Below, piece by piece: positions 1 through 52,209 of a stretch of DNA of 52,209 bases. The stretch spans positions 1 through 52,209 of the forward strand of contig JANYFR010000012.1 in NCBI GenBank assembly GCA_025362585.1, written 5' to 3'. The notes beneath the pieces are model-generated. The model was not told the DNA's origin. It made no database searches and saw nothing but the letters and a program-made list of their open reading frames with translations. The translations under genes were made by a program, and so were the position numbers. The stretch's first letter is position 1. Every line of letters begins with the position of its first letter. Source of the stretch: Acidimicrobiales bacterium. Lineage in GTDB: Bacteria > Actinomycetota > Acidimicrobiia > Acidimicrobiales > RAAP-2.

Positions 1-695
1 GCGATCGCCATCTGACCGTTGGAGGGCCCGAGCTTCAAGAAGAGCTCGAACTGTCGCCTCGCGACCGCCTGATTGCCGGGCGTCGAATCGGCCACGATTG
101 CGAAGTAGAGCCGGGGGGCCGCGGCGCGTGGGGCAATCGCAATCGCCTGTTCAAGGTTGCGGATACCCAGCTCGACGACCTGGGGTCGGTGTGCGGCGCT
201 TCCGGCCGAGAAGTCGAGCCAGCCGCTCTGGGTGAGGGCCTGGACGTTGTGGGGGTCGAGGACGAGGACCTCTTGATAGGCCACCAATGCGGCCACCAGG
301 TTGGCGTTGGCGACGTCGGCTTCGGCCCCGGTGAGGAGTTGGCTGATGTGCTGACCCCGTCCGAGGCTGAGCGAACCCGTTGCGGAACTTCCGGCCTGGC
401 GTGGCGCGAGCGCCGCGTAGAGGACGAGGCCGAGCGCCACCGCGAAACTGGCGGCCGCGACGACCAGCCAACGAACCCGTCGAACTCTCGGCGCACTCGT
501 CGCGGGGAGGAAGGGCGCCGTCGCCAGCAGTGCGAGGTCGCGCCGCGCTGTTTCGAGGGCGAGAGTGTCGCGACGCTCAATCGTGGCGAACTGTCCATCG
601 GAGAGGTCGCCGAGTTCGTGTTCGCGCCGCGCGTCGGCGAGTGAGGCCGCGCGCAGCGCAATTTCGTCGCGCAGCTGACCGGGGTCAGTGCTCAC
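1..695 (-). CDS. ccmI: CcmI-like TPR protein of cytochrome c maturation (3' end outside the window)
   Basis: The GTG start at 695 overlaps the ccmH stop (GTGA), so the two are translationally coupled. The reading frame stays open to the left edge, giving at least 231 residues. An N-terminal region rich in Arg and acidic residues (about 1-75) is followed by one hydrophobic segment (about 83-98) and then TPR-like helical pairs, for example around VAALVAYQEVLVLDPHNVQA. CcmI (CycH) proteins hold apocytochrome c for the heme ligation complex, which fits the position as last gene after ccmH. The call rests on architecture and position rather than a single catalytic motif. The longer-looking frames on this stretch are out-of-frame shadows. 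Confidence 0.75.
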   Translation of the reverse strand, partial: MSTDPGQLRDEIALRAASLADARREHELGDLSDGQFATIERRDTLALETARRDLALLATAPFLPATSAPRVRRVRWLVVAAASFAVALGLVLYAALAPRQAGSSATGSLSLGRGQHISQLLTGAEADVANANLVAALVAYQEVLVLDPHNVQALTQSGWLDFSAGSAAHRPQVVELGIRNLEQAIAIAPRAAAPRLYFAIVADSTPGNQAVARRQFELFLKLGPSNGQMAI

Positions 696-1075
696 CGTCG
701 CCTCGCGAGTCGGAGTCCGGCCACGATCATGGCGATGAGCGCCCCGACCGGCACGAGCCATAGCAGTGATCCAATCCCCGAGGTCGAGGGACTCAACAGA
801 ATTGACGTGCCGTAGGTCGATTCGAGTGAGGTGAGGATTTGACTGTCGGAAGCCCCGTCGCGCACGCGCTGGGCAATCTCGTGGCGTACCGCGACGGCCG
901 ACGTGGCGTTGCTCTGGGCGACCGAGATGTCGTCACACGCGGGACACTTGACGAGAGCTTCGAGGTGCGCGATGCGGCGCTGCACGCTTCCCGCGTCCGA
1001 CTGCGTGACGAGCACCAGCGCGACGACACACGCGAGTGCTGCACACCACAAGCTGAACGTCCGCAGGACCCTCAC
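692..1075 (-). CDS. ccmH: CcmH, thiol-reducing component of cytochrome c maturation
   Basis: This 127-residue protein has an N-terminal hydrophobic anchor (about 8-24), the redox pair Cys44-x2-Cys47 (KCPACDD, corresponding to the LRCxxC motif of the family) and a second membrane segment near 104-120. CcmH acts outside the membrane, reducing the apocytochrome CxxCH thiols together with CcmG before heme ligation. Length and layout match the short, separate form of CcmH. The GTG start overlaps the stop of the thioredoxin-like gene upstream by four bases, and its own stop overlaps the TPR gene that follows. Confidence 0.9.
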   Translation of the reverse strand: MRVLRTFSLWCAALACVVALVLVTQSDAGSVQRRIAHLEALVKCPACDDISVAQSNATSAVAVRHEIAQRVRDGASDSQILTSLESTYGTSILLSPSTSGIGSLLWLVPVGALIAMIVAGLRLARRR

Positions 1076-1602
1076 GACGTGACTCGCGCCACCACGGCGG
1101 CCAGTTGCTTGGCTGTCGTGGCACCGAGCAGTCTGGCGACCACCCGTCCGTGTCGATCGATCACGTAGGTCGTCGGCGGAGAGATGACGGCGTAGCGATT
1201 GGCGATAGTCCCGCCCGGGTCGATCAGCGAAGGATAGAGCGAGCCGTAAAGACGACTAAAGGCTCGCGCCGACGAGAGCGGGTCGTTGAAGATCACGCCA
1301 ATGACCCTTACGCCGCGCAGGCGACTCTGAAACGCGAAGGTCGAGAGCTCGGGCGCTTCGGTGACGCAAGGACCGCACCACGACGCCCAAAAATTCACCA
1401 CGACCACGTGACCGCGTTCGTGCGTCAGCGAGAACGACCCGCCACCGAGTTCCCGACCCGAGAGTGGTGGCGCAGCCCTACCAAGCAGTGCGCTCGGCGC
1501 GTTGGTCGCGTCGTTCACCGGGTGTCGAGTCGCGAGGAAGCCCGAGAACGCGACGACCAAAGCGAAGATCGACAGTGCGGAGATCAGCACGGTGCGCTTC
1601 AC
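1072..1602 (-). CDS. ccmG: CcmG/DsbE/TlpA-like thiol-disulfide oxidoreductase
   Basis: This 176-residue protein has an N-terminal membrane anchor (about 4-24) and a thioredoxin-like domain with the active site WCGPC at residues 75-79. The FWASWCGPC context is typical of TlpA/ResA/CcmG proteins. It would pass reducing power to CcmH and apocytochrome c on the outer face of the membrane. It starts with GTG and overlaps both ccmF upstream and ccmH downstream by four bases. The family name alone would be ambiguous, but the position between ccmF and ccmH decides for CcmG. Confidence 0.9.
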   Translation of the reverse strand: MKRTVLISALSIFALVVAFSGFLATRHPVNDATNAPSALLGRAAPPLSGRELGGGSFSLTHERGHVVVVNFWASWCGPCVTEAPELSTFAFQSRLRGVRVIGVIFNDPLSSARAFSRLYGSLYPSLIDPGGTIANRYAVISPPTTYVIDRHGRVVARLLGATTAKQLAAVVARVTS

Positions 1603-3563
1603 GGCGCAACGTCGTCGTTAGAACGTCGGCGCAGGAATGACAGCGCGGCGCCCCCGCCGAGCAGGAGTCCGCCGATCCAAAGCCACGAGAGGAGTGGTTC
1701 CACCGTCACGCCGAGCACGACCGATCCGGCCGGCAGGTTGCCCTGCACCTGCGCGCCCGAGGTCGCGCCATTACCCCCCATGGCGTCGAAGGTCACGTAG
1801 ACGTCGCGGGCCAGATTTGAGTCGATGGCGGGCGTTCCCACGGTCTGACTGCTTCGCCCGTTGTAGGTGGTGACGGCGGGGCGGAGGTGCCGGGCGTTCA
1901 CCTCGACGCGCAACTGCAACGCGGTGAGCAGCGGTTGTCGCACAGTGGCGAACCCGTCAAACGTGATGTACTGACCGGCCACGACCGTGCTCTGGCCCGT
2001 TGCGAGGGTCACCTCGGCGCGCGTCGCGTACGACGTCGACGTGACGATGGCGACGGCCATCACTACGACCCCTAGGTGCACGACCATGCCCCCCGCGCTC
2101 GGGCCGCGAAGGGCGCTCCACCACGGCTGACGCTTGCGACGGGCCGTGACGAACGCACCGCGTAATGTGCGCAGCGCCGAACCGGCGGCGGCGCTCGCGA
2201 GGAAGTAGGCGAACAGGACCATCGGACGGCGCACCCCTTCGGCGACCAGTGCCACCACGACCCCCAGCGCCACCCAGGCGCTCAGGCGCAGCCGCGACCA
2301 GAGCACTGCGCGGTCGAGGGTGCGCCAGCCGACGAGCGGCGCGAGAGTCATAAGGACCAGCAGCACGACACTCATCGGCACCGCGACCGACGCGAAATAC
2401 GGTGTCCCGACGGTGACCTGGCCGCCGTTCACCGCCTCGTAGAGCAGGGGGAAGACGGTGCCGAGCAGCACGACCACCGCGAAGCCAACGAAGAGCACGT
2501 TATTGGCGACGAAGAGTCCCTCACGAGAAAGCGCCGCGTCGACCCCGACCGGCGAGCGCAGGCGGTCACCCCGGCGCGCAATGAGCCCCACCCCGAGCGC
2601 CACCGTGAGAAGGAAGAAGCCAATGAGCAGCGGCCCGAGAGTACTCGAGGAGAACGAGTGCACGCTCTGGAGAACGCCCGAGCGGGTGAAGAATGTTCCG
2701 AGGATGGTGAGGGCGAAGGTCGCGACAGCAAGACTGAGGTTCCAGACTCGAAAGAGGCCCCGGCGGTCTTGGACGATCACTGAGTGGATGTAGGCAGTGC
2801 CCGTGAGCCACGGCAGCAGGGCCGCGTTCTCGACGGGGTCCCACCCCCAGAAACCGCCCCAGCCGAGCACTTCGTAACTCCACCAAGCCCCGAGCACGAT
2901 GCCCACCGAGAGCACTCCCCACGACAGAACCGTCCAGCGGCGCTGCTCGAGGGGCCACGTATCGTGGACTCGGCCCGTAATGAGCATCGCAATGGCGAAG
3001 GCGAACGGAACGGTGAATCCTACGAAACCCGCGTACAGCAGCGGCGGGTGTATCGCCACGAGCGGGTTGTCCTGGAGGAGGGCGTTCGGTCCGGCTCCCT
3101 GCAATGACGCGGCGGGGTTGTGGAGAAATGGATCGGCCGGTCCGCACATCAAGAGAAGAAAGAAGGTGTTGACCCCAAAGAGCACCGCGGTCGCCCAGCC
3201 AACGACCGGGTCGTCGCGCGTGGTGCGGTAGTAGCGCACGACACTGGCAATGAGGACCGCGAGCAGTAGCACCCAGAGCAAGAGCGAACCCTCGAGCGCG
3301 GACCACATTCCGGTAATTGAGTACAGCAGCGGCGTGAAGGTAGCGTTGTTCTGCGCCACGTACGCCAGCGAGAAGTTGTGGGTCACGAGCGCGAACTGCA
3401 TCACCGCGATCGCCCCGACGACGCCCGCGAGCGACCCCCACGCCCAGCGCATGGCGTGGCTGGCGCGACCAGTGCGTAGCGCCACTAGCTGGAGCGTGAG
3501 ACCGCCGAGTGAGCCCAGGAGGGCCAGGTAGAGCGCGCCGCGCCCCAGCCACGTCAGGGTCAT
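1599..3563 (-). CDS. ccmF: CcmF, heme lyase subunit of cytochrome c maturation
   Basis: This 654-residue polytopic membrane protein carries the tryptophan-rich WWD signature (WGGFWGWDPVEN, about residues 235-246) shared by heme-handling proteins of this superfamily, followed by conserved His-containing loops such as TAYIHSVI. Length agrees with the CcmF family (about 630-660). CcmF takes heme from holo-CcmE and, with CcmH and CcmI, attaches it to apocytochrome c. ATG start; the stop of ccmE overlaps it as ATGA. The last membrane segment lies near 625-645, as in the family. Confidence 0.95.
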   Translation of the reverse strand: MTLTWLGRGALYLALLGSLGGLTLQLVALRTGRASHAMRWAWGSLAGVVGAIAVMQFALVTHNFSLAYVAQNNATFTPLLYSITGMWSALEGSLLLWVLLLAVLIASVVRYYRTTRDDPVVGWATAVLFGVNTFFLLLMCGPADPFLHNPAASLQGAGPNALLQDNPLVAIHPPLLYAGFVGFTVPFAFAIAMLITGRVHDTWPLEQRRWTVLSWGVLSVGIVLGAWWSYEVLGWGGFWGWDPVENAALLPWLTGTAYIHSVIVQDRRGLFRVWNLSLAVATFALTILGTFFTRSGVLQSVHSFSSSTLGPLLIGFFLLTVALGVGLIARRGDRLRSPVGVDAALSREGLFVANNVLFVGFAVVVLLGTVFPLLYEAVNGGQVTVGTPYFASVAVPMSVVLLVLMTLAPLVGWRTLDRAVLWSRLRLSAWVALGVVVALVAEGVRRPMVLFAYFLASAAAGSALRTLRGAFVTARRKRQPWWSALRGPSAGGMVVHLGVVVMAVAIVTSTSYATRAEVTLATGQSTVVAGQYITFDGFATVRQPLLTALQLRVEVNARHLRPAVTTYNGRSSQTVGTPAIDSNLARDVYVTFDAMGGNGATSGAQVQGNLPAGSVVLGVTVEPLLSWLWIGGLLLGGGAALSFLRRRSNDDVAP

Positions 3564-4042
3564 CGCACGCTGCCGTTAGGGGCGATTACTCGCACCGGGT
3601 GTTGGGCAATATACGACGCCGTGTGCTTCACCATGATTTGGGACCCGTCGAAAGTTGTACCGTGCGCGGTCGTGAAGTGACCGACGACCACGACCGGAAT
3701 GTTCGACTGGAAGAGCTGGGGTGGCGTGCCGTGAACGACGACGTAAACCTCGTTAGTTCCCGATCCCTTGATCCAGAATGACGCGCCATTCGACGTGCGC
3801 TGAATCGTGTGGGCCTTGACGACGCCCTCCAGACGGATTTCCGACGTGCCGATCGTCGAGCGACTCGCGAGGACCTGGTCCACGGTATCGAAGTAGTTGA
3901 GTGAATGCAGTAGCCCCTGGCTGATGAGTGCCAATACCGCGATGGCGAGCACCACGAGGACCCCGAACGAGCGGCGTCGGCTGCGCGTCGGACTCTTGGG
4001 CGGCGCGACGGGGCTGAGGTCGAGCGGAGTGTCAGTGACCAC
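3560..4042 (-). CDS. ccmE: CcmE, periplasmic-side heme chaperone
   Basis: This 160-residue protein has one N-terminal membrane anchor (about 25-44) and a small beta-barrel-like domain. The heme-binding motif is visible as His140-x3-Tyr144 (KHTASY), the HxxxY form in which the histidine binds heme covalently in proteobacterial CcmE. This differs from the CxxxY variant of some other CcmE proteins. The start is GTG and overlaps the end of ccmD by 11 bases. CcmE shuttles heme from CcmC to CcmF. Confidence 0.93.
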   Translation of the reverse strand: MVTDTPLDLSPVAPPKSPTRSRRRSFGVLVVLAIAVLALISQGLLHSLNYFDTVDQVLASRSTIGTSEIRLEGVVKAHTIQRTSNGASFWIKGSGTNEVYVVVHGTPPQLFQSNIPVVVVGHFTTAHGTTFDGSQIMVKHTASYIAQHPVRVIAPNGSVR

Positions 4043-4124
4043 GACGAGCCCGCCACCAGATTGACAGCGCGTAGAGCGCCATCCCCCCGAACGCGAACGT
4101 ATACCCCGCAGCGACGTAGCCCAT
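4032..4124 (-). CDS. ccmD: CcmD, 30-residue membrane peptide
   Basis: A very short gene of 30 codons. The ATG at 4124 overlaps the ccmC stop as TGATG and the gene ends 11 bases inside ccmE. The product begins [14 protein letters not shown], contains one membrane helix (about 7-23) and ends in a basic tail (WWRARRGH). That is the pattern of CcmD: a tyrosine near the start, one helix, then a basic cytoplasmic end. CcmD helps release holo-CcmE from CcmABC. The call rests on position between ccmC and ccmE as well as on the peptide itself. Confidence 0.85.
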   Translation of the reverse strand: MGYVAAGYTFAFGGMALYALSIWWRARRGH

Positions 4125-4843
4125 CAGTGCACGCCCTCGGCGCGACGTCGTGCCAGCGCGACCACGAGCGTCACGTCGGTCTCGCGTTCTCGCGCCACCT
4201 CGAGTCGGTAGCGGGCGCGAACCAACCACGCGTAGGCGAGGCTGACCGAGACGAAGCTGAGTAGGAGGGTCCAGGCCATGCTCCCGTGAATCTTCAACGA
4301 GCGCGTCGAGGTGAAGACCGTCGCGCCTTGATGGAGCGTCTTCCACCACTGGACCGAGAAGTGGATGATCGGCACATTGATCGCGGCGAGGATGGCGAAG
4401 ACCGCACTGCGCTTCGCGCGAACTTCGACGTCGTCGTTGGCCCGGCGAAGCGCCAGGTACCCGATCGCGAACACTCCGAGAATCGCCGTCGAGGTGAGTC
4501 GCGCGTCCCACGCCCACCAGACGCCCCAAGTCGGTCGACCCCAGATCGATCCGGTGACGAGCGTGAGCACGATGAAGAACAGGCTCACCTCCATCGCGGC
4601 GTGGGCAATCCGGTCCGACGTGATCGAGCGCGTGCGGCGCCAGAGGTACAACGCGCTCGCAATAGTGGCGGTGCCGAACGAGAGGTAGAGCGCGACCCAG
4701 GCAACTGCCGGGTGGACGTAGACCAGTCGCGCGAGATCGCCCTGAATCCGGTCGGGGGGCGTGACCCAGATGCCCAACCAAATCGTGAGACCGAGCGTGA
4801 CGAGCGTCATCGGTCCTAGTAGTCGTGCGGAGAGCTGTTTCAT
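4124..4843 (-). CDS. ccmC: CcmC, heme-presenting membrane subunit
   Basis: This 239-residue protein with about six membrane helices contains the WWD-type signature ([16 protein letters not shown]) and histidines in the VHPAVAW and IIHFSVQWW loops that match the external heme-ligating histidines of CcmC. It loads heme onto CcmE. The ATG at 4843 overlaps the ccmB stop as TGATG, which favours it over a longer start further upstream. A 27-residue extension is possible by frame but lacks membrane or family character. Confidence 0.93.
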
Positions 4844-5502
4844 CAAGTTTCCTCGAGAACACCGTAAAGGAGAATTCCGAGAGCCAGGTAGGCAGCCAGC
4901 GCGACCAGTGCGATTACCCACCATTCCCAGAGCGCTCCACCGTAGAGCGAGGCACTAAACGACCGCTCGCCGGCAATCAACAGCGGCGCGAAGGCGGGCA
5001 GGCAGATGACGGGCAACAGCGTCGACGGCCCGGTGCCACCGGTCGTGAGGGCTCCGTAGAGGGTTCCGGCGCCGGCGAGCGCGGCGAGGATCACAACGAT
5101 GCTCGGTAGAGCGATGAGCGTGCCGCGTAGTGCAGTGTGCAACACCACGACACTGCCGCCGAGCAGTACCATCGCCGTCAGAGCGAGCTCCACCCAGAGG
5201 GCCAGGGCCTTGCCGAGGAAGATACCGGCGGGGTCGAGACCGAGCGTCGCCACGGAGTTGCGGGTCCCCGCTGACGACTCGACGCCCTGGCTCCGATTCA
5301 CCATTAACAGCGCCACCAGCACCACGACGAGATAGAACAGACCCGGCGCCGCCGTGGTGTGACCCGCACGCGCGGGGCCGAGAGCCAGACCACAAATCAG
5401 TAGCGCCATGACACCAAAGGGCACCACCTGCCAGAGCAACACTCGGCTGCGTCGCTCGATCCGAAGGTCCTTCGCAGCCACCAGCAGCGCCGCGCGAATC
5501 AC
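4843..5502 (-). CDS. ccmB: CcmB, ABC permease subunit of heme/cytochrome c maturation
   Basis: This 219-residue protein has six predicted membrane segments. The N-terminal [10 protein letters not shown] is typical of CcmB, which begins with a cytoplasmic stretch like KDL..E.R. With CcmA and CcmC it forms the CcmABCD complex that releases heme-loaded CcmE using ATP. Its ATG overlaps the stop of ccmA by four bases (5499-5502). Length agrees with the family (about 220). Confidence 0.92.
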
Positions 5503-6158
5503 GGCCGTTCCCCAGTGATCCGTCCGCCGACCATCACGAGCGTACGCGGCGCCAACGTCGTCGTACGGAGCGGATCGTGCGCGCTCAAGACCACTGTCGC
5601 GCCGCGCGCCACCACCTCGGCGAGCAGCTCGTCAAAGAAGTTCCGACCATCGTCGTCGAGCGTGGCGTAGGGCTCATCGAGCAGCCAGAGCTCCGGTCGA
5701 CGTAGTAGCAGCCACGCCAGCCCCAGGCGGCGGCGCTGGCCCGCCGAGAGCTGTTTGGTAATCGTGCGGCGTCGCTCCGCCAGACCAATGAGCGCGAGCA
5801 CCGCAGCCAGGTCCTCGATCGGTCGCCCGAGCGCCCTGGCGGCGAAGGTCATGTTCTCCTCGACCGTGAGGTCGTCGTAGAAGGAGCCGTCGTGTCCGAG
5901 CCAGCCGATCCGGCGGCGCAGCTGGCGCCGGTCACCTCGAGCAAGGTCGACACCGAGGACCGTTCCCCGGCCGGCACCGAGCGCGACGAGTCCTCCGAGC
6001 AGGCGCAGGAGGCTCGTCTTGCCGGCGCCGTTGGCCCCCACGAGGACCGTGAGGGTCGCCGGTTCGACGACGAGTTCGACGCCACTGAGAAGTGGAAAAC
6101 CGTGGGCGAGCACCACCGCGTCGTGCAGTTCGGCGAGGGGGGGCTCTGCGAGACTCAT
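5499..6158 (-). CDS. ccmA: CcmA, ATP-binding subunit of the CcmABCD complex
   Basis: A 219-residue ABC ATPase. Walker A is GANGAGKT (41-48), the signature is LSAGQ (137-141) and Walker B is LWLLDE (157-162), followed by the H-loop region LSAHDP. Size and the LSAGQ form match CcmA rather than a general transporter ATPase, and ccmB follows with a four-base overlap. It is the first gene of the ccm cluster and starts only 7 bases after the gmd stop, so it may be cotranscribed with gmd. Confidence 0.93.
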   Translation of the reverse strand: MSLAEPPLAELHDAVVLAHGFPLLSGVELVVEPATLTVLVGANGAGKTSLLRLLGGLVALGAGRGTVLGVDLARGDRRQLRRRIGWLGHDGSFYDDLTVEENMTFAARALGRPIEDLAAVLALIGLAERRRTITKQLSAGQRRRLGLAWLLLRRPELWLLDEPYATLDDDGRNFFDELLAEVVARGATVVLSAHDPLRTTTLAPRTLVMVGGRITGERP

Positions 6159-6165
6159 TGGGGGA

Positions 6166-7179
<1,014 letters not shown>

Positions 7180-7212
7180 CTACCCCAGGGCACCCAATCG
7201 ATTCCATGGCCG

Positions 7213-7218
7213 TAACCT
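7213..7218 (+). promoter_or_regulatory. -10 element of a leaderless transcript (glycosyltransferase)
   Basis: TAACCT lies six bases before the ATG at 7225, the TANNNT-N6-ATG arrangement of actinobacterial leaderless genes. No ribosome binding site precedes the ATG, which agrees. Confidence 0.55.
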
Positions 7219-7224
7219 TGTCAC

Positions 7225-8250
7225 ATGGCCCACCTCGCGCTCGTGAGCTACCGGTTGGGCGGCTCCGACGGGGTCTCCATCGAGGCAGCCAAGTGGCGAG
7301 GAGCATTGCACTCGATCGGCCACCACGTCACGACGGTCGCCGGTGAGGGCGATGCCGACGTGATCATCGAGGGTCTGGCGTTGGGCTCGGTCGCAGCGCC
7401 GCCCAGTGCGCAGCTCCGACGTGCTCTCTCCGGGGTCGACCTGGTCATCGTCGAAAACGTCGTCTCGTTGCCGCTCAACGTTGCCGCGCGCGACGCCGTC
7501 TACGAAGTGATCGACGGGCGCTCGGCGATTCTGCACCACCACGACCTGTCCTGGCAGCGCGACCACCTCCGGCACCTCGAGGGCCCCCGCACCCAAGTCG
7601 GCTGGCATCACGTCACGATCAACGAACTCTCTCGACGTGAACTGCTCGAGCGCGGCGTTGCAGCGGTGACGATCATGAACGCCTTTGACTGCAACCCCCC
7701 GCCCGGCCACCGCGATCAAGCCCGCGCACTGATCGACGTGGACGAAGAACGACTCGCACTGCTCGCGTCGCGCGCCCTTCCCCGCAAGAATGTCGCGGGC
7801 GCCCTCCAACTCTGTGCGGCGCTCGACGCGGTGCTGTGGATCCTGGGGCCAGCCGAAGAGGGCTACGGGCCGGATCTCGAGCGCCTGCTGGAGCGCTCGG
7901 GCGTTGACGTTCGCCGAGGACTGCCGCGCGAACTCAGCATCGACGACGCCTACGCGGCGTGCGATCTCGTCGTGATGCCATCGACGTGGGAGGGATTCGG
8001 CAACCCGATACTCGAATCGGTGACCCACCGGCGCCCGTTAGCCCTCTACCCCTACCCGGTCGCCCGAGAGATCGCGGCGTTCGGGTTCGAATTCTTTGCC
8101 CTCGATGACGCCGAGGGGATCGAACGGTTCCTGCGCGACGGCGACGACGAGATGCTGGCTGACAATCTCAGCATCGCCCTCGAGCACTTCAACCTCGCGG
8201 CCCTGCCGGAGCGACTGGGCGCTCTCGTCGCCGCGACCGGAGTCCGATAG
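7225..8250 (+). CDS. Glycosyltransferase, GT4/GT-B-like
   Basis: This 341-residue protein has a GT-B layout. The N-terminal half begins with a glycine-rich loop (SYRLGGSDGVS, residues 8-18) as in GT4 enzymes. The C-terminal half contains ILGPAEEGYGP and the donor-site motif PSTWEGFGNPILE, with Glu256-x7-Glu264 contacting the nucleotide sugar in this family. The acceptor cannot be read from sequence. It is divergent from gmd with 93 bases between them, and both could serve surface polysaccharide synthesis. The ATG is supported by a leaderless promoter. Confidence 0.82.
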   Translation: MAHLALVSYRLGGSDGVSIEAAKWRGALHSIGHHVTTVAGEGDADVIIEGLALGSVAAPPSAQLRRALSGVDLVIVENVVSLPLNVAARDAVYEVIDGRSAILHHHDLSWQRDHLRHLEGPRTQVGWHHVTINELSRRELLERGVAAVTIMNAFDCNPPPGHRDQARALIDVDEERLALLASRALPRKNVAGALQLCAALDAVLWILGPAEEGYGPDLERLLERSGVDVRRGLPRELSIDDAYAACDLVVMPSTWEGFGNPILESVTHRRPLALYPYPVAREIAAFGFEFFALDDAEGIERFLRDGDDEMLADNLSIALEHFNLAALPERLGALVAATGVR

Positions 8251-8257
8251 TCGGCGG

Positions 8258-8263
8258 TAATCT
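8258..8263 (+). promoter_or_regulatory. -10 element before the TetR gene
   Basis: TAATCT is followed by eight bases and the ATG at 8272, with no ribosome binding site. It fits a leaderless start. The element lies just after the glycosyltransferase stop, so the TetR gene has its own promoter. Confidence 0.5.
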
Positions 8264-8271
8264 GTCCTTCA

Positions 8272-8883
8272 ATGGTGATCAACGACGACCGACCACGCCA
8301 CGCCGAACGGCGCGAACATCTGCTGTTGGTGGCCCGGACTGCCTTCGCCGAGCGAGGTTTCCAGTCGACGACGATGGACGACATCGCCCGAGAGGCCGGT
8401 TTCACGAAGCCAATCCTTTACCAGTTCTTCGATTCCAAGACCGACCTCTATCGCGAGATCGTCGCTCAGACTGCCGAGAAGCTGCTCACGAGCCTGCAGG
8501 CGGCGGTCGCCACCGTCGAGTCACCACGGGCCAAGATCGAGATCGCCTTTCGCGTGTACTTCGAGATGGTCGTCGGCGAGACCGACGCCTTTCGGATCCT
8601 CTTCATCCACTCCCACGAGGGCGACACCTCGCGAGAACTCCGGGCACTGGAACTCGGCCTCATCACCTTCCTCGAGCCACTCATCAACATCACCCTGAGT
8701 GACGAACACCGCCACCAGCTCGCGGCGGGTGTTGTCGGTATTGCCGAGGGGGCCGCGATTGTGTGGCTCGAGCAGCAAGAGTTGAAGGGCTGGCCCGCGC
8801 CAGCGGAGGGCGCCGCGGAGCGACTGGCCGCACGCAGCGCCACGCTCGCCTGGGGCGGCCTGCGCGCGGTCCACCAGGACTAG
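8272..8883 (+). CDS. TetR/AcrR-family transcriptional regulator
   Basis: This 203-residue protein has an N-terminal helix-turn-helix of the TetR family (about 14-60; TTMDDIAREAGFTKPILYQF followed by DSKTDLY). The rest is an all-helical ligand domain without a recognisable specificity. Its stop codon shares the palindromic CTAG with the stop of the convergent phosphatase-like gene, so the two genes meet tail to tail. The regulated genes are not evident from sequence. Confidence 0.88.
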   Translation: MVINDDRPRHAERREHLLLVARTAFAERGFQSTTMDDIAREAGFTKPILYQFFDSKTDLYREIVAQTAEKLLTSLQAAVATVESPRAKIEIAFRVYFEMVVGETDAFRILFIHSHEGDTSRELRALELGLITFLEPLINITLSDEHRHQLAAGVVGIAEGAAIVWLEQQELKGWPAPAEGAAERLAARSATLAWGGLRAVHQD

Positions 8884-9407
8884 ACCGTCGCTCCTGCCAC
8901 CACGGTGGCGAAGACCTGGGCCAGCTGCCACAACTGGCGCGCACATTCGTCGTAGGCCGCCTGGTCGCCGCCGGCGGGGTCGACAACGTCGAACAACTTC
9001 GAGGGGCCGATCGCGACGACGGTGGCGAGTTGGACGTCGAGCGAGCATTCGAGAGGGGCGCGGCGCACGAACTGGTGGAGCTGGACCACTCGCTCGGCGC
9101 CCCCAGGGAAGTGATCTCTCACGAAGTTGACCTGATCGGCCTCACTCGCCAGGATCAGGTCGGCCCACGCGACGTCGGCGTCCGTCAACTGATGGCTGCG
9201 GTGGGCGTTGAAGTGGTGACCCTGCAGCTCGTCGAGGCGCTCGAGCGCGTCGCGGGTTCGCCCGCTCATGGCCGAGCCCTCGATCACGTGCGTGCCCGCG
9301 GTACGTACGGTCCAGTTCTCGCCGTTCGCTTCGGCGAGCGTCACGAGCATGAAGCCAAGCATCACCGAGCGCGCCACGTTGCCCGTGCAGAGCGTGACCA
9401 CCTTCAA
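8880..9407 (-). CDS. Low-molecular-weight protein tyrosine phosphatase / arsenate reductase-like protein
   Basis: This 175-residue protein has the P-loop CTGNVARS at residues 7-14, matching the C-x5-R-S signature of low-molecular-weight phosphatases and related arsenate reductases. A DP motif near residue 140 (VVDPAGG) could be the general acid. The apparent start is TTG at 9407. It overlaps the TGA that ends an acyl-CoA dehydrogenase tail on the same strand (TTGA), so this gene was probably once coupled to a full dehydrogenase gene that has been lost upstream. Phosphatase versus reductase activity cannot be decided. Confidence 0.8.
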   Translation of the reverse strand: MKVVTLCTGNVARSVMLGFMLVTLAEANGENWTVRTAGTHVIEGSAMSGRTRDALERLDELQGHHFNAHRSHQLTDADVAWADLILASEADQVNFVRDHFPGGAERVVQLHQFVRRAPLECSLDVQLATVVAIGPSKLFDVVDPAGGDQAAYDECARQLWQLAQVFATVVAGATV

Positions 9408-9694
9408 CGTACGTGCACACCCGAGATTGCGCGCGAGATGATCAGGCGCTGAATCTCGCTCGTACCTTTAAAGATTGTGTAGGTATTGGAGTGGCTAATA
9501 GATTTTCTGGTCAAAGCTACTTTCCAAACTAAGCAGACCCACGAAAGACGGGAATGGACCCATTAGGCCATGGTTCAGGTCGTTTTCGCACCTCATTACT
9601 GGGACGCGAGTGTGCGCCGAGAACCTCGAAGCACATACTCCATATCAGAGCAACACTACCAACGAGAACCCTGCGGGTCCGCCTCAAGACCGTC
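9404..9694. repeat. Diverged direct repeat, copy 1: acyl-CoA dehydrogenase tail plus about 200 bases of shared sequence
   Basis: On the minus strand the part next to the phosphatase gene encodes a dehydrogenase C-terminus ([20 protein letters not shown], then TGA). Homology to the intact dehydrogenase stops near the IFKG codons. From there the copy continues in about 200 bases shared only with copy 2 (12782-13094), including GTGTGCGCCGAGAACCTCGA. The two copies differ by scattered substitutions and small indels, so the duplication is not recent. They flank the Asp-box island in direct orientation. Confidence 0.8.
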
Positions 9695-9933
9695 TATGGA
9701 CAGAAGATGACCTCGCTCTCTTCTTTGTCTTCAAGTCTGTCGGTGAGCTCATCGAGCGTCACCCCGACTTTCCTGCGCCCCTACCCTTACGAATCCGTGG
9801 GCGTCGCTAGCGCTCCTGCGATGTCCTTGCTTGGGCTAACGGCCTAACTCAAGGTCCCGTCCCCGAGGACAACGAATCGGCCGTTCCCGCGTTCGACATT
9901 TCCACCATCGCCAATCTACTTCAGGAGGCTTAG
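9610..9933 (+). pseudogene. Decayed AlpA/excisionase-like helix-turn-helix gene with in-frame TAG
   Basis: One reading frame from the GTG at 9610 to the TAG at 9931 is interrupted only by a TAG at 9808-9810. The joined product contains LWTEDDLALF, then LIERHPDFPAPLPLRIRGRR, stop, RSCDVLAWANG. This is the layout of AlpA/MerR-like DNA-binding domains of excisionases, where the residue after GRR is usually Trp, so TGG to TAG is a likely change. Such proteins accompany integrases of mobile elements. The N-terminal VCAENLEA stretch also occurs in repeat copy 2. Homology is judged by eye. Confidence 0.5.
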
Positions 9934-9971
9934 CGTGCCCAGAACAAAGTCATCGCAATTGATTCAATTCT

Positions 9972-9989
9972 CTCGCACACTCGTGCGAG
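9972..9989. terminator. Possible hairpin downstream of the 260-residue Asp-box gene
   Basis: CTCGCAC-ACTC-GTGCGAG forms a perfect 7-base stem with a 4-base loop, 23 bases past the stop of the minus-strand gene ending at 10012. There is no clear U-run, so termination is uncertain. Confidence 0.35.
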
Positions 9990-10011
9990 TCGGGTTATAC
10001 CCACTCAGATT

Positions 10012-10794
10012 TCACGAGGACTTTCCCAGTGACACTGCTGTTCGAACCCACTCATGACGAGCGCTATTCAGCACATAGGTTCCATAGCTTCCTTCGGGCA
10101 GATCCCCATCGGGAAATGGACGAATACGTATGCCGATGCTTACGCTGACGGGCACGCCGCTAACGATCCAGTCACTGGCAGCGTTCAGGTACTGATACCA
10201 CTGACGTCCTCCGTCAGTGGTGACGTCGATGACCGCATTGCTGACCATCACCACAGATGTCGGCCCTTCGGAAATCACCTTCCTGACGTAATAAATGCCG
10301 CCTCCTACCCAATCAGTCGCAAGTAGTGGCCCCGCCGCTCTCCAACGGACGCCACCGTCCATGCTGCGAACTGGATACAGTCCACCATCACCATTCCGCC
10401 GCCACACGCCCCACTCGACGGTTGATTTCGTCGATCTGACATCGATCCAGCGCGACTGTGCTGATGGAAGAATCGTCCCCCAACGCAGCAATCGATCATC
10501 AACGCCAATACCGCCTTCGTACATTCCACGCCGCATCCTCAGCGTTGCTGGATACGGGGACAATTTCGCGCCCGTAAGCGACTTCGGCTGATCCTTCCCT
10601 GCGCCCGAGTTCTTTGTTGGGTCACGATTCCCAACGGTGAGGATGACCATCAATGTCGCGGCCACTACAACGATCGCCACGGCTAGGACACGAAATCGTC
10701 GACGGCGAGCTGCCGCGCGGGCCTCTCGAATTAGGAGTTCAGTTGGGTTCGACCTCACTCCAACTTCAGGCTCGCGCATCGACGTCAACGTCAT
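10012..10794 (-). CDS. Membrane-anchored Asp-box (BNR-like) protein, function unknown
   Basis: This 260-residue protein has a short cytoplasmic N-terminus with the motif NPTELLIREARAAARRRR, one membrane helix (about 37-55) and an outer domain with two Asp-box signatures, SMDGGVRW and TTDGGRQW, typical of beta-propeller BNR repeats. I recognise no enzyme active site. The N-terminal motif recurs in the truncated protein at 12521 (SAELLIKEARRAK), so the two are paralogs. The gene is divergent from the GntR gene with 47 bases between starts, so both probably share a control region. Confidence 0.65.
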   Translation of the reverse strand: MTLTSMREPEVGVRSNPTELLIREARAAARRRRFRVLAVAIVVVAATLMVILTVGNRDPTKNSGAGKDQPKSLTGAKLSPYPATLRMRRGMYEGGIGVDDRLLRWGTILPSAQSRWIDVRSTKSTVEWGVWRRNGDGGLYPVRSMDGGVRWRAAGPLLATDWVGGGIYYVRKVISEGPTSVVMVSNAVIDVTTDGGRQWYQYLNAASDWIVSGVPVSVSIGIRIRPFPDGDLPEGSYGTYVLNSARHEWVRTAVSLGKSS

Positions 10795-10823
10795 CGGACC
10801 TCTTTCTCGGTAATGTTCATGGT

Positions 10824-10838
10824 ACTATTCAGAGTAGT
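10824..10838. promoter_or_regulatory. Candidate GntR operator between the divergent Asp-box and gntR genes
   Basis: ACTATTCAGAGTAGT is an imperfect palindrome: arms ACTAnTC and GAnTAGT around a central base. It overlaps a -10-like TACTAT (10823-10828) four bases before the gntR ATG region. Autoregulation is inferred from position only. Confidence 0.4.
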
Positions 10839-10841
10839 TCT

Positions 10842-11189
10842 ATGCAAACTCTCAAAATTGACAAAGATGAGCCCGTTGCACTACATGATCAAGTGGCCGC
10901 GGAGATACGTCGTGCAATCGCAGACGGAGAGGCGGCCCAGGGCGAACGACTTCCTCCTGCGGTCGACATCGCAACGGTCCTGGGCGTGAACAAGAACACG
11001 GTGATCCGCGCGCTGCACATACTTCGCGACGAAGGACTTCTCGACTTCACAAGAGGGCGAGGTGTTCGCGTCGTCGGTACACCTCAACGTGGCGCGGTTC
11101 TGACCCGTATCGATGAACTACTCACCTTTGCGCGTACGCAGGGATACAGGCACGACGAAGTCGTCGCATTGATTCAAGCACGCACATGA
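10842..11189 (+). CDS. GntR-family regulator, YtrA-like short type
   Basis: This 115-residue protein has a winged helix-turn-helix of the GntR family (about 8-75; PVALHDQVAAEIRRAIADGE, then LPPAVDIATVLGVNKNTVIRA). Only a short helical C-terminus follows (about 80-115), without an effector domain, as in the YtrA subfamily, whose members usually control adjacent membrane or ABC transporter genes. A longer frame exists upstream, but the ATG at 10842 gives the normal family N-terminus. Neighbours are membrane-anchored Asp-box proteins on both sides. Confidence 0.82.
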   Translation: MQTLKIDKDEPVALHDQVAAEIRRAIADGEAAQGERLPPAVDIATVLGVNKNTVIRALHILRDEGLLDFTRGRGVRVVGTPQRGAVLTRIDELLTFARTQGYRHDEVVALIQART

Positions 11190-11249
11190 CGTTGCGGAGG
11201 GTGGCGCCGTGAAATCAGGATTCTGTCGGTCTCGTAGGGAAGGCTCGCT

Positions 11250-12524
11250 GTGGCTTTATTGATTGACAAGAAGGATGAGCCTTCGAGCGAACAGACCGTT
11301 GTCCTTTTCCCAGAAGCGCGCGTGGCGCAGCGTCGACGATGGTTACGACGGGGCTTGATAGTTCTTTTGGTGTGCGCCATGGTCCTTCTCCTGTCCGGCG
11401 TCATCGGAGGTATGGGTCGTCGATCAATGCCACCTCCTGCCCCGAGTTCCGCATTGACCAAGAGTTCCATCTCGGCTCTGCCAATCGGTGCCGTAATTAA
11501 CGCGTCCTCGGTCGTCGCCATTCAGATGTTTTCCGCGACGCAGGGGGTCGCCATCGCATCATTCTGGAACAAGGGCTGCACGTCGCTCCGATAGTCGTAC
11601 CTGACCACGACCGTGAACGGTGGTACGTCGTGGCGCATCACGGGCGTGCTGCCACGTGGCTCGTGGAGTCATTGTGGACAGGGAACTGGTCTCATCGCAT
11701 TCGTGTCGCCCGAAGAGGGCTACATCGAACAGACCACGCCCCGTGGCCCACTCTTCACTTCCCTCGGGGGGCGCACTTGGGTGAGTGCCGCATTCTCGGG
11801 CGAGACGACTTCGTTGACGCTGTCTCATGGTCGAGTTGTCGTCAGCGCTGCACGTTGCCCCAACCGGTCCGACCCCTGCGTCACTCGACTAGGAGTTGTT
11901 CCACTGGGATCACTGACGCCGACGAGTGACACGGTCATTCCGACTTTGTCGAATGGACTGACGAATGTTCCACCGCAGGTGCTCGCGTTCTCAGGTCGAA
12001 CTGGATTGGTTGCAGAAGGCTCAACACTCATCGCGACGTCGAACTCGGGCGCTTCGTGGCGACGAGTCACCAATCCCTGTGCTGCGAACGCACCAGGCGA
12101 GGCACAACTGACAAGCGATTCTCGTTGGTACATGCTGTGCGGTCAAGGAGTGGGGATGATGAAGGCGTATAACCGGCTCTACAAGACCGCCGACAGTGGC
12201 CGAAGGTGGACGCTCGGGGCGATTGGTTCGCCGCTGCGCAATGTCGGAGCCGGCAACATCGGACCGTACGCCGTCAATGCGTTCGGAGTGAGCGGCGACG
12301 GTCAAGAGATGTGGATCGATGGTGGCCCGGGATTCCTCGAAGTGAGCTCCGACGGAGGACGCCAATGGCAGTTCGCCGGCGCCATTGGCGCACAGACGAA
12401 TATCACGGGCCCGTACTTCGTGAGTATCGGTCACGAAGTCTGGATGCCCATCGACTTCGGCGGTCTCGTTCGAGCGACTAACTCGGCGGCTTGGAAGATT
12501 GTGAGTGAGTCCAAATTCTCGTGA
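11250..12524 (+). pseudogene. Membrane-anchored Asp-box (BNR-like) protein gene interrupted by one in-frame TAG
   Basis: The GTG at 11250, behind AGGGAAGG, opens a frame that stops at TAG 11592-11594 and continues in the same frame to TGA at 12522-12524. The joined product is about 423 residues: a cytoplasmic N-terminus, one membrane helix (about 34-54), then an outer propeller-like domain with Asp-boxes (VNGGTSW, SNSGASW, TADSGRRW, SSDGGRQW). The TAG sits just before the first Asp-box, so the two pieces clearly belong together. Either a nonsense mutation or a sequence error explains it; the downstream frame shows no other damage. It follows gntR by 60 bases. Confidence 0.7.
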
Positions 12525-12820
12525 GCTCCGACCTTCGCTCGAGAAGTCGTCCTTCTCAGGAAGTGCCGGATTCCGCCGAACTTCTCATCAAGGAAGCTCG
12601 GCGCGCCAAGAGTCTGCGTCGATTACGAAATATTGCAATCGTGTTGGTCGAGGTTGTCGTTGTCACAGTGATCTCCGTCGCTCTGACGGCTAAGAGAACG
12701 CCGTCGGAGGCGAAGCCCAGGGCGGGAGTTGCGAAGTTCGTCGATTTGATGAAGCACGCCAACGATGTCTGGTTGTCGTGGCGCGCAAAGGCCTGCTATT
12801 TTACGGCTAGGACTACCTGA
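12521..12820 (+). pseudogene. Truncated membrane-anchored protein, paralog of the 260-residue Asp-box protein
   Basis: The GTG start overlaps the stop of the preceding Asp-box gene by four bases. The first 60 residues contain SAELLIKEARRAK and a membrane helix (about 37-54), matching the N-terminal part of the protein at 10012-10794. After about residue 87 the frame enters repeat copy 2 (from about 12782) and ends in unrelated residues, so the outer domain has been lost at the repeat boundary. This supports the view that the repeat is a recombination junction. Confidence 0.6.
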
Positions 12821-13094
12821 TGTGCACACCCGAAATGGCGCGTGCAATAATCAGGCGCTGAATTTCCGAAGTCCCTTCGAAGATTGTGTAGGTATTGATG
12901 TGGCTAATAGATTTCCTGGTCAAAGCTCCCTTCCAATCTGGCAGACCCACGAATCGCGGGCAAGGACCCCTTAGGCCATGGTTCAAGTCATTTTCGCACC
13001 TTATTGCTGGGACGCAAGTGTGCGCCGAGAACCTCGAAGCAGACACTTCAAATCATGAGGAACACTACGAGAACCCTGCCGCCTCAAGACCGTC
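12782..13094. repeat. Diverged direct repeat, copy 2: acyl-CoA dehydrogenase 3' end plus about 200 shared bases
   Basis: From GCGCAAAGGCCTGC onward this copy matches the flank and 3' end of the intact dehydrogenase gene at 40958-41064, including about 30 bases past its stop. On the minus strand it encodes [20 protein letters not shown] and the ending SGVHIR-TAG. After the point corresponding to 41064 it changes to the roughly 200 bases shared with copy 1. No complete gene lies within it. Confidence 0.8.
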
Positions 13095-13207
13095 CAACGG
13101 CACTGTTCGAGCGGCCAACGGTCATGAACCCGGCATGTGATCAGTAGTGTCGTCGCAACCAATTGCGTCGTGACTTTACACTTGGCAGGGCCATCATTGT
13201 CGCGTCG

Positions 13208-13930
13208 TTATTCACAACTCTCTTTGATACAAGAGAGTTGTTCGAGGACCGCGACCGCCGGGAAGAGGAGGTTGTTCTCCTTGTACACGTGCAGGTGCGT
13301 GTCGGACTCCAACTCCGCCAGTCCGTCGTAGAAGGCGCGATAACTCCGGCAGCCGTTAGGCGGGGTTTGGTACCCGTTGGTAAAGGCGTGGATTTGCTTC
13401 AAGAGTTCACCGACTTGATCGTGTTCGAGGATCATTGCCGAGATAGGACCATCAAGTGAACCGCGGTGAATCCGCGACTCAGCCGACGACGAGGCCAACT
13501 CTCGAATCATGGGAAAGAGTACCCGCTCTTCCTTTGCGAGATGCGGAACGAACTCCGACTTGAGCTCGTGAAACACCCGGCGGACGTCGCTCAGTTCCGG
13601 ATGCGTGGCGGCGTGCTTGGTCGCAACCTTGTCCGCCAGCGCCGCGAGGCGCACTAGTTCGGTGTGCAAATAAGCGTGGTGGGTTGCTTCAATCTGGTCC
13701 ACGAGTTCGACCGGACCCATCGACGTCCACTCGGGATCGGGGCCGTTCTCGGTATCGCGTAACGCCGCGAGCAACGTCGCGGGGTCCATGCCTGCTTCCT
13801 CACAGGCCGTCTCCAACGTTCGCGAACCACCACAGCAGTAGTCCAAGCCGACCGATTCCATAACCCGCAGCGTGGCGGGATGCGCCTCCACAATCTCGGC
13901 GATCGACTGATGCAGCTCAATGACTTCCAT
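13208..13930 (-). CDS. Iron-sulfur cluster repair di-iron protein (RIC/YtfE/ScdA)
   Basis: This 240-residue protein has an N-terminal ScdA domain with the motif LDYCCGG (about 29-35). A hemerythrin-like four-helix domain follows, with expected di-iron ligands in THHAYLH, EFVPHLAKEE, LEHDQV and THLHVYKENN. RIC proteins repair iron-sulfur clusters damaged by nitric oxide or peroxide. The ATG at 13930, behind an AGAGAG box, gives the normal N-terminus; longer frames upstream add low-complexity Arg-rich sequence. It follows the YwiC-like gene by 17 bases, giving the order rrf2, ywiC-like, ric. Confidence 0.9.
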   Translation of the reverse strand: MEVIELHQSIAEIVEAHPATLRVMESVGLDYCCGGSRTLETACEEAGMDPATLLAALRDTENGPDPEWTSMGPVELVDQIEATHHAYLHTELVRLAALADKVATKHAATHPELSDVRRVFHELKSEFVPHLAKEERVLFPMIRELASSSAESRIHRGSLDGPISAMILEHDQVGELLKQIHAFTNGYQTPPNGCRSYRAFYDGLAELESDTHLHVYKENNLLFPAVAVLEQLSCIKESCE

Positions 13931-13947
13931 ATCTATCTCTCTTCTCT

Positions 13948-14841
13948 CTAGTGAAAAACGAGTACGCCGAACGTGCACGCCGCGACGACGAACATTCCCA
14001 GCGCCATCTGTCGCGTTCCCGTCACGACGGCCCGTACGACCGCTCCGCGTAACCACCGTCGCTGGATGAGCACTACGAGCACCATTGCCACGGCGCCGGC
14101 GATAAGCGCGGGGTCCAACATCGCCGCGCCCAGCGCGGCCAGTAGCGCGACGCCATCGGCGAACATGCCGAGCCGCGTCAACTGCGGTCGTGCGTGCAGA
14201 CGAGTGATCATCTCTCGCACGTGCGGAATCGACGTGACGGCCCGAGCAGCGAGGACCAACCACGTGCCTGCGGCAAGCCGCGCGGCTCCCCCATCGACTA
14301 AGACCACGGTCGCCGCGACCGAGCAGATGCCCACCGCGCCCGCGAGCTCTGGCACGAGTCGCCGACCGCGCGATCGCATCTCAAACCGGAACGCGACGAG
14401 GAAGAACGGGACCGCGACGATAGTGGGCAACCAGAACGTGCCCTGGGCCGACGCGACGGCCCCCACGATCAACGCCGCGAACACCACCAACTCGCTCGCC
14501 GCGACCCAACACGCGACGCGGGTACGTTCCAGCGAGCGACCGCGATGAAGATCGATCAGGACGAGACGTAGCGGCGTACGCGCGAGAAAGCCTACGAGAG
14601 CGACCATCGCGACGCACAGGCCCGCAACGCCCGGCGCCAACAAATAGCCCAGCAATCCCGGCTCGAGCGTGAGACCCCACCCGCCGTGCTCCTTGGGCAC
14701 CGCGACCGAACGGAGCAAGGAACGTTTTTTCGTTGTCACTTCTGGGTCGCTGGAGATCGTCACGGTGCCACGCTCGGCGCTAGTGCACGAGTTCGCGCGC
14801 CTTCGCAACGGGTGCGCGCGACGTAGTGACAACTCATTCAT
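13948..14841 (-). CDS. YwiC-like membrane protein
   Basis: This 297-residue protein has a basic N-terminus followed by the conserved start of the YwiC-like family, PKEHGGWGLTLEP (about 49-61), and eight or so membrane helices. YwiC-like proteins often lie beside nitrate/nitrite or nitric-oxide metabolism genes but their activity is not established. The ATG at 14841 overlaps the rrf2 stop as ATGA, which fixes the start. Position between an Rrf2 regulator and a RIC repair protein suggests a role in nitric-oxide or nitrosative stress. Confidence 0.78.
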   Translation of the reverse strand: MNELSLRRAHPLRRRANSCTSAERGTVTISSDPEVTTKKRSLLRSVAVPKEHGGWGLTLEPGLLGYLLAPGVAGLCVAMVALVGFLARTPLRLVLIDLHRGRSLERTRVACWVAASELVVFAALIVGAVASAQGTFWLPTIVAVPFFLVAFRFEMRSRGRRLVPELAGAVGICSVAATVVLVDGGAARLAAGTWLVLAARAVTSIPHVREMITRLHARPQLTRLGMFADGVALLAALGAAMLDPALIAGAVAMVLVVLIQRRWLRGAVVRAVVTGTRQMALGMFVVAACTFGVLVFH

Positions 14842-15248
14842 CGCTGGTTCTCCGAGATCAGTAGTGACAACCGTGTGGACGAGAGCCGCGTGAGCAGGTC
14901 CGCGCGCGCGATGGCCCACGACACGTGAAGGGCGCATCGTCCAGTTTGAGCACATGGTCGACCATCGAGGACGCACTGACCGGAGTCGGTGGGGCCCTCG
15001 ACGGCTTCGATGACCTCGAGCACGCTCACCTGTTCGGGATCGAAGGTTGCCTGGTAGCCGCCCAGGGGACCGGGCACGGACTCAACCCACCCGCGCTGGA
15101 CCAGAGCCAGCATCGCGTGAGACAAGAAACCCGGCGTCGTACCGACTAGTCGGGCCAACTCCGATGACTTAGTCCTTGCACCGCCGCTCGACAAGACAAT
15201 GAGTGCTCGTGTGGCGATATCCGATCTTCGCGTAATCTCTAATCGCAT
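14838..15248 (-). CDS. Rrf2-family regulator, NsrR-like
   Basis: This 136-residue protein has an N-terminal winged helix (about 8-60; ARLVGTTPGFLSHAMLALVQ) and the three cysteines typical of iron-sulfur-sensing Rrf2 proteins: Cys92, Cys99 and Cys105. The spacing C-x6-C-x5-C is close to that of NsrR and IscR. NsrR senses nitric oxide through its cluster, and the RIC gene two positions downstream is a common NsrR target. It is likely autoregulated; the start is leaderless and the promoter contains two TATAGT hexamers. Confidence 0.85.
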   Translation of the reverse strand: MRLEITRRSDIATRALIVLSSGGARTKSSELARLVGTTPGFLSHAMLALVQRGWVESVPGPLGGYQATFDPEQVSVLEVIEAVEGPTDSGQCVLDGRPCAQTGRCALHVSWAIARADLLTRLSSTRLSLLISENQR

Positions 15249-15262
15249 ACTATAAGACTATA
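15249..15262 (-). promoter_or_regulatory. Leaderless promoter of the rrf2 operon with tandem TATAGT
   Basis: On the minus strand TATAGT occurs twice, at 15262-15257 and 15254-15249, the second abutting the ATG. The upstream copy with N8 to the ATG fits a -10 element. The repeat may also be part of the regulator's site. Confidence 0.45.
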
Positions 15263-15828
15263 CATTCTCAGGATAATCTCACCGACCCAAGGAAACAGGC
15301 TTCTTGAGCGTTCCCGGGCTTTTGGGCGACGCTAGGAGGGATTCGCCGAGATGACGTCGGCACGAGTGAGGTGGCCCGCGAGCCGGCCTGAATGCTCCCG
15401 ACCCGGGTGGTGGCCAGCACGTCGCCTTTTTGACGGCGTTCGAGGCGATGCTCGTCGTGGTGGGAGCCAGCATCGTAATTTGACAGCGCGCGAGGGTCGT
15501 CCGACCACGAACGTCAAGGAGCGTGTGCAACGTGCGGGGCGTGCATGCGTCGCCACCAGTCTCGTCGCGAGCGCTCTTTTCGTCATGCGAACGAGAGCGC
15601 GGCGCGCGCCGTCTGTCACGTGGCACGAACGTGGACGTCGTAGGTATACGTGTTGAGGAGTCCACCAGCGGCCTTCGGTCCTGTGGCGCCCGCGCTGGGT
15701 CCCTAACGGTTAGGTCAAAATGCTCATGGTGACCCCGATCTGACCCCGGGCACGATCGAGCATCTCACTCTGCCCCGACGCTCCGGCGCATTAAGCACCA
15801 CGACGAACTTGTGCGAATGGGGCCTCGG
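15263..15828. other. Stretch without a supported gene
   Basis: About 560 bases between the rrf2 and mobA promoters. Open frames on both strands have no family character. A short plus-strand frame near 15410-15483 ends in HVAFLTAFEAMLVVVGASIV, which looks like the last membrane helix of a transporter and may be a gene remnant. No hairpin or repeat stands out. Confidence 0.4.
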
Positions 15829-15834
15829 TACCAT
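15829..15834 (+). promoter_or_regulatory. -10 element before mobA
   Basis: TACCAT is followed by six bases and the ATG at 15841. This leaderless arrangement supports 15841 over the in-frame ATG at 15811. Confidence 0.5.
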
Positions 15835-15840
15835 GGAAAC

Positions 15841-16440
15841 ATGCCGTCCCCCTCGAGCACCGTGGCAGCGATCTTGCTCAGTGGCGGCGCGAGCCAGCGC
15901 ATGGGCACCGATAAGACACAACTCGTCGTCGATGGATCGACGCTCGCCGCTCGCACCGGCGCGTTGCTCGCCCGCGTCGCCACGATCGCCATTGAAGTGG
16001 GGCCAGGGGCCTCCGGGCTGCGATCTCTCCTCGAAACGCCTCGGGGCGAAGGTCCCCTTGTGGCAGTCGCGGCGGGCTGTCGGGCACTCGACGGACTCGG
16101 CCACGCCGGCGCGACGTTGGTCGTCGCCTGTGACCTGCCATTCCTTAGCGAAGAACTACTGCGGTTAATCATCAATTGGGACTCGAAGGGATCAGTGGTG
16201 CCGGTCGTCGAGGGCCGACCTCAACCCCTCTGCGCCAAGTGGTCCGCGCACGATCTGCACCGCGCACAAGAGCTCGTGGATCACGGGATTCGCTCACTGC
16301 GCCACGTCGCGCAAGCACCCGACGCACAGTACCTGCACGAGTCCGAGTGGGGCCGCGTCGTCACGGCGCGACAGTTCAGCGACGTCGACGATGCCGAAGA
16401 TCTTCGACGACTCGGTCTCGCGCGCGACGTGCAAGATTAG
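15841..16440 (+). CDS. mobA: MobA, molybdenum cofactor guanylyltransferase
   Basis: This 199-residue nucleotidyltransferase has the N-terminal loop LSGGASQRMGTDK (13-25) that binds GTP in MobA and the later motif VVACDLPFLS. It attaches GMP to molybdopterin to form the MGD cofactor used by DMSO-reductase-type enzymes. This matches the molybdoenzyme encoded at 24.5-27 kb. It leads a plus-strand run mobA, moaE, moeA, moaD, with moaE starting 10 bases after its stop. Confidence 0.9.
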   Translation: MPSPSSTVAAILLSGGASQRMGTDKTQLVVDGSTLAARTGALLARVATIAIEVGPGASGLRSLLETPRGEGPLVAVAAGCRALDGLGHAGATLVVACDLPFLSEELLRLIINWDSKGSVVPVVEGRPQPLCAKWSAHDLHRAQELVDHGIRSLRHVAQAPDAQYLHESEWGRVVTARQFSDVDDAEDLRRLGLARDVQD

Positions 16441-16450
16441 GGTGAGGTGA

Positions 16451-16912
16451 ATGGAACCGTCGGCCCACGAGTGGATTCTCGTTTCCTCATCGCCCCTGTC
16501 CGCCGCGACCGTCACGCGGTCGGCGACGCGCGCGGATTGTGGCGCGGTCGTGACGTTTTGCGGAACCGCAGGCAACAACTCCGCTGACCACGACATGGTC
16601 GAGGCGATGGATAACGAAACGCACGTCCCGCTGGCGGAACACCGAATCGGCGAGATCATCGCCGCCACTCGTACCCGCTGGCCCGAACTCGGGGCCGTCG
16701 CGGTCCATCACCGTGTCGGACACGTCGCGCTCACTGAGACGGCGAGCGTCCTCGGCGTTTCCGCGCCGCACCGAGACGGGGCCTTTGATGCGGCGCGCTT
16801 CTGTATCGGTACGCTAAAGAAATCCGTCCCGATGTGGAAACATGAGCTCTGGGCAGACGCCGCGACGTGGAGCGGCGACACCCAGGACATTTCCGTTGTG
16901 CCAAAGACGTGA
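16451..16912 (+). CDS. moaE: MoaE, molybdopterin synthase catalytic subunit
   Basis: This 153-residue protein matches MoaE: VTFCGTAGNNSADHDM (35-50), VHHRVGHVALTE (86-97) and the active-site lysine region TLKKSVPMWKHE (Lys123/124 and Lys130). MoaE takes sulfur from MoaD thiocarboxylate to build the dithiolene of molybdopterin. A GGTGAGG box precedes the ATG. The partner moaD lies after moeA but carries a frameshift, so activity would need another MoaD if the shift is real. Confidence 0.92.
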   Translation: MEPSAHEWILVSSSPLSAATVTRSATRADCGAVVTFCGTAGNNSADHDMVEAMDNETHVPLAEHRIGEIIAATRTRWPELGAVAVHHRVGHVALTETASVLGVSAPHRDGAFDAARFCIGTLKKSVPMWKHELWADAATWSGDTQDISVVPKT

Positions 16913-16952
16913 CGAGGATCTCGCGCGTGCGAACCGAGATCGGCGGCTACTT

Positions 16953-18206
16953 ATGATATCACTCGACGAGGCCCGGGGCTTCGTCCGCCGCGACCTGTGC
17001 ACGCTCGACCCGGTGCCACGCCCGATTGACGACGCGCTCGGTCTGGTGGTCGCCGAGGTCGTGTTGGCGCGCGAACGCGTACCGGGCTTCTCTAATTCGG
17101 CCATGGACGGCTACGCCATGCGCTCGAGCGACACTTCGGCGAGCGAGACGAGACTGCGCGTCACCGGTGCGGTCATGGCCGGCGAGGTCGCGAGCACGCC
17201 GCTCGGGACCGGTGAAGCGATTCGGATCATGACGGGTGCGCCGGTCCCCAAAGGCGCGGACTGCGTGTGCATGATCGAAGAGGTGTCTCTTGACCCCGCC
17301 GGACGCGAGGTGTCGATCCAGCGAACCATGGCCGTCGGCGAGAACGTGCGGCACGCCGGCGAAGACATCGAGGTGGGCCAGGTCCTCATTGCCTCGGGTG
17401 CGCAACTCGGGATCGTCGAACTCGGCGTGCTGGCGAGCCAGGGCTACGCGACCGTGAAGGTCTATCCGCGCGTGCGCGTCGGCGTGTTGTCGACAGGTAG
17501 CGAGCTCGCGACGTCACTGGGGGCCCTCGCCGAAGGTCAGATTCGCGACCTCAACCGCCCGATGCTGCTGGCTTCGCTGCGTCGTTCCGGCTTCGAGGCG
17601 ATTGACCTCGGGATCATCCCCGATGACGAGGCGCTCATCACGCGAACCTTGGAGAACGCCATCGTCGACTGCGACGCCGTGGTGTCGACGGGCGGCGTCA
17701 GCGTCGGTGACGTCGATTACGTGAAGGGCGCCATAGCGAAACTGTGCGGAGACCGAGCGCGTTCGATGAAGGTGGCCATCAAGCCAGGCAAGCCGTTGAC
17801 GTTCGGGATCGCGGGTGAACGCGGCACTCCCGTCTTCGGTCTCCCGGGTAACCCCGTGTCGACGCTGGTCGGCTTCGAACTCTACGTGCGACCATCCCTA
17901 CGCGTACTCGGCGGCCACCAAGAGCTAGAACGACCGATGCTCACTTCGGTCCTCGACACGGCGATCTCGAGGCGACGCGACGGCAAACTGCACCTCATCC
18001 ACGTCGTGGTTGAAATCGGGGCTGACGGATGCGCGCACGTCACCGAAATTATGCGCCAGGGATCCCATTTGGTCAGCGCGATTGCCGGCGCGAACGCCAT
18101 CGCGATGGTTCCCGACAGCGAGGGACTAGAACCCGGGCAACGCGTGCGCACGATGATGCTCGACTTCGACCGGTTCACCTCCCCCACGTCCGAATCGTCG
18201 ACGTGA
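16953..18206 (+). CDS. moeA: MoeA, molybdopterin molybdenumtransferase
   Basis: This 417-residue protein has MoeA features in order: SAMDGYAMRSSD near 50-61, TGAPVPKGADCV, a MoCF domain with GVLSTGSEL and STGGVSVGDVDYVK, then KPGKPLTFG and FGLPGNPVS. MoeA inserts molybdate into adenylated molybdopterin. The ATG at 16953 gives the normal N-terminus; a longer frame overlapping moaE is less likely. The stop overlaps the moaD GTG as GTGA. Confidence 0.93.
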   Translation: MISLDEARGFVRRDLCTLDPVPRPIDDALGLVVAEVVLARERVPGFSNSAMDGYAMRSSDTSASETRLRVTGAVMAGEVASTPLGTGEAIRIMTGAPVPKGADCVCMIEEVSLDPAGREVSIQRTMAVGENVRHAGEDIEVGQVLIASGAQLGIVELGVLASQGYATVKVYPRVRVGVLSTGSELATSLGALAEGQIRDLNRPMLLASLRRSGFEAIDLGIIPDDEALITRTLENAIVDCDAVVSTGGVSVGDVDYVKGAIAKLCGDRARSMKVAIKPGKPLTFGIAGERGTPVFGLPGNPVSTLVGFELYVRPSLRVLGGHQELERPMLTSVLDTAISRRRDGKLHLIHVVVEIGADGCAHVTEIMRQGSHLVSAIAGANAIAMVPDSEGLEPGQRVRTMMLDFDRFTSPTSESST

Positions 18207-18437
18207 CGAAGATCCTCTTGCCCGGACTGGCCCGCGAAGCGGTTGGCGTGCGACGCGACGTGATCGGCGCTTCGACCGTGGGCGAGGTTCTTGACGAGGC
18301 GATCGCGCTACGGCGGTGACTTCGCCGAGATACTGAGCGCCAGTCAGATCGGGGTCAACGGAGACGACGCAAATTCAAACACCGTTGTCGGACCGGGTGA
18401 GGAGGTCGCCGCACGGCCACCCATTCCTAGCGGGTGA
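18203..18437 (+). pseudogene. moaD: moaD with an internal frameshift and no C-terminal Gly-Gly
   Basis: The GTG at 18203 overlaps the moeA stop and encodes KILLPGLAREAVGVRR through STVGEVLDEAIALRR, then TGA at 18317. The next frame (+1) continues as YGGDFAEILSASQIGVNG and ends VGPGEEVAARPPIPSG at TGA 18435. Together they make a MoaD/ThiS-like protein of normal length (about 78 residues). The joint needs a one-base insertion or two-base deletion near 18300-18316. The expected end is Gly-Gly, whose terminal glycine forms the thiocarboxylate; here the frame ends Ser-Gly. Either a damaged gene or a sequence error. Confidence 0.72.
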
Positions 18438-18906
18438 GGATCCGCCTCGCCACGCAAGAGTTCGAGCGCGTGGGGCAGTACGTCCAACACCGCGTCGAGA
18501 GTCTCGATCGCACCCGTCGGCGACCCGGGGGTGTTGAGGATCAAGCTGCACCCGGTGGTTCCGGCCCTCGCCCGCGACAGACGCCCGAGCGCGTTCACGC
18601 CACGCATGGCCTCACTCAGACCAGGGCCTCACGCTCGATGACCATCATCGCCTCTTGCGTCAGGTCGTGCGGCGAGAAACCCGTGCCGTCCGTCGCCACC
18701 ACGAGACCGGCGAAGTCGCGCGTCAGCTCACGCAGCGCGGCGGCCATCGTCTCAACCCCGCCGGCAACGACGCCGAGCTCGATGATCTCAAATCCCGAGG
18801 CTTCGAGGTGAGCGGCGATCAGCGGCCCCGCTCGTTCCTCTTTCGCCCCGGCGCTGACCGAGTCTGAGACCGTCAGGACCTTCACGCGAAAGGTGTCGCG
18901 CGACAC
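18344..18906 (-). pseudogene. MoaB/MogA-type molybdopterin adenylyltransferase gene with a frameshift
   Basis: The first part (18616-18906) encodes the N-terminal MoCF half: TVSDSVSAGAKEERAGP and VVATDGTGFSPHDLTQEAM, ending IEREALV-stop. The second part in another frame (18344 to about 18625) encodes EAMRGVNALGRLSRA, then GCSLILNTPGSPTGAIETLD and LPHALELL. Adding one C to the CCC run near 18623-18631 would join them as EREAPGLSEAMRG, the usual family sequence. The GTG start directly follows the moaA stop. The last 94 bases run antisense to the end of moaD, and the tail after LELL is longer than usual. Confidence 0.75.
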
Positions 18907-20001
18907 TCATCCACCAATCATGGACATCGACCGCAGCGGCCGTAAGAACCCGGGGTCGTTGATGCCGTGACCCGGCAGTTTTCCCCAAACCGCGCGACGC
19001 AGTGTGGTCGCCACGTCGTCGTCGGACCCGTGCGAACGCATGACATCGCGCGCCGAGAGTTCATCATCCGAGAACAGGCAGTTCCGCACGGCTCCTTCGG
19101 TCGTCAGGCGCAGCCGGTTACACGTTCCGCAAAACGGCCGCGTCACACTCGCGATGACGCCAATTTGACCAATGCCGTCGGCGAAGTGGAACTGTTCATT
19201 AGGTGAAGCGTCGTCGCCCCCAGGGCCGGGGGTGAGCATCGGCCACCGTTCGCCGATGCGCTCGAGCAGATCGGCGGCCGGTACGACCTGGGAACGATCC
19301 CAGTTCCCCTCGGCGTCGAGCGGCATGTACTCGATGAAGCGCACGATTCGGTCATGTTCGCGGGCGAAGGCACAGAAGTCCAGGACCTCGTCTTCGTTCA
19401 CGCCGGCCATCATCACGACGTTTACCTTCACGGGAGTGAGGCCCGCCGACTCGGCCGCGTCCATCGCCTCGAGCAACGTCGAGAGTTGTCCTCGACGACG
19501 GATTTGCGCGAAGCGTTCCGGGCGAAGTGAATCACAGCTGATGTTCACTCGACGTAGTCCCGCGTCGGCCAACGGCTGGGCCAAACGCTTGAGCCCGGTC
19601 CCGTTGGTCGTGAGCGCGAGGTCCTCAAAGCCGATCGCTGCAACCTGACGCACTAGCTCGACGATCCCCTTACGCATGAGTGGCTCGCCGCCGGTCAGCC
19701 GCACCGAGGTCACGCCAAGGTCGTGCGCCACGCGCGCCACGCGCGTCAACTCCACGAACGTGAGGATCTCAGCTCTCGGAAGGAACTCGATGCCCTCCTC
19801 GGGCATGCAGTACACGCATCGAAAGTTGCAGCGATCCGTGACCGAAAGACGCAGGTCGGTGTGCACTCGACCGTATCGATCAATAAGCGGCCCGTCGAGC
19901 GGCATCGGCCGAACGACATTGGCGCCCGACGAGCGCGTCGAGCCGGCTGTTGGTTTCGTACGCAGCGCCACGGACGCCCCGGAGATCACCGGCGTCACCA
20001 C
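18907..20001 (-). CDS. moaA: MoaA, GTP 3',8-cyclase
   Basis: A radical SAM protein with the N-terminal cluster motif CNFRCVYC, followed by TGGEPLMRKGI and TTNGTGLKRLA. The C-terminal second cluster is CGTCNRLRLTTEGAVRNC (C-x2-C-x13-C), and the last residues MSMIGG provide the functional Gly-Gly tail of MoaA. It makes the first Moco intermediate from GTP with MoaC. I chose the GTG at 20001 because GGAGG precedes it by five bases; the ATG at 19905 is an alternative. It lies downstream of the molybdoenzyme operon on the same strand. Confidence 0.92.
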   Translation of the reverse strand: MVTPVISGASVALRTKPTAGSTRSSGANVVRPMPLDGPLIDRYGRVHTDLRLSVTDRCNFRCVYCMPEEGIEFLPRAEILTFVELTRVARVAHDLGVTSVRLTGGEPLMRKGIVELVRQVAAIGFEDLALTTNGTGLKRLAQPLADAGLRRVNISCDSLRPERFAQIRRRGQLSTLLEAMDAAESAGLTPVKVNVVMMAGVNEDEVLDFCAFAREHDRIVRFIEYMPLDAEGNWDRSQVVPAADLLERIGERWPMLTPGPGGDDASPNEQFHFADGIGQIGVIASVTRPFCGTCNRLRLTTEGAVRNCLFSDDELSARDVMRSHGSDDDVATTLRRAVWGKLPGHGINDPGFLRPLRSMSMIGG

Positions 20002-20134
20002 GCTGACCTCCACGGTGACGCGACCCGACCACACGTTCGAAGATGTTGCACGTCGCTCACAGTACTGACGCCGGCGTGCGACTCCTCAATGGCTGTAAAG
20101 GCCCCACGGGGTTTCGACGGGTACCGGGTCATCG

Positions 20135-21766
20135 TCACAGCGCTAACAAGCAATCGGCGCACCGCACTTCGCTGCGTAGTCGCTGCGCCAAGCGCGGATG
20201 CGAATCGTCCAGGCGTGTCGCGATTGCGGACGGCACGAGGCCTCCCGCGATATCCCCTCCACACGACGCGCACATCGGTCGGGCGGTCCTCACGAAGACG
20301 GAGTGGCGAGGAGCGCTCAGATTCGCAAAGTCGAACACGTGACGTAGCTGTAGCGCGTCCTGAGGACAGGCGAACACGCACGCCGCACAGGCCGAACACG
20401 CACTCGGATCGAACGTGAGGACGACTGCCCCGCCGGGCTCGTCACGCTGCTCGAGGGCGTGCGCCGCACAAGCGGGTACGCAACGCCCACACGCCGTGCA
20501 CCGCGACTCGTCGATCGCGACGTCCCCCAAGGCCAGCCAGGGAGATTCGACAGACCACAGCACGTCCTGGCTCGCGAGCGCGGGAGCCATCAACGCGATC
20601 GGTGACGCGAGTGCGCCACTGGCGACGCTCGCTGAACGCAAGTACGCCATCGCGGACGTCGTCGCGTCAGGCTCGTCGAAGCGTAGCGTCGCGAACGCCA
20701 GCGGAGCCCTCTCGAGCGCACGCCGCACGCCGAGGGACTCGCGGGCGACTACTTGGAGCATGCCCCGTGCGAATTGAACGTCAAATCCCGGCGCCGCCGC
20801 CTGGGCCAGGGCGTGGGCGAGCTTGATTAGCTCGTCACCCCGTGTCACGCATCGTTCGTCGCCACAGGCCACCAGACTCACCGACGCCCCCGCGGCCAGA
20901 ATCTGGACTAACCAACCGACGCTCACGATTTCGAGCGACGGTACTTCGAGTGGCAACCGGTCGTCGCCGAGGAGCATCGTCGGCTGTGCGTGAGCGCACA
21001 CGATTGCCACGCCTGGTCGAGAGTGCAAGTCGGCCGAGCACTTGGCCAGAATCGCCGCCTCGGCTTCGTAGGCGCGAAGCGACACACCGGCCAGTGAGAC
21101 GGCCCCCGAACGACACGCGCGTACGCAGGCGCCGCAACCCGTGCAGCGCGCCTCGTCGACCACCAGGCGCCGGCCGTCGACCGACAGCGCTCCGACGGGG
21201 CACGAATCGATGCACGCGAGCGACGAGGCAAGGTCGGCGTCGCCACTCTCGCTCCACGTCGCGACCGCACTGCGTTCGACAGCACCCGGGCGAAACAGAT
21301 TACGACGAGAGAGTAGTACTGAGTTCGCCCCCGCACGTTCACGTATCGGTGCGCTCGCGTCGCCGCAACGGGTCCGCGCCAATGCCGCCTCAATTCGCAC
21401 CACCGAATCGGCCGCGATCTCGTTGGGCCCGACCATCTCACCCGGCTTCAATTCGAGCACTCGTACGCCCGAAGGGTGGACGCCGGCCCTGCGTACGCGC
21501 GTCACCACCTCGTCGCGCACTTCGGTGCCCACGCGGCACGCGATAATCACTCGGTCAACGACCGCGTTCCTGACGATCGCCGTCAGCGTCCACGGCGCGA
21601 CACAGAGTTTCGACACCACGGTGATGTTCACGCTCTCTGAGGATCCGCGAAGGCGTTCGACGATGGCGTCGCCCGAGCGGCCCTTGGCAACATCGGAGCA
21701 CAAGATGACGAGCGCTGTGTCAGCCAGCGGCACCTCCGGGGTCACCACATCCATCGCCTCTGTCAT
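20135..21766 (-). CDS. Multi-cluster ferredoxin-type electron transfer protein with MvhD/FlpD-like regions
   Basis: This 543-residue soluble protein has a Cys-containing alpha/beta domain (1-130) followed by iron-sulfur motifs: Cys185-x3-Cys189-Pro with Cys208-x2-Cys-x2-Cys-x3-Cys218, Cys423-x2-Cys-x2-Cys-x3-Cys433, and Cys457-x2-Cys-x2-Cys-x3-Cys467. The segment 254-320 (IVCAHAQ...VACGDERC) resembles the iron-sulfur subunit of heterodisulfide reductase-linked hydrogenases (MvhD/FlpD). A C-terminal pair C499SSC502-like and C536-x2-C539 could bind zinc or iron. It starts 17 bases after the TorD gene and probably passes electrons within this respiratory operon. The exact role is not known to me. 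Confidence 0.65.
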   Translation of the reverse strand: MTEAMDVVTPEVPLADTALVILCSDVAKGRSGDAIVERLRGSSESVNITVVSKLCVAPWTLTAIVRNAVVDRVIIACRVGTEVRDEVVTRVRRAGVHPSGVRVLELKPGEMVGPNEIAADSVVRIEAALARTRCGDASAPIRERAGANSVLLSRRNLFRPGAVERSAVATWSESGDADLASSLACIDSCPVGALSVDGRRLVVDEARCTGCGACVRACRSGAVSLAGVSLRAYEAEAAILAKCSADLHSRPGVAIVCAHAQPTMLLGDDRLPLEVPSLEIVSVGWLVQILAAGASVSLVACGDERCVTRGDELIKLAHALAQAAAPGFDVQFARGMLQVVARESLGVRRALERAPLAFATLRFDEPDATTSAMAYLRSASVASGALASPIALMAPALASQDVLWSVESPWLALGDVAIDESRCTACGRCVPACAAHALEQRDEPGGAVVLTFDPSACSACAACVFACPQDALQLRHVFDFANLSAPRHSVFVRTARPMCASCGGDIAGGLVPSAIATRLDDSHPRLAQRLRSEVRCADCLLAL

Positions 21767-21782
21767 CTCGCACTCGCGTTGC

Positions 21783-22463
21783 TCAATCGGTCGACGGTTC
21801 GACCAAGGATAGGGACGCGATGAACTGCGTCGTCGGCACCTTCCAGCTAGCGCTCAAGTTGGCGAGGTCCTTATAAAAGGGCAGCGTCGCCTCGCGCGCC
21901 ACCGCACGACAGAAGGGCGACACCCACTTGGTCAAATGCTCACCGAACAACGCCCGCGCGACGGCATCATGCTCTTCGAACGAGAGGGCGTACGCCAGTG
22001 CCTCCAGTTCGATCGTGAGGTGATCGGGCAGTTCGCGAGTCTCGGGGGTGACCTCTAGACCGAGCTCGGCGTACAGTCGATTCAAGTCGGCGGTACAGGG
22101 TCCCATGAGCGAGCGTTTGATGTCGAGAGCGACGTCATTTCTCCAGTAGGACTCATACGGCGGGCACGCGACGGGACCGGGGCCTACGAAAAGCCGCTCG
22201 TACTCATCGAGCAGCGTTGCCGCATCCAGTTGGTGCGACGTGGGCCGAGACGAGTGATCTGACATAGTGGACGCGACGCGATCTTCGAGGTCTCCAGTCC
22301 ACGCCCAAAGGGCCACCTCTTCTTCCGAGGGCCGACTCCACCAATGCGACAACAGGTCGAGGGCGGCGATCGCGGTCTCACGATTCCACGGCGTGAAGTC
22401 GACGGGGTCGCCTGGTCCCGGGTCACGACCGACCGTAGCCTCTGTCACTCGTTCGACCGTCAC
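21783..22463 (-). CDS. TorD/DmsD-type chaperone for the molybdoenzyme
   Basis: This 226-residue helical protein has features of the TorD family: a central EYERLFVGPGPVACPPYESYW (split: EYERLFVGPG and VACPPYESYW) and LPDHLTIELEALAYAL. Such chaperones bind the Tat signal of the catalytic subunit and hold it until cofactor insertion. The catalytic gene upstream has a Tat signal, which agrees. The start lies 9 bases after the NrfD gene. Confidence 0.88.
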   Translation of the reverse strand: MTVERVTEATVGRDPGPGDPVDFTPWNRETAIAALDLLSHWWSRPSEEEVALWAWTGDLEDRVASTMSDHSSRPTSHQLDAATLLDEYERLFVGPGPVACPPYESYWRNDVALDIKRSLMGPCTADLNRLYAELGLEVTPETRELPDHLTIELEALAYALSFEEHDAVARALFGEHLTKWVSPFCRAVAREATLPFYKDLANLSASWKVPTTQFIASLSLVEPSTD

Positions 22464-22472
22464 AATCCCTCC

Positions 22473-23795
22473 CTAAGGTTTCGTGGCGAGGGTGGTGTCC
22501 CTCACCGAGTTGTCGTCCGAAGTCGGCGGCCCCTCGTCACGCGTGAGCGACGCGGAGCCGAGTGGATCACGGATCATCTTTCCATCGGCCAGGTGGAGTC
22601 GGCGATAGCCCGTAGTGAAGATCGCGGCGAAGAGCGCACAAAGTCCCAAGGTGATCGCGTACTCGACGAGCGACGGTGTGTACTTTCCCACCAGTTGGAA
22701 GGAACTGGCAGTGGCGTTGTACGTACCCAACGCGTTCCCGGGTGGGAACTGGGTGAGCGGGTTGACGAATCCGACGATCACGAGTTCGATGCGAAAGGCA
22801 TAGACGCCGATGAGGACCAGGAACGTGGCGATGCCGAGCGATCCGCTCACCCGGCGAAGGCGAGGGACCATCAAGAAGGCGAGGGGGACCAATCCACCGA
22901 CGAGCCACTCCCCCCAGAATAGCCACGAGTAGGGACCACCCGGCAGAACCAGATTCAAGGCGGAACGGTCGGCCGGCACGTTGCCCCAGAAGATCGTGAT
23001 GTAATCGCAGGCGACGAAAAACAAGTCGATCAAGAGCGCCATCGCCACGAACTTGCGGAGCCACTCTCTCGTGTCGTTCGGAAGGTTGAAGTGACCCCAG
23101 CGCTCGGCGGCGAGCGCGAGAAGGGTGACGAGCGCGGTGCCCGACAGTATCGCTGACACGACGAACAGCGGCGCCATCAGCGAGGTGTTCCACCACGTGC
23201 GAGATATCTGCAAGCCGAAGATCCACGCGGTGACCGAGTGCAGCAGCACGGCCGTCGGGAGTCCGATGTAGGCGAGGAGTCGCATGGTGCGTCGCAGTCT
23301 CGTGGGCTCAACCGCGTGGACTTGGAGCACGCTGAGGTCGACGACGGAAAAGATGAAGTAGACCGTGATGATCAGGACGTCCCACAGCAGCGGTGACGAC
23401 CAGTTCGGATGGCGCACGAGGTTAAGGATGCGCGTAGGTTGACCGAGGTCCGGGATGATCATGAGTGCGGCCACCGCCACGCAGGAGGCGGCCGAAAGCA
23501 CGCCGAGCCGTGCGAGCGGCTTCAGGGCCTTGATGCCGAAGACTTCGGCGCTCGAGGCCATGATGAGCCCGCCGGCGGAGAGGCCGATGAAGAACGCGAA
23601 GGTGAAGATATACATCCCCCAGGACACAACGTCACGCATTCCCGTCGCGGCGAGGCCGTGATCCAACTCGTAGATCCACGCCGCGAATCCGATGACGCCG
23701 ATGAGCGCGAGCAGCGCGTACCAGATCTGCACGCCCACGCTCTTAGCCACCTTGCCTTCAGCCGCGTCAGGCAACGAAACCGTGTTGATAGCCAC
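22473..23795 (-). CDS. NrfD/PsrC-type membrane anchor subunit
   Basis: This 440-residue membrane protein has about nine or ten helices. Features of the NrfD family are WGMYIFTFAFFIGLSAGG near 60-77 and a region rich in Trp/His near ILNLVRHPNWSSPLLWD. It would exchange electrons between the quinone pool and the four-cluster ferredoxin subunit. It follows that gene by 12 bases. A long C-terminal cytoplasmic tail (about 400-440) is acidic and variable. Confidence 0.92.
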   Translation of the reverse strand: MAINTVSLPDAAEGKVAKSVGVQIWYALLALIGVIGFAAWIYELDHGLAATGMRDVVSWGMYIFTFAFFIGLSAGGLIMASSAEVFGIKALKPLARLGVLSAASCVAVAALMIIPDLGQPTRILNLVRHPNWSSPLLWDVLIITVYFIFSVVDLSVLQVHAVEPTRLRRTMRLLAYIGLPTAVLLHSVTAWIFGLQISRTWWNTSLMAPLFVVSAILSGTALVTLLALAAERWGHFNLPNDTREWLRKFVAMALLIDLFFVACDYITIFWGNVPADRSALNLVLPGGPYSWLFWGEWLVGGLVPLAFLMVPRLRRVSGSLGIATFLVLIGVYAFRIELVIVGFVNPLTQFPPGNALGTYNATASSFQLVGKYTPSLVEYAITLGLCALFAAIFTTGYRRLHLADGKMIRDPLGSASLTRDEGPPTSDDNSVRDTTLATKP

Positions 23796-23807
23796 TGCGG
23801 ACTCCTC

Positions 23808-24539
23808 TCAGCTCTCTCGTACGACGCGCTTGCGCACGGGCACGTAATAGACATTTGGGTCGGTACCGAGCTCGGGGTGCAACTGCACCGCGCCGCCCTC
23901 ATTGATTAATTGACTGACCTCACTGTCAGCGTCGTTGAGATCGCCGAACACTCGCGCGCCGATGGGACAGACCTCGACGCAGAACGGCTCCTCGCCGACG
24001 TCGATCCGCTCCACGCAGAACGTGCACTTCTCGACCACTCCCTTGGGGCGCTCGGGTGTGAACACAAGGCGTCCGTCGTCGTAGTAGTTCTTCCCGTAGC
24101 CCACGATGCCACCGGGTGCGTACTCGGCGTCACCCCAGTTGAAGATGCGCACGCCGTACGGACAGGCCGCCATGCAGTAGCGACAACCGATGCAGCGCTC
24201 GTAGTCGATCAAGACCGCGCCGTCGTCGCGTCGGTAGGTCGCCTGCACGGGACAGACCTTGACGCACGGGGCGTCGTTGCAGTGCTGACAGGCGACCGGC
24301 AGGTAGGCCAATTCCAGATCCGGGAAGACGCCTCGGGGTACGTCGATGTTCTCACTCGCCGGTGGCGCCGCGGTCGTCGACTGATTCGGTGCCGTCGTGA
24401 GGATGCGATTCCACCAGAACCCCAGCGGCTCGTTGTTTATTTCTTTGCAGCCCACCGCGCACGTCCAACACCCGACGCAACGATTCGTGTCGACGACCAT
24501 GACGTGATGGGGAACGTACTTGGTTTTCTCATCGGTCAT
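23808..24539 (-). CDS. Four-cluster ferredoxin subunit of the molybdoenzyme (DmsB/PsrB/TtrB type)
   Basis: This 243-residue protein has four complete cysteine sets: C21-C24-C27-C31, C84-C87-C92-C96, C116-C119-C122-C126 and C172-C175-C187-C191. That is the arrangement of beta subunits that carry electrons between a molybdopterin subunit and a membrane anchor. All 16 ligands are present. I take the ATG at 24539 because GAGGGAG precedes it by eight bases; a GTG at 24548 overlapping the upstream stop is also possible. No signal peptide, as expected for a subunit exported with its Tat-bearing partner. Confidence 0.93.
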   Translation of the reverse strand: MTDEKTKYVPHHVMVVDTNRCVGCWTCAVGCKEINNEPLGFWWNRILTTAPNQSTTAAPPASENIDVPRGVFPDLELAYLPVACQHCNDAPCVKVCPVQATYRRDDGAVLIDYERCIGCRYCMAACPYGVRIFNWGDAEYAPGGIVGYGKNYYDDGRLVFTPERPKGVVEKCTFCVERIDVGEEPFCVEVCPIGARVFGDLNDADSEVSQLINEGGAVQLHPELGTDPNVYYVPVRKRVVRES

Positions 24540-24544
24540 TGTGG

Positions 24545-27028
24545 TCACTCCCTCACTAATTCGACTTGCGCCAGGCAGTCGTAATAGGCCGCGTTGGACG
24601 GGAAGTTGGGTATAAGGGCTTGGGCCGGCTTAGCGAACTGATGCGTCAGATTGTTCGGGTGCCCTTCGATATAGCTCTTCACCTTGATGGTGTCCCAACC
24701 ACCCTGGTAGCAGTTCACAACGCCGGGCTTGATCGCTTCGGTGAGTCGAGCCCGCACCTTCATGTCGCCGCGGTCGTTGAAGACCCGCACGACGTCACCG
24801 TCACTAATGTTGCGACGGGTCGCGTCCTTTGGATTTATCTCCAAGAAGCCGTCGCCACCGTTGTTGATCTCATTGAGCCAGGGAAGCGTCACGAACTGTG
24901 AGTGCGTCCGGAATCGAGTGTGCGTGGACAAGAAGACGAGCGGATACTTCTTGAAAAGCGTGTTGGTTGGCGACGCTTCGATGGGCTCTTGGTGCTCACA
25001 GAGCTCTTGTCCAAATGGCACCAGCATCTCGACGTAGAACTCAATCTTTCCGCTCTTCGTTGGAAACTGCTTGTTGAAGAACGGCACATACGGCATCGGG
25101 TCGGTGTTCAGGTGCACCGCTTCGGTGGTGAGTTGCTCCCAGGTGAGCCCGCGTACCGTCGGGTCGGCATCGGACTTGCCCAGGTGCAGGATCTGCTTCA
25201 GGTAGGTCTCGGGCGTCTCGGTGAAGTACCGTCCGACACCCATTTTCTGAGCCACCAGTCGAATGGCGTCGAGGTCCGACTTCGACTCGAACAGCGGTTC
25301 GATGATCTTGGGCATGTACTGGAGGTAGAAGTTGTTCGATGACAGCAGATCGGTCTTCTCAATGTACGTGCATGCGGGCAACACCAAGTCGGCGATGTCG
25401 GCCGTGGCCGACAGGTTGTAGTCCGACACCACGCAGAAGTCCAACGCCTTCATCGCCTTGACGACCTGGTTGCGGTCGGACATCTGCTGAGCGAAGTTGT
25501 CGATCATGAACCACGCCGCGCGCACCGGATACGGGTCATCCTTCAGGACCGCGTCACAAAAGTCCATGGGCTCGAGGACCGCGTACGGAGTACCCGTCGG
25601 ATTCCACCAGTTGAACAGATCGAACGCCGTGGTCGTCAGGCCACCGGCGAACGTCGTGACGCCGCCACCGTGTTCGCCGATGTTGCCGGTAATCGCTTGC
25701 AGCGTGAGTAGTGCCTGCATATGGAGATCGCCGTGGTACCAGTGCGAGAGCCCGAATCCGACGCGCACCGCCAGCGGCTTCACCGTTCCCCACGTCTTGG
25801 CGAGGGACACAATCTGGGCTTTCGGGATGTCCGTGAGGTGCTCGGTGTACTCAGGCGTGTACTTGGACACCATGTCGGCGAGTGCCTGGAGGGCAGTGCC
25901 AGCGCGCAGGTTCCCCACCTGATACGTGCCGAGTATCGCCGCCGACGTCAACGAAGGATCGGAGGCGGCCTTCAACGTTGCGTCCGTCTCGTCGTAAACG
26001 ACGAAGTCGTTGGCCGCACCGGGTAGCACGTCGTTCGCGCGCAGCCACCTCTTCGAGGTGGGATCGACCAGGTATGGCCCCACGGTGTAACGACGTATGT
26101 AGTCGGCGTCGTAGAGCTTGTGCAAGAAGACGTAATTCATGATCCCGTCGATGAGCGCCGTGTCCGAGCCCGGTCGAATCGGCAGCCACGCATCGCTGGC
26201 CGCCGAAGTCGGCGTGAAGCGAGGATCGACTGAGATGAGTTGGGTTCCGTTCGCGTCCCGGGCGTCGAGCATTATTCGCCAATCGGGAATCGAAGTCTCC
26301 GCGACGTTGTTGGCCCAAAAGACGATGGCCTTGGCGGAAAGGAAGTCCACCGACTCGTGGCCGGTGAAGAATCCACCTCCGTTGGCGGGATTATCGGGGT
26401 CCACGAGGACGTAGTTCCAGCCCGCGGGCGTCGCCGAGTCCCCTTCGTTGTCACCCTCGGAGTCGCCGGCCGACGCGCCGATGACGCTCGCCAGACGAAA
26501 CCCCGCTCCGACGACGCCTTCGATCAACGCGAGGGAACCGGTGTAGGGCGCGATCCAGACCGCCTTTTTGCCGTACTTCTCCTGGACCTGCTTGAAGTTA
26601 GTCGCGATGAGCGTGGTCGCCTCTTCCCAGGTAATGCGTTGCCACTTACCGGAACCTCGTTCCCCGACTCGACGGTAGGGGTACTTGATGCGATTGGGAC
26701 TGTAGGTGTTCGCGATCTGTGAAAGTCCCCGCAGGCAGATTCGCGGGTGAAACGTGGGCGCCGCGGCGCCCGATACGGTCTTGGTGCCCCAGTGCGCAGG
26801 GCCGATCTCGGTGACGCGACCATCAACGACGTGGATCATGTGGCCGCAGGCACCGTCACAGTTGTTGGAGTGTCCGGTGCGATAGATGGTTTCGGTACCG
26901 GTGATAACTGATTCGGGAGTCGCCGCCGACACCGACGCGGGTTGCAAGAAACGCAGATGGTCCGCAAGGGCGACTCCTCCGACTGTGGCCGCACTGCCAA
27001 CTAAGAACTTCCGCCGCGAGAACTCCAT
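24545..27028 (-). CDS. Molybdopterin oxidoreductase catalytic subunit with Tat signal, NarG-like first cluster
   Basis: An 827-residue member of the DMSO reductase superfamily. The Tat signal is SRRKFLVG (4-11) with a hydrophobic stretch to about 36. The first iron-sulfur motif is His53-x3-Cys57-x3-Cys61-x36-Cys98, the His-first pattern seen in NarG and other type II enzymes rather than the all-Cys pattern of PsrA/TtrA/DmsA of E. coli type. Asp189 in GASAGDSEGD could be the molybdenum ligand, but that needs alignment. The substrate is unknown. The ATG at 27028 has AAGGAG in front; a longer frame upstream lacks support. It is the first gene of the operon through moaA. Confidence 0.9.
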   Translation of the reverse strand: MEFSRRKFLVGSAATVGGVALADHLRFLQPASVSAATPESVITGTETIYRTGHSNNCDGACGHMIHVVDGRVTEIGPAHWGTKTVSGAAAPTFHPRICLRGLSQIANTYSPNRIKYPYRRVGERGSGKWQRITWEEATTLIATNFKQVQEKYGKKAVWIAPYTGSLALIEGVVGAGFRLASVIGASAGDSEGDNEGDSATPAGWNYVLVDPDNPANGGGFFTGHESVDFLSAKAIVFWANNVAETSIPDWRIMLDARDANGTQLISVDPRFTPTSAASDAWLPIRPGSDTALIDGIMNYVFLHKLYDADYIRRYTVGPYLVDPTSKRWLRANDVLPGAANDFVVYDETDATLKAASDPSLTSAAILGTYQVGNLRAGTALQALADMVSKYTPEYTEHLTDIPKAQIVSLAKTWGTVKPLAVRVGFGLSHWYHGDLHMQALLTLQAITGNIGEHGGGVTTFAGGLTTTAFDLFNWWNPTGTPYAVLEPMDFCDAVLKDDPYPVRAAWFMIDNFAQQMSDRNQVVKAMKALDFCVVSDYNLSATADIADLVLPACTYIEKTDLLSSNNFYLQYMPKIIEPLFESKSDLDAIRLVAQKMGVGRYFTETPETYLKQILHLGKSDADPTVRGLTWEQLTTEAVHLNTDPMPYVPFFNKQFPTKSGKIEFYVEMLVPFGQELCEHQEPIEASPTNTLFKKYPLVFLSTHTRFRTHSQFVTLPWLNEINNGGDGFLEINPKDATRRNISDGDVVRVFNDRGDMKVRARLTEAIKPGVVNCYQGGWDTIKVKSYIEGHPNNLTHQFAKPAQALIPNFPSNAAYYDCLAQVELVRE

Positions 27029-27471
27029 GCTTTCGCTCCTTCGTCTCCCAATGTCTTTCGACGCCGAGTCCGGTGAGTCGAGTCGATTGTCTTCCATCTC
27101 TCGATCAGAAGCTCTCAGGCTCTCCGACATCCCCAAACCTAGGCACCCAACGGGCCGTCCTTTTTGGCCGCAGTAGGGTCGGAAGCCCCTTATCGCGCGT
27201 CGCGTTACATTGGCGCGCGCCACGGCGAGTGACTCGACGACCACGCCGCCATGTTGGGGTTGACCTCCCGCCTACCCATTTCGCGTGACCGCACGTCTTC
27301 GCGAGCGGAAGCGTCGTCAATATGGGCGAAAAAGTTTCGTGGTGGCGAACGTGCTCGAGATGTGGTCTGGAGTTGACGACGACCTCAGCGCCGTCCACGG
27401 CGCGAGCACAACGAATCGTCGAGATTGGAGCCCAGCGTTATCCATTGTCACTGGGGCGAGTTGATCGTGCT
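27029..27471. other. Upstream region of the molybdoenzyme operon, no gene supported
   Basis: About 440 bases between the DUF6457 gene and the catalytic subunit, both on the minus strand. No frame has family character. A short interrupted palindrome, GGCCGTCCTTTTTGGCC, lies at 27154-27170. The promoter of the operon should be here, but I find no clear FNR- or NarL-like site. Confidence 0.4.
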
Positions 27472-27705
27472 TTAGACGGAACGTTGTTGCGACTCTTCAA
27501 TGTCGAGTGAGATCTCCAGTGCCCGTTGAAGGTCAATCCCGTCGCGTCCGACCAACCAGCACGCAATTGGGGCCGCGGTGCGCTCCGAAGCGTGCGCGGC
27601 TGATCCGGCCAACAAGAGGAGTTGCTCGGTCTCTTGCTCACTCGGCGGGTCGATACTCAACTTCTCGCAGAAGGTTGCGAACCATTCTTCCTTGGTCACG
27701 TTCAT
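27472..27705 (-). CDS. DUF6457 protein, Moco-associated
   Basis: This 77-residue helical protein begins MNVTKEEWFATFCEKL and contains LAGSAAHASERTAAPIACWL, the pattern of DUF6457. In actinobacteria this domain is found alone or attached to MobA-like proteins, so a role in molybdenum cofactor supply is plausible. Here it stands upstream of the molybdoenzyme operon. The start is leaderless: TATCAT (27718-27713) then seven bases, then ATG. Longer frames upstream would include zwf-remnant sequence and are unlikely. Confidence 0.75.
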   Translation of the reverse strand: MNVTKEEWFATFCEKLSIDPPSEQETEQLLLLAGSAAHASERTAAPIACWLVGRDGIDLQRALEISLDIEESQQRSV

Positions 27706-27712
27706 GTTCAAG

Positions 27713-27718
27713 ATGATA
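27713..27718 (-). promoter_or_regulatory. -10 element of the DUF6457 gene
   Basis: TATCAT on the minus strand, seven bases before the ATG at 27705, fits the leaderless pattern. Confidence 0.5.
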
Positions 27719-27800
27719 CCTGACTTGGACGTGCAAACTTCCAACTCACAGGACGCCGCAGCGAACGAGACAACTCCATCATTACGTAGGAAGTGCCGCC

Positions 27801-27935
27801 CAGTCCCAACCACTCTTTCGGTGCGATGAGGCGATCAGCGCTCGCCGGTCCCCATGACCCCTTGGCGTAGATCTCGACGGGTGGTGGACTTGCGAGCGCG
27901 GGCTCGATGCCGCCGCGGATGCGTGGCGGCACTGT
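27801..27935 (-). pseudogene. Remnant of a glucose-6-phosphate dehydrogenase 3' end
   Basis: One frame encodes IEPALASPPPVEIYAKGSWG followed by PASADRLIAPKEWLG, which matches the C-terminal end of glucose-6-phosphate dehydrogenases (a Pro-rich turn, then Y-x-x-GSWGP and a D-x-LI tail). About 40 codons are recognisable, and no upstream part of the enzyme is present before the NTF2-like gene at 27997. A leftover after deletion or rearrangement is the simplest reading. Confidence 0.5.
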
Positions 27936-27996
27936 AGTCCAGACGGTCTAGCCACGAGCTCCCTGATGGCCATGGCGGCCCTAAGGTCGCTCGTTT

Positions 27997-28398
27997 CTAG
28001 GTGAGAATCTTCCAATACGTATCTTTGTTCAAGACCAGTCCATCGCGGAACTCCCACAGGTCACATCCTTGAAAATCGAGAGCCCCGCCGTCCTCGGAAT
28101 TGCCCGTAACGCGCCAAACCGTCACGGCACGCCCTCCCGCCGTGAAGCCCGAAATCCACTCCCACGACATGTCGGGAATCAAGAGGAAACGGTCGGCCAG
28201 CACCTGGCGGATTGCCCCTTTGCCGTGGACGGCTCGACCGTTGTAATCCGGACCCGTAGCCATATGAAAGGTCGCGTCGTCCGCAAAAAAGGCAGCGATC
28301 GCGTCCGCATCTCGACGGTTGAATGCGTCATGTATCTCGCGTAGCAGTTCCATAGAAAGAGACGCGCCGTCGCCGTCCGCTGGATTGCTCGATGTCAT
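27997..28398 (-). CDS. NTF2-like/SnoaL-like small protein
   Basis: This 133-residue protein has the alpha+beta cone fold signature of the SnoaL/ketosteroid isomerase group: IHDAFNRRDADAIAAFFADD near 24-43, GKGAIRQVL, and a C-terminal WEFRDGLVLNKDTYW. These proteins may be isomerases, hydrolases or ligand binders, and the activity cannot be named from sequence. The ATG overlaps the gntR stop as TGATG, so it is the last gene of the liv operon and is probably connected with the same substrate. Confidence 0.75.
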   Translation of the reverse strand: MTSSNPADGDGASLSMELLREIHDAFNRRDADAIAAFFADDATFHMATGPDYNGRAVHGKGAIRQVLADRFLLIPDMSWEWISGFTAGGRAVTVWRVTGNSEDGGALDFQGCDLWEFRDGLVLNKDTYWKILT

Positions 28399-29108
28399 CA
28401 ACCCTTATCCTTTTGCGCACCTTCGATACCACGGACCGCCGCGTCGCGCAGATGATCGTGGCGAAGTGGCTCCATCGAACCCACCACGTGCTGGTGCAGC
28501 AACGAAGCCGTGAGGGCAACGTCGCGCTTTGCGAGCGCGGCAACGATGAGCGCGTGCTCGTGGCGCGACTCGTCGTGGGGGCGCCAGAACTGCGGACCCA
28601 TGGGAAAGCCCCGCCATAGGAAGCGCAACAACGTGACGAGCATTGGCGAATCAGCGGCTTCGTAAATACAGAAGTGGAAGCTGCGATTGAGTTCGCGGAT
28701 CCTGGGATCCCCCTCGGCACACGACGCGTGCTCATCGGCGATGGAGCGCAACTCGGCAAGTCGTTCGGGGATCATCCTCAACACCGCCAGTTCACCTGCG
28801 AGGGCTTCGAGCGGAACGAGGATTCGAAGATGCTCTTCGAGGCGTTCGAGAGGTAGCGGCGCCACGGTCGCACCGCGATGAGGGTCGAACTGGACAAGTC
28901 CCTCGGACTCTAGTTTCTGAAGACCTTCGCGCACGGGTGTTGGCGACAGTTGGAAGAGTTCGGCAAGTTCGCGCTGACGAAGACGCGCGCCCGGGGCGAT
29001 TGTTCCGTCAGCGATCAATTCGCGCAAAGCTTCGGCGACAAGATCGACCTTCGAGCGGTAGTCGCGTCCGAGACCCGCCGGAAGGGCTTCCTCGAGCGAC
29101 TCGGTCAT
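28398..29108 (-). CDS. GntR-family regulator, FadR/FCD type
   Basis: This 236-residue protein has an N-terminal winged helix (about 18-82; ARLRQRELAELFQLSPTPVR, RGATVAP) and a helical FCD-type ligand domain with His residues in ELNRSFHFCIYEAADSP and LLHQHV that could bind a metal. FCD regulators commonly control catabolic operons for organic acids or amino acids. The ATG overlaps the livF-like stop. As part of the operon it may report on the transported substrate. Confidence 0.87.
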   Translation of the reverse strand: MTESLEEALPAGLGRDYRSKVDLVAEALRELIADGTIAPGARLRQRELAELFQLSPTPVREGLQKLESEGLVQFDPHRGATVAPLPLERLEEHLRILVPLEALAGELAVLRMIPERLAELRSIADEHASCAEGDPRIRELNRSFHFCIYEAADSPMLVTLLRFLWRGFPMGPQFWRPHDESRHEHALIVAALAKRDVALTASLLHQHVVGSMEPLRHDHLRDAAVRGIEGAQKDKG

Positions 29109-29896
29109 GTGCTCTCGAGTGCCGCGGGCGGGAGCTCGTCAGCGGCGGCGCTGCCGAGAAAGACTTCGCGGATGTCCGGACGTGCGAGAAGGCTCGCGCC
29201 CGTTCCCTCAAGTTGGACGTGACCGGACACGAGGACGTAGCCGTAGTCGGCGATGCGCAACGCGTCGAGGGCCTTTTGCTCCACGAGCAACACTGACACG
29301 CCGGAGGCGACCAGGTTGGGTACCTGCTCGTGCAGGAGGTGGCGCGCGAGGTCGGGAGAGAGTCCGGCAGTGGGTTCGTCGAGCAGCAGCAACTTCGGCG
29401 ACAACATGAGGACTCGTCCCATCGCGAGCATCTTGCGCTCACCACCCGACAACCGGCTTGCGGTGCGGGTTGACATGAGTTTGAGCGCTGGGAACAGCTC
29501 GTAGACGTTCTCAATCTGCTCGTCAACCGCCTTTCGATCGAGCAGGTACCCGCCCATCTTCAGGTTCTCCTCGACGCTCAGGGTCCCAAAGACGTCTTTC
29601 GTCTGGGGCACGAATCCCAGTCCGCGACGACACAGTCGGTCGCCGCGCATAGCCGTGACGTCGTCGCCGTCGAGGTTGACGTGACCGGCGAAAACTTTAG
29701 CCCGACCGGTGAGTCCCTTCAAGAGCGTCGATTTTCCTGAGCCGTTTGGTCCGATCACCGCGACGAGTTCGGCGCGGCCCACACCAATGGTGATGTTCTC
29801 GACGACGGTACTGGTGCGGTAGCCGACCGCAAAGTCGGCCACGTCGAGCAGCGTCTCCGGGCGTACTTTTACTTCGTCAGCCGCTGAGATAGGCAT
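29105..29896 (-). CDS. LivF-type ABC transporter ATPase
   Basis: This 263-residue ATPase has Walker A GPNGSGKST (about 48-56), the signature LSGGERKML and Walker B LLLLDEP. The LivF character shows in GLGFVPQTKDVFGTLSVEEN. Together with the LivG-, LivM-, LivH- and LivK-like proteins it forms a branched-chain-amino-acid-type importer. The ATG at 29896 has AGGAGG six bases ahead, better than the ATG at 29911, which itself lies inside that box. It overlaps the end of the livG-like gene by 20 bases. Confidence 0.9.
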   Translation of the reverse strand: MPISAADEVKVRPETLLDVADFAVGYRTSTVVENITIGVGRAELVAVIGPNGSGKSTLLKGLTGRAKVFAGHVNLDGDDVTAMRGDRLCRRGLGFVPQTKDVFGTLSVEENLKMGGYLLDRKAVDEQIENVYELFPALKLMSTRTASRLSGGERKMLAMGRVLMLSPKLLLLDEPTAGLSPDLARHLLHEQVPNLVASGVSVLLVEQKALDALRIADYGYVLVSGHVQLEGTGASLLARPDIREVFLGSAAADELPPAALEST

Positions 29897-30641
29897 CGAG
29901 CACCTCCTCATTCATTCGAAGTTCGGACATTGTCCCGCTCGAGAGCACCTGACCTTGGGCCATGACGACGACCTGTTCACAAAGACGCTCGACGACGCCG
30001 AGTTCGTGCTCGACCATCAGCATCGTGAGGCCCTCATCGCGCAGCGCGAGCAGGTGCGACTCAATGCGCCGAATCAGCGCGGGGTTGACGCCCGCCATTG
30101 GCTCGTCGAGTAAGAGCAACTTCGGCTCCGCCATGAGAGCGCGGGCAAGTTCGAGGAGGCGTTTCTGGCCTCCGGACAAGTCACCCGCCAGATCATCCTC
30201 TTTCTCAGAGATCTCAAATCGCGCAAGTAGCTCACGCGCGCGCGCCACCGCCGCATCTTCTTGTGCGTGCCACCGCCAACGACCGACAAGCGCGTCGCGA
30301 AGCCGCTCACCGCGCTGGTTGGGCGCGGCGACGAGCAGGTTCTCCATCACCGAGAGACGCTCGAACTCACTCGAGAGTTGGAACGTGCGCACGAGTCCGA
30401 GTCGGGCCAGTCGGTACGCGGGGAAACCGGAGACGACGTCGCCCGCGAAGTGCACGCTCCCCGACGTCGGCGCGAGAAAACCCGACACGATGGCGAGCAC
30501 GCTCGACTTGCCGGCGCCATTCGGTCCGATAAGTCCCGTGATGCTCCCAGCCTTGACGTCGAAAGAGACGTCGCGCACCGCTTGCACGCCGCCGAAATTC
30601 TTCGCGAGATTGCGAACTGAAAGAAGCGGTTCTGCGCTCAC
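29877..30641 (-). CDS. LivG-type ABC transporter ATPase
   Basis: This 254-residue ATPase has Walker A GPNGAGKSS (about 39-47), the signature LSGGQKRLLELARAL and Walker B LLLLDEP followed by MAGVNP, the LivG hallmark. The GTG at 30641 overlaps the livM-like stop (GTGA). The nearly 100-residue extension upstream in frame is antisense-like sequence inside the permease gene and not part of the protein. Confidence 0.9.
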   Translation of the reverse strand: MSAEPLLSVRNLAKNFGGVQAVRDVSFDVKAGSITGLIGPNGAGKSSVLAIVSGFLAPTSGSVHFAGDVVSGFPAYRLARLGLVRTFQLSSEFERLSVMENLLVAAPNQRGERLRDALVGRWRWHAQEDAAVARARELLARFEISEKEDDLAGDLSGGQKRLLELARALMAEPKLLLLDEPMAGVNPALIRRIESHLLALRDEGLTMLMVEHELGVVERLCEQVVVMAQGQVLSSGTMSELRMNEEVLDAYLSG

Positions 30642-31618
30642 GGCCTGGGCTCCGAACCGGTGGTGCGCGCGAAACGTCGAGTCCGCTCGGGAAACACGCC
30701 ACGGGGACGGAACCACATCACGGCGAGCGTGAGGAGCCCAACGACCACCCACTGCAGCGCGTCGACGAGGCCCGGGTACCCGAACTGGGGTATGTAGCGC
30801 GTCGCTTCGAGGAACGCCACTGGAACTAATGCCGCGCCAACGACCGCGCCCATGTTGTTGCCCGCACCACCCACGATGACGGCCGAGAAGTACACGAAGC
30901 TTTCGGGAAACAGCCAGCTCCCAGGCGACCACGCGGATATGTACTGCGCGAGGATCGCTCCCGAGAAGCCAGCAATCGCGCCGCCGGTAACGAAGGCAGT
31001 CAGTCGCATCTGTGTCACGTTCTTGCCAAGCGACATAGCGGCGGCGTCATTGTCACGTACCGCTCGAAGCGTCCGTCCGAGTGGCGAGCCGGTGATGCGC
31101 CGAACGACTACCCACACGATCATCGTGCACGCGAAGGAGAGCACCACGTAGAACCACTGGTATCCAACGGGTGAAAAACCGAGAACACTCTGGAGGGGCC
31201 TCGGGATAAGGGCGAGACCGTTCGAACCGTTGAAGAGTCCCGTCGCGTTCGTCACCACCGTCGTCGCGATGAGCGAGATCACGAGCATGACCATTGCTTG
31301 GTAGTCCGTTCGAAGTCGCCGCAACGCGACGAGACCGACGATATACGACAGCGCTCCCCCGACTACCGCGGCCGCGAGCAGCGGCAACGGAAAGGGCAGG
31401 TGAGCGCCGAGGACGTAACTTTGGAATCCGCCCATAGACGACGAGGGCCCGAGCGTAAGAACCGCTGCCGTGTACGCGCCGGCCGCTTGGAAGACGATGA
31501 ACGCCAAGTTAATGAGCCCGGCGACGCCGAACTGCAAGTTAAGACCGAGACACGCCATCACGTCGACGGCTAAGTACACCAGCAAGTTCGAGACATAGAA
31601 CTGCATCGACGAACTCAC
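30638..31618 (-). CDS. LivM-type ABC permease
   Basis: This 326-residue membrane protein has about nine to ten helices. The N-terminal LGLNLQFGVAGLINLAFIVF and the later MQMRLTAF-like segment (VTQMRLTAFVTGGAIAGFSG) are typical of LivM permeases. The start is a GTG overlapping the livH-like stop; an ATG at 31606 is an alternative. It pairs with the LivH-like permease. Confidence 0.9.
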   Translation of the reverse strand: MSSSMQFYVSNLLVYLAVDVMACLGLNLQFGVAGLINLAFIVFQAAGAYTAAVLTLGPSSSMGGFQSYVLGAHLPFPLPLLAAAVVGGALSYIVGLVALRRLRTDYQAMVMLVISLIATTVVTNATGLFNGSNGLALIPRPLQSVLGFSPVGYQWFYVVLSFACTMIVWVVVRRITGSPLGRTLRAVRDNDAAAMSLGKNVTQMRLTAFVTGGAIAGFSGAILAQYISAWSPGSWLFPESFVYFSAVIVGGAGNNMGAVVGAALVPVAFLEATRYIPQFGYPGLVDALQWVVVGLLTLAVMWFRPRGVFPERTRRFARTTGSEPRP

Positions 31619-32502
31619 GCCACGACCTCCTTTTGGGTTGCCACTTCCGCGAAGATTCCCTGCGGCCGAATTAACAGAACGACGATAAGAATCAGGAAGG
31701 CCACGACCTCTTTATACGAGGGCGAGATCACCGCCGCCGACAGTTCAGCCGACAGCCCAATGACGACTGCCCCGATCATCGCTCCGTAGGGCTGACCGAC
31801 GCCACCGAGGACGGCGGCGGCGATAATGGGAATTAGGAACTGCCCGCCCGCGGTTGACGTGAAGCTCGTCACGTTGAGCGCGAGGGCGACGCCTGCGGTT
31901 CCACAGAGCGCGCCCGAGAGCAGCCACGCGAGGTCGATCACTCGATCCGTCGCGATGCCGCACGAGCGCGCGAGTTCCGGGTCTGCCGCCGTCGCGCGCA
32001 TCGCGCGCCCGAGCTTGGTCCACGACAACAAGGAGTGAACGAGCAGCATCGCTGCGACCGCGAGGCCCATGATGACGAGCTGCTGGCTCGTAAAGATCAT
32101 CCCCGCGAACGTGTACGAACTCGGCCTCGGCAGCGCCAAGGAGAAGAACGTCGCTTTGAAGATCGCCTGGAGTCCATTCTGTAGAGCGAGACTGACGGAG
32201 ATCGTCACGATGATCATCCCGAACATCCGGGTTCCTCGACGCACGAATGGTGTGTAGACGAAACGGTTCAGGCCGTAGGAGGCGAGCGCACCCGTCCCCG
32301 CACCGGCAATCAGCGCTTCAGGCAGACTGCCCCCGGCCCGGGTCACCAGATAGGCAACGAACGCGCAACCGGTCATCACGTCGCCGTAGGCGAGATTCAA
32401 TATATTGGTGACCCCGAACTGCAGCGTGAAGCCCACGCTCGCGATGGCGAGAATGGACGCCGTGATCAGCCCGAAGCCGAGTGACAGCACGTAGATGTTC
32501 AC
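31615..32502 (-). CDS. LivH-type ABC permease
   Basis: This 295-residue membrane protein has about eight helices with LivH motifs: SVGFTLQFGVTNILNLAYGD and, near the end, AAVLGGVGQPYGAMIGAVVI. It begins with GTG, 67 bases after the substrate-binding protein gene. The transported compound is inferred to be amino-acid-like from the family; the neighbours at 34-38 kb suggest a nitrogen-rich substrate. Confidence 0.9.
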   Translation of the reverse strand: MNIYVLSLGFGLITASILAIASVGFTLQFGVTNILNLAYGDVMTGCAFVAYLVTRAGGSLPEALIAGAGTGALASYGLNRFVYTPFVRRGTRMFGMIIVTISVSLALQNGLQAIFKATFFSLALPRPSSYTFAGMIFTSQQLVIMGLAVAAMLLVHSLLSWTKLGRAMRATAADPELARSCGIATDRVIDLAWLLSGALCGTAGVALALNVTSFTSTAGGQFLIPIIAAAVLGGVGQPYGAMIGAVVIGLSAELSAAVISPSYKEVVAFLILIVVLLIRPQGIFAEVATQKEVVA

Positions 32503-32569
32503 TCGCCGCCTCCGACGTCACCCGCTTCATGGCAACGAATCGGAGCCGGAAGGTGTCCCGGACGACGAC

Positions 32570-33868
32570 TCACTTGCTGAGTGCCGCGATTTGTTTGGCG
32601 GTGACTTCGCCCACGATCTTGACGTTCCCATTCACTTGCTGAGCGGCCTCGAACGCCCCCGACGAGTTGTGCCACTTGTTGAACGCGATCGGGCCACCGG
32701 CGCCGACAAATTGAATCTTCTTGCCCTTGGCGAGCGCCGCCTTGCCTTCGGCGAAGGAGTGGACCACGGTCTTTCCCGCCCCCGGTTCGGTGACGGCCGT
32801 CATCAACTTGTTATAGGTAGCGCGATCCGTTGATTTCGCTGCCAGCATCGCAAGCGCCATGATCGTGACACCGTCGTAGTAAGTCATCGAATAGGGATCT
32901 GCCGACCACTGCGCGGGCTGAGGAACTTGGGACGCCGAGGCCAACAGTGCGCCGTTGTATGTCGTCCACGAGGCTCCCGACGTCGGGGCGTAGGGCTGTA
33001 GACCGGTGACGTACTTGGTCATGTCCTTTTTGCCGATTGCCCCGGTCACGGCCTTCAGCCACGGCGACTGGAGCGTAATCTCCGTGCCGAGCACTGGGAT
33101 GAGTCCGTGCAATTGCTGGAGCTCGGACAGGAAGGTTCCCGCCGTCTGGGGGTCGATCTCGGTGAAGATGACCTGGGGCTTGGAAGCGAGCATCTGCTCA
33201 ATCTCCGTGCGATACGAGGATTGGTCGAGCGCAAGTTTGACGTTGTCGACCATCTTGCCGCCCAGTTTCTTCCACGCTCTCACCAATGTTGGCACGTCGG
33301 ACTGCGAGCCTGCGTCGTTGCCGAAGATCGCGGCGGCATGGGTGTAACCCATCTTCTTCGCCCACAGCGCAAGCGCGTAACCCTTCACGTCGTCGCCCGG
33401 CGTGAGCCGCCACATGTACTTATAACTCGACTTGTCGAAGAACGCTTGCCCGGTGTCGACGAACATCGGCACCTTCGCCTGGTTAAGAATCGGCACGGTC
33501 GCGAGCGCCTCATCCGCGCTCGGCCCGAGGATTCCGCCGAGCGACGAGTTCGTCGCGATCATCTTGTTCGCAGCCGGCACTGCGTCCGCAGGGTCCCCGC
33601 GCGTATCGAATTCAACGCAGGAGAATTTGTGTTGAAAGACGCCACCGGCGGCGTTGATGAGCCGCGCCGCTGGTTGGCAGCCGGCGACCATCTCGGGGCC
33701 AAATGAGGCGTCCGCGCCCGAGAAGGGATTGAAGTTACCGATGACGATCGTGGACGGCGCTGCGGACGCCTCTGCCCCACCGGTCATTGTCGCGGCCCCG
33801 GCCGCGAGTCCGCACGCGAGGGCGAGACTTGTCGCCCGGCGCATCTTGATCAACTTTTGCTGACTCAT
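32570..33868 (-). CDS. LivK-type periplasmic substrate-binding protein
   Basis: This 432-residue protein has an N-terminal signal sequence (about 1-37, hydrophobic LALACGLAAGAATMTGGA and an Ala-rich end) and a type I periplasmic-binding fold: IVIGNFNPFSGADASFGPEM near 41-60 and ILGPSADEALATVPI. It would present the substrate to the Liv-like permease. No lipobox Cys is obvious, so it may be secreted or tethered otherwise. The ATG at 33868 follows a G-rich stretch (GGGGGGAA) that can act as ribosome binding site. Confidence 0.9.
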   Translation of the reverse strand: MSQQKLIKMRRATSLALACGLAAGAATMTGGAEASAAPSTIVIGNFNPFSGADASFGPEMVAGCQPAARLINAAGGVFQHKFSCVEFDTRGDPADAVPAANKMIATNSSLGGILGPSADEALATVPILNQAKVPMFVDTGQAFFDKSSYKYMWRLTPGDDVKGYALALWAKKMGYTHAAAIFGNDAGSQSDVPTLVRAWKKLGGKMVDNVKLALDQSSYRTEIEQMLASKPQVIFTEIDPQTAGTFLSELQQLHGLIPVLGTEITLQSPWLKAVTGAIGKKDMTKYVTGLQPYAPTSGASWTTYNGALLASASQVPQPAQWSADPYSMTYYDGVTIMALAMLAAKSTDRATYNKLMTAVTEPGAGKTVVHSFAEGKAALAKGKKIQFVGAGGPIAFNKWHNSSGAFEAAQQVNGNVKIVGEVTAKQIAALSK

Positions 33869-33929
33869 AACATTCCCCCCGGCGTTCCCCTGAAATTCAT
33901 GGCCCACTGCGCACTGCAACATCCGAACT

Positions 33930-33959
33930 ACGATTTATGACAACCGCACTATGAATCGT
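33930..33959. promoter_or_regulatory. Candidate operator upstream of the liv operon
   Basis: ACGATTTAT and ATGAATCGT form arms of an inverted repeat (one mismatch in nine) with a 12-base spacer, 62 bases before the livK-like start. Its place in the promoter region and the regulators nearby (GntR inside the operon, IclR across) suggest control of transport. Confidence 0.45.
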
Positions 33960-33996
33960 TGAGCAACAACTGAGGCGTCGGCCGCGAGCGCAACGC

Positions 33997-34422
33997 TCAT
34001 GACGACTTCCTCAATTGCGGAGGCATAAGCGCCACCGTTTCAATCTCTACACGTGCGTCCGGATGAACGAGCGCGCCAACTTGGACGAGGGTGCTCGTCG
34101 GGCGCTTGTCGCCAAAGCGGCGCGCGCGAACGGTGTTAACTGCGCCGCGATCAGCAACGTCGGTGAGGTAGACAACAACTTTCACGACGTCATCCAGCGA
34201 GGTGTCAAGACGCCTTAGTACCGATTCAATGTTCTCGAAGATCTGCTCCGTTTGCGCGACGACATCGTCGCCGCCCACTAGTTCGCCGTTCACGTCGGTT
34301 GCCATCATGCCTGAGACGAACAGGAACCCGCCGGCAACGACCGCGTCGGTGTAGTGACTAACGGGCTCGCCGAGGAGGTCCGCGAACCGGTGCCGGACGA
34401 TGCCAACATCGCCTGCGGTCAC
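33997..34422 (-). CDS. RidA-family protein (enamine/imine deaminase type)
   Basis: This 141-residue protein has the RidA core: AVVAGGFLFVSGMMATDVNG near 31-50, a central VVAQTEQIFENIESVLRRLD and the C-terminal KRPTSTLVQVGALVHPDARV with the conserved Arg that holds the substrate carboxylate, then EIETVA. RidA proteins hydrolyse reactive enamines formed by PLP enzymes, and an aminotransferase-like gene lies across the divergent promoter. The GTG at 34422 overlaps the DUF1989 stop, which fixes the start. Confidence 0.85.
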   Translation of the reverse strand: MTAGDVGIVRHRFADLLGEPVSHYTDAVVAGGFLFVSGMMATDVNGELVGGDDVVAQTEQIFENIESVLRRLDTSLDDVVKVVVYLTDVADRGAVNTVRARRFGDKRPTSTLVQVGALVHPDARVEIETVALMPPQLRKSS

Positions 34423-35066
34423 GGGTGACCCACCGCGTCGCGAGTACGCCATACCTTTAGTCCAATAGGGCTGGGCGAGAAGCCGTTGCACGGATTGAGG
34501 TCCTGCGGACAGGCACTTCCCGCGACGATCGAGTCCATCTTGACGCGAAAGACGATGGAGTCGCCAGCCACACTCGTGGGAACCTGGTTGCCAAAGGTGC
34601 GATCGGGGTGGATCGGGGCATTCTGAAAGAGGTTCACCGGGTCGGGCATGTCCCATTCCTGGATTCCCCACGGAGCCAGCACTTCGGTGAAATTCGTCCG
34701 GCAGCTGCGGTGACCCTCGACGTTGTAGTCGAAGCGGTAGCGGCGCTCATCACACATCTGCGTGATGAGGTCGTGCATCCCAACATCGTCGGTCAGGACT
34801 TCGAACATCGGGCGGCGCCAGTTGCTCTGCAAGACATCGCCGGGCGCGAGGTTGAGACGCAGCGTGGTGGCACGGGTATGGCTGATTGAGAGCCATTCGC
34901 GTCGGTCCTGCGCAGCGAACGCGATCAGATCGCAGACTTGCTCACCTTCGATGTCGACGACTTCGAGCAGATCGCCCTCGCTGGCGACCACCGCGGCGGC
35001 GTGACCACCCGCGAAGACGACGTCAGTCACGAGTTCGAGTTCAGCTGTCAGAGAATCGGGGCTCAT
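34419..35066 (-). CDS. DUF1989 (urea carboxylase-associated / carboxyguanidine deiminase-like) protein
   Basis: This 215-residue protein matches DUF1989: VVASEGDLLEVVDIEGEQVC near 28-47, the internal MHDLITQMCDERRY and HRSCRTNF, and the C-terminal SACPQDLNPCNG. The Cys/His residues of these motifs bind metal in the family. Some DUF1989 pairs act on carboxyguanidine after guanidine carboxylase. Here it is single and no carboxylase is present, so another amidine or guanidino compound is possible. The ATG at 35066 has AAAGGA upstream. It is coupled to ridA. Confidence 0.8.
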   Translation of the reverse strand: MSPDSLTAELELVTDVVFAGGHAAAVVASEGDLLEVVDIEGEQVCDLIAFAAQDRREWLSISHTRATTLRLNLAPGDVLQSNWRRPMFEVLTDDVGMHDLITQMCDERRYRFDYNVEGHRSCRTNFTEVLAPWGIQEWDMPDPVNLFQNAPIHPDRTFGNQVPTSVAGDSIVFRVKMDSIVAGSACPQDLNPCNGFSPSPIGLKVWRTRDAVGHP

Positions 35067-35130
35067 CGCCGGTCGTCCTTTCTCGCTCTCTGATATTTGA
35101 TATGCGATCATAAGCAGAAAACTACCTTAG

Positions 35131-35148
35131 CACAAGGTCCATTTTGTG
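35131..35148. promoter_or_regulatory. Inverted repeat CACAA-N8-TTGTG in the DUF1989/IclR intergenic region
   Basis: Perfect five-base arms, CACAA and TTGTG, eight bases apart, lie midway between the divergent DUF1989 and iclR starts. The neighbouring TTTGATATGCGATCATA (35095-35111) is also partly symmetric. Either could be the IclR binding site. Based on symmetry only. Confidence 0.35.
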
Positions 35149-35211
35149 AAGGCTCTGTTTCGACACCCGGCAATGGGTTCGTGGGTTCCTGCTCCGGTGG
35201 AGATCTTGGGT

Positions 35212-35217
35212 TACGAT
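35212..35217 (+). promoter_or_regulatory. -10 element before iclR
   Basis: TACGAT is followed by eight bases and the ATG at 35226, again a leaderless arrangement. Confidence 0.45.
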
Positions 35218-35225
35218 GTGCGCAT

Positions 35226-36032
35226 ATGGGTGATAGTGACCGCATATCCGCACAAGGAGGTTCACGTTCTGTGGATCGCGCCGTTGCGGTCCTTCTCCTT
35301 CTCGCCAAGGGAACTCACCTCGGCGTCGGCGAAATTGCCCGATCGCTCGCAATACCGAAGTCTTCCGCCGCAAACGTTCTTCGAGCGCTCGTCGCGAGGG
35401 ATTTCATAACACAGGATCAGGACGGCCACTACTGCCTTGGACTGGGGACCTTCAAGATCGGCGCAGCGTACCTGCGGGCAATGACGCCGGTCGCTTCGGT
35501 GCAGCCCGAACTAGAGGCGTTGGGCAGGGAACTCGCCGCCACATCGCACTTCGCTGTGCTCGACGGCGACGAGGTGGTCTATTTGGCGAAGCACGACCCG
35601 CCGCTACGCGCGCTCGATTTGGCGAGCGCGGTCGGTGCTCGGCTACCGGCCGCGACTACTGCCGTTGGCAAGGCGCAACTCGCGTTTCTCTCAATACACG
35701 AGGGCGAGAGCCATTTCGACGCTTCACGTTTCGTGGAATTTGCCCGAATTAGGGTTCTCGGCTACGCGGTCGACGATGGGGGGACTGCACCAGGAGTGGC
35801 GTGCGTCGCCGCTCCGGTGTTTTCTCCGATTGGTTGCTGCGGCGCGATCGGAGTCAGTACATTGATGCTGGGTGAACCGAAGCGCGAATTGATAATCGGT
35901 GCGGTCGCCGCCGCAGCCGCGCGAACGACGCTTCGTCTCGGCGGCGTTCAGCCGCACGCCAACGCGGTAGAACGAGGACACGTGCTTAAGTCCGTCAATG
36001 ACACGCCGCTCTCGGGGCACGCGTTCGCATGA
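35226..36032 (+). CDS. IclR-family transcriptional regulator
   Basis: This 268-residue protein has an N-terminal winged helix (about 13-65; VGEIARSLAIPKSSAANVLR) and a C-terminal GAF-like effector domain with SHFAVLDGDEVVYLAKHD, and near the end VAAPVFSPIGCCGAIGVST, the IclR hallmark. IclR proteins usually control neighbouring catabolic genes and respond to their substrate. Its stop overlaps the next gene as ATGA, and it is divergent from DUF1989-ridA, so it likely controls both units. Confidence 0.9.
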   Translation: MGDSDRISAQGGSRSVDRAVAVLLLLAKGTHLGVGEIARSLAIPKSSAANVLRALVARDFITQDQDGHYCLGLGTFKIGAAYLRAMTPVASVQPELEALGRELAATSHFAVLDGDEVVYLAKHDPPLRALDLASAVGARLPAATTAVGKAQLAFLSIHEGESHFDASRFVEFARIRVLGYAVDDGGTAPGVACVAAPVFSPIGCCGAIGVSTLMLGEPKRELIIGAVAAAAARTTLRLGGVQPHANAVERGHVLKSVNDTPLSGHAFA

Positions 36033-37879
36033 GCAGCTCGTCCCAACGTGATGGCGCCGAGGTACGCCCCCTTTGGGTGCTGCCGGATGCCGACAGTCTC
36101 GCCCTTCTCATCAATGGACCGCACGCCTCCGCATCACGTGGGGGCGTTGCAATGGTGGCCGAAGTACAGGGTCCGCGCGCCGCTACATCGCTCGTGCTCG
36201 CTGAACTCTCGGACCTTGACGCAACTGAACTCATCGAGCTGCTGCGCGGGAATCCTCGGTTCATTGCCACGCGGTTGACGATGCTCCCCGAGACGATCGA
36301 CCGCGCGCTTGCCTGCCTCGCACCATCGCTCGTCGCTGCGCGGCGCGTGGTCCTCGAGGCACTGGATCGAGTCAACGAAGATGGCTCCCTTACGATCAGC
36401 GCGCTCGACCTCGCTGGCGGTACGGTCGAATGCGCGCGGATTGAGTCGCTTCGCCTCTATCCGGAATGCCGCGTCACGGTTCCCGTAAGCGAACGATCCG
36501 GCGCCTCAGACGGTGGTGCGGCATCGAGCGAGGTCGAACTCACCGAGTCGCTTGGAATTTTGAACGCGCACCCGGCGCATTTTCGCCCAGTCATCGAAAC
36601 GGCGATTGGTCGCGACGAACTGGATCGACTCCGTCCACTACTCCAAGAGTTGAGCAAAGAACACGATCGAGGCGTCGGATCCTTCGCGGGTCGGGTGTTG
36701 GTGCGCGCGGCGCCAGCATCGACGCGACCAGATCCTCCCAGATATGACGCCGAGTCGCCAGTGGTGGTACTTCCTCGCGACGGCACGCCCGCAGCGCGGG
36801 CGCTAAAAATGGTCGCAGCAGTACCAGCGTACCGACAGGGTCGATCGGCACAAGGGGCCGGAGCGGCCGGGAAACTAAGTTCCAACGAGTCGCCATTCGG
36901 TCCTCCTCCGGCCGTGCGCGCCGCGCTGGGTGTCGCGGCCGAGAACCTCAATCGCTACCCCGAGGAGGGTCCGGTCCTCGACAAGTTCGCGACCTATCTC
37001 GGCATCGACGCCGAGCGTCTCGTCCTCACAAACGGGAGTGACGAACTCTGCTATTTGCTGGCTCGCCTCATGCTCGATGAAGTGCCCGACTCGAGTGAAG
37101 CGCGCCACCAGGGGTTCACGGTCGTGGGCGATCCTTGCTACCAAATCGACGCCACCGCAAGCACGCTCGCTGGCGCACCGATCGTACGGGTGCCGCTCGT
37201 CGACGGGGCGCATGACCTCGCCGCGATGGCGCGCGCCGCGTGCGAGGGAGCGACGCTCGTCTGGTTACCGAGTCCCCACAATCCCACCGGCATCGCCGTT
37301 GCCCCTAATGAACTCGTCTCGTTCCTTGACGAAGTGCCCGGCGACTGTCTTGTAGTACTCGACGAGGCCTACAGCGGGTTCATCCGCGGCAGTGATCCGG
37401 CCGAAGCGCTCAGAATTAGCGAGAGTCGACCCAACCTCCTCGTTCAGCGCACCTTCTCGAAGGACTGGGGCCTCGCAGGACTGCGCGTTGGTTACGCCGT
37501 CGGCGACGTGTCATTGATTGGAGCACTGCGGCGAGCGCGCCCTCCGTTCAGCGTGAACTCGTTGGCCCTCGCGGCAGTGACGGCTGCGATGGATTGTGAG
37601 GACTGGCGCACAACCCTGGTGTCTCGGATCGTCAACGAGCGGGCACTACTTGAGTCGACGCTCGATGAACTAGGCGTCACCTACTTTCCGAGCCAAGCAA
37701 ACTTCGTCACGTGCGCCCTAGCCTTCCCAGCCCTTCGAGACGCACTCACGGCCGAAGGTCTCTCAGTGCGCGACGGAGCAGATCTCGGACTTCCCGGTTG
37801 GACACGGATTACGGTCGGCTGGGCGCCCCAAATGGCGGCGCTGCGCGACGTTCTTCGTTGCCACGTCGAGACAACATGA
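36029..37879 (+). CDS. Fusion of an unknown N-terminal domain with a HisC-like PLP aminotransferase
   Basis: A 616-residue protein. Residues 258-616 are a class I/II aminotransferase close to histidinol-phosphate aminotransferase: KLSSNESPFGPPPAV (282-296), SPHNPTG (415-421), DEAY (445-448) and the PLP lysine Lys478 in RTFSKDWGLAGLRVGY. Residues 1-250 form a separate domain I do not recognise; it ends with a Pro-rich linker (about 230-257). HisC proteins are normally about 360 residues, so the extension is a real fusion. The gene is coupled to iclR. A histidine-biosynthesis role is unlikely as no his genes are near; an amino-donor step in the catabolic locus fits better. Confidence 0.8.
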   Translation: MSSSSQRDGAEVRPLWVLPDADSLALLINGPHASASRGGVAMVAEVQGPRAATSLVLAELSDLDATELIELLRGNPRFIATRLTMLPETIDRALACLAPSLVAARRVVLEALDRVNEDGSLTISALDLAGGTVECARIESLRLYPECRVTVPVSERSGASDGGAASSEVELTESLGILNAHPAHFRPVIETAIGRDELDRLRPLLQELSKEHDRGVGSFAGRVLVRAAPASTRPDPPRYDAESPVVVLPRDGTPAARALKMVAAVPAYRQGRSAQGAGAAGKLSSNESPFGPPPAVRAALGVAAENLNRYPEEGPVLDKFATYLGIDAERLVLTNGSDELCYLLARLMLDEVPDSSEARHQGFTVVGDPCYQIDATASTLAGAPIVRVPLVDGAHDLAAMARAACEGATLVWLPSPHNPTGIAVAPNELVSFLDEVPGDCLVVLDEAYSGFIRGSDPAEALRISESRPNLLVQRTFSKDWGLAGLRVGYAVGDVSLIGALRRARPPFSVNSLALAAVTAAMDCEDWRTTLVSRIVNERALLESTLDELGVTYFPSQANFVTCALAFPALRDALTAEGLSVRDGADLGLPGWTRITVGWAPQMAALRDVLRCHVETT

Positions 37880-37965
37880 GGTATTGGTGGTGCGGGCTTG
37901 ACGAGATCCCCCACCGGACAGACCCCGAGTCTTATTCGTCCCCATCAAGTGAAAGGCTGAACGGA

Positions 37966-38430
37966 TCAACTCTTCCAGTTTGGACGTTGCCTCGCGGCCA
38001 TATAGAAGCCCTCTACCTGGCTCGGCAGCAATCGCGAAGGTTGGTTGGTGAGCCAGTTTGCGATGATCCTTCGCCCAACCACGGCGACATCGGTGGGTGA
38101 ACTCTTGATGGTGAGCTCACTCGCCATTGTTACTACCACGGGCGTAACGGTCACCGCGAATCCACAAGCGGCGGACAATAATTTTGCCGCGTGTTCGCCC
38201 TCATGTCGCGAATTCGTAATGTCGAACTGCCTCGTGCCGCTCGCGCATACGACGCGTTCGTAGACCGTCACCTTCTTTCCAAGGCGGTTTTTCGAATTCA
38301 GTGTAGATACCCTAGAAGGGCCAATCACGACGTGATCGATGTGCTGGAACGTTGAAGGCAAACCACCCAGCTGGCGATTGGGAGAACTTTCGTGAAGGAA
38401 TGCGCCAGAGTACTTGACGTAACTTTAACA
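37966..38430 (-). pseudogene. N-terminally truncated NERD (nuclease-related) domain gene
   Basis: The frame encodes IDHVVIGPSRVSTLNSKN, then VYERVVCASGTRQFDITNSR and AAKLLSAACGFAVTVTPVVV. This is the core of NERD-domain proteins, where IDHVVIGP...KN carries putative nuclease residues. The usual N-terminal part is missing: upstream in frame only about 25 recognisable residues precede a stop. The only start is TTG. It lies between the aminotransferase and tetR genes and is probably a remnant. Confidence 0.6.
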
Positions 38431-38450
38431 TTGTGCAAGTATTACGAACG

Positions 38451-39095
38451 ATGATAAGTGCCGATGAGACCACGGACTGGCGCGAAGCCCGACGACGTTC
38501 GGCTCGCGATGCGATCATCGATGCCGCCTGGTCACTCGTGGGCGATGAGGGTCTGGCGGGTTTGACGCTCCGGGACCTGGCCCATCGAGCGGGAATCACT
38601 GCGCCAACCGTGTACGCCTATTTCGATTCGAAAAATGCTATCTACGATGCAATGTTCGGTCGGGCGGCGACAGAGTTCGCCGAAAGAATGGCCGAACCGT
38701 TCGACTACGACGACCCTCGCCAAGTACTTGCGGCGAGTGTGAGACGGTTTTCTAAGTTCTGCACAAATTCTCCAGCGCACTACCAGCTGCTGTTCCAACG
38801 CACAATCCCCGGATTTGAACCGTCACCCGAGTCCTACGCACCTGCGGTGCGTACCTTGGCGGGCGCTCGAGCGCGGCTTGCACTCAACGGGATCACCGAG
38901 GCACGCCATGTTGACATGTGGACCGCACTGATAACCGGCCTGGTTGACCAGCAGGTGTCCAACGATCCCGGAGGGCATCGTTGGACACGTCTTATCGACG
39001 AATCGGTGGATATGTTCCTCGCCCATTGCCAGCCAACCCCTCCCTCGCGCAAACCTGCGTCTCGCCCAACTCGAAGTGGAGAAAGTCAAACATGA
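38451..39095 (+). CDS. TetR-family transcriptional regulator
   Basis: This 214-residue protein has a TetR helix-turn-helix (about 19-65; LTLRDLAHRAGITAPTVYAY, then DSKNAIYDAM) and a C-terminal helical ligand domain (LITGLVDQQVSNDPGG). I prefer the ATG at 38451; a GTG at 38433 would add six residues. The stop overlaps the next start as ATGA, so it is coupled to the MDMPI-like gene and probably controls it. Confidence 0.88.
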   Translation: MISADETTDWREARRRSARDAIIDAAWSLVGDEGLAGLTLRDLAHRAGITAPTVYAYFDSKNAIYDAMFGRAATEFAERMAEPFDYDDPRQVLAASVRRFSKFCTNSPAHYQLLFQRTIPGFEPSPESYAPAVRTLAGARARLALNGITEARHVDMWTALITGLVDQQVSNDPGGHRWTRLIDESVDMFLAHCQPTPPSRKPASRPTRSGESQT

Positions 39096-39853
39096 CAACG
39101 ACCGAGATCACGACTGTCGGGCCGCTGACGCATCATGAAGCCATGCGCCTTCAAAAGCATGAATTGGAATGCACACTCGCCTCGCTCCGATCCATAGATG
39201 ATCCTGCGTGGTCGGCCGCGACCGACTGTCCCGCCTGGGATCTCCGAGCCATGTACCAACATGTCCTCGGCGCATGTGAATCGGGCGCGTCCATACGCGA
39301 GAACATCCACCAACTGCGTCTGGCTCGGGCCTACCGCAAGCTACAAGGTGGACCTCTCGAAGCTGCACTGTCGGCGGTGCAGGTGAGCGAGCGTAGGGAC
39401 CTCAGCCCCGTCCAGATTGTCGAACGACTGGCGGCCATAGCGCCCAAGACCGTCCGTGGCCGCAACCGCACACCGGGGTTCGTGCGCAATCACGCAAAAC
39501 TCGCCGTGGATGGGCCGGTGTACGAGACGTGGAAACTTGGCTACCTCATCGACACAATCTATTTGCGCGACTTGTGGATGCACCGCGTCGACTTGTCCCA
39601 CGCCCTCAACCGGCCACTCGTCCTTAGCGTCGACCACGATGGCCGCATCGTCGCCGACGTTGTCGCGGAGTGGGCGCGCCGCCATGGCAAGCGCTTCGTA
39701 CTCGAGCTAACTGGCCCTGCTGGCGGTACCTACGCATGCGAACCCGACCTCCCCGGGGTTGAACACATATCGATGGACGCCGTCGAGTTCTGCCGGACGC
39801 TCGCTGGCCGCGTGCCCGCAGCCGGCCTGCTCACCACCGTCGTCCCATTCTGA
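39092..39853 (+). CDS. Maleylpyruvate isomerase-family (MDMPI/DinB-like) mycothiol-dependent enzyme
   Basis: This 253-residue protein has the MDMPI N-terminal helical bundle: WSAATDCPAWDLRAMYQHVL (about 45-64; the usual form is W...T.C.gWtv.dl..Hl) and the later YLRDLWMHRVDLSHAL with His residues that bind a divalent metal. These enzymes use mycothiol as a thiol cofactor in actinobacteria. The substrate is not evident. It is coupled to tetR upstream, and a truncated metallo-beta-lactamase-like gene follows 31 bases later. Confidence 0.82.
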   Translation: MTTTEITTVGPLTHHEAMRLQKHELECTLASLRSIDDPAWSAATDCPAWDLRAMYQHVLGACESGASIRENIHQLRLARAYRKLQGGPLEAALSAVQVSERRDLSPVQIVERLAAIAPKTVRGRNRTPGFVRNHAKLAVDGPVYETWKLGYLIDTIYLRDLWMHRVDLSHALNRPLVLSVDHDGRIVADVVAEWARRHGKRFVLELTGPAGGTYACEPDLPGVEHISMDAVEFCRTLAGRVPAAGLLTTVVPF

Positions 39854-39884
39854 TCGAACACTCCAAACCCCTACCAAGGAGAAC

Positions 39885-40169
39885 ATGATGGGAACACAGG
39901 TCAACGAGGTCGCCAAGCGCATCTACCGACTGTCGACCTTCGTCACCGATATCGGACCTACTGGTTTCACTTTCAACCAGTACCTCATCGACGACGATGA
40001 ACCCTTGCTGTTCCACACCGGTCCCGGTGCCATGTTCCCCCTCTCGGCCGCGGCCATCGCCACGATCACCCCACTCGCGCGACTTCGCTGGATCACTTTC
40101 GGCCACGTTGAGGCCGACGAGTGCGGCGCCATGAACGAGCTGCTCGCTGCCCTCTGTGCCAACCTCTAG
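39885..40169 (+). pseudogene. Truncated metallo-beta-lactamase-fold gene (flavo-diiron ODP-like)
   Basis: After AAGGAG and the ATG at 39885 the frame encodes 94 residues: RIYRLSTFVTDIGPTGFTFN, DEPLLFHTGPG and ITFGHVEADECGAMNELL. The H-x-E-x-D motif is that of the oxygen-reducing diiron family of the metallo-beta-lactamase fold. The family needs about 250 residues; here a TAG follows ALCANL. The IS-like sequence begins shortly after, so the gene was probably cut by that insertion. Confidence 0.7.
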
Positions 40170-40228
40170 TGAGACAGTCTGCGCTAGCAAATTAATCAAT
40201 TAAGGAGGGCGGAGAAGGAATATCTCCA

Positions 40229-40675
40229 ATGACCATATCCACACTCACTATTGAGGGCACGAGCCGCCAAACTGGTGACGTAAACGAAAAACGACCGAAC
40301 CCCGAGGTGCTTGAACGCTCGTCGGGCCGCCGACAGTTCTCGGCGAAATGCAGGGCCAAGATCCTGGCCGAGTACGAGACGCTGAGCCGCCTCGAGCGAG
40401 GAGCACTGTTGCGTCGTGAGGGTCTCTACTCTTCGCTCATCACCTCGTGGCGCGAGCAACGTGACCGTGGGGCCGAAGCAGCCCTGGCTCGACGCGCGGG
40501 ACGTCAGAAGGCCGATTCGAGGGACCGCGAGATCGTGAGCCTGAAGCGTGAAATCGGCCGCCTCGTGAGTGAACTCGACACGTCGAAAAGGGTCGTGCAG
40601 ATCCCAGCAAAACTCTCCGCGCTGCCCGAGACACTCGCCTCGGCCAGCACTGCGGACGCCTTCAAGAAGCCATGA
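40229..40675 (+). CDS. IS3-like transposase OrfA
   Basis: This 148-residue protein begins with a variable region and then RRQFSAKCRAKILAEYETLS, LLRREGLYSSLITSWREQRD and a coiled-coil-like DREIVSLKREIGRLVSELDT ending KLSALPETLAS. This is the helix-turn-helix plus leucine-zipper layout of OrfA of IS3-type elements. The reading frame is intact, with AGAAGGA before the ATG. It is joined to a damaged orfB. No terminal inverted repeats were found. Confidence 0.78.
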   Translation: MTISTLTIEGTSRQTGDVNEKRPNPEVLERSSGRRQFSAKCRAKILAEYETLSRLERGALLRREGLYSSLITSWREQRDRGAEAALARRAGRQKADSRDREIVSLKREIGRLVSELDTSKRVVQIPAKLSALPETLASASTADAFKKP

Positions 40676-40957
40676 TCGACGAAGCCATCAGCCAACTGAG
40701 CGAGGTCGGGCACCGCGGGCGCTATTAACGCGCTCGGAGAGAGTCGGGCGACCTGGTATCGCCGACACCGAAGGAGTCCGCTGCCGCCACGGCCCGAACG
40801 AGTGGCTAAACCTCAACCCAGAGCCCTCAGCGAAGTCGAGCGCACGCAGATAAGGGTGACGCTCGAATCCGAGGAGTTCATCGACGAGGCGCCGGCCAGC
40901 GTCTAGGCCAAACTTCTCGATGAGGGCCCGTATCTAGGTTCGGTCTCAGTAGAGCGC
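40672..40957 (+). pseudogene. Decayed and truncated IS3-like transposase OrfB
   Basis: The ATG overlaps the orfA stop. The first codons MIDEAISQLSEVGHRGRY end in a stop; after a one-base shift the sequence continues as AINALGESRATWYRRHRRSP, then PRALSEVER and EEFIDEAPASV-stop-AKLLDEGPYLGSVS. These match the start of IS3 OrfB proteins. The TAG at 40904-40906 stands where Trp is usual. The DDE catalytic part is absent: homology ends at about 40955, exactly where the dehydrogenase 3' flank begins. Confidence 0.65.
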
Positions 40958-41064
40958 AAAAGCCTGCCAATTTACGGCTTGGACTACCTGATGTGCACAC
41001 CAGAGATGGCACGTGCAATGATCAAGCGCTGTATCTCAGAAGTCCCTTCGAAGATTGTGTAGAT
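40958..41064. repeat. Acyl-CoA dehydrogenase 3' end, third copy of the repeated segment
   Basis: This is the native context of the segment repeated at 9404-9694 and 12782-13094: the last 26 codons or so of the intact dehydrogenase gene and about 26 bases past its stop. It matches copy 2 at roughly seven of eight positions by eye, beginning at GCGCAAAAGCCTGC. Confidence 0.75.
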
Positions 41065-42198
41065 CTTCGAGTCCCGGTGCCATCGCTCCACGGGGTGATC
41101 GCGAATGTAACCGTAGCCGCCCATAATCTGAATTGCCTCTTCGGTGACGCGCACGGCGGTCTCTCCTGCGTAGAGCTTGGACATGGATCCTTCGCCGTTC
41201 AAAAAGGGCTTGCGCTGCGCGGCCATCCACGCGGCGCGCCACACCAGTAGGCGAGAGGCGTCGATTCGGGTCTTCATATCGGCGAGTTTGAAGGCAATGG
41301 CCTGATTCTCGATGATCGCTCGTCCAAACTGCTGGCGCTCTTTGGCGTAGTCGAGTGAGTACTCGTAGGCCGCGCGCGCGATGCCGAGCGCCTGGGCCCC
41401 GACCGCGGGGCGCGATGCCTCGAAGGTGGCCATGGCCGCTTGGCTCGAGGACTTCTTTCCCTCTCGGACGCGGGCCAACTTCTCGTCAAGCTTCTCCTTA
41501 CCGCCAAGCAGGCAGTTGCCCGGTACTCGACAGTTGTCCATTATGACTTCGGCGGTGTGACTCGCTCGGATACCCATCTTCCTAAACTTTTGGCCCATAC
41601 GGATACCCTTGGTCCCGTCGGGCACGATGAATGACGCTTGACCACGACTCCCAAGTTCGGGGTCGACCGAAGCGACGATGACGTGGACGTTCGCGATGCC
41701 ACCATTACTGATCCAGGTCTTCGTGCCATTCAGCACCCATTCGTCACTCTTCTCGTCGTAGACGGCGCGCGTACGCAGCGACGACACGTCACTGCCGGCG
41801 TCGGGCTCTGAGACGCCAAAGGCCGCGATCTTGATATCGTCGGGGGTGCCAAAGCACTGGGGGATCCACTCCATCTGCTGTGCGGGCGTCCCGTTGGCCA
41901 TAATGGCGGCCACCCCGAGGGTCGTACCCATGATCGCCATGCAGATCCCGGCGTCGCCCCAAGCGAGCTCTTCGAGGGTCAGCATGATCGAGAGCCCGGT
42001 CTTGTCAGTCACCGCGTTGGCGAAGAAATCAAGGCTGTAGATGCCGATGTTGGCCGCTTCTTGGATTATTGGCCACGGTGTCTCTTCGCGCTCGTCCCAT
42101 TCGTGGGCGGCGGGGCGGATCACGTTCTGGGCGAAGCCGTGGACCCACTCTTGGAGGGTCGTCTGGTCGTCGTTCAACTCCATCGAGAAATCGGTCAT
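40984..42198 (-). CDS. Acyl-CoA dehydrogenase
   Basis: A 404-residue flavoprotein of the acyl-CoA dehydrogenase family. FAD-binding residues lie in [19 protein letters not shown] and [12 protein letters not shown]. Near the C-terminus come [20 protein letters not shown] and [16 protein letters not shown], where the Glu of FEGT is the usual catalytic base. It oxidises acyl-CoA to the enoyl form with electrons passing to ETF. The ATG at 42198 has AAGGAT in front. Stands alone; its 3' end is the repeated segment described elsewhere. Confidence 0.92.
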
Positions 42199-42277
42199 GT
42201 CATCCTTGCCATCGGTCCACGAGTTACCCGCGAGTAGCCAGAGTCCCAGATTAGGTGATGGAGCGTCCACGAAGAAC

Positions 42278-42301
42278 GACCGCCGCCCGAAGGCGGCGGT
42301 C
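42278..42301 (-). terminator. Intrinsic terminator of the cold-shock gene with UUCG loop
   Basis: On the minus strand GACCGCCGCC-TTCG-GGCGGCGGTC makes a perfect 10-base stem with the very stable C(UUCG)G tetraloop, 22 bases after the csp stop. The following GTTCTTCG is only weakly U-rich. Confidence 0.8.
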
Positions 42302-42322
42302 GCGCACTGCTCGATGATTGGT

Positions 42323-42523
42323 TTAGTTCAATACGACGCGCTTGGCCAATGGGCCGCGGTCTCCCGGTTCGATGTCGAACTCGACGGTCTGTCCTTCGAC
42401 GAGAGTCTTGCGGCCTTCGCCTTGAATCTCCGAGTAGTGAACAAAGACGTCCGGCTGGCCATCGACAGCGATGAAACCCCAACCCTTCTCGTCGTTGAAC
42501 CACTTAACGGTTCCTGCAGCCAC
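42323..42523 (-). CDS. Cold-shock protein (CspA family)
   Basis: This 66-residue protein has the RNA-binding motifs KGWGFI (RNP1) and VFVHY (RNP2). The start is GTG at 42523, which gives [17 protein letters not shown] and follows GGGAGG by six bases; the 24-residue extension upstream is not family-like. CspA-type proteins act as RNA chaperones. It ends at a strong terminator, so it is a single-gene unit. Confidence 0.93.
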
Positions 42524-42633
42524 GGTGGGCCTCCCTGTATTCTTGAGGCCGTCTGGACCGGTCCCGGAGGGAACCACCTCGGCAACCTCAACCACAGAGC
42601 CTACTTCGCCCCGTCCTTCGCGCTCACTATTTT

Positions 42634-44025
42634 CTACGGTCGACGGATGAACGTCCCCGCCGCGGAGTCCTCCACGACCCAGCCGTGCTCGACGAGTTCG
42701 TCGCGCAATTTGTCGGCCCCGACCCAGTCCTTAGCCGACCTCGCGGCGTCGCGTCGCGCGACGAGGTCGGCGCTCAACGGGTCTAGCGCGTCATCACTCG
42801 CGTGAAGGGCAAGACCCATCGAGGCAAAGAGAACGTTCACCGCCTCGGCGAAACTCTGGGCCTCGGACGTCGCGCCGCGATCGGCCAACGTGTTGGCGAG
42901 TCCCACTGCTTCAAAGAGTTGAGCAACAGCCGGTGGCGTGTTGAGGTCGTCATCGAGGTTCGTGGCAACGCGGTCGTAGAGGTCGAGGGCCTCGCCCTCC
43001 CAGCGATAGTTCGAACCCACTTCGAGCGTCGCGCCGGCGAGTGACGGGAGCTCGAACCGGCGGGCCAGGGTGTCGAGGCGGGCCAGGGCGCGCTCCGCGT
43101 CGGCAATCGTCTCCGTGGTCACTTCGATCGGGGAGCGGTAGTGCGAGCGCAGCACCAGCAAACGGTAGGCCCGCGGATCGGTACGCCCGAGCAGGTCGGT
43201 CAGGGACGTGAAGTTGCCCAGGGAGCTGCTCATCTTCATCTGGTCCACCATGACCCAGCCGTGATGGCCCCAGTGCTGGGCGAAGGGACGATTCGCCGCA
43301 ACCGCTTGGGCCCGCTCATTCTCATGGTGGGGGAATTTGAGGTCGAGGCCTCCGACGTGCAAGTCGAAGCCGTCGCCCAGTAACCCGAGCGACATCACGA
43401 CGCACTCGGTGTGCCAGCCCGGCCGTCCTTCGCCAAAGGGTGCCGGCCAACTTGGTTCGCCCGGTTTCGCGTTCTTCCAGAGCACGAAGTCCAGTGGCGA
43501 GCGTTTCTCGTCGTTCGCCTCGACGCGCGCACCGGCGCGCAGACTGTCGAGTGGCTGGCCCGCGAGCAGGCCGTAGTCCGTGACTCGCGACACGTCGAAG
43601 TAGACGCCGTCACTCGTCTGGTAGGCCACCCCGTCTTCGACGAACGACTCAATCAGAGAAATCATCTGGGGAACCCAGTCCGTGGCGTGGGGGATGTCGT
43701 CGGGCATCGCCGCGCCGAGGGCCGTCATGGCCTCCCACCATTCGCTCTCGTACCGGGCGACGACGTCCGACGTGCTGGTCCCTTGGTCGAGCGCTCGGGC
43801 AATGATCTTGTCGTCGATGTCGGTGATGTTCGAAACGAAGTGCACGTCGAGGCCCCGAAACGTTGACCAGCGCCGCACCACGTCCCAGACGAGCGTCTGA
43901 CGACCGTGGCCCAGATGGGGAAGGCTGTACACGGTCGGACCGCACGAATAGATGGAGAGCCGTCCGGGCTCTCGCATCGGCAGGTCGCGCACCACGCCGT
44001 GGACGGAATCGTAGAGACGAATCAC
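42634..44025 (-). CDS. cysS: Cysteinyl-tRNA synthetase
   Basis: This 463-residue class I synthetase has the HLGH form of the HIGH motif, zinc ligands in SCGPTVY, HTECVV and FPHHENE, and a KMSSS loop ([10 protein letters not shown]) where KMSKS is common. HENE distinguishes CysS from the mycothiol ligase MshC. The C-terminal [20 protein letters not shown] is the CysS C-terminal domain. The GTG start has TAGTTT six bases upstream, a leaderless promoter. Divergent from valS with only 20 bases between starts. Confidence 0.93.
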
Positions 44026-44030
44026 TGTTC

Positions 44031-44037
44031 TAAACTA
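44031..44037. promoter_or_regulatory. Shared, overlapping -10 elements for cysS and valS
   Basis: The seven bases TAAACTA read as TAAACT on the plus strand (nine bases before the valS ATG) and TAGTTT on the minus strand (six bases before the cysS GTG). Both genes would be leaderless and could not easily be transcribed from both promoters at once. Confidence 0.6.
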
Positions 44038-44045
44038 CGCCAACC

Positions 44046-46622
44046 ATGGAAGACTCTCTCCGCCCACGTCCCGGCGAGGTACCCGACAAGCCGGTGATCG
44101 ACGGGCTCGAGGCGATCTGGCTCGAGCGCTGGGACGACGCGGCGACCTACCGCTTCGACCGTGGCGCCTCGCGCGAGACCATCTACTCGATTGACACGCC
44201 GCCACCGACGGTCTCGGGCTCCTTGCACATTGGCCACGTCTTTAGCTACACCCACCCCGACGTCGTCGCGCGCTTTTGGCGCATGCGCGGACGTGACGTG
44301 TTCTATCCCATGGGCTGGGACGACAACGGCCTGCCGACCGAACGGCGCGTCGAAAACTTCTACGGGGTGCGCTGTGACCCCTCGCTCCCCTACGACCCGA
44401 CCTTCGAGCCCCCCGAGAAACCCGAAAATCAGAAGGTCGCAATCTCGCGAAAGAACTTCGTCGAACTGTGCCACATTCTCACGGCCGCGGACGAGGTGGC
44501 CTTCAAGAATCTCTGGCGCCACCTGGGCATCAGTATCGACTGGAGCCTCGAATACTCGACAATCTCCGAGCACGCCCAGGCGATCTCCCAACGGGGCTTC
44601 CTCGAGATGCTCCGACGCGGTGAGATCTACTCGCTGGAGGCTCCGACGCTCTGGGACATCGACTTTCGAACCGCCGTCTCCCAGGCCGAACTCGAGGACC
44701 GTGAGCGGCCGGGCCACTACCACCGGGTGAGCTTTGTTCGCGCGAACGGCGAGGGCGTGATCGAGATCGAGACCACGCGGCCCGAGATGCTCGCCAGCTG
44801 CGTCGCGCTAGTGGCCCACCCCGACGACGAGCGTTATCGACCGCTCTTCGGTACCGACGTCGTGACCCCCCTCTTTGGCGCCGAGGTCCCCATCCTCGCC
44901 CACGAACTCGCCGATCCCGAGAAGGGGACGGGGATCGCGATGATCTGCACCTTCGGCGACACGACCGACGTCACCTGGTGGCGCGAACTCCACCTGCCGA
45001 CGAGGGCCCTCATCGGGCGCGACGGACGCTTTCTCGCGGCTCGCTTCGGCGACGACGACTGGCCGACGCGCGACCCCGCAGCGGCCCGAGACTTCTACGG
45101 ACGAGAGATCGAGGGCAAAACCGTCAATCAGGCGCGCACGGCAATCGTCGAGGCGTTGCGCGCGACCGGTGCGCTGGTCGGCGACGTTCGCCCGATCACC
45201 CACCCCGTCAAGTTCTACGAGAAGGGCGAGCGTCCCCTCGAGATTGTGACGTCACGCCAGTGGTTCGTGCGCACGCTCGATCACCGTGCCGAGCTACTCG
45301 CGCGCGGGGACGAGATTGCCTGGCACCCCGATTTCATGCGACACCGCTATCGCTCGTGGGTGGAGGGACTCAACCAGGACTGGAACATCTCGCGTCAGCG
45401 CTTCTTCGGCGTACCGTTCCCCGCGTGGTACCCCGTCGATGGCGAGGGCGAGGTCGACTTCGATCACCCGATCCTCGCCGACGTCAACACGCTGCCCGTC
45501 GATCCGTCGAGCGACGTGCCCCCGGGCTACGCGGAGGCCCAACGTCACCAGCGCCACGGTTTCGTCGCCGACCCCGACGTCATGGACACCTGGGCCACGA
45601 GTTCGCTCTCTCCCCAGATCGCCGGGCACTGGGGCAGCGAACTATTTGGGCGGGTCTTTCCCATGGACCTGCGTCCTCAGGCTCACGAGATAATCCGCAC
45701 GTGGCTCTTCTCGACGATTGTGCGCAGCCACTTCGAACACCACAGCGTGCCGTTTACCAACACGCTCATCTCGGGCTGGGTCCTCGACCCCGACCGCAAG
45801 AAGATGAGCAAGTCCATTGGCAACGTGGTCACGCCCATGCCGCTGCTCGAACAGCACGGCGCAGACGCGCTGCGCTACTGGGCCGCCAGTGGACGGCCCG
45901 GGGCCGACACCGCGATCGACGAAGCCCAGATGAAGATTGGCCGACGACTCGCCATCAAGATCCTTAACGCCTCCAAGTTCGTGCTCGGACGTCTCGCGGG
46001 CGACGCGATCCCCGGACCCGAGGAGGTGACTCTGGCGATTGACCGCGATCTGCTGGCCCTGCTCGGTCGCCTCATTGAAGAGACCACCGCGAACTTTGAG
46101 CAGTACGACTACGCGCGCGCGCTCGAACGGACCGAATCATTCTTCTGGTCGTTCTGTGACAACTTCGTCGAACTCGTGAAGATTCGCGCCTACGGTGAAG
46201 CGTCCGACCCCGCGACGCGCTCCGCCCGAGCCACGCTCGCCATCACCCTTTCAGTAGTGCAGCGCCTCTTCGCCCCGGTACTGCCCTTCGTGACCGACGA
46301 GGTCTGGCACTGGTGGCACGAAGGATCGGTACACCGGGCGGCCTGGCCCACGACCGACGAACTGGGCTCGCTCGCCGACGGGCCGCCCGGCTCGATCTAC
46401 CAGCCCGTCTGTGACGTGCTCGAAGCGGTCCGTCGTGAGAAGAGCACCGCCAAGGTCTCCCAGCGCGCCGCGGTGTCACGCGTGACGCTCAGTGGACCAG
46501 GCGAGTTCATCGACGCCGTTCGAGCGGGCGAACGCGATCTGCGAGACGCGGGCGTCGTCGACTCGTTCGCGCTGAGCGACGCTCACGAGGTCACGATAAC
46601 GGTCGCGCTCACCTCCCCTTAG
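44046..46622 (+). CDS. valS: Valyl-tRNA synthetase
   Basis: This 858-residue class I synthetase has the HIGH motif at 61-64 in PPPTVSGSLHIGHVFSYTH, the editing domain with TTRPEML, the catalytic WNISRQRFFGVPFPAWYP and KKMSKSIGN. The PPPTVSGSLHIGH and MGWDDNGLPTERRVE forms are those of actinobacterial ValS. The last codons overlap the convergent esterase gene by four bases. No C-terminal coiled coil is evident. Confidence 0.95.
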   Translation: MEDSLRPRPGEVPDKPVIDGLEAIWLERWDDAATYRFDRGASRETIYSIDTPPPTVSGSLHIGHVFSYTHPDVVARFWRMRGRDVFYPMGWDDNGLPTERRVENFYGVRCDPSLPYDPTFEPPEKPENQKVAISRKNFVELCHILTAADEVAFKNLWRHLGISIDWSLEYSTISEHAQAISQRGFLEMLRRGEIYSLEAPTLWDIDFRTAVSQAELEDRERPGHYHRVSFVRANGEGVIEIETTRPEMLASCVALVAHPDDERYRPLFGTDVVTPLFGAEVPILAHELADPEKGTGIAMICTFGDTTDVTWWRELHLPTRALIGRDGRFLAARFGDDDWPTRDPAAARDFYGREIEGKTVNQARTAIVEALRATGALVGDVRPITHPVKFYEKGERPLEIVTSRQWFVRTLDHRAELLARGDEIAWHPDFMRHRYRSWVEGLNQDWNISRQRFFGVPFPAWYPVDGEGEVDFDHPILADVNTLPVDPSSDVPPGYAEAQRHQRHGFVADPDVMDTWATSSLSPQIAGHWGSELFGRVFPMDLRPQAHEIIRTWLFSTIVRSHFEHHSVPFTNTLISGWVLDPDRKKMSKSIGNVVTPMPLLEQHGADALRYWAASGRPGADTAIDEAQMKIGRRLAIKILNASKFVLGRLAGDAIPGPEEVTLAIDRDLLALLGRLIEETTANFEQYDYARALERTESFFWSFCDNFVELVKIRAYGEASDPATRSARATLAITLSVVQRLFAPVLPFVTDEVWHWWHEGSVHRAAWPTTDELGSLADGPPGSIYQPVCDVLEAVRREKSTAKVSQRAAVSRVTLSGPGEFIDAVRAGERDLRDAGVVDSFALSDAHEVTITVALTSP

Positions 46623-48250
46623 GCGAGAACTTCGCCGGTCTCGACGCTGCGCACCAGGACCTGCTCCTCGGTGACGTCGTAGATGGCGAACTGGTCCCAC
46701 GCTCGAGCCACGTTGCGCGCGAAGTCCACACTCTCGCCAAGTAGTGCGAACCCCTCCTCGCCGGGCCAGCGCCCGAGTGGATCGCGCCCGATCGCGAGGC
46801 GCACGGGCACCCCCCGTCGCTGCATGTCGTCGAACAGGGCGCCGCGACGCGCCTCGTTCTCTCCTTCGTCGAGTCGGAGGCTGAAGGGGTTATCCGAAGT
46901 GATGACGGTGAAGGGACCGAGTTCACCGACCGCCTCGCGGGCCGGTACCCACTCGCCCGATGAGACTTTCACCACGAGCTCGCTCGGAGGCACCTGGTAG
47001 CTCCCGATGAGATCGCGGGTCATCGACGGGCGCGGCGCCACCACCGACGTGGCGAAGGCCACCGCCGCCCGGGTGGACGCCGACGTCCGAGGACTCGCCG
47101 TAATGTCAAAGGCGTGCTGGGTGAAGGGCAGCTCCACGTAGTAGATCGGCGCGAGGGCCTCGCGACGAAACTTCTCCACGAAGCCGCGCGCCACGTTGAC
47201 GTCGACCAGCGTGTCGTTGACCCCGTGAACCACGAGGAAGGGCGGCGCCGCGGCGTGAATCCGGTCGTACGGTGACATCTTCCGATAGATGTCCTCGTTC
47301 TCGCGAAACGGCAACTGGACGATTCGATTCTCCAGCAGGTGCAGGAGACCGCGACCGAAACCGCGCCAGTGTTCCTCGTCGCCCGTCATCTCGAGCACGC
47401 CGTAGAAGGGCATCGCGCCACGCACCGACCAGTCCGGAATTTCGGGGACGTCCTCGGGGTGCCACGTCGGATCGTTCGAGGTGAGGGCCAGCAACGCCGC
47501 CAGTTGCCCTCCGGCCGACCCGCCGGCGACGACGACGCGCGCCGGGTCGCCACCGTGCAACGCAATCGACGTTTTGATCCACCGCAGGGCTCGAGTCGCG
47601 TCCTCGATCTGGGCGGGCCAGGGGAAGCGGGGAGCCAGGCGGTAGTTGATGACGACGGCCACCCACCCGCGCCGGACAAATTCGTGCAGCATCGGGCGGC
47701 CCTGCTCACGCTTGTCACCGAAGGTCCACGATCCGCCGTGGATGTAAAAGATCACCGGCGCGTCCGTCGGCGTCGTCGACATGCGCCAGACGTCGAGGCG
47801 GTGTCGACGTTGCGGCCCGTAGGCGACGTTACGCAGGAGCTGCATGTCACTCGGGTGGTACGAGATCTGCAAGGCCGTGCGCCACCACGCGCCAAAGGCG
47901 TCATCGCTGGGGCGGGGCACCTCGAGGGGGTGCACGGGAGCGTTCGCCATCGCTCGACGCACGATCCGACGAGAGTAAAACGAGATAACTATCAGCGCGA
48001 GGTTCTCCAGGATGACGGCAATTGCCAGCACCGTGACGAGCAGACTGACCCAGCTCGTGGTCGGCCAACCCCACCACGACAACAGTCCGAGGAGTGCGAG
48101 CTCGACCACGATTGCTTGGGCCGGCAGCTCTCCGGCCGCCCACCCGACGGGGTAGGCCACGGCCGCCGAGAGACCGCGTCTTCCGGGGCGCAGGGCCGTG
48201 AGCGCCGAGAGGACGAGGAACGCGCTGCAGAGTGCGACGAAATAGGCCAT
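46619..48250 (-). CDS. Membrane-anchored alpha/beta hydrolase (esterase) fused to a DUF3293-like domain
   Basis: This 543-residue protein has three or so membrane helices at the N-terminus (about 1-20, 42-62, 68-92) and an esterase/lipase domain with the oxyanion HGGSW (171-175), nucleophile Ser245 in GGSAGG, Asp346 in NDTLVD and His379 in TQHAFD. A further domain (about 425-543) contains ITSDNPFSLRLDEGENEARR and WPGEEGFALLG, which resembles DUF3293. The ATG at 48250 gives a normal membrane N-terminus. The substrate is not evident; the fusion is unusual. Confidence 0.78.
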   Translation of the reverse strand: MAYFVALCSAFLVLSALTALRPGRRGLSAAVAYPVGWAAGELPAQAIVVELALLGLLSWWGWPTTSWVSLLVTVLAIAVILENLALIVISFYSRRIVRRAMANAPVHPLEVPRPSDDAFGAWWRTALQISYHPSDMQLLRNVAYGPQRRHRLDVWRMSTTPTDAPVIFYIHGGSWTFGDKREQGRPMLHEFVRRGWVAVVINYRLAPRFPWPAQIEDATRALRWIKTSIALHGGDPARVVVAGGSAGGQLAALLALTSNDPTWHPEDVPEIPDWSVRGAMPFYGVLEMTGDEEHWRGFGRGLLHLLENRIVQLPFRENEDIYRKMSPYDRIHAAAPPFLVVHGVNDTLVDVNVARGFVEKFRREALAPIYYVELPFTQHAFDITASPRTSASTRAAVAFATSVVAPRPSMTRDLIGSYQVPPSELVVKVSSGEWVPAREAVGELGPFTVITSDNPFSLRLDEGENEARRGALFDDMQRRGVPVRLAIGRDPLGRWPGEEGFALLGESVDFARNVARAWDQFAIYDVTEEQVLVRSVETGEVLA

Positions 48251-48291
48251 CCGTCCAGTCTTACGGCAACGGGCTCGAATGTGTCGCACCG

Positions 48292-48297
48292 TAGGCT
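48292..48297 (+). promoter_or_regulatory. -10 element before the F420-type oxidoreductase gene
   Basis: TAGGCT is followed by six bases and the ATG at 48304, with no ribosome binding site: a leaderless promoter. Confidence 0.55.
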
Positions 48298-48303
48298 GAG
48301 TCC

Positions 48304-49212
48304 ATGTCGAACTGGCCAATGTCACTCGAACGACTCCGCCAAACTGTCGGCCTGTGGACCTTTACCCACGAGTCCGTGACGCCCGAACGCAGCGGCGAGG
48401 TGGCGGCCGAGATCGAGTCCCTCGGCTTCGCTGCCCTGTGGATACCGGAGGCGTGGGGACGCGAGTCGTTCACCAGTGCGTCACTGTTGCTCGCCGACAC
48501 CTCGACCTTGACGATCGCCACCGGCATCGCCAACATCTGGGCCCGCGACGCCGTGTCGGCCGCGAGCGCCTCGAGGACCCTCAACGCCGCCTACCAGGAC
48601 CGGTTCATCCTCGGCCTCGGCGTCAGCCATCGTCCGCTGGTGGAGCGACTTCGGGGCCACGACTACGTGTCGCCACTGACCGCGATGCGCGAGTACCTCA
48701 CTGCAATGGACAAGGCCCCGATGTTCGCCCCCGAGGGTGCACATCCCTACGCCCGGGTCATTGCGGCCCTCGGCCCCAAGATGCTCGAACTCGGCGCCAC
48801 CCTCGCTGACGGCGTCCACCCCTATCTCGTGACCCCCGAGCACGTGGCGATCGCGCGTGCCGCGGTCGGTGACAAGTTCGTCGGGGTCGAACAGGCGGTC
48901 GTGCTCGGCCAGAGCCGCGAGGAGTTCCTCGCACGCGCCCACTCTCACCTGGAGAACTACACGGGACTGGACAACTATCGCAATAGTTGGCGTCGCTTCG
49001 GCTTCGACGACGAGGACTTCGTGCGCGGCGGCTCCGAGCGCCTCTGTGACGCGATGGTCGTGCACGGCGACGAAGGCGACGTCATGGCCGCCGTGAGCGA
49101 GCATCGCGACGCCGGGGCCGACCACGTCTGCCTACAGGTACTGACCGACGCGACCGGTACCCCACCACTGGACGAGTGGCGTCGGCTCGGCCCGGTGGTC
49201 AATCGAAGGTGA
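48304..49212 (+). CDS. LLM-class (F420-dependent type) oxidoreductase
   Basis: This 302-residue protein has a luciferase-like TIM-barrel: AAEIESLGFAALWIPEAWGR near 35-54, LTIATGIANIWARD, DRFILGLGVSH and MLELGATLADGVHPYLVTPE. The sequence is of the group often annotated as probable F420-dependent oxidoreductases in actinobacteria. It could also bind FMN. The substrate is unknown. It is divergent from the esterase gene with 53 bases between starts and ends before a strong hairpin. Confidence 0.85.
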   Translation: MSNWPMSLERLRQTVGLWTFTHESVTPERSGEVAAEIESLGFAALWIPEAWGRESFTSASLLLADTSTLTIATGIANIWARDAVSAASASRTLNAAYQDRFILGLGVSHRPLVERLRGHDYVSPLTAMREYLTAMDKAPMFAPEGAHPYARVIAALGPKMLELGATLADGVHPYLVTPEHVAIARAAVGDKFVGVEQAVVLGQSREEFLARAHSHLENYTGLDNYRNSWRRFGFDDEDFVRGGSERLCDAMVVHGDEGDVMAAVSEHRDAGADHVCLQVLTDATGTPPLDEWRRLGPVVNRR

Positions 49213-49260
49213 CCAGAAACGCCGGAGCCGCCGCTGCTCGTACGCAGTAGGAGTGTCGTG

Positions 49261-49301
49261 GTCGGTGATCCTCGACGAGAGCATCGTCGGGGATCACCGA
49301 C
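49261..49301. terminator. Long hairpin between convergent genes
   Basis: GTCGGTGATCC(T)CGACGA pairs with TCGTCG(G)GGATCACCGAC around a five-base loop: an 18-base stem with one G-T mismatch. It lies 48 bases past the oxidoreductase stop and 16 bases past the stop of the convergent membrane protein gene, so it can serve both. Confidence 0.8.
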
Positions 49302-49317
49302 GTTCCTCGTGCAGTAC

Positions 49318-49770
49318 CTACAACTGCGAACCGTCGGGACCAAAGACGATGACGCCGGAATCTTGAAGCGCCGAGAACCCGCGAAGCCGCTTGATCACCG
49401 TCGCAAAAAACAGCAGCACGGAGAGTTCGATCGTGGCGATCAACGCCCAGCCGATGGTGATCCAGAACAGACCAGCGAATAAGCCCTTGAAGAAGCCGTA
49501 GTGAAGCACCGCGGCGACCGCCAGCGGTGGCCACGCAACCAACCAACTGACGATGGGGGCGACCAGGGTCGCCGCGATTCGCCGTCGCCACCCCAGGTAC
49601 GCGCCCAAGAGGGCAGTGGCACCGAGGCCGGCCCAAACGACGCACGAACGCTCGCCGTAGCGGGCCTCGAGCATAAATAAGACAACGGCCATGGCTATCG
49701 CCCAGACAATCATTGGCGCGGTGACGTTGCTTCTCGTTCGCTCTTTCACCTGGAACATGACCGCATTCAC
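49318..49770 (-). CDS. DUF3159-like small membrane protein
   Basis: This 150-residue protein has four or so membrane helices (about 20-33, 44-60, 68-90, 98-122), with the loop AYLGWRRR resembling DUF3159-type proteins of actinobacteria. The function is unknown. The first possible start is GTG at 49770, next to the divergent ATG at 49771; an ATG at 49758 is as good. I am sure of the gene, not of the family. Confidence 0.55.
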   Translation of the reverse strand: MNAVMFQVKERTRSNVTAPMIVWAIAMAVVLFMLEARYGERSCVVWAGLGATALLGAYLGWRRRIAATLVAPIVSWLVAWPPLAVAAVLHYGFFKGLFAGLFWITIGWALIATIELSVLLFFATVIKRLRGFSALQDSGVIVFGPDGSQL

Positions 49771-49817
49771 ATGACCAACCTACTGAAAGGTCTGGCCTGG
49801 CCGGCGCGCCATGACGG

Positions 49818-49823
49818 TACGCT
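49818..49823 (+). promoter_or_regulatory. -10 element supporting the GTG start at 49831
   Basis: TACGCT is followed by seven bases and GTG at 49831, the leaderless pattern used by several genes here. It favours this start over the ATG at 49771, which would sit next to the divergent gene's start. Confidence 0.5.
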
Positions 49824-49830
49824 GCTACCT

Positions 49831-50919
49831 GTGACTCAGGGCGTTCTCGCACTTCTCGGATCGGGCGAAATCGCCCCGAGCATGACCAAGGTGCACCGTC
49901 AGCTGCTGCGCCGACTCGACGACGTCCGGGCGGTCTCGCTCGACACCCCCTACGGCTTCCAAGCCAACGTCCCGCAGATGACCGAGAAGATAGCCGAGTA
50001 TTTTGCGACCTCACTCAACGTCGCGATCAAGTCGCTCCGCTACGAGGCATTCGAACGAACGAGCGAGGTCGAGCGCGCCGTCTTTCGCCAAGAGCTCCAA
50101 GCAGCGAACTACGTATTCTCCGGACCGGGGAGCCCGAGCTACGCGGTCGCCCAATGGGCACAGATCGACCTGCAGAACGACCTTCGGACGACCCTAGTCA
50201 ACGGAGGTGTGTTGTGCTTCGCGTCGGCCGCCGCCCTCACCCTAGGAGCCCTCACCGTCCCCGTCTACGAGATCTACAAAGTTGGCACCAAGCCGACCTG
50301 GATCCCGGGACTGGACGTGCTTGCCGCCGCCGGCATCAATGGCGCGATCATTCCCCACTACGACAACGCCGAGGGGGGCAACTACGACACCCGTTACTGC
50401 TACCTCGGAGAGAGCCGGCTGCTCGAGCTGGAGCGTCAGCTGCCAGACGGCATCGGCATTCTCGGCGTTGACGAGCACACTGCCGCCGTCATCGACCTGG
50501 AAGCCCACACCTTGAGCGTCCTCGGCAAGGGGGGCGTCTATTGGCGCCTCCTCGGCAGCACGCGGACATTCACCAACGGATCGACCATCGACCTCGAAGA
50601 GATCAAGTCGTTCCAACCGGCACCGCAGGCGCCGACCGCACGCGACCGTGCACCCAACGACATCGCCTCGCTGGCGGAGGCGGCACGACGTGGGGGTGAT
50701 GAGGCGGTGGACGCAATCGCCCGGCTCGTGCGGATGGCGGCGGCCGGCGGGGACGGCTACATTGACCCGTCGAATCTCGTCACCAACCTCCTCGACCTCA
50801 GAGTGAAGGCTCGAGCTAATCGAGACTTCGCACTGGCAGACGACCTTCGGGACGCACTCGTGGGGGCGGACATCGACGTCATGGATGGACCCGACGGCAC
50901 CACGTGGAACGTGCGCTAG
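49831..50919 (+). CDS. Peptidase S51/class I amidotransferase-like protein fused to a CysS-type C-terminal domain
   Basis: This 362-residue protein begins VTQGVLALLGSGEIAPSMTK. Residues 1-250 resemble peptidase S51 (cyanophycinase, dipeptidase E): YVFSGPGSPSYAV and a nucleophile-like Ser132 in CFASAAALTLGA, with His in IPHYDN. The last 55 residues, LLDLRVKARANRDFALADDL and ending GPDGTTWNVR, match the C-terminal domain of cysteinyl-tRNA synthetases, as also seen in cysS at 42.6 kb. A role near cysteine or tRNA metabolism is possible but not shown. An in-frame ATG at 49771 would add 20 residues. Confidence 0.72.
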   Translation: MTQGVLALLGSGEIAPSMTKVHRQLLRRLDDVRAVSLDTPYGFQANVPQMTEKIAEYFATSLNVAIKSLRYEAFERTSEVERAVFRQELQAANYVFSGPGSPSYAVAQWAQIDLQNDLRTTLVNGGVLCFASAAALTLGALTVPVYEIYKVGTKPTWIPGLDVLAAAGINGAIIPHYDNAEGGNYDTRYCYLGESRLLELERQLPDGIGILGVDEHTAAVIDLEAHTLSVLGKGGVYWRLLGSTRTFTNGSTIDLEEIKSFQPAPQAPTARDRAPNDIASLAEAARRGGDEAVDAIARLVRMAAAGGDGYIDPSNLVTNLLDLRVKARANRDFALADDLRDALVGADIDVMDGPDGTTWNVR

Positions 50920-51234
50920 TCACCTCGTCGCTCCTCTGATTTACTCGGTGCAGATTCATCGGCGCAGGACCGCGCAAAGGCGACGCGCACCCTTTCCAAT
51001 TGACCAACGTCGAGGTTCGCCGTCGCGGGCAATTTCTCGTCATAGTTGGCCTCGACAGGAGGGGTGCCGTCCTTCACCACCATTCCAATTGAAGAGTCAG
51101 AGAAGTCGACAGTCCAGCATTCGACGGCACCGCAGCCTCTTCGGCCATCTTTCGCCTCCGCCCGCCATGTTCACCGACTGACCGATATCTGCACTCGGCG
51201 TCAGGGATGCGCCGGGCGGCATCGCCTCCTACAA
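50920..51234. other. Stretch without a supported gene
   Basis: About 315 bases between the S51-like gene and the palindromic terminator. Short frames on both strands have no family character. Nothing regulatory stands out. Confidence 0.5.
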
Positions 51235-51268
51235 CAAGAGGTCCCCTCCAATTGGAGGGGACCTCTTG
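51235..51268. terminator. Perfect 34-base palindrome, probable terminator of the IPT-domain gene
   Basis: CAAGAGGTCCCCTCCAA is followed directly by its exact reverse complement, giving a 34-base perfect palindrome 22 bases after the stop of the minus-strand gene. Folded, it makes a stem of up to about 15 pairs. No U-run follows, as is common in high-GC actinobacteria. Confidence 0.75.
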
Positions 51269-51290
51269 CAGCGTTACTACGGGTTACAAA

Positions 51291-52209
51291 TTAACCCTGG
51301 TTGTACTTCACCGATGTCTGCTCGCCATTGGCGAATCGGAGGATGAAGGTGTGGACACCCCTGCGGGTGTGCTTCTTCACCGTCACGCGAATCGTCAACT
51401 TCGAACCGTTGTCACCCGACACTTGAACCCTGGTACCACCAGCGTTGCTGGTGATCCTCGGCTGGCCGTAGAAGTGCGAACCAATGATGAACATCGTGAC
51501 GGTCTTGCCGGCGAGGGCCCGACCGTTGACGTGATTCGCCTTCGGCGTGGGCGTCACCGTCTTGGGGTTCGGTCCACCGTTCAGCGGGAACGTCGTCGAT
51601 CCACCGTCCGGGTTGGTCAACGTGATGACACTCGAGGTACCGGCGGTCGCTTGCGCGCTCGTCGTCACCAAGAGGGTGAAGGTAGTGCCGGTGTTCGCCA
51701 CCAACAGGATCTTGTAATCCGGGTTAGCGCTTGACGCGGTCATGCCCGCCTGGAAACCAGAACCAGTTATCACAATCTCGGCATTCGTCGTGAACGTCGG
51801 CACGTAGTACGTGCCCGTCACGGCGGGGACCGGGTTAATGACCAAGGAGTTAGCAGCCGACGTCGAACCAGCACCAACCGGGTTGGTGACAACCAATCCG
51901 GACAGGATCGGCACGGCGCCAGAGAACCCAATGGGGCTGACCTTCACAGTGATGGTGTCGCAGGTGTCAAAGACACCGACTGGATTCTCCACACCAGTGC
52001 AGAGGTCCGTTGCCGACGTCGAGTTCGTCACCGTGGCCGCAAGGAACTGCGCCAATGCGGGGTTCGATGAGGTCACGACGGCACCGGATACGAAGCCCGT
52101 ACCGGTGATGGTGATCGTCGACGTCGCACCGTTCAGCACAGCCTTCGGCGTCGTGGCCGATGGTGCCGTGATCGCGGGAGCCACCAAGACGGTGATCAGG
52201 TTACTCACG
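51291..52209 (-). CDS. C-terminal part of an IPT/TIG-repeat surface protein (5' end outside the window)
   Basis: The frame is open to the right edge. At least 305 residues with repeats of the Ig-like IPT/TIG fold: STITITGTGFVSGAVVTSSN, AEIVITGSGFQAGMTASSAN and TVTMFIIGSHFYGQPRITSN, each with the GxGF/GSHF turn, followed by VVTNP or TLTNPDGG strands. The protein is rich in Ser, Thr, Ala and Val and ends in a basic domain (TVKKHTRRGVHTF). It is probably a large secreted or cell-wall adhesin-like protein. GTG at 52208 is within the repeat pattern, so it is not taken as the true start. Confidence 0.8.
   Translation of the reverse strand, partial: VSNLITVLVAPAITAPSATTPKAVLNGATSTITITGTGFVSGAVVTSSNPALAQFLAATVTNSTSATDLCTGVENPVGVFDTCDTITVKVSPIGFSGAVPILSGLVVTNPVGAGSTSAANSLVINPVPAVTGTYYVPTFTTNAEIVITGSGFQAGMTASSANPDYKILLVANTGTTFTLLVTTSAQATAGTSSVITLTNPDGGSTTFPLNGGPNPKTVTPTPKANHVNGRALAGKTVTMFIIGSHFYGQPRITSNAGGTRVQVSGDNGSKLTIRVTVKKHTRRGVHTFILRFANGEQTSVKYNQG

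Follow-up and report, generated by a model that had tools for sequence, protein, structure and literature searches.

Which kind of respiratory molybdoenzyme do five neighbouring genes of an Acidimicrobiales genome encode, when their catalytic product resembles nitrate reductase and their membrane anchor does not? In the window, namely, the whole stretch of 52,209 nucleotides analysed here, these genes follow one another tightly on the minus strand (20135–27028), with a 4-bp overlap and then gaps of 12, 9 and 16 bp, and their coordinates confirm the layout described in a sequence-only reading. The first gene codes for the catalytic molybdopterin subunit (24545–27028; 827 residues), which carries a Tat signal (SRRKFL), a His/Cys FS0 motif and an Asp-type Mo site; its start, MEFSRRKFL, lies at 27028, the open frame itself running from 27244. 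It is followed by an electron-transfer subunit of the DsrO/DmsB kind (23808–24548), an NrfD/PsrC-type membrane anchor (22473–23795), a TorD/DmsD-type chaperone (21783–22463) and a polyferredoxin of 543 residues (20135–21766), probably an accessory electron-transfer or assembly protein. A DUF6457 gene (27472–27813, minus strand) sits just upstream, as it does directly upstream of the operon in locus L014. Related gene sets occur in bacteria of bogs, soils and similar habitats, and the clade comprises 25 genome loci sharing 63% to 80% identity; all five genes are present in the window's order at 15 of them, and in another order at none. Judged by sequence, the five genes represent a real family of uncharacterised, presumably respiratory, molybdenum enzyme.

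With regard to the partners, profile searches bore out the earlier description of a four-cluster ferredoxin, an NrfD anchor, a TorD protein and a large ferredoxin protein. The FeS subunit harbours 16 Cys in four complete [4Fe-4S]-type motifs and barely passes the NCBIfam DsrO model (201.4 bits, cut-off 200). The anchor matches PF03916 (174.7 bits), stays below the DsrP cut-off (143.1 versus 350 bits), and has about 10 hydrophobic segments, a count obtained by merging by eye 16 overlapping stretches of a hydrophobicity scan. The chaperone matches PF02613 (82.9 bits) and the polyferredoxin Fer4 families. Within the clade, the polyferredoxin is far more variable than the catalytic subunit, and similar genes recur at related loci; we propose that, instead of belonging to the core enzyme, it serves maturation or electron supply as an accessory protein.

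The FS0 motif of the catalytic subunit, His53-x3-Cys57-x3-Cys61-x36-Cys98 when numbered from MEF, is exactly the one first noticed, and since each of the 25 clade rows covering these positions keeps all four ligands, it is not due to chance (His53 codon, 26870–26872, minus strand, by arithmetic from 27028). The clade alignment has 26 rows: the window, L125 and 24 loci, namely all of the 25 except L026. Of these rows L024 is truncated, L125 and L027 represent a single gene, and close pairs such as L018/L019 and L020/L023 are included. This His/Cys pattern has been described for type II enzymes (PMC8301774). Asp189, the Mo ligand first suggested, is conserved in 25 of 25 rows, as are Asp193 and Asp197 in the clade; it is instead Asp197 (codon 26438–26440, minus strand, by arithmetic) that aligns with NarG Asp222, PcrA Asp170 and EbdA Asp223 (chain numbering). 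The latter two residues we take to be Mo ligands, and for PcrA Asp170 this role is given in PMC8301774. The column is Asp in all rows; next to it, Ser198 is replaced by Ala in one of 25 clade rows. Asp197 is thus the likely candidate for the Mo ligand of the clade; the predicted structure of the subunit is poor (pLDDT 52.6), and Mo coordination is invisible in it.

A second feature of the site is His429 (codon 25742–25744, minus strand), which by alignment occupies the second-sphere column of NarG His546, a residue whose role is discussed in PMC8301774 and PMC5405038. All 26 clade rows have His in this column. It is also His in E. coli NarG, the Alisedimentitalea chlorate-type enzyme, and loci L117, L073, L077, L126, L070, L074, L090, L091, L107 and L108; Arg stands there in YnfE, in the DmsA and TorA of E. 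coli and in all three DmsA compared from haloarchaea, Lys in EbdA and in the ClrA row, and Asp in a Haloferax type II enzyme, as reported for haloarchaeal nitrate reductases (PMC8301774). His followed by Trp at +1 and Asp at +5, a motif common to the clade, NarG and PcrA, was found in 6 of 48 rows outside the clade, all belonging to type II or its Cys-FS0 sister lineage, and L073, L077 and L126 share the fuller NHW[YF]HGD. The aromatic FYDWY loop of NarG and PcrA is replaced in the clade by an acidic one, GDxEGDNEGD in most rows.

How far the family belongs to type II was addressed by comparison and phylogeny. Type II enzymes (NarG, PcrA, ClrA, SerA, EbdA) share with it the His-x3-Cys-x3-Cys-xn-Cys motif and the Asp ligand column at 23% to 30% identity over seven rows, but they work with a haem b subunit (NarI in the case of nitrate reductase) and a [3Fe-4S]-bearing beta subunit, whereas the clade has NrfD and a ferredoxin of the DsrO type in which all four Cys motifs are complete. 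The tree called for by the sequence-only reading did not put the clade within a characterised group such as archaeal DMSO reductases: union with type II proper (seven rows) was rejected (AU p = 0.00017), as was union with haloarchaeal DmsA (p = 0.0045, or 0.013 with L103/L104 added). Grouping with type II plus five rows of its Cys-FS0 sister lineage was not rejected (p = 0.46), nor was a sister position of L080/L088/L092 (p = 0.49); the tree fixes no single sister lineage. The catalytic subunit stays below the cut-offs of the type II alpha model TIGR03479 (344.3 versus 984.75 bits) and the NarG model TIGR01580 (148.4 versus 1084.15), and the FeS subunit below that of the type II beta model TIGR03478 (126 versus 480.7). 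The PsrABC, TtrABC and ArrABC systems have the same NrfD anchor and four-cluster ferredoxin but a Cys Mo ligand where the clade has Asp, and the catalytic subunit stays below their curated models (PhsA 253.6 bits, cut-off 694; ArrA 79.5, cut-off 1600; TtrA 69.3, cut-off 1750). Bacterial DmsABC was set aside too, its expected Mo ligand being Ser.

An NrfD/DmsC-type neighbour was present at 20 of the 23 related loci fetched (weakly at one of the 20). This radiation is thus usually anchored by NrfD, and related lineages generally pair it with a ferredoxin. Actinobacterial and Bacillota lineages (L073–L079, L109–L116, L103/L104 and kin) possess these partners and the Asp column, but carry Cys in the FS0 column unlike the His of the clade, and their identity to it does not exceed 36%; we know of no characterised member. 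One other lineage, L080, L088 and L092 of the actinobacterial family f53, which we take to be Coriobacteriia, combines the FS0-column His with an NrfD partner; at 29% to 31% identity, it differs from the clade by Lys in the 546 column and by lacking HWYHGD. The combination first judged unusual is therefore ordinary in its partner set, which also matches haloarchaeal operons, and its oddity lies in a His-ligated FS0 and a NarG-type second-sphere His on an NrfD module. Both are usually read as marks of type II, and annotation from motifs only would mislead.

The surroundings of the operon bear on its substrate. Next to it lie Mo-cofactor genes: moaA (18907–20034, minus; TIGR02666, 367.7 bits, cut-off 284.05), a short moaB-like gene (18616–18906, minus; PF00994, 50.2 bits) and, on the plus strand, moeA-like (16842–18206; PF03453, PF00994, PF03454), moaE-like (16451–16912; 80.5 bits, below the cut-off of 175) and mobA-like genes (15811–16440; 67.5 bits, below 205). 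These adjoin three minus-strand genes forming a nitrosative-stress kind of set: an Rrf2-family regulator with three clustered Cys read by eye (14838–15248; PF02082, 90.5 bits), a YwiC-like membrane protein (13948–14976; PF14256, 66.3 bits; its true start is probably later than that of the open frame) and the RIC/ScdA-YtfE iron–sulfur cluster repair di-iron protein (13208–13930, ATG at 13930; TIGR03652, 222.6 bits, cut-off 204.7). In the own genome (96% complete), PF00384 matches two genes, the operon's catalytic gene and one read by eye as NuoG, so the cofactor genes appear to serve this enzyme; that catalytic gene is also the best match to the NarG model there (49 bits). The operon would offer a candidate anaerobic respiration to uncultured bacteria of soils and bogs; one of them is an actinobacterium for which the NuoG-like subunit was the only further superfamily member found.

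Two MAGs of Bacillota have narGHJI on the operon's contig, with the operon about 8 kb downstream of it (G455 C34, narG 7233–10835, catalytic gene from 21568; G458 C54, narG end 4–1602, catalytic gene from 12795). A NarK-like transporter (about 150 bits, below the cut-off of 311.7) is found downstream on G455 C34, in L031, and on G458 C29 close to that genome's second operon copy; above the cut-off, NarK occurs in 0 of 10 clade genomes. Canonical narG is present in four of eight clade actinobacterial genomes (the own one, G946 and those of six hand-picked loci) versus 37 of 296 in a sample of the phylum (Fisher p = 0.013, uncorrected for kinship), and was not found in the own genome, G453, G456 and G946. 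NIR_SIR occurs in 5 of 10 clade genomes and is absent from both nar-linked ones. A COX1-family oxidase is encoded in nine of the 10 examined, so these can probably respire oxygen.

We propose, with a probability of about 0.45, that the operon's product is a terminal reductase, linked to quinol and facing the outer (p) side of the membrane, whose substrate is most likely nitrate or a closely related oxyanion. Menaquinol would be oxidised at the NrfD subunit, and electrons would travel along the FeS subunit's four clusters and FS0 until they reach a Mo-bisMGD with Asp197 as its ligand; His429 may, in the manner of NarG His546, relay protons or hold the ligand in place, and the oxyanion would lose an oxygen atom outside the cytoplasm, to which the enzyme would be exported as a Tat substrate guarded by TorD. 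Nitrate would come first and chlorate-like oxyanions next, the substrate being the least certain part of this scheme. The 546 column, the narGHJI linkage and the cofactor genes adjoining Rrf2, YwiC and RIC speak for nitrate or a related oxyanion. We also counted in its favour the narG co-occurrence, the unrejected grouping with type II plus the sister lineage, and the apparent client status. Counted against nitrate were the absence of canonical narG from four clade genomes, the replaced FYDWY loop, a 546-column His that is neither exclusive nor required, RIC and Rrf2 genes that at 5–7 kb from the operon end indicate NO stress in general, the DMSO/TMAO respiration of the known enzyme whose genes follow this order, and the NIR_SIR and NarK results. 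As the narGHJI genomes already own a nitrate reductase, which NarK would serve, the linkage may reflect no more than a common anaerobic island. A bolder and rather doubtful proposal is a third quinol-linked nitrate respiration beside Nar and Nap: extracytoplasmic, with a NarG-like site (Asp, His-FS0, His546) on an NrfD/DsrO module, which would have evolved outside type II proper, gained its His-FS0 independently and spread patchily among uncultured Actinomycetota and Bacillota. If nitrate is the substrate, surveys counting only narG and napA overlook a nitrate-reducing guild.

The same gene order could denote an S- or N-oxide (DMSO/TMAO) reductase working like haloarchaeal DmsABCD, a reading that we hold to be possible but on the unlikely side. 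Haloarchaeal operons (L049, L052, L057, L058), labelled dmsABCD from operon and literature while the records read molybdopterin-dependent oxidoreductase, have the identical A-B(DsrO-like)-C(NrfD)-D(TorD) order, the same kinds of partners and the Asp ligand column, and the DmsA/YnfE model gives the best whole-protein NCBIfam score, 360.7 bits. This score is, however, like that for type II, far under its cut-off (777.7), and in haloarchaeal DmsA (28% to 31% identity, three compared) the FS0 column holds Cys and the 546 column Arg, where the clade has His in both; the other DMSO/TMAO reductases compared likewise have Arg in the 546 column. Haloarchaeal DmsA forms a separate clade by the AU test, and its operon has a small Fe-S gene upstream rather than a polyferredoxin downstream.

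An oxyanion such as chlorate, perchlorate, bromate, iodate or selenate, with nitrate incidental, partly overlaps the nitrate/oxyanion proposal and seems to us unlikely as a separate answer. The type-II-like site suits it, and the top phmmer hits in the PDB, 5e7o and 4ydd, are both type II chains, the latter being the Azospira perchlorate reductase (PMC8301774); but the clade lacks PcrA's aromatic gate residues, and the putative selenate reductase YnfE carries Arg in place of His429. CMD/AhpD-like genes near the operon in L004, L008, L009, L012 and L016 (family membership checked in L004) recur in the chlorate-type cluster L051, but also near the haloarchaeal dms operon L057, and an untargeted look at operon neighbours noticed no chlorite dismutase. 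Least probable is a dehydrogenase or hydroxylase feeding the quinone pool, which the COX1-family oxidases would suit but to which linkage to narGHJI, hemerythrin and RIC, fitting reduction, the Lys of EbdA opposite His429 (Lys in the ClrA row too) and, to our knowledge, the haem b subunit rather than NrfD of known Asp-type dehydrogenases are opposed. EbdA and DMS dehydrogenase do figure among the Asp-type relatives treated in PMC10100899.

Some likenesses of single genes may be added. A YwiC-like gene lies beside the operon in L004 too (74.9 bits). In the sulfur reductase of Sulfolobales, SreD is presumably a polyferredoxin and SreE a TorD protein. The description of SreABCDE drawn upon from PMC8551704 comprises large and Fe-S subunits, an anchor and two genes of unknown function, and the likeness to the operon is one of description. 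Finally, a 4Fe-4S protein of Alloyangia pacifica (L143) matches residues 185–299 of the polyferredoxin (37.6% identity, 21% of the query); its gene lies near those for TorD, DUF3305 and DUF3306, and the client is annotated as formate dehydrogenase.

The catalytic subunit (827 aa) is the first product of a tightly ordered five-gene operon on the minus strand (27028 to 20135), followed by a 16-Cys ferredoxin, an NrfD anchor, a TorD chaperone, and a 543-aa polyferredoxin. In a single scan, genome contigs yielded 44 loci, of which 25 (L004-L027 and L031) match at 63-80% and the remaining 19 at 23-33%; judged from these sequences, the enzyme is a member of a real family, referred to here as the clade. 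With tblastn, the complete five-gene set was located in 15 of the 25 clade loci, and a different gene order in none of them. A contig end cuts the operon in L006, L010, L016-L019, L021, and L026 (L016 also giving no TorD match), and TorD was not found by tblastn in L022 and L024, where the other four genes were located. All 25 locus records are metagenome-assembled genomes (MAGs), titled as Acidimicrobiales, other actinobacteria, or Bacillota; isolate names in the titles include bog and palsa, and further habitats, namely, mine tailings and reactors, are a reading of isolate names only. None of the titles and abstract openings in the literature searched names the clade.

Few of the genomes sampled carry the enzyme. 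Among 61 relatives, it was present in its own genome only, and it was detected in 0 of the 36 other genomes of the genus (E 1e-30), indicating a patchy distribution. Nothing above 467 bits was obtained from a phylum sample of 396 genomes, apart from the own genome. The order of L011 contains the enzyme in 3 of 248 genomes and the phylum of L020 in 1 of 249, this one being the query genome itself. Since a tRNA-synthetase gene (44046-46619) 17 kb from the operon was matched at 69-80% identity in 19 of the 24 same-genus genomes searched, mis-binning is unlikely, and the contig belongs to its genome. In that genome, PF00384 matches are limited to the catalytic gene of the operon and one gene read by eye as NuoG.

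With regard to kinship, a quick tree of 60 rows and a careful tree of 43 rows were computed, the latter after dropping 17 rows (long outgroup rows, close clade rows, and a fragment) and retaining four with an odd letter make-up; PcrA, EbdA, SerA, DdhA, NxrA, and SreA were not among the tree rows. In the 43-row tree, the clade stands on its own branch with 100/100 support, the base of the branch being not resolved. AU tests were run after the first tree was seen, the groupings with haloarchaeal DmsA and type II enzymes having been suggested beforehand by the finding itself. Two placements of the clade stand on these alignments: union with the f53 H-type, an actinobacterial lineage that likewise has His in the FS0 column (AU p=0.49; sister of the clade in the quick tree, support 80), and union with type II enzymes plus their five-row Cys-FS0 sister (p=0.46). 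Union with haloarchaeal DmsA together with L103 and L104 was rejected (p=0.013), as was that with haloarchaeal DmsA (p=0.0045); neither the tree nor the AU tests give the placement within archaeal DMSO reductases that the sequence-only reading named as its refutation. Union with the seven type II rows was also rejected (p=0.00017). In view of the tree, the His at FS0, the first Fe-S cluster (His53-x3-Cys57-x3-Cys61-x36-Cys98), probably has more than one origin, or else disappeared in the sister of type II. The closest row outside the clade, L103, shares only 35.6% identity; by the yardstick in a passage of PMC10100899, where lineages of about 50% internal identity are treated as families, the clade would therefore form a family of its own.

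In the active site, H53, C57, C61, C98, D189, D193, and D197 are invariant in the 25 clade rows reaching them, and H429, W430, and D434 in all 26. Asp189, the earlier candidate for the Mo ligand, shares in this invariance, but it is Asp197 that aligns with the Asp ligands already known. Coordination of Mo by a Ser, the arrangement in E. coli DmsA, is disfavoured, Ser198 being replaced by Ala in L021. In NarG, according to passages in PMC8301774 and PMC5405038, His546 hydrogen-bonds Asp222, and Asn52 lies near the substrate; the clade carries His and Asn in the corresponding columns. The 546 column holds Arg in E. coli DmsA, TorA, three haloarchaeal DmsA, and YnfE (a putative selenate reductase), Lys in ClrA, and Asp in the Haloferax larsenii type II enzyme; its His is shared with L070, L074, L090, L091, L107, and L108. 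NarG and PcrA have a FYDWY loop, whereas the clade lacks it. The AlphaFold model of the catalytic subunit (pLDDT 52.6) was too poor and was left out of the analysis. Taken as a whole, the enzyme is a conserved, uncharacterised, predicted NrfD-anchored molybdoenzyme of the Asp type. Its most likely role is that of a quinol-linked terminal reductase; as candidate substrate, nitrate or an oxyanion akin to it is favoured.

In two Bacillota MAGs, narGHJI and the operon lie on one contig, about 8 kb apart. These regions (L160 6682-20000 and L162 1-15775) form a nitrate-respiration island leading into the operon, with narGHJI, hemerythrin, CMD, and OsmC-type genes and, in L162, a SLAC1 channel; in L162, the SLAC1, hemerythrin, and CMD genes lie between narGHJI and the operon, with OsmC-, moaA-, and luxR-like genes. 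A NarK-like transporter, scoring below the cut-off, is found downstream of the operon in the MAG G455, in contig C29 of the MAG G458, and in L031, where no nar gene was noticed by eye among the ORFs upstream. The ORFs of the C29 copy, a second one in G458, equal those of the G455 region in length and opening, and G458 may accordingly mix strains. Among eight clade actinobacterial genomes, four have narG on another contig, and it is absent from the own genome and three more. Five clade loci have a small CMD/AhpD-like gene in the neighbourhood of the operon (L004 11753-12070, L008 7725-8045, L009 13345-13683, L012 10121-10465, L016 8046-8360), its family having been checked in L004 only.

In the window, the operon is followed by moaA and a moaB-like gene, with moeA-, moaE-, and mobA-like genes in the opposite orientation, and is immediately preceded by a DUF6457 gene, as in L014. 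Adjoining the Mo-cofactor genes, consecutive minus-strand genes (13208-15248) encode an Rrf2 regulator with three clustered Cys, a YwiC-like protein, and a RIC/ScdA iron-sulfur repair protein. YwiC and hemerythrin genes lie upstream of the operon in L004, and ywiC is presumably located in the nar region of B. subtilis. PMC9052748 describes YtfE, of the RIC family, as a nitrite reductase that generates NO under nitrosative stress. The minus strand also encodes, at 29105-33922, an ABC transporter set of the branched-chain-amino-acid type that includes a periplasmic binding protein and has no evident tie to the operon.

As for the partner subunits, the haloarchaeal operons L049, L052, L057, and L058 share the A-B-C-D order of the clade operon. 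An NrfD/DmsC-type neighbour occurs in 20 of the 23 related loci fetched, one being weak (L139, 25%), and TorD-like genes adjoin fewer of them. Of the remaining three, L137 ends too early, L140 lacks such a neighbour, and L150, a type II enzyme, has cytochrome b and Rieske genes. Polyferredoxin-like genes adjoin L128, L132, L133, and L147, and a formate dehydrogenase cluster holds a partial match. In a fold search with the polyferredoxin model (pLDDT 74.6), HdrA-type chains gave the best E-values at TM-scores of 0.14-0.20, which mean ferredoxin-like parts in common only, and kinship with Hdr was not adopted. Further Asp-type lineages, sister to type II enzymes (L134-L138, L141, L142, L147-L149, L151), start FS0 with Cys (CSPNCT or CSPNCG-like), carry the motif [HQ]W[YF]HGD, and have ferredoxin and NrfD partners (NrfD not in the truncated L137). 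L144, L145, and L146, of f53, are also unusual, combining His in the FS0 column (HNEHC, HQWHC) with an NrfD-type partner. Finally, a chlorate-type cluster on an Alisedimentitalea plasmid (L051 6119-11648) comprises chlorite dismutase, a molybdoenzyme whose FS0 His column is occupied by Asn, a ferredoxin, TorD, and cytochrome c.
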